From the NCBI GenBank assembly GCA_946887295.1, contig CAMPKP010000056.1, positions 1 to 18,752 on the forward strand: a stretch of DNA of 18,752 bases, read 5' to 3'. The stretch's first letter is position 1; every line of letters starts with the position of its first letter. The DNA comes from an uncultured Gemmatimonadota bacterium. Its GTDB lineage: Bacteria > Gemmatimonadota > Gemmatimonadetes > Gemmatimonadales > GWC2-71-9. Under the pieces are notes generated by a model. That model saw nothing but the letters and a program-made list of their open reading frames with translations, was not told the DNA's origin and did not search any database. The translations under genes were made by a program, and so were the position numbers. Of the stretch, positions 1-18,752 are shown piece by piece.

Positions 1-929
1 GGCTCTACGACTCGGCGATCGTGCGGGTCTATCCCACCGGGGTAGTGCGGGTCTACATCGGGGCCTCGCCGCACGGACAGGGCGAGGAGACCACGTTCGC
101 CCAGATAGTGGCCGAGGAGTTCGGCTACCCGGTGGAGAACATCGAGATCGTCCACGGCGATACCGAGACCACTCCGCAGGGCTGGGGCACCTACGGCAGC
201 CGCTCCACCGCCGTCTGCGGATCGGCGGTGAAGGTCGCGGCGCAGCGGGTCAAGGAAAAGGCCAAAAAAATCGCGGCCCATCTGATGGAGGCCAACGAGC
301 AGGATCTGGAATGGAAGGACGGCAAGTTCGCGGTGCGGGGATCGCCCGACCAGGGCAAGAGCTTTGCCGAAGTAGCGCTCATGGCCAACGTCGCGTGGAA
401 CATGCCGGCCGGCGTCGAGCCCGGACTCGAGGCGTCCGCCTTCTTCGATCCCTCCAACTTCGTGTACCCGTTCGGGAGCCATCTCTGCACCGTGGAGGTG
501 GACGCCGAGACCGGCGAGGTGAAGATCCTGCGCTACGTCGCGGTGGACGACTGCGGGCCGCACATCAATCCCATGATCGTGCAGGGGCAGATCCACGGCG
601 GGGTGATCCAGGGAATCGGCGAGGGCCTTCAGGAGATCTGCATCTACGACGACTCCGGCCAGCTCGCCACCGGAACGATGATGGACTACGCCGTCCCCAA
701 GGCGAGCCAGATGCCGCGGATCGAGACCGACTACACGGTCACGCCGTCGCCGGTCAACCCGCTCGGTGTGAAGGGCTGCGGCGAGGCCGGCACGATCGCC
801 TCGGCGGCCTGCCTGGTGAACGCGGTCTGCGACGCGCTGTCGCCGCTGGGGATCGTGCACATCGACAAGCCGCTCACTCCCGCCCGCGTGTGGGCGGCCA
901 TGCAGGCGGCGAAGGGAGCGACCTCATGA
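1..929 (+). CDS. coxL: Aerobic CO dehydrogenase-like molybdenum hydroxylase, large subunit, C-terminal part (5' truncated by window)
   Basis: The reading frame is open from base 3 and gives 308 residues of the C-terminal half of a xanthine oxidase-family molybdopterin subunit. In the family this chain binds Mo-pterin cytosine dinucleotide and oxidises CO or a related substrate. Visible hallmarks are PHGQGEETTFAQIVAEEFG near the left edge, GTYGSRSTAVCG about 40 residues on, HGGVIQGIGEG (glycine loop) and KGCGEAGTI, whose Glu (codon 783-785) matches the catalytic glutamate. As I recall the family, form I CoxL has GVGESPHV at that place, so GEAGTI favours form II or another relative. The diagnostic loop (AYXCSFR or AYRGAGR) lies outside the window. 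The TGA overlaps the next start as ATGA. The family is certain; the substrate is not. Confidence 0.93.
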   Translation, partial: LYDSAIVRVYPTGVVRVYIGASPHGQGEETTFAQIVAEEFGYPVENIEIVHGDTETTPQGWGTYGSRSTAVCGSAVKVAAQRVKEKAKKIAAHLMEANEQDLEWKDGKFAVRGSPDQGKSFAEVALMANVAWNMPAGVEPGLEASAFFDPSNFVYPFGSHLCTVEVDAETGEVKILRYVAVDDCGPHINPMIVQGQIHGGVIQGIGEGLQEICIYDDSGQLATGTMMDYAVPKASQMPRIETDYTVTPSPVNPLGVKGCGEAGTIASAACLVNAVCDALSPLGIVHIDKPLTPARVWAAMQAAKGATS

Positions 930-1783
930 TACCCGCGAGCTTCGACTACGTCCGCGCGGTGTCGGTGCGCGACGCGCTCAACTCACTGGCTGCGGGAGAC
1001 GGCAGCAAGATCCTCGCGGGCGGCCACAGCCTCCTGCCGATGATGCGCTTCCGCCTGGCGCAGCCGCCGCGCCTGGTGGACGTCAGCGACCTCGCCGAGC
1101 TCAGGGCCATCGTGGAGCACCGCAAGGGCGTGCGGATCGGCGCCACCACCACGTACCGCGACCTGCTCGATTCCCCGCTGGTGCGCGAGCGGTTCCCGCT
1201 GCTGGTCGAGTGCACCGAGAACATCGGCGATCTCCAGGTCCGCAATCGCGGGACCGTCGGCGGAAGCCTGGCGCACGCCGATCCCGCGTCGGACCTGCCG
1301 GCGGTGATGCTGGTGCTGGACGCGACGTTCAACCTCAGATCCAAGCGCGGCAGGCGCGCGGTGCGCGCCCGCGAGTTCTTCCAGGGCCCCTTCGCGACCG
1401 CCCTCGCGGAGGACGAGATGCTGATCGACCTCGTGCTGCCGCCGACCCCGCGGGGCGCGGGCACCGCGTACCTGAGCCAGGACCAGGCGGCGTCGGGGTA
1501 TTCGCTGGCGGGCGCGGCGGCGGTGATCGCCCGAACGCGGAAGACGGTGAGCCACGCCGCCGTCGCCCTCACCGGGGTGGGAGACATGTCCCGGCTGGTC
1601 GGCTCGACCGACCAGCTGGTCGGCACCAGGGCCGAGCCCGACGTGATCGGCCGGGTAGCCGCCGCCTCGGTGGAGGGGATCGAGATCACCGGGGACATCC
1701 ATGCGTCCGCCGTGTACCGGCGTCATCTGGCCACGGTGATCGTGCGCCGCGCGATTCAGAAGGCGCTGGAGCGTGCCGCCTAA
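926..1783 (+). CDS. coxM: CO dehydrogenase-like medium subunit, FAD-binding
   Basis: This 285-residue protein has the length and both signatures of the FAD subunit of molybdenum hydroxylases. The first is ILAGGHSLLPMMRFRLAQP at about residues 31-49, and the second is GTVGGSLAHADPASDLPAV at about 110-128; both loops contact FAD in this family. The C-terminal CO_deh_flav_C domain follows. In the complex it passes electrons from the 2Fe-2S small subunit (not in this window) to an acceptor. The start ATG at 926 overlaps the coxL stop (ATGA), which implies translational coupling. The order L then M is that of form II clusters; form I clusters run M-S-L. The same frame stays open upstream inside coxL, but the homology begins at MIPASFDYVRA. 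Confidence 0.95.
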   Translation: MIPASFDYVRAVSVRDALNSLAAGDGSKILAGGHSLLPMMRFRLAQPPRLVDVSDLAELRAIVEHRKGVRIGATTTYRDLLDSPLVRERFPLLVECTENIGDLQVRNRGTVGGSLAHADPASDLPAVMLVLDATFNLRSKRGRRAVRAREFFQGPFATALAEDEMLIDLVLPPTPRGAGTAYLSQDQAASGYSLAGAAAVIARTRKTVSHAAVALTGVGDMSRLVGSTDQLVGTRAEPDVIGRVAAASVEGIEITGDIHASAVYRRHLATVIVRRAIQKALERAA

Positions 1784-1809
1784 CCGCCCTCATCTCGAGG
1801 ACCGACCGC

Positions 1810-2259
1810 ATGAAGCTGCAGTTCTCCGGTGCACCCGAGATCGCCGCGTCGCGGCAGAAGGTCTGGGCGCGGCTCATGGACCCCGACTTCGTGGCGGCCT
1901 CGGCGCCCGGTGTGGAGGCGGTGGAGGCCGTCGACCCGACCCATTTCAACGTCGTGAGCGGGCTGGGAGTCGGCGCGGTCAAGGTCAAGTTCAAGCTCGA
2001 CGTGGAGCTGTCCGACATCGTCGAGCCGGAGCGGCTCCGGATGACCGCCCGGGGCAAGGCTCCGGGCTCCGCGGTGGACGTGGTCTCGAGCGTCCACCTG
2101 GAAGAGGCGGGCGACGGCCGGACCCGGCTCAACTGGTCGGCGACGAGCAACGTGAGCGGCACCGTGGCGAGCGTCGGCGCCCGGCTCCTGGAGGGCACCG
2201 CGCGGCGACTCACCGAGGAATTCTGGACCGACTTCGCCCGTCGGGTCGGCACCGGGTGA
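1810..2259 (+). CDS. coxG: CoxG-like SRPBCC protein, short form
   Basis: This 149-residue protein of the CoxG/SRPBCC (START-like) family begins MKLQFSGAPEIAASRQKVWA and contains the typical PGVEAVEAVDPTHFNV segment. It ends in the long SRPBCC helix, with EFWTDFARRVGTG at the terminus. In Oligotropha carboxidovorans CoxG takes part in attaching CO dehydrogenase to the cytoplasmic membrane. Here the usual C-terminal extension with a hydrophobic tail is missing; full-length family members are nearer 200 residues. Membrane anchoring is therefore not supported by the sequence. A GAGGA ribosome-binding site at 1797-1801 lies 8 bp before the ATG. It starts 26 bp after coxM and its TGA overlaps the coxD GTG start (GTGA). 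Confidence 0.88.
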   Translation: MKLQFSGAPEIAASRQKVWARLMDPDFVAASAPGVEAVEAVDPTHFNVVSGLGVGAVKVKFKLDVELSDIVEPERLRMTARGKAPGSAVDVVSSVHLEEAGDGRTRLNWSATSNVSGTVASVGARLLEGTARRLTEEFWTDFARRVGTG

Positions 2260-3158
2260 CCCAGCCACTCGACATAGACGCGGTCCAGGCCGCCTTCGCC
2301 CGCGAGGGCTACGTCGCGGACCGCGAGCTCTCCACCTCGATCTTTCTCTCGCTGGCCCTGCAGCGTCCGCTGCTGCTGGAAGGCGAGGCCGGCGTCGGCA
2401 AGACCGAGGTCGCCCGCACCCTCGCCGCCGTGCTCGGCGCGGAGCTGATCCGGCTGCAATGCTACGAAGGACTCGACGCGAGCACCGCCCTGTACGAGTG
2501 GGACTATCCCCGGCAGATGCTGGAGATCCGGCTGCTCGAGGCCCGGGGCGAGGCCAAGTCCGCGGCTACCCGCGACATCTTCGGACCCGACTTTCTCATC
2601 CGCCGGCCGCTGCTGCGCGCCCTGGAGAGCCGGGCGAGCGAGCCGCCGGTGCTGCTGATCGACGAAGTGGACCGCGCCGACGAGGAGTTCGAGGCCTTTC
2701 TGCTGGAGATTCTGAGCGATTTCGCGGTGAGCATCCCGGAGATCGGCACCGTCCGGGCGGACCGCCCTCCCCGAGTGATCCTCACGAGCAACCGCACCCG
2801 CGAGGTGCACGACGCGCTCAAGCGCCGGTGCCTCTATCACTGGATCGACTATCCCGCTCCCGACCGCGAGCTCGCCATCCTCCGCGCCCGGCTGCCCCGG
2901 GTGCCCGAGACACTGGCGCGCGACATCGTCGCCTTCGTCCAGCGTCTCCGGCAGGCCGACCTCACCAAGTCCCCCGGTGTCGCCGAGACACTCGACTGGG
3001 CGGCGGCGCTGCTGGCCCTCGGCGCCGGTCACCTCGACCCGGCGCAGGTGGAGCGGACGCTCGGCGTGCTCCTGAAGTACCAGGAAGACCTGGGAGGCAT
3101 GCGTGCCGGCGGTGCGCGCGGCATACTCGAGGAGACGCGGGCCACCGCCCGTGCCTGA
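2256..3158 (+). CDS. coxD: MoxR-family AAA+ ATPase, CoxD-like
   Basis: This 300-residue AAA+ protein has Walker A GEAGVGKTE (Lys49), Walker B LLIDEVDRADEEFE (Asp136-Glu137), a sensor-1 segment VILTSNRTREVHDALKRRC and the MoxR-type C-terminal lid. CoxD-type ATPases act with the VWA protein CoxE as a chaperone in building the sulfurated Cu-Mo centre of CO dehydrogenase; that role comes from O. carboxidovorans. The start is GTG at 2256, which overlaps the coxG stop and gives VTQPLDIDAVQAAFAREGY, the normal N-terminus. The open frame extends further upstream, but that part only shadows coxG. coxE begins 15 bp downstream, as expected for the MoxR/VWA pair. Confidence 0.93.
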   Translation: MTQPLDIDAVQAAFAREGYVADRELSTSIFLSLALQRPLLLEGEAGVGKTEVARTLAAVLGAELIRLQCYEGLDASTALYEWDYPRQMLEIRLLEARGEAKSAATRDIFGPDFLIRRPLLRALESRASEPPVLLIDEVDRADEEFEAFLLEILSDFAVSIPEIGTVRADRPPRVILTSNRTREVHDALKRRCLYHWIDYPAPDRELAILRARLPRVPETLARDIVAFVQRLRQADLTKSPGVAETLDWAAALLALGAGHLDPAQVERTLGVLLKYQEDLGGMRAGGARGILEETRATARA

Positions 3159-3173
3159 AGGGCCCTGGATCCC

Positions 3174-4310
3174 GTGATCCCGGCAACCGTGGACGGGGTG
3201 GCGTTCACCGCGAACGTCGCGCGGTTCGCCCGTGTGCTCCGGCGCGCCGGGCTCGAGGTGGAGCCGGGCCAGACCGCCACCTTCCTTCGGGCGCTCGTGC
3301 TGCTGGGCTTCGACCGCCGGAGCGACGTCCGAGCCGCGGGCCGCGCGATCTTCGCGCGCCGTCGCGAGGACGGAGCCGTCTACGACGCAGCGTTCGACCT
3401 GTTCTGGCGCCGCTCCGGAGCCGGGGGCGACCCGAGCGGCCGCCTGCCGCGCATCACGCAGCGGGAGCGCGGTGCCTCCGGCGAGATGCCGCCAGAAGGC
3501 ACTGAAGGCACCGGTGACGAGCCGGTCACCACGGTGCGGCCAGGCAGCGCCGGCGCGCGCGAGGTGCTGCGGACCGCCGACTTCGCCTCCCTCACGCCCG
3601 AGGAGGCCCGCGACGCACAGGCGATGCTGGAGGCGCTGCGCCCCAGGCTGCCACAGCGTCGCTCCCGGCGGAGCGGCGTCGGCCGGAGCGGGCACCGGCC
3701 CGCCGGCCGCGCCATGCTCCGCCACGCGCTCGCCAGCGGAGGCGAGGCGCTCCGCTGGCGCTGGCTGCGCCGGGCGACGCGCCCCCGTCCCATCGTCCTG
3801 GTCTGCGACATCAGTGGCTCGATGGAGCGCTACAGCCGGCTCATGCTCCGTTTCGCCCACGCGCTTCGGCGAACCGGCGCGCCGGTCGAGGTCTTCGTGT
3901 TCGGCACGCGCCTGACCCGGATCACCCGACAGCTCGCGGTCCGAAGTCCGGACGCGGCGCTGCGCCGCGTGGCCGAGAGAGTGGTAGACTGGAGCGGAGG
4001 AACCAGGATCGGCGAGAGCCTGCGCGAGCTGAACCGCCGCTGGGTGCGGCGGGCGGTGAGGAGCAGCGCCGTGGTCCTGCTGATGTCGGACGGCTGGGAG
4101 CGAGGCGACCCCGCTCTGCTCGGCCGCGAGATGGCCACACTGCGGCGCTCCTGCCACCGCCTCATCTGGATCGACCCGCTCGCCGTGCGGGCGGGGTTCG
4201 AGCCTGCGACCGCCGGCCTGCGAGCGGCGCTGCCGCATGTGGACGAGTTCGTGCCGGCGGCGAGCGTGGCGTCGCTGGCCGCGCTCGCCCACCGTCTGGG
4301 TAATCTGTGA
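3174..4310 (+). CDS. coxE: VWA-domain protein, CoxE-like
   Basis: This 378-residue CoxE-type von Willebrand factor A protein starts at GTG 3174. The N-terminal half is a helical region followed by a Gly/Arg-rich linker at about residues 80-190. The VWA domain carries an intact metal-ion-dependent adhesion site: DISGSM (Asp212, Ser214, Ser216), Thr277 in WSGGTRIGESL, and Asp306 in LLMSDGWERGD. The family partners the MoxR ATPase encoded just upstream to mature the hydroxylase active site in the cytoplasm. AAGGGC at 3158-3163 may be a weak ribosome-binding site. The stop at 4308-4310 is directly followed by the ribosome-binding site of the next gene, so the operon continues. Confidence 0.92.
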   Translation: MIPATVDGVAFTANVARFARVLRRAGLEVEPGQTATFLRALVLLGFDRRSDVRAAGRAIFARRREDGAVYDAAFDLFWRRSGAGGDPSGRLPRITQRERGASGEMPPEGTEGTGDEPVTTVRPGSAGAREVLRTADFASLTPEEARDAQAMLEALRPRLPQRRSRRSGVGRSGHRPAGRAMLRHALASGGEALRWRWLRRATRPRPIVLVCDISGSMERYSRLMLRFAHALRRTGAPVEVFVFGTRLTRITRQLAVRSPDAALRRVAERVVDWSGGTRIGESLRELNRRWVRRAVRSSAVVLLMSDGWERGDPALLGREMATLRRSCHRLIWIDPLAVRAGFEPATAGLRAALPHVDEFVPAASVASLAALAHRLGNL

Positions 4311-4320
4311 GGAGGGACCG

Positions 4321-5403
4321 ATGCGCGATCTGCTGACCGACTACGAGCGGCTGGTCCGAGCGGGGGAACCGTTCGGCCGGGCCGTGGTGACCAGCGTCTG
4401 GGGCTCCGCCCCGCGGGCCGAGGGCGCCTCGATGCTCGCCACCTCGAGCGGCACGATCGCGGGCTCCGTCTCCGGGGGATGCGTGGAAGGCGCCACCGCG
4501 ACCGAGATCGCCGCGGCGCTGGAACGGGGAACCCCCAGGCTGGTGACGTTCGGGGTGAGCGATGAGCGAGCGTGGGAGGTCGGTCTCGCCTGCGGCGGAA
4601 CGATCAAGGTCTTCGTCGAGCCGGCGGTCCGACCCGAGGTGCTCGCCGCCGCCCGGGGACCGGGCGGCGAAGTGGTGGCGACGATCGTCGAGGGCGCGGC
4701 ACCCGGGGTCTCGATGCGCGTGCTGGAGGACGGAAGGATGGAGGGCGACCTCGGCCCCGGCGTGCCCTCCGCCGCGGTCCGCGAAGCCGCCATCGCGGCC
4801 CTGCAGCGGGAGCGCAGCACGACCGTGCCGGTGAGGACCCCGGCTGGGGAGACATCGGTGTTCCTCGAGGTGTTCCCGCGGCAACCGCGACTGGTGATCT
4901 TCGGCGGCGTCCACGTCGCCGTAGCCCTGGTTCCGCTGGCCCGAATGCTCGGCTATCGCACGATCGTCGCCGACGGCCGCCAGTCGTTCCTCACCCGGGA
5001 GCGCTTCCCCGGCGCCGACGAGCTGATCCTCGCCTGGCCCGAACAGGCGTTCGAGCAGATCGGCCTGGACCCGTCGTGCTACGTCTGCCTTCTCTCCCAC
5101 GACCCCAAGTTCGACGAGCCGGCGCTCAAGGCGGCACTCCGCTCTCCCGCGAAGTACGTGGGAGCGATCGGCTCTCGGAAGACCCAGGCGGCGCGGCGAA
5201 AGTGGCTGGAGGAGGAGGGGTTCAGTCAGGCCGAGATCGCGAGGCTGCACGGACCGATCGGACTCGACCTGGGCGGCCGCCAGCCGGCCGAGACGGCGCT
5301 CGCGATCATGGCCGAGATGACGGCGGTGAGGTACGGCGGCGGGGCTGCCGGCGTCAGCCCCGCACCGGAAGGTCCAGGTCCTCGCTCACGATCTCCCGCG
5401 TGA
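4321..5403 (+). CDS. XdhC/CoxF-family molybdenum cofactor maturation protein
   Basis: This 360-residue XdhC/CoxF-family protein binds molybdenum cofactor and helps insert the sulfurated cofactor into molybdenum hydroxylases. The XdhC N-domain shows SVSGGCVEGA (Cys54) and EVGLACGGTIKVFVE (Cys91). The C-terminal Rossmann domain starts at about residue 191 with LVIFGGVHVA and continues to YVGAIGSRKTQA and HGPIGLDLGGRQPAETALA, all typical. The glycine motif reads GGVH rather than the common GAGH. GGAGGG at 4311-4316 is a good ribosome-binding site, and it lies 10 bp after coxE. The last 50 bp overlap the end of the convergent SARP gene; the tail beyond GGGAAGVSPAPEG is probably unstructured. Confidence 0.9.
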   Translation: MRDLLTDYERLVRAGEPFGRAVVTSVWGSAPRAEGASMLATSSGTIAGSVSGGCVEGATATEIAAALERGTPRLVTFGVSDERAWEVGLACGGTIKVFVEPAVRPEVLAAARGPGGEVVATIVEGAAPGVSMRVLEDGRMEGDLGPGVPSAAVREAAIAALQRERSTTVPVRTPAGETSVFLEVFPRQPRLVIFGGVHVAVALVPLARMLGYRTIVADGRQSFLTRERFPGADELILAWPEQAFEQIGLDPSCYVCLLSHDPKFDEPALKAALRSPAKYVGAIGSRKTQAARRKWLEEEGFSQAEIARLHGPIGLDLGGRQPAETALAIMAEMTAVRYGGGAAGVSPAPEGPGPRSRSPA

Positions 5404-7615
5404 CCGGCGGCCGGGAGTGCCGTACGGCCGGGGCTTCGGTCCAGCCGGCGCTCTCCATCAAACTCGCCGTGCGGCGATCGACCTCGTCGGACTCGGCCCG
5501 ATCCCCTGCGACGGTCGAGGCCAGGTCGAGCCAGGAAAGCGCCTCGGCAAATGCGAAACGCTGGAGCGCGGCCTCGCTGGCGAGCAGCGCCGAGCGGTAG
5601 GCCAGCTCCCGGTCCCCGCCCTGCTCCGCGTGGCGGGCGACCTCGGCCGCGATGCCGCGGGCGTCCGACGGCGGCGTCACGGCGTCCAGCGACGCGGCCA
5701 GCGCCCGGTGCACTTCCCGGCGGCGGGTCGGAGTCACCCCGTCGCGGACCACGTGCGCGACCACCGGGTGCAGGCACCGGTACACGCCCGCCCCTTCCTC
5801 CACCAGCCGGCGCTCCGCCAGCGCGTCGCACACGGTGGCGGCGTGCAGTCGTGAGATCCCGTGCACGTGCGACAGTACCTCGGGTCGGCATCCGGGGCCG
5901 CCCGCTACCGCGACGGTGATGAGCACTTCCGCCAGCTCCTCGGGCAGCCGGTTCACCTGCTCGGCGATGACATCGTGCACCGTGCGCGAGAACGGGAACT
6001 CCCGTCCGCCCGCGAGCGCCGACGGCGCCGCCGTCCATTCGCCGCTCTGCTCGTCGGCCGTGAGCAGCCCCTGCACGAACATCGACTTGATCAGCTCGAT
6101 GATGTAGAAGGGATTGCCGCCGGTGATCCGGTAGATCCGCCGCGCGAAGCGGCGGGCGCCGGTCGGCGTGCTCACGTGACCCATCTCACGCACCAGCCGC
6201 CAGACTTCCTCCTCGCCGAGACCGGACAGCGCGATCGTCTCGGCGCCGGCCTTGGCACGGAGCGCCCGGCAGAGCCGCGCGGCAGGGGCGTCGCGCTCCA
6301 GATCGCCCAGCGTCGTCGTCCCCAGCCAGAGGATCGGGGCCTGCTCCAGCCGCCGGGCGAGGACCTGGATGAGCTTGCAGCTGTCCTCGTCGCACCACTG
6401 GAGGTCATCCAGCGCGATCACCAGCGGCCGCTCGGCGGCGAGAGAGGCGATGAGCTGCGCGATGCCCTCGTACAGACGCCACGCGTCGGTCGGGTCTACG
6501 GTCGGCTCCGGCTCGGGCAGGCCGGGGAAACGCTGGCGCAGCTCCGGCAGCAGCCTCGCCGCCTCGGTGAGCCACTCCGGGTCGGTGGCCGCCAGACCGG
6601 GCGCGTCCATCGCTTCGCGGAGGGTCTCCACCAGGGGAGCGAAGGGCACGGCCGCGGTCGCGTCGTAGCCGCGCCCCCTGAGCACCGTGGCACCTCCTGC
6701 GACGACGGTCCGGAGAAACTCCTCGACGAGGCGCGACTTCCCGATTCCCGCGTCCCCCTCGATCAGCACGATCCTCCGCCTGCCCTTCGCCGCCTCCTTC
6801 CAGGCCGCCACCAGCGCGTTCCACTCCTGCTCGCGGCCGATGAGGGCGGCCTCGAAGGAGTGCGCCCGCGGGTACCACTCCTCGCTCACCGGCCGTCGCG
6901 GGGCCCTTTCGACTTCCGCCTCGATCCGCCGTCCCAGGGCGCTCAGCGCCTGGGAAGGCTCGCATCCGGTCTCCCGCTGCAGCGCGGACCGGTATTCGGC
7001 CAGCCTGGCCAACGCCGCACCCCGGTCCCCGGCGAGGTATCTCGCCTCGATCGCCACCCGGGCGGCCTCCTCGGAGAGGCGGTCGCAGGCCAGCCACCGG
7101 TCGGCGCGCTCGGCGGCCTCCCGCCAGCGGCGCCGGTCCATCGCGTCCCGGGCCAGGGTGCCGAGCACCTCGGCATATCGGTTGAGCAGACGGGTCCTGG
7201 TTTCGGCGGCCCACTCGTCGAACTGGGGTGCGTGGCGGATGGAGAACCCGGCCAGGAACCGGGGGATGTCGATCGCGGCCGCAGCCTCGGGGTCCCGCTC
7301 CGCGCTCTCCAGGAACCCGGTGACGTCGCAGCGGACCGGCTCGGCCAGCTCCACGAGCTGCCGGTCGCAGCGGACCACCTCGCCAAGCGAAGTGCGCAGC
7401 TGCTTGAGGGCCTGGCGCAGCGACGCGCGCGCCTCGGGCTCCGGGGACTCGCCCCAGAGCAGATCGGCAAGTGCCTCGCGGGTATGGGGATGCGGCTCGA
7501 GGGCCAGGTAGGCGAGAAGGGCGAGCGCCTTGGCGCCGGGCTGGGGCGTGACCCGCTCCCCGTCGGCCAGTCCGACGGTGGGCGATCCGATCAAGGTCAA
7601 CACGGGACCCGACAA
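5354..7615 (-). CDS. SARP/AfsR-like regulator: winged helix, BTAD and STAND ATPase domains
   Basis: This 753-residue regulator has three parts. Residues 1-95 form an OmpR-like winged helix typical of SARPs, with GAKALALLAYLALEP and LWGESPEPEARASLRQAL. Residues about 100-245 form the bacterial transcriptional activation domain, with FDEWAAETRTRLLNRY and YRSALQRETGCEPSQA. From about 260 a STAND/AAA_16 ATPase follows, with GREQEWNAL, Walker A EGDAGIGKSR (Lys293) and Walker B LVIALDDLQW (Asp403-Asp404). The remainder looks helical and ends without a LuxR helix-turn-helix. SARPs bind spaced direct heptamers and activate secondary-metabolite or peptide genes. The start is TTG at 7615, with AGGA about 9 bp upstream; an ATG at 7622 is out of frame. 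It diverges from the small-peptide gene, whose region it may control. Confidence 0.9.
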   Translation of the reverse strand: MSGPVLTLIGSPTVGLADGERVTPQPGAKALALLAYLALEPHPHTREALADLLWGESPEPEARASLRQALKQLRTSLGEVVRCDRQLVELAEPVRCDVTGFLESAERDPEAAAAIDIPRFLAGFSIRHAPQFDEWAAETRTRLLNRYAEVLGTLARDAMDRRRWREAAERADRWLACDRLSEEAARVAIEARYLAGDRGAALARLAEYRSALQRETGCEPSQALSALGRRIEAEVERAPRRPVSEEWYPRAHSFEAALIGREQEWNALVAAWKEAAKGRRRIVLIEGDAGIGKSRLVEEFLRTVVAGGATVLRGRGYDATAAVPFAPLVETLREAMDAPGLAATDPEWLTEAARLLPELRQRFPGLPEPEPTVDPTDAWRLYEGIAQLIASLAAERPLVIALDDLQWCDEDSCKLIQVLARRLEQAPILWLGTTTLGDLERDAPAARLCRALRAKAGAETIALSGLGEEEVWRLVREMGHVSTPTGARRFARRIYRITGGNPFYIIELIKSMFVQGLLTADEQSGEWTAAPSALAGGREFPFSRTVHDVIAEQVNRLPEELAEVLITVAVAGGPGCRPEVLSHVHGISRLHAATVCDALAERRLVEEGAGVYRCLHPVVAHVVRDGVTPTRRREVHRALAASLDAVTPPSDARGIAAEVARHAEQGGDRELAYRSALLASEAALQRFAFAEALSWLDLASTVAGDRAESDEVDRRTASLMESAGWTEAPAVRHSRPPVTREIVSEDLDLPVRG

Positions 7616-7763
7616 TCGGCATTGTCCTGGGGGATTCGAAGGACCAACCTACGCCCGATTCACGGAAGGGCAAGAGCGATTCACGCGGAATTCACGGGCC
7701 CACCCGACATTGGCTCCAGTTCTTTCGCCAGCGATCGAGACCGCCACACATTCGGAGGGTACC
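7616..7763. promoter_or_regulatory. Divergent intergenic region between the SARP gene and the peptide gene
   Basis: This 148 bp non-coding stretch should hold the promoters of both divergent transcription units. On the minus strand a weak pair, TTGCCC (7673-7668) and TAGGTT (7651-7646) with 16 bp between them, could serve the SARP gene. On the plus strand TTGGCT (7710-7715) with GATCGA (7733-7738) is only a poor match, so no plus promoter can be assigned by eye. The three ATTCACG repeats described separately lie inside. The peptide ribosome-binding site GGAGGG is at 7754-7759. Confidence 0.5.
7658..7696 (+). repeat. Three ATTCACG direct repeats, candidate SARP operator
   Basis: Exact copies of ATTCACG lie at 7658-7664, 7679-7685 and 7690-7696, so the start-to-start spacing is 21 and 11 bp. 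All three face the same way and fall on about the same helical face. SARP regulators classically bind heptamer direct repeats spaced 11 or 22 bp apart, and a SARP gene begins 42 bp to the left of the first copy. The first copy also falls within the spacer of the weak SARP promoter candidate. Operator function is inferred; the repeats and spacings are seen directly. Confidence 0.5.
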
Positions 7764-7913
7764 ATGGACAGCTCCAAGAGCCAGTTCCGCATCGAGTTGA
7801 CTCCCGAGCAGAAGGACAAGGTCCGCAGCGCCACCGGGAAGGACGCCGAGGCGGTCGAGCTTTCCGTCGAAGAGCTGGAGGAGAGGATCGCCCCCCGGAA
7901 GAAGCAGCTCTAA
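7764..7913 (+). CDS. 49-residue charged peptide, candidate substrate or precursor of the adjacent PqqD/M50/HlyD system
   Basis: A strong ribosome-binding site, GGAGGG at 7754-7759, sits 4 bp before the ATG and supports translation. The peptide begins MDSSKSQFRIELTPEQKDKV, has a central GKDAEAVELSVEELEERIAP segment and ends RKKQL. It has no Cys, Trp or Tyr, no signal peptide and no membrane segment. It should be mostly helical and highly charged. I do not recognise a named family. It stands first in a unit whose later product has a PqqD-like domain, a fold known to bind leader peptides of ribosomally made natural products, and a membrane protease. It may thus be a substrate, leader-like precursor or regulator. 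There is no obvious modifiable core, so a classical RiPP role is uncertain. Confidence 0.72.
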   Translation: MDSSKSQFRIELTPEQKDKVRSATGKDAEAVELSVEELEERIAPRKKQL

Positions 7914-7932
7914 GCAGCCTTCCGGATGGCTT

Positions 7933-7969
7933 GAAGCGCCGGCACCGGGTCATCGGGCGCCGGCGCTTC
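7933..7969 (+). terminator. Strong hairpin between peptide gene and GAF-HlyD gene
   Basis: A perfect 11 bp inverted repeat, GAAGCGCCGGC (7933-7943) and GCCGGCGCTTC (7959-7969), encloses a 15-base loop. It begins 20 bp after the peptide stop. No T-run follows, so it is not a canonical intrinsic terminator. It could be a partial terminator or an mRNA-stabilising 3' end that lets the short peptide message outnumber the downstream genes, an arrangement common for small-peptide operons. Confidence 0.5.
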
Positions 7970-8024
7970 GCGCGTCGAGAGTCCGTCCTCTTTCGGAACC
8001 GCGCCGCGCGCCACATACTCTGGC

Positions 8025-9968
8025 ATGACCGACCTGCTTGGCGTCCCCCCGGTTTCGCAGGAGGAGTTGCGCCGCGAGGTCGAGCGTCTACGCCTGCTGC
8101 ACTCCATCACGCTCGAATTCAACGCCACGCTCGACTTCGACGAGCTGCTCCCCCGGGTGTTCGACCGGGTGATGACCGCCCTGGGAGCCGAGGGAGGCTC
8201 GCTCTGGATCGCCGAGGGCGACATGCTGCACTGCCGCCTCGCGGTCGGTGGGGCGGCGGCGTCCCGGCTGGTCGGCGCCCAGATGCCGGTGGGCACCGGG
8301 TTCGTGGGCGACGTGGCGCAGAAGCAGCGCACCACGATGGTCATGGAGGCGGTGCGCGATCCGCGCTTTCAGGAGGCCACCGACAGCACCGAGGAGTCCG
8401 TCGCCAGCACCGTCATGGCCACTCCCATGGTGGCCGGCGGCGTGACCGTCGGCGCCATCCAGGTGGTCAACAAGCGGACCGGCAGCGGAGTCTTCAACGA
8501 GCAGGACAAGGAGCTGCTCGAAGGGCTCGCGGCCGCGGCCGGGAGCGCGCTGCGCAATGCGCGGCTGCACGGGGCGGAGCGGCGCGCCCACGACCTCGCC
8601 CTGCTGCTCGAGATCAGCCGCGAGATCACCGCCACCCTGGATCTGGACCGGGTGCTCCAGTCGGTGGTGAATCTCGCCTCCCGCGCGCTGAGCTTCGATC
8701 GCGGAGCCGTAGCGCTCTACGAGAAGGGCCGCTGCGAGATCCGCGCGGTCGCCGGACAGGAAACGGTGGATCCCGACGATCCCCGCCTGCGGGACCTCGT
8801 GGCCCGGGCCGAGTGGGCGGCGGGACGAGGCGAGCCGCTCTACCTCACCGATGCCGAGGACCCCGCATCGGACGCCGAGCGGCTGTTCGTGACGGTGTTC
8901 GGCCAGGATCTCGCGGCCGACAAGGTGCGGAGCGCCCTGTACCTCCCGCTCAAGGACGAGGAGGGGGTGCTCGGGGTTCTCGTCTTCGAATCGGGAGATG
9001 CCGATTTCGCGGCCGAGACCCAGCGGGAAGTCGCCGCCATTCTCGCCAACCAGACCGGGGTCGCGCTGCGCAACGCGCAGCTCTATCACCAGGTTCCGAT
9101 GGTGGACGCGCTGGGCGCACTGGCGGCGCGCAAGCAGGCGCTGCTGGCGCTCCCGCGCCGGCGGCTCCAGGTGTACGCCGGCGCGGCCATTCTCCTCCTG
9201 GCCGGACTCACGCTGATCCGATGGCCCTTCCGGGTGCCGGGGGAGGCGCCGGTGCTGCGTCCCAGCGGATACACTCCGGTCCGCGTGCTGGTGGAGGGAA
9301 CAGTGGAGCGGGTCGCGGTCCGCGAAGGGGCGGAGGTGCGGCGGGGCGACCTTCTCGCCGTCCTCCGCGCCACGCCGCTCGCGGCCGAGCGGGAGGGAGC
9401 CGCGGCCGATGCGGCGACCGCCGACCGGCTCGCGGCGCAGGCCGCGAGCCGAGGCGACCCAGCCGAGGAGCGGCTCCATCGCATCAGGGGCGAGGCGCTT
9501 CGGCGCGAGCTGGCCCTGCTGGACGAGCAGCTCGCTTTGAGGACCGTGCGGGCACCCGCGGCTGGGCTGGTGCTGACGCCCCGGCTGGACGAGCGCACCG
9601 GGAGCTCGCTTTCCGAGGGAGACCAGCTGCTCGTGCTGGGCCGGACCGATACGCTCGAGCTCGAGTTCGGCGTGGCGCAGCAGGACATCCTCCGGGTCCG
9701 GCCGGGCCAGGACGTCCGGCTGCGGGTGGATGCGCTGCCCACCCGAACCTTCGAGGGCCGGGTGACCTCGATCGCACAGTTGCCGATGGAGCGGGACGGG
9801 GAGGTCATGTACCCGGTGCGGGCCGCGGTCGCCAACTCGGACGGACTCCTCAAGCCCGAGATGGCCGCGCACGCGCGGGTGCTCACCGATCCGGCGTCCA
9901 CGCTCACCAGGGCACTGCGGGCGCCGGCACGCTGGATCCGTCTGACGTGGTGGAGGATCTGGTCATGA
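8025..9968 (+). CDS. GAF-GAF-transmembrane-HlyD fusion protein
   Basis: This 647-residue protein has four parts. Residues about 20-170 form a GAF domain (ALGAEGGSLWIAEG, VGTGFVGDVAQ, ATPMVAGGVTVGAIQVVNK). Residues about 190-345 form a second GAF domain (ALSFDRGAVALYEKGRCEI, YLPLKDEEGVLGVLVFESG). One membrane helix lies at about 383-401 (YAGAAILLLAGLTLIRWPF). From about 410 an HlyD-like adaptor part follows, with two lipoyl-like half motifs (VEGTVERVAVREGAEVRRGD and VRAPAAGLVLTPRLDERTG) and a beta-barrel ending EMAAHARVL. GAF domains sense small ligands in the cytoplasm and the adaptor would sit in the periplasm, so the protein could couple sensing to export. No clear ribosome-binding site precedes the ATG; GGAACC at 7995-8000 and TACTCT at 8016-8021 hint at a local promoter. 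The stop overlaps the next start (ATGA). Confidence 0.88.
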   Translation: MTDLLGVPPVSQEELRREVERLRLLHSITLEFNATLDFDELLPRVFDRVMTALGAEGGSLWIAEGDMLHCRLAVGGAAASRLVGAQMPVGTGFVGDVAQKQRTTMVMEAVRDPRFQEATDSTEESVASTVMATPMVAGGVTVGAIQVVNKRTGSGVFNEQDKELLEGLAAAAGSALRNARLHGAERRAHDLALLLEISREITATLDLDRVLQSVVNLASRALSFDRGAVALYEKGRCEIRAVAGQETVDPDDPRLRDLVARAEWAAGRGEPLYLTDAEDPASDAERLFVTVFGQDLAADKVRSALYLPLKDEEGVLGVLVFESGDADFAAETQREVAAILANQTGVALRNAQLYHQVPMVDALGALAARKQALLALPRRRLQVYAGAAILLLAGLTLIRWPFRVPGEAPVLRPSGYTPVRVLVEGTVERVAVREGAEVRRGDLLAVLRATPLAAEREGAAADAATADRLAAQAASRGDPAEERLHRIRGEALRRELALLDEQLALRTVRAPAAGLVLTPRLDERTGSSLSEGDQLLVLGRTDTLELEFGVAQQDILRVRPGQDVRLRVDALPTRTFEGRVTSIAQLPMERDGEVMYPVRAAVANSDGLLKPEMAAHARVLTDPASTLTRALRAPARWIRLTWWRIWS

Positions 9969-10957
9969 GACCGACCGCCTTTCTGCTGACCGGCACGATG
10001 GCCGCCGCACTGGCCTGCGGAACACCCTCGGCGGACGCGGGCGGGAAGCCGGTCCAGGCCGGTGAGCCCGCCAAGAGCGAGCCGACAGCCACCTCCCTCG
10101 TCACGGTCGACACCCTCACGGTCGAAGTGCCGCTGTCGCTTCCCGCGCAGCTCTACGTGGAGCACGACGCGGCGATCTATGCCCGGTCGCAGGGAATCGT
10201 CGAATCCATCCTGGTGGATCTGGGGACCAGAGTCGAGCGCGGCCAGCTGCTCGCGCGGCTGGAGAGCGCCGACCAGTCCATCGCCCTCGCCCAGGCGCGC
10301 GACCGGCACGACGACGCGGTGGTGCAGGCCGAGCGGCAGCGCGCGCTCAAGTCCGCCGGCGTGGTCACGCAGGCCGACTCGGAGCGGGTGGAGCTCGACC
10401 TCCGCGCGGCGACCCTCGCGCTCCAGAAGGCGCAGCGCGATCACGACCTCACGCGGATCGTGGCGCCGTTCACCGGCGTGGTGACCGGCCGCACCGCCCG
10501 GATCGGCCGCCTGGTCGCCGACGGAGATTCCCTGTTTCACCTCACCGCCCTGAGCCCGGTGCTCGCGTCGGTGCGGATTCCCGAGGCCTCCGCGTTCGGC
10601 GTGAAGCTGGGGGCGGAGGCCGACGTGCGGGGTCCGCGGGGAGAGAAGGCCCGGGCGCGCGTCGTGCGCGCCAGCCCCGTCATCGACCCGGCGAGCGGCA
10701 CCCGCGAGGTGGTTCTCCAGCTCGTCGCCGGGGATCGCCTGCCCCCGGGCAGCGGCGTCACTCTGCGGCTGGGCTCGGAGTCCCGGCGGGTGGTCGCCGT
10801 GCCCCGGGAAGCCATCGGTGAGGGATACGCCCTCGTCTGGGACTCGGACCGGACTTCGCTGCGGCAGGTCACCGTGGGCAGCGAGCTGCCGGGCGAGCGG
10901 GTGGAGGTGGTGACAGGCCTGGTTGCGGGGGAGAAGGTGGTCCGGAGCGGGCCATGA
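9965..10957 (+). CDS. Periplasmic adaptor (membrane fusion) protein, probable lipoprotein
   Basis: This 330-residue protein is of the RND-type efflux adaptor family (HlyD/AcrA-like). The N-terminus has a hydrophobic signal and a lipobox-like ALAC ending at Cys18, followed by a flexible Gly/Ser/Ala/Lys stretch. The first lipoyl half is GIVESILVDLGTRVERGQLL and the second is RIVAPFTGVVTGRTARIGRL. Between them lies a short coiled hairpin of about 65 residues, and a beta-barrel and membrane-proximal domain follow, with VVAVPREAI near the end. The lipobox has Ala at -3, so lipidation is likely but not certain. Adaptors of this type normally bridge an inner-membrane pump and a TolC-like channel, yet no pump or channel gene is present here. 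It is joined by ATGA overlaps to both neighbours, so it is surely part of the same unit. Confidence 0.9.
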   Translation: MRPTAFLLTGTMAAALACGTPSADAGGKPVQAGEPAKSEPTATSLVTVDTLTVEVPLSLPAQLYVEHDAAIYARSQGIVESILVDLGTRVERGQLLARLESADQSIALAQARDRHDDAVVQAERQRALKSAGVVTQADSERVELDLRAATLALQKAQRDHDLTRIVAPFTGVVTGRTARIGRLVADGDSLFHLTALSPVLASVRIPEASAFGVKLGAEADVRGPRGEKARARVVRASPVIDPASGTREVVLQLVAGDRLPPGSGVTLRLGSESRRVVAVPREAIGEGYALVWDSDRTSLRQVTVGSELPGERVEVVTGLVAGEKVVRSGP

Positions 10958-13014
10958 GCGAGCGCCCCCGCCTGCGCACCGACCTCATTCTGGTCGAGCA
11001 GACCTACCGCGGCGAGCAGAGCTTCATCGTGAAGGACCCCTCGACCCGGAAGTATTTCCGATTCCGTCCGGTGGAGGTCACCGTCATGCGCGCGCTGGAC
11101 GGCCGGCGCACCCTGGGTGAGGCCGCGGCGGCGCTGATGGAGGAGGGGGTCAAGGTGAGCGCGACCGCCTTGGGCCGCTTCGCCGAGAAGCTCAAGACGA
11201 TGGGCCTCTGCGAGCGAACGCTGCGGGAGAGCTCGGTGCTGCTCATCGAGCGACTTCGGGCCCAGCGGCGCGTCCGGCTGCGCAGCGGCCGCTTCAAGGG
11301 CGACATCCTGCGGCTGCGCTGGTCCATGGGCGATCCCGACCGGTTGATGGACCGCACCATTCCCTATCTGCGCTTCCTCTTCACCCGCCGGTTCCTGACC
11401 ATCTCGGTCGCGCTCTTCGCGGTGTATTTCGTGATACTGGCGCTCAAGTGGTCGGAGTTCATCGGCGCCATGGGGGACGTGTATCTCCTGCGCGCCTCGG
11501 TCGGCGACTACGTCCTCCTGTGGGTGGCGACCACGGGGATCATCGCGGTGCACGAGCTGGCGCACGGCTACACCTGCAAGCACTACGGCGGACAGGTCCA
11601 CGAGATCGGCGTGATGATGTTCTACTTCGACATCGCGTTCTTCTGCAACGTGAACGACGCCTGGACCTTTCCCGAGCTGAAGTCGCGGCTGTGGGTCACG
11701 GCCGCGGGATCGTGGATCGAGATGGTCGTCGCCAGCCTCGCGGCGATCGTATGGTGGGTGGCCGCTCCCGGCACCTTCGTCGCCGATGTCGCGCTCGCGA
11801 TCGTCATGGTCGGCGGGATCGCCGCGGTGCTGGTGAACCTGAATCCGTTGATCCCGCTGGACGGCTACTACGCCCTGAGCGACTGGCTGGAAGTACCCAA
11901 CCTGCGCCGCCGCGCCTTCGCCCACCTCACCTGGATCATCAAGACCAAGTGGCTCGGTCTCGAGCTCGCGATGCCGGCCGCGGACGAGCGGGAGCAACGG
12001 ATCTTCGCCCTGTACGGCACGCTCGCCGCGGCGTACACCGGAATGATCTTCCTGGTCGCGGGCGCGATCGCCTACGGCTGGCTCTCCCGGATTTTCGGGG
12101 CCGTCGGCGTCGCCGCTCTCGTGCTCGTGGTCTGGCTGGTGACCCGGCAGGCTCGCCGGAACCTGAGGCGAGCCGTCGGAGACGCCTGGCGGGAGCTTCG
12201 CGCGAAGTGGACGGCCGGGGGCAAGGGACGCAGGGTCCGGAACGGCCTCACCGCCGTCGCGGCCGCCGTCGCGCTGGCCGGACTGGCCCCCTGGCCCATC
12301 ACCATCACCGGGCCCTTCGTCGTGTCCCCCTCCGGGAGCGCCGTCGTGGTGGCGCCCGACAGCGGCGTGGTATCGGAGGTGCTGGTCCGGGAGGGCAGCA
12401 CGGTCGGCGCCGGAGCTTCCCTGGCGACGATCCGCAACTTCGATCTGGAGCGGGACGCGGCCGCGGCGACCCGGGCGGTGGACTCCCTCGGCGCGCGCAA
12501 GTCGCAGGCACGCGCCCGCGGCCGGGAGGGCGACGTGGCGCGGATCGCCGCCGAGGAGCAGGCCGAGGGCGCCCGGCTCGCGGGCATGCGGGAGCGGGTC
12601 CGATCGCTGTCCATCCGCGCGCCCGGCGAAGGGGTCGTGGCAGACCCCAGGCCTGATACCCTGGTCGGCCGGACGGTCTCGCTGGGTGACACGCTCTTCA
12701 GGCTCGCCGCACCGAGCGGGGTGGAGGCACGCATCGCTCTGGAAGGTGCCGGCGCGTCGATGGCCCGCGCGGGGCAGCGAGTCCGACTGATCGCCCACGC
12801 CGACCCCGCGTTCCGGTTCGAGGGCGCGGTCGCGAGCGTGGCGGCGTCCGCGTCGCACGGCGGCGCGGTGGAGTCCCGGGTGCGACTCGCCGGGGGTGAG
12901 GCCCTGCGCCCCGGCATGACGGGCGAGGCCAGGATAACGCTCAGGCGGTCCAACGGTTGGGCCGCGCTCTGGTGGGCGATCCGGAGCCGGATTCGGACCG
13001 ACGTCCTCCTCTGA
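10954..13014 (+). CDS. PqqD-like/M50 intramembrane metalloprotease/HlyD fusion
   Basis: This 686-residue fusion begins with about 90 residues of PqqD-like winged fold (FRFRPVEVTVMRALDGRRTL, LGRFAEKLKTMGLCE). An M50-type multipass membrane protease follows, with zinc motif HELAHGY (His200, Glu201, His204) and NPLIPLDG (Asn297, Asp303), the third-ligand motif of site-2 proteases. About seven membrane helices lie between residues 146 and 447. From about 450 to the end lies an HlyD-like part with half motifs VVAPDSGVVSEVLVREGSTV and SIRAPGEGVVADPRPDTLVG. It resembles proteins annotated as putative peptide zinc metalloproteases, such as YydH of the yydF peptide locus. All catalytic residues are present. 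Inference: it binds a cytosolic peptide through the PqqD part, cuts it in or at the membrane, and supports its passage. Confidence 0.9.
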   Translation: MSERPRLRTDLILVEQTYRGEQSFIVKDPSTRKYFRFRPVEVTVMRALDGRRTLGEAAAALMEEGVKVSATALGRFAEKLKTMGLCERTLRESSVLLIERLRAQRRVRLRSGRFKGDILRLRWSMGDPDRLMDRTIPYLRFLFTRRFLTISVALFAVYFVILALKWSEFIGAMGDVYLLRASVGDYVLLWVATTGIIAVHELAHGYTCKHYGGQVHEIGVMMFYFDIAFFCNVNDAWTFPELKSRLWVTAAGSWIEMVVASLAAIVWWVAAPGTFVADVALAIVMVGGIAAVLVNLNPLIPLDGYYALSDWLEVPNLRRRAFAHLTWIIKTKWLGLELAMPAADEREQRIFALYGTLAAAYTGMIFLVAGAIAYGWLSRIFGAVGVAALVLVVWLVTRQARRNLRRAVGDAWRELRAKWTAGGKGRRVRNGLTAVAAAVALAGLAPWPITITGPFVVSPSGSAVVVAPDSGVVSEVLVREGSTVGAGASLATIRNFDLERDAAAATRAVDSLGARKSQARARGREGDVARIAAEEQAEGARLAGMRERVRSLSIRAPGEGVVADPRPDTLVGRTVSLGDTLFRLAAPSGVEARIALEGAGASMARAGQRVRLIAHADPAFRFEGAVASVAASASHGGAVESRVRLAGGEALRPGMTGEARITLRRSNGWAALWWAIRSRIRTDVLL

Positions 13015-13100
13015 AGAGAGGGAATTGCGACTTGCGCGCCACGGGCCCCGGCGCGACCATTGGAACATCCCACCACCAGGACCTAGCCATAGCGCGGGAC

Positions 13101-13928
13101 ATGTTGCCGCTGGTCCAGAAGGCCTTCGAGGGTCAGTACCGGGTCGAGCGCGAGATCGGGAAAGGCGGCAATGCCCGGATCTACCTCGCGCGCGACCGCG
13201 AGGATCGCCAGGTCGCCCTCAAGGTCCTGCATCCGGAGCTCCTGGTCAGCGTCGCAGCCGACCGGTTTCTCCGGGAGATCCGGCTTTGCTCCCAGCTCCA
13301 GCATCCGCACATCGCGCACCTGCTCGACTCCGGCGAGCGGGACTGGATCGTGTACTACGTCATGACGTACGTGGAGGGCCCGACCCTGCGCGAGCATCTC
13401 TCCAGCGTGTCCCGGCTCTCGGTCGGCGAGACGGTCCGGCTGGCGGACGACCTGCTCGACGCGCTCGATCACGCGCATGGTCACGGAATCGTCCACCGGG
13501 ACGTGAAGCCGGAGAATGTGGTCATGGCGCCCGCGGGCGCGGTGCTGCTCGATTTCGGGATCGCCCGCGCGGTCGCCGCCTCGGGCAGTGACCGGCTCAC
13601 CCGCTCCGGGATCGCGGTCGGCACCTCGACCTACATGAGTCCCGAGCAGATCACCGCGCTGAAGGAGATCGACCGCCGGAGCGACATCTATTCGCTCGGT
13701 TGCGTGCTCTTCGAGAGCCTGGCGGGACAGCCGCCGTTCATCCACCGGAACGAGGCGGTCGTGCTTCAGCTTCACCTCACCCAGCCGGCGCCGGACTTGC
13801 GCGGACTCCGCCCCGATGCCCCGAAGGAGCTGGTCGAGGGCATCGCGCGCGCGCTCGAGAAGGCGCCCGAGTCCCGCTGGCAGTCAGCCGCGGCGATGCG
13901 GGAGTCGCTGGCGGGGGCCCGGGTGTAG
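13101..13928 (+). CDS. Ser/Thr protein kinase, soluble, kinase domain only
   Basis: This 275-residue protein is almost entirely a bacterial Hanks-type kinase domain. Visible elements are the P-loop IGKGGNARIYLA, the ATP-anchoring Lys41 (VALKVL), the catalytic loop HRDVKPEN (Asp134), DFG at Asp151, GTSTYMSPEQ and DRRSDIYSLGCVLFE. It should be active. It has no membrane helix and no sensor domain, unlike the kinase downstream. The chosen ATG at 13101 gives MLPLVQKAFEGQYRVEREIG, the usual spacing to the P-loop, though its ribosome-binding site is poor. A TTG at 13032 with AGAGGGA about 8 bp upstream is an in-frame alternative adding 23 residues. It begins 86 bp after the M50 fusion gene and could belong to that unit. 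A short GC hairpin (13035-13055) lies in the gap. Confidence 0.88.
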   Translation: MLPLVQKAFEGQYRVEREIGKGGNARIYLARDREDRQVALKVLHPELLVSVAADRFLREIRLCSQLQHPHIAHLLDSGERDWIVYYVMTYVEGPTLREHLSSVSRLSVGETVRLADDLLDALDHAHGHGIVHRDVKPENVVMAPAGAVLLDFGIARAVAASGSDRLTRSGIAVGTSTYMSPEQITALKEIDRRSDIYSLGCVLFESLAGQPPFIHRNEAVVLQLHLTQPAPDLRGLRPDAPKELVEGIARALEKAPESRWQSAAAMRESLAGARV

Positions 13929-14011
13929 CCGACCGGGTTCCTTCAGAAGGTTTCCCACGGAAGATCTCGTGGTTCTCGTATGCCCTCCCGACCCGCAACC
14001 CCTTATGTTCA

Positions 14012-14023
14012 GTGTCCTGACAC
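14012..14023. promoter_or_regulatory. Short palindrome upstream of the second kinase
   Basis: GTGTCCTGACAC is a perfect palindrome with two central bases (GTGTC-CT-GACAC), 19 bp before the preferred GTG start of the second kinase gene. A TATGTT at 14004-14009 just before it could be a -10 element, but no good -35 is seen. If the gene instead starts at 13980, the palindrome is coding. An operator role is speculative. Confidence 0.22.
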
Positions 14024-14042
14024 CCACCCCTTCGAGGCAGTC

Positions 14043-16643
14043 GTGGCAGAAGTCCTGGAGCAGCTTCGCGCCGCGCTCGGCGACCGATACGAGGTCGAGC
14101 GCCTGGTCGGCGAAGGCGGCATGGCTACGGTCTTTCTCGCCCGAGACCTGCGCCATGGCCGCATGGTCGCGATCAAGACCCTGAGGGCCGAGCTCGCCGC
14201 CTCGATCGGCGCGGACCGGTTCCTCCGGGAGATCCGCGTCGCCGCCAATCTCCAGCATCCCAACGTGCTCGCGCTCTACGACTCGGGCGAGGCCGACGGC
14301 ATCCTGTATTACGTCATGCCGTTCGTCGAAGGCGAGTCGCTGCGCGACCGGCTCAACCGCGAGCAGCAGCTGCCGCTGCACGATGCCGTGCGGATCACGC
14401 GCGAGGCCGCGGAGGGGTTGGCGTACGCCCACGTGCGTGGGGTCGTCCACCGCGACATCAAGCCGGAGAACATCCTGCTGCAGGACGGCCACGCACTGGT
14501 GGCCGATTTCGGCATCGCCCGGGCGGTGGACGCGGCCGGCGAGAAGCTCACCCAGACCGGCATGGCGGTGGGCACCCCGCACTACATGAGCCCCGAGCAG
14601 TCGATGGGGGCCGATCACGCCGACGCCCGCAGCGATATCTACAGCCTGGGCTGCGTGCTCTACGAGCTGCTGGCGGGGCAGCCGCCGTTCGACGGCCCCA
14701 ACTCCCGGGCGATCCTCGCCCGCCACGCCATGGAGCAGGTGCCGAGCATTCAGGTGGTACGCCAATCGGTGCCGGACGAGCTGGAAGACGTGGTCATGCA
14801 GTCGCTGGAGAAGACTCCTGCCGACCGGCTCCAGAAGATGAGCGAGTTCGCCGAGGTACTCGCCGATCTCGAGCCGACCCTGGCCACCCGGAGGACCAGC
14901 TCGCGGGGCGTGCCGGCGGTGCGGCGAGGCACATCGGGAGGGATGCGGCGAAGCACCTCGGGTGCAACCGAGGGAATCAGGCGGCCGACGCCACAGGCGA
15001 TCCTCGGTGAAAAGTGGGGCACCGGGGTGCGGCTGTGGTCGCTCGTGGTGTTCGCATTGGCGGTGATCGCGGCGGGAGGAGCGCTGGCATGGCGTACCTG
15101 GCTGACACCGTCGGAGTCCGCGGCCGATTCTACCCTCGACCCCAACCGCATCGCGGTCCTCTACCTCGAGAAATCGGAACAGGCCTCGGACTCGCTGTCA
15201 TATCTGGCGGACGGCCTCACCGAGGCGCTGATCCACGAGCTCAGCAACGTGGGCGGCCTGCAGGTGATCTCCAGTAACGGTGTCCGGCCCTACCGCAAGG
15301 GAGACGTGCCGCTGCAACAGATCGCCCGTGACCTGCAGGTCGGCACGATGGTGCACGGGCGCATCGCCAGGTCGAATGACCGCCTGCGGGTGACGGTTTC
15401 GCTGGTGGATGCGAGCAACGGCGTGGAGATCGGCACGCGGACCCTGGAACGCCCGCGGGAGGAGCTCTTCGCGCTGCAGGACGAGCTGGCGAACGAAGTC
15501 TCGGTGTTCCTCCGCAAGCAGCTGGGCAAGGAAGTGCAGCTGCGGGAGACCCGGGCCACGACCCGAAACGTGCAGGCCTGGGAACGCTATCAGCAAGCGC
15601 AGGAGGAGGCTCGGGAGGCGGACATCCTGGCCACCGCCGAAGACACCCTGGGCGCCCGGCGAAAACTCGCGCGAACGGACTCGCTGCTGGCGGAGGCCGC
15701 GGCCCTGGACCCGAAATGGGCCCCGCCCAACTCCCTTCGGGGCTGGCTCGATTTCCGACGGTCGCGGATGGCCCCCTCCGCCGCCGCTTCCTATCACGCC
15801 GCCGCGATCCAGGAGGGATTGGAACACGCCGAGCGTGCGCTCAGCCTCAAAGCAGACGATCCCGACGCGCTCGAGCTTCGGGGGACGCTCCGCTACTGGA
15901 AGTGGCTGAACAATCTGGGCGGGAGCAGCTCCGAGGCCGCCAGGCTCTATGAGGAGGCGGAACGCGACCTCCGAACCTCGGTGGAGATCAATCCCGCCCA
16001 GGCCTCCGCGTGGACCACGCTCAGCCATCTGCTCATCAACAAGCCCGCGATGGCCGAGGCCAAGCTCGCGGCGATGCGGGCTTACGAGGCCGACCCCTAT
16101 CTCACCAACGCCAACGTCACGCTCTTCCGCCTGTTCATCACATCCTATCAACTGGACGACGCCACCGAGGCGAAGCACTGGTGCGACGAGGGACAGCGCC
16201 GGTTCCCGGACGACTACCGGTTCGCCGACTGCCAGTTGACGTACTACAGCCTGAAGGGGGCGACGCAGGATATCGACGAGGGCTGGCGCACGGTCGCCCG
16301 GTACGTGGAGCTGAGCCCGCCCAGCCTGCGCCCGCTCCACCAGCTCCTGGGTCAGATGCGGATGGCCATCGCCCTCGGCCGGGCTGGGCTACCCGACAGC
16401 GCCCGACGGGTGGCCGAGCGCTCCCGCGGCGAGGCCAGCATCGACTCAGGGCGGGAGTTGGCGCTGCTCGAGGCGCTCGCCCGCATGATCGTGGGCGACA
16501 AGGACGAGGCGTTCAAGCAACTGTCCGTCTATCTGGCCAGCAACCCCCAGCAGCTGGAGGGGTTGGACAAGGACGACTCGTGGGAGTCCAAGGAGTTCCG
16601 GAGCGATCCGCGTTTTGCGATCTTGTTCCGGCCGAAGCGATGA
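14043..16643 (+). CDS. Transmembrane Ser/Thr protein kinase with TolB-like and TPR extracytoplasmic regions
   Basis: This is an 866-residue receptor-type kinase. The Hanks kinase domain spans about residues 15-275, with P-loop VGEGGMATVFLA, Lys45, HRDIKPEN (Asp138), DFG at Asp155, and GTPHYMSPEQ. A basic Ser/Thr linker (about 282-315) follows, then one membrane helix from about 332 to 352. Next is a TolB/FlgO-like N-terminal domain starting at about 368 (IAVLYLEKSEQ, YLADGLTEALIHELS, GTMVHGRIARSNDRLRVTVS). The rest has TPR-like helical repeats to the C-terminus. The plan is common among environmental Gram-negatives with many kinases. I chose GTG 14043 because VAEVLEQLRAALGDRYEVERL is the usual N-terminus; an ATG at 13980 adds 21 residues. 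The signal it reads is unknown. Confidence 0.9.
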   Translation: MAEVLEQLRAALGDRYEVERLVGEGGMATVFLARDLRHGRMVAIKTLRAELAASIGADRFLREIRVAANLQHPNVLALYDSGEADGILYYVMPFVEGESLRDRLNREQQLPLHDAVRITREAAEGLAYAHVRGVVHRDIKPENILLQDGHALVADFGIARAVDAAGEKLTQTGMAVGTPHYMSPEQSMGADHADARSDIYSLGCVLYELLAGQPPFDGPNSRAILARHAMEQVPSIQVVRQSVPDELEDVVMQSLEKTPADRLQKMSEFAEVLADLEPTLATRRTSSRGVPAVRRGTSGGMRRSTSGATEGIRRPTPQAILGEKWGTGVRLWSLVVFALAVIAAGGALAWRTWLTPSESAADSTLDPNRIAVLYLEKSEQASDSLSYLADGLTEALIHELSNVGGLQVISSNGVRPYRKGDVPLQQIARDLQVGTMVHGRIARSNDRLRVTVSLVDASNGVEIGTRTLERPREELFALQDELANEVSVFLRKQLGKEVQLRETRATTRNVQAWERYQQAQEEAREADILATAEDTLGARRKLARTDSLLAEAAALDPKWAPPNSLRGWLDFRRSRMAPSAAASYHAAAIQEGLEHAERALSLKADDPDALELRGTLRYWKWLNNLGGSSSEAARLYEEAERDLRTSVEINPAQASAWTTLSHLLINKPAMAEAKLAAMRAYEADPYLTNANVTLFRLFITSYQLDDATEAKHWCDEGQRRFPDDYRFADCQLTYYSLKGATQDIDEGWRTVARYVELSPPSLRPLHQLLGQMRMAIALGRAGLPDSARRVAERSRGEASIDSGRELALLEALARMIVGDKDEAFKQLSVYLASNPQQLEGLDKDDSWESKEFRSDPRFAILFRPKR
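14888..14985 (+). repeat. Degenerate Arg-Arg-Ser/Thr coding repeat in the kinase linker
   Basis: The juxtamembrane linker of the second kinase repeats an RR-x-S/T unit: RRTSSRG, RRGTSGG, RRSTSGA and RRPTP. At DNA level, 14921-14938 and 14945-14962 are near-identical 18-mers (two mismatches) with a 24 bp period. Juxtamembrane Ser/Thr clusters in bacterial kinases are often autophosphorylated; that role is inferred here. Confidence 0.5.
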
Positions 16644-16720
16644 GCCCGGTGGCGCAAAACGTCGTGCCTGCAAGCAGTTGCAGATCCAGTGAGGTGCTAC
16701 TGCAAAGATTCTTGACACTG

Positions 16721-16749
16721 TTGCATATCTGGCCACCGAGCGGTATATT
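16721..16749 (+). promoter_or_regulatory. Sigma70-like promoter of the lipoprotein-like gene
   Basis: TTGCAT (16721-16726) and TATATT (16744-16749) are separated by 17 bp, in a locally AT-richer stretch of the 156 bp gap before the gene. The -10 matches consensus at five of six positions and the -35 at three. Transcription would start near 16756, giving a leader of about 44 bases. A better -35 word, TTGACA at 16712-16717, has no -10 at a workable distance. A small inverted repeat, CTGCAA-GCAG-TTGCAG (16668-16683), lies upstream. Confidence 0.5.
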
Positions 16750-16799
16750 GGCCGACCTTTAGTACAACTGCCCCTTTTCCCCCACTTGGAGGCCCCCCA

Positions 16800-18182
16800 A
16801 TGGGTGGTCCTCGTCTCTTCGTTGCCGCGTTGGCCCTCGCGGGGCTCACTGCTGGGTGCTCGGAACAGCAGAATGACGTGCCAAGCGGTCCGAGCTTCGC
16901 CCCGCCAGTGCAGAATGGCTGCGATGCCGGCGCGGTCAGCACATTGGTGAAAGCCGAGTTCGGCGCTTCCAGCTCGCAGTCCAGTCTGGCAACAACCATG
17001 AAGAACTACGGGGGCAAGACGGCGCAGGCCACCTATGTCGGCTACCGGCTCCTCGACGCCATCGCCACCAAGTACGACATCGCGGCGAATCAGGCGGCCG
17101 GGACGCTGAACGCCTCGAAGCTCACGATCGCGCTTCTCAAGTGCATGAACGTCGGCTCCGCGAGCGTGCCGGCGAGCTTCGAGACGGAGCTCGGCTCCAC
17201 CGGGGCGTACGCCGTTCGCGGTTGGCCGGGAGACGCCCGCACGGTCACTTCCCACGACGGCACCTGGGTCCTGGAGCCCCCGTCAGGCGACAACTGGGAA
17301 GCCATCACCGAGCTCGCCACCACGGGTCTGCCCGATTCGGTCGGGCACCTGTTCCTGGCCTACGGACACCCCGGAGATGCCGACGCATTCACCGACGATG
17401 AGCTCGTGGGCACCGTATTCGATTGGAGCACCCTCCCCGAGGCGACGTTCTCCGGCACCGGCGTGGTGGTCGGCGAGTGCACCCAGCCATCCAACTACAT
17501 CCAGCACAACGCGGCAGGCGACGGTCCCGAAGTCCTCGGCTTCATCTTGCCGAGCTGCGCGCCGGAAAACGGCGGGCTGATGCCCGAGCGCGACCCACGT
17601 ACCTTCGCCGAACGGGTGGTCCGTTGGCTCAGCCCGAAGCCGGCCTTCGCCGCATTGGTGGCCACGGTGGCGAGCGGTGGAGGGAAGAGCAAACTGAGCC
17701 CCTTCGGGCTCATCAATCCAGGAAACGTGGACCTGGAGCCCGAGTTCTCCTGGAAGAAGTCGGGCAACACGGTGGGCAAGCCGTTCTCACCCACCCCGAA
17801 ATATCAGATCCTCAGTGGGGGCGGTACCCTGTTCCGTCAGGACTACGTACTCATCTGGCTGGAAGTGCTGGGGAACGAGGGCACGAACGTCAAAATCTGC
17901 AATAACTGGGCGTACACCAACGCCGATGGGCGCGCACACTTCCCGGAGGCCTACCTGAACAAGTCCGGCGGCTACACCATTCGGGCGAGGACCACCGGCA
18001 CGATATCCAAGCCCGATGCCGTGGGCGATGACATTCCGGTCGTGCCGGCCGGGGAGTCGGTGCTCTCGCCCCTGATAAACGTGAAGAACGGGCCCGTTCC
18101 CGCATGTCCCAATACCTACACCGGCACGGGCGATGTGCCGCCGCCCCCAGGACCCAACGGGTTCCCTGATCTAGTCCCATGA
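16800..18182 (+). CDS. Secreted lipoprotein-like protein of unknown function
   Basis: This 460-residue protein has a lipoprotein-type signal, MGGPRLFVAALALAGLTAGC, with Cys20 as the likely lipidated residue (Thr at -3 makes the lipobox slightly atypical). A Ser/Pro linker follows. The middle part (about 40-290) I do not recognise; it contains several Cys residues that could pair. Residues about 300-430 look like a bacterial Ig-like beta domain, with YTNADGRAHFPEAYLNKSGG and YTIRARTTGTI typical of such folds. The C-terminus is a Pro/Gly-rich tail (GDVPPPPGPNGFPDLVP). GGAGG at 16788-16792 with 7 bp spacing decides the ATG at 16800. It has its own promoter and is followed by a hairpin terminator, so it is a single-gene unit. 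A role at the outer membrane or cell surface is inferred only from the signal. Confidence 0.82.
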   Translation: MGGPRLFVAALALAGLTAGCSEQQNDVPSGPSFAPPVQNGCDAGAVSTLVKAEFGASSSQSSLATTMKNYGGKTAQATYVGYRLLDAIATKYDIAANQAAGTLNASKLTIALLKCMNVGSASVPASFETELGSTGAYAVRGWPGDARTVTSHDGTWVLEPPSGDNWEAITELATTGLPDSVGHLFLAYGHPGDADAFTDDELVGTVFDWSTLPEATFSGTGVVVGECTQPSNYIQHNAAGDGPEVLGFILPSCAPENGGLMPERDPRTFAERVVRWLSPKPAFAALVATVASGGGKSKLSPFGLINPGNVDLEPEFSWKKSGNTVGKPFSPTPKYQILSGGGTLFRQDYVLIWLEVLGNEGTNVKICNNWAYTNADGRAHFPEAYLNKSGGYTIRARTTGTISKPDAVGDDIPVVPAGESVLSPLINVKNGPVPACPNTYTGTGDVPPPPGPNGFPDLVP

Positions 18183-18190
18183 CGCTTCAG

Positions 18191-18216
18191 AGGGGCGGCT
18201 TTCCAAAGCCGCCCTT
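18191..18216. terminator. Bidirectional hairpin terminator between convergent genes
   Basis: GGGCGGCTTT (18193-18202) and AAAGCCGCCC (18205-18214) form a perfect inverted repeat around two bases, extended by a G-T and an A-T pair. It lies 8 bp after the lipoprotein-like stop and just past the argR stop on the other strand. It can thus serve both converging genes. The stem base has only a short TT on the plus strand, so Rho-independent strength is moderate. Confidence 0.7.
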
Positions 18217-18222
18217 CGAGTA

Positions 18223-18669
18223 TCACCCCGTAGTCCGCCGCCGCACTTCCCGCAGCACCCGCCGCTGGGCGGCGGCGTCCCTCACCGCCAGAAAGATCGT
18301 GTCGTCTCCAGCGATCGTCCCGACCACCTCGGGCCATGCCAGGCGGTCGAGCGCCACTGCCACACGGTTGGCCTCACCCGGCGGCGTGTGCAGGACGACC
18401 AGCGCGTCCCCGGCGGGTTCCACCGCCAACACCCCCTCGACGATCCGGCGCTCGTCGGGGTCTACCGGGGTGATGCCTCGGTAGGGCCGCCGATAGGCGC
18501 CGTCCACCTTCACCAGCCCGAGCGCAGCGATGTCGCGGCTCACCGACGACTGGGTCACGTCCCACCCCGCTGCCGAGAGCACCTCGGCCAGCTCCTCCTG
18601 CGTATGGATCGCACGGGTGCTGATCAGCTCCAGGATCTTGAGGTGGCGCTTCCGGCGGTCCGCGGTCAT
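18223..18669 (-). CDS. argR: Arginine repressor
   Basis: This 148-residue protein has the standard ArgR length and layout. The N-terminal winged helix (about 1-70) contains RHLKILELISTRAIHTQEEL and the recognition helix TQSSVSRDIAALGLVKV. The C-terminal oligomerisation and arginine-binding domain ends with VGTIAGDDTIFLAV, where the paired Asp residues contact arginine in the family. ArgR hexamers repress arginine biosynthesis genes or activate catabolism when arginine is bound. The ATG at 18669 is preceded by GGAGGG with 7 bp spacing on the minus strand. The start overlaps the stop of a frame entering from the right edge (ATGA), so argR is probably the last gene of an operon. No arginine enzyme gene is visible in the window. 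Confidence 0.95.
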   Translation of the reverse strand: MTADRRKRHLKILELISTRAIHTQEELAEVLSAAGWDVTQSSVSRDIAALGLVKVDGAYRRPYRGITPVDPDERRIVEGVLAVEPAGDALVVLHTPPGEANRVAVALDRLAWPEVVGTIAGDDTIFLAVRDAAAQRRVLREVRRRTTG

Positions 18670-18752
18670 CGCGCGGCCCTCCCGCGCGGCCGCCTCCCCG
18701 CCCTCCTGCCCGCCAGCCGGCCCATCGCCAGCTCGAACCGGCCGCGCGGGAG
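18666..18752 (-). CDS. C-terminal end of an unidentified gene (5' part outside the window)
   Basis: On the minus strand the frame is open from the window edge for 28 codons and ends in a TGA that overlaps the argR ATG as ATGA. The residues include RGRFELAMGRLAGRRAG and end in an Arg-rich tail. The overlap and the argR ribosome-binding site inside it fit an upstream operon gene, but 28 codons in GC-rich DNA can be open by chance and no family can be named. Confidence 0.35.
   Translation of the reverse strand, partial: LPRGRFELAMGRLAGRRAGRRPRGRAAR

Follow-up and report, generated by a model that had tools for sequence, protein, structure and literature searches.

The locus described here raises the question of why a gene for a 49-residue peptide should stand before three genes encoding a membrane fusion protein with GAF and HlyD domains, a periplasmic adaptor, and a fusion of a PqqD-like domain, an M50 protease and an HlyD-type adaptor. 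The window, meaning the entire stretch of 18,752 nucleotides from an uncultured Gemmatimonadota bacterium that was analyzed, does contain these four genes, as a preliminary description made from the sequence had reported (Table 1). We lean, with somewhat more confidence than doubt, towards interpreting the locus as a minimal branch, scaled to peptides, of an export machine whose core gene set has no ABC pump and whose sorting signal is LExR. The observations behind this interpretation are gene content, co-occurrence, a motif, a predicted fold match, a promoter box and a pattern of variation.

Table 1. Features of the locus, with positions in the window, strand and the evidence used for each assignment.
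Feature	Positions	Strand	Evidence
SARP-like regulator (BTAD + AAA_16/STAND), divergent	5354..7615	-	Pfam BTAD 37.8 bits, AAA_16 112.5 bits
TTCACG x3 at 7659, 7680 and 7691 (21 and 11 bp apart)	7659..7696	+	Sequence, intergenic comparison
Ribosome-binding site GGAGG, serving the peptide gene	7754..7758	+	Sequence
Peptide gene, 49 residues: conserved front 1-44 + tail RKKQL	7764..7913	+	Sequence; AF2 model
LEERIAP motif, proposed sorting/recognition signal	7875..7895	+	LE.R..P counts
Variable tail RKKQL, proposed released part	7896..7910	+	Tail diversity, codon comparison
Terminator-like hairpin between peptide gene and trio	7933..7969	+	Fold z -2.1
GAF-GAF-TM-HlyD membrane fusion protein	8025..9968	+	Pfam; TM by eye
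RND/HlyD-type periplasmic adaptor, probably a lipoprotein (lipobox by eye)	9965..10957	+	TIGR01730 above cut-off
PqqD/RRE-M50-HlyD fusion gene	10954..13014	+	Profile, motif and structure comparisons
PqqD/RRE-type domain, residues 3-88 of fusion	10960..11217	+	Structure match
HELAH zinc-protease motif	11551..11565	+	H200, E201, H204 invariant in 38 sequences
NPLIPLDG, second M50 motif	11842..11865	+	N297, P298, L299, P301, L302, D303, G304 invariant in 38 sequences
HlyD/MacA-like adaptor domain, residues 424-677 of fusion	12223..12984	+	
Ser/Thr protein kinase	13101..13928	+	Pkinase 156 bits

Conservation of the peptide beside the fusion had been set beforehand as a test, and the expectation was borne out. 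Across 298 Gemmatimonadota genomes, 25 of which encode the fusion, the peptide is present in 19/25 fusion genomes versus 7/273 others (p=2e-19), and in 18 of these 19 genomes peptide and fusion share one contig, 154-5395 nt apart. The six fusion genomes without a match to the peptide profile include two with a 44-residue LEQRIAP/LEERIAP peptide directly upstream (G116 and G234), one with a LEERIAT peptide in the same place (G284), one with a partial peptide match at a contig end (G008), and one in which the contig starts inside the GAF gene (G006). Genome G130 has the trio, and no member of the peptide family was found in the flanks that were scanned.

The peptide appears to be built of two parts. 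Its AF2 model (mean pLDDT 82, pTM 0.48) has a beta-alpha-beta-alpha arrangement, for which a PDB search returned no good match (best E 1.9), and according to this model the conserved front, up to LEERIAP, is probably folded. The front is near-constant, with a mean of 0.35 bits per column, and the tail varies at 1.7-3.7 bits; in Gemmatimonadota peptides 3-27 residues of variable sequence follow LEERIAP, and 120 homologues carried 104 distinct tails. No synonymous codon changes were found in the tails in any of nine comparisons. A plain lack of constraint could also account for the variability of the tail. The motif itself tracks the fusion, as LE.R..P is intact in 43/46 called peptides of fusion-bearing genomes versus 2/7 in other genomes, and none of 539 control proteins has it within the first 75 aa.

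We consider it unlikely that the peptide stays unexported, its folded front serving the protease-adaptor complex as a small subunit or as a regulator while the trio exports other cargo and the tail is free of constraint. It is indeed the front, rather than the tail, that is conserved and predicted to fold, and related fronts without the intact motif persist in genomes where the fusion was not detected (G034, G038, G110, G243 and G056), which implies some independent role for the front. A substrate is nevertheless the better fit to the tandem copies of the peptide gene, which differ in their tails and whose distal members are also preceded by the promoter box, and to the finding that most genomes lacking the fusion have also lost the motif. 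Nor is the composition of the tails random, with a net positive charge in all of the 120 closest homologues and in 36/48 from the mapped loci. Under the favored export interpretation, the PqqD-like domain of the fusion would bind the front up to and including LEERIAP, cleavage by the M50 membrane protease would fall at or just after this motif, and the short, often basic, variable tail would pass along the three adaptor domains of HlyD type into the periplasm or to the outside, probably to serve as a signal or weapon specific to the strain; export may be gated from the cytoplasm by the GAF domains. Five features escaped the preliminary description: LEERIAP, the variability of the tail, the presence of tandem copies, the TTCACG box and the SARP-like regulator. 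The name DUF1192, which some sources give to the peptide, was set aside, the Pfam match being sub-threshold and spanning 16 residues.

The domains of the fusion are in keeping with binding and cleavage of a leader. Residues 3-88 have the predicted winged-helix RRE fold and match a leader-binding protein for lasso peptides, in agreement with the PqqD-like domain proposed earlier, and the HExxH and NPxxPLDG-type motifs that characterize M50 site-2 proteases are intact, also as first described. The window fusion falls below the Pfam PF02163 cut-off (19.0 vs 27.2), its relatives L121 and L124 lie above it, and the archaeal S2P 3b4r was a weak match (E 0.044) in a sequence search of the PDB; M50 structures are absent among the listed VIA-align matches, which the adaptor domain fills. 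This combination invites comparison with ribosomally made, modified peptides. In epipeptide (YydH/LiaK) and daptide (MpaP) loci an M50 protein likewise adjoins a small peptide gene, and the peptide could be the precursor of a RiPP, its tail the target of a modifying enzyme from another locus before maturation by the M50 protein, a scenario that we regard as improbable. The PqqD-type domain, the relationship of the fusion to the daptide and YydH/LiaK proteases, and the leader-like front followed by a variable tail would all suit such a precursor. However, the fusion scores far below the cut-offs of both protease models (204 vs 300 bits and 31.8 vs 225 bits) and has HlyD fused to it, and the tails offer no common modifiable residue (Cys 0.1%, Ser 4.4%, Thr 5.5%). 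The 204-bit model, NF041824, also finds the fusion in G116 and G001, below its cut-off. Compared with lasso-peptide B1 and PqqD-type recognition domains, the window version is distinguished by its fusion to an intramembrane protease. Pfam and family-model searches recognized no modifying enzyme in the window, unlike in epipeptide and daptide loci, and no TolC, ABC permease/ATPase or exporter, or secretion ATPase, which upholds the statement that modifying enzyme and ABC pump are both lacking there. HlyD-type adaptors are common to the window and type I secretion, but the ABC component of the latter is not recognized. No second full-length SecA was found in 21 fusion genomes tested against 21 others; G001 has two partial SecA matches at contig ends and G217 has none.

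Relatives of the machine provide a view of how it may operate with other cargo. Plasmids of proteobacteria carry relatives of the fusion and adaptors beside giant LEPR-XLL/DUF4347-type proteins, so relatives of the gene set are not restricted to peptides, which corrects the preliminary description. Three features of LEPR-XLL (NF012209) loci recur in the window: the PqqD-M50-HlyD fusion, an HlyD or GAF-HlyD protein and the RND-type adaptor. The fusion is homologous (24-33% identity among 40 matches listed, best E 3e-35); a GAF domain is present in two of three plasmid HlyD proteins scanned (L124 and L132, not L121), with 31% identity in L132 over the 258-aa HlyD part; and an RND-type adaptor is annotated in most loci, with weak similarity to that of the window (E 2e-4). 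The substrates differ, the plasmid protein being a giant repeat protein with its motif near the N-terminus and the window peptide about 50 aa long with its motif near the C-terminus. TolC is annotated in seven of the 14 plasmid loci opened and a SecA-like ATPase in four, and neither lies near the window machine. The preliminary description would have been refuted had relatives of the trio paired consistently with an unrelated transporter and no peptide, and the plasmids go halfway, since their relatives pair with a giant, often with TolC, and no short peptide is annotated in the loci opened. In 9/14 loci, however, the giants carry [LIM]ExR near their start; the neighboring protein lacks it in 4/14, and in the remaining locus the reading did not extend to the start of the protein. 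This suggests, at the level of sequence, that LExR is a sorting signal common to the giants and the minimal peptide substrates of Gemmatimonadota. As the relatives elsewhere accompany giant surface proteins, the window locus is predicted to be a stripped-down peptide-release system.

The same neighborhoods could mean that the actual cargo of the trio is larger surface proteins that bear LExR and are encoded in other parts of the genome, with the peptide as a decoy or sensor of export capacity. We judge this very unlikely because, for all that the plasmid trio relatives adjoin giant LEPR-XLL-type proteins, the mapped Gemmatimonadota loci contain no called protein >80 aa with LE.[RK][ILV].P and no called gene >1,500 aa, and peptides are the usual neighbor of the trio.

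A comparable signal is known from planctomycetes, in which LxLExLExRxxP was described as an extracellular export signal in T. immobilis (PF07595; PMC8567305); the consulted part of this source traces the motif to a 2004 paper and names no machine for it, and the words M50 and HlyD are absent from its text. The LEKLEERIAP of peptide L077 fits LExLExRxxP in full, and the LEERIAP of the window fits LExRxxP, a part of that consensus. Neither PF07595 nor NF012209 matches the window peptide (E<=1) or four relatives (E<=10), so what ties the peptides to LEPR-XLL is three or four residues in common, the order of the genes and a homologous machine. NF012209 itself recognizes four of eight giant N-termini scanned above its cut-off. 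Weak PF07595 matches in G116 and G001 (E 0.085 and 0.315) were discarded, as 5/14 control genomes match too. More tentatively than for the minimal export branch, we raise the possibility of a separate secretion route in which an RRE-protease-adaptor fusion reads LExR, cuts, and feeds an adaptor chain, with no ABC pump in the core set. Across phyla, its cargo would extend from giant surface proteins, in many loci accompanied by TolC and in some by a SecA-like motor, to hypervariable, extracellular Gemmatimonadota tails of a few residues under SARP control, and the same machine would stand behind the planctomycete LExLExRxxP. If the planctomycete and LEPR-XLL signals were both tied to a protease-adaptor machine of homologous type, the question of the machine behind the planctomycete motif could be tested with a synthesizable substrate of 49 residues.

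Target promoters of SARP regulators have direct repeats spaced 11 bp, and the window combines a BTAD-domain regulator with such repeats in its putative target promoter. The Trans_reg_C (DNA-binding) match of this regulator is below cut-off (19.8 vs 26.2). Its cluster, of 23 genes, is present in 22/46 mapped sequences; the divergent partner is the peptide gene in 17/19 pairs and the GAF-HlyD gene in 2/19, and the 11-bp repeat occurs in 15/19 of the intergenic regions between such pairs. Allowing one mismatch, TTCACG-N5-TTCACG lies upstream of 28/53 peptide genes versus 1/553 other genes, and peptide genes with the box usually adjoin the SARP-like regulator. Exact boxes in fusion genomes lie away from any peptide gene in 15/30 cases, and inspection of 30 box loci placed a peptide directly downstream in 11 and none there in 19. 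The regulator is a probable activator of the peptide promoter, which it would switch on by binding the TTCACG repeats. The hairpin after the peptide gene, which has no T-run in the window and has counterparts in L008 (fold z -2.75) and L009 (-4.2), may let the peptide be produced in excess of the machine.

The locus indicates a large group of soil peptides whose tails vary. Searches of open-access papers (subscription journals and bioRxiv aside) yielded no described function for them and, among the papers listed, none recognized as describing the machine or LEERIAP peptides; LEPR-XLL appears in only two papers of the library searched. The first 300,000 characters of a paper on polymorphic toxins (PMC3482391) do not mention HlyD, M50 or TolC. 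A relative of the fusion on a Citrobacter IncHI plasmid brought the IncHI RSP/RSP2 Ig-like proteins into consideration; they were dropped because, in the consulted parts of PMC6764697 and PMC8730810, they are said to exit by a type IV system and because nothing identified the Citrobacter protein as one of them. Elsewhere in the window, positions 16800-18182 are without a Pfam match. A gene of the kinase cluster lies directly 3' of the fusion gene in eight mapped sequences, namely the window, L001, L002, L003, L097, L098, L099 and L105.

A set of 298 Gemmatimonadota genomes was searched for the peptide (the 49-residue protein of the window and its relatives) and for the PqqD-M50-HlyD fusion. 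At E<=1e-4, 26 genomes have the peptide; 25 have the fusion, counted as a match at E<1e-80 that covers the M50 region. Their co-occurrence, which the preliminary description had predicted, was borne out by the presence of both in 19 genomes (Fisher p=2e-19, a value that overstates independence because the genomes are related). In 18 of these the two share a contig, with 154-5395 nt between them, and in G007 they are on separate contigs. Six fusion genomes have no peptide profile match. Immediately upstream, G116 and G234 each encode a peptide of 44 residues that carries LEQRIAP or LEERIAP, and G284 one of 61 residues with LEERIAT; in G008 the match is partial, at a contig end, the G006 contig starts within the GAF gene, and no peptide of the LEERIAP family was seen in the G130 flanks scanned. 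Seven genomes have a peptide but no fusion match, including G183 and G299, whose peptide-bearing contigs are 8.4 and 5.8 kb long; the GAF-HlyD and adaptor genes of G299 reach the end of another contig.

Of the 46 called peptides from genomes bearing the fusion, 43 retain an intact LE.R..P, the motif that ends the peptide front, against 2 of 7 from other genomes (those of G183 and G299). The motif therefore tends to persist or disappear along with the fusion, with few fusion-free cases to judge from. The front is kept without an intact motif in peptides of G034, G038, G056 (two) and G243, and in the G110 peptide, read separately. LE.R..P was found in the first 75 residues of none of 539 called proteins of at least 100 aa from the mapped Gemmatimonadota loci. 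Relatives of the front of about 70 residues (L095, L096, L094) occur in genomes without a detected fusion; they have another C-terminal half, lack LEERIAP and adjoin a gene of the Ser/Thr kinase cluster.

Coordinates of features in the window and in mapped or opened loci
Locus	Feature	Coordinates	Strand
Window	Molybdenum hydroxylase/CO-dehydrogenase-like cluster	3-5403	
Window	BTAD/AAA_16 regulator, divergent	5354-7615	-
Window	49-residue peptide	7764-7913	+
Window	GAF-GAF-TM-HlyD	8025-9968	+
Window	RND-type adaptor	9965-10957	+
Window	PqqD-M50-HlyD fusion	10954-13014	+
Window	ORF	16800-18182	
Window	Arginine repressor	18223-18669	
L095	Front relative	8801-9016	
L096	Front relative	9066-9284	
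L094 (G110)	Front relative		
L081	Distal peptide	5694-5876	
L082	Distal peptide	9342-9518	
L083	Distal peptide	6382-6573	
L086	Distal peptide	8855-9034	
L077	Peptide by longer fusion	10161-10295	
L079	Peptide by longer fusion	10027-10161	
L078	Peptide by longer fusion	8640-8825	
L124	Shortened SecA-like ATPase	10026-12050	
L132	Shortened SecA-like ATPase	9091-11076	
L133	Shortened SecA-like ATPase	9093-11051	
L134	Shortened SecA-like ATPase	9174-11090	

A protein search gave 682 peptide homologues at E<=1. Among the best 120, which include the window's own protein, are closest to the query and describe the near family, the front up to LEERIAP is near-constant (mean 0.35 bits per column, 40 positions), tail positions 1-6 reach 1.7-3.7 bits, 104 tails are distinct and all 120 are net-positive. 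Among 48 motif-bearing peptides of the mapped loci, tails span 3-27 residues and 36 are net-positive. In nine pairs compared by codon, synonymous changes at least equal nonsynonymous ones in eight fronts and are zero in every tail, a pattern that shows different constraint rather than positive selection. The AF2 model (mean pLDDT 82, pTM 0.48) predicts a beta-alpha-beta-alpha front with the tail outside any element; its best match in a PDB search had E 1.9. Peptides adjoining longer fusions (764-788 aa; L077, L079, L078) have His/Asp-rich, Ser/His/Asp or Gly-Ser-Lys-His repeat tails, not short basic ones.

A plasmid search with the fusion protein gave 73 records, of which 40 were listed; 14 loci were opened. 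In nine of the 14, [LIM]ExR (LExR in seven) lies within the first 60 residues of an adjoining or nearby long protein: Pseudosulfitobacter, Niveispirillum, Variovorax, Citrobacter, Azospirillum brasilense, Pontibrevibacter, Methylosinus, Thalassospira and Rhodobacteraceae M382, where the LEPR-XLL protein lies past the record start and further open reading frame separates it from the machine. The motif was not found in Phyllobacterium, Magnetospirillum (annotated start), Azospirillum thermophilum (the protein starts inside a repeat and is perhaps a fragment) or Calothrix, where one long neighbour was covered over residues 1-150 and the M50 protein has no HlyD part. The Ensifer protein, read short of its start, is counted among the 14 and not the nine. 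The background in the first 75 residues is 13/539 for LE.R and 23/539 for [LIM]E.R, in proteins from Gemmatimonadota loci. The LEPR-XLL model NF012209 scored above cut-off in four of eight N-termini of long proteins scanned. A GAF domain is present in two of the three plasmid HlyD proteins scanned (L124 and L132) and absent from the third (L121).

Because the machine is shared, LExR is shared, and LExR is lost along with the machine, the simplest account is that the fusion reads LExR as a signal, with whatever follows it as cargo. In Gemmatimonadota, the cargo would be the short tail. A SecA-like protein is encoded beside the fusion in four alphaproteobacterial plasmid loci (L124, L132, L133, L134; three by Pfam, L132 by eye), and we speculate that small cargo may not need a SecA-type motor. 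These shortened ATPases carry differing annotations (SecA, DEAD/DEAH helicase, prepilin peptidase). Seven of the 14 plasmid loci have an annotated TolC. PMC8567305 reports a surface-protein signal of planctomycetes, which reads RRLxxExLExRxLLA for Rhodopirellula and LxLExLExRxxP for Tuwongella; LEKLEERIAP of the L077 peptide fits LExLExRxxP, a lead that may tie the peptide motif to this signal.

SARP regulators recognise repeats with an 11-bp spacing. In 19 intergenic regions of the SARP-like regulator, the divergent partner is the peptide gene in 17 and the GAF-HlyD gene in two; a 7-mer repeat at 11-bp spacing occurs in 15, and other spacings (7-33) in 0-8. TTCACG-N5-TTCACG (at most one mismatch) lies within 150 nt upstream of 28/53 peptide genes versus 1/553 other genes. 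Exact copies number 37 in 32 genomes (0-4 each): 30 in 15 fusion genomes, half of them (15) upstream of a called peptide, and seven elsewhere (two in G056, five in 16 others), none seen upstream of a called peptide. Of the 30 box loci read, 19 have no motif-bearing peptide directly downstream; the 11 that do include loci that overlap within a single cluster. The box, in some cases with one mismatch, also marks distal peptides with no fusion nearby (L080, L084, L086, L092, L093). Distal peptides L081, L082, L083 and L086 (genomes G217, G003) have a common tail like R[LV][AV][AS]NHNE[TP], differing from the variable tails of trio-side peptides, and three of the four lack the box. L108, L110, L113 and L115 show a variant order: fusion, CRP-family regulator (by Pfam in L115, by clustering in the others), then peptide, without the box.

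Within the window, the sequence confirms the described ATGA overlaps between the GAF-GAF-TM-HlyD, adaptor and fusion genes and the intact protease motifs (HELAH, NPLIPLDG), whose key residues are invariant in 38 aligned sequences. No modifying enzyme or ABC exporter was recognised there by Pfam; nor was TolC, and Pfam gives no match for the ORF at 16800-18182. The upstream molybdenum hydroxylase/CO-dehydrogenase-like cluster (MoCoBD, FAD-binding, CoxG, AAA, CoxE-like VWA, XdhC) has no link seen to the peptide locus. Two Ser/Thr kinase genes follow the fusion gene, and an arginine repressor gene lies at the end of the window.
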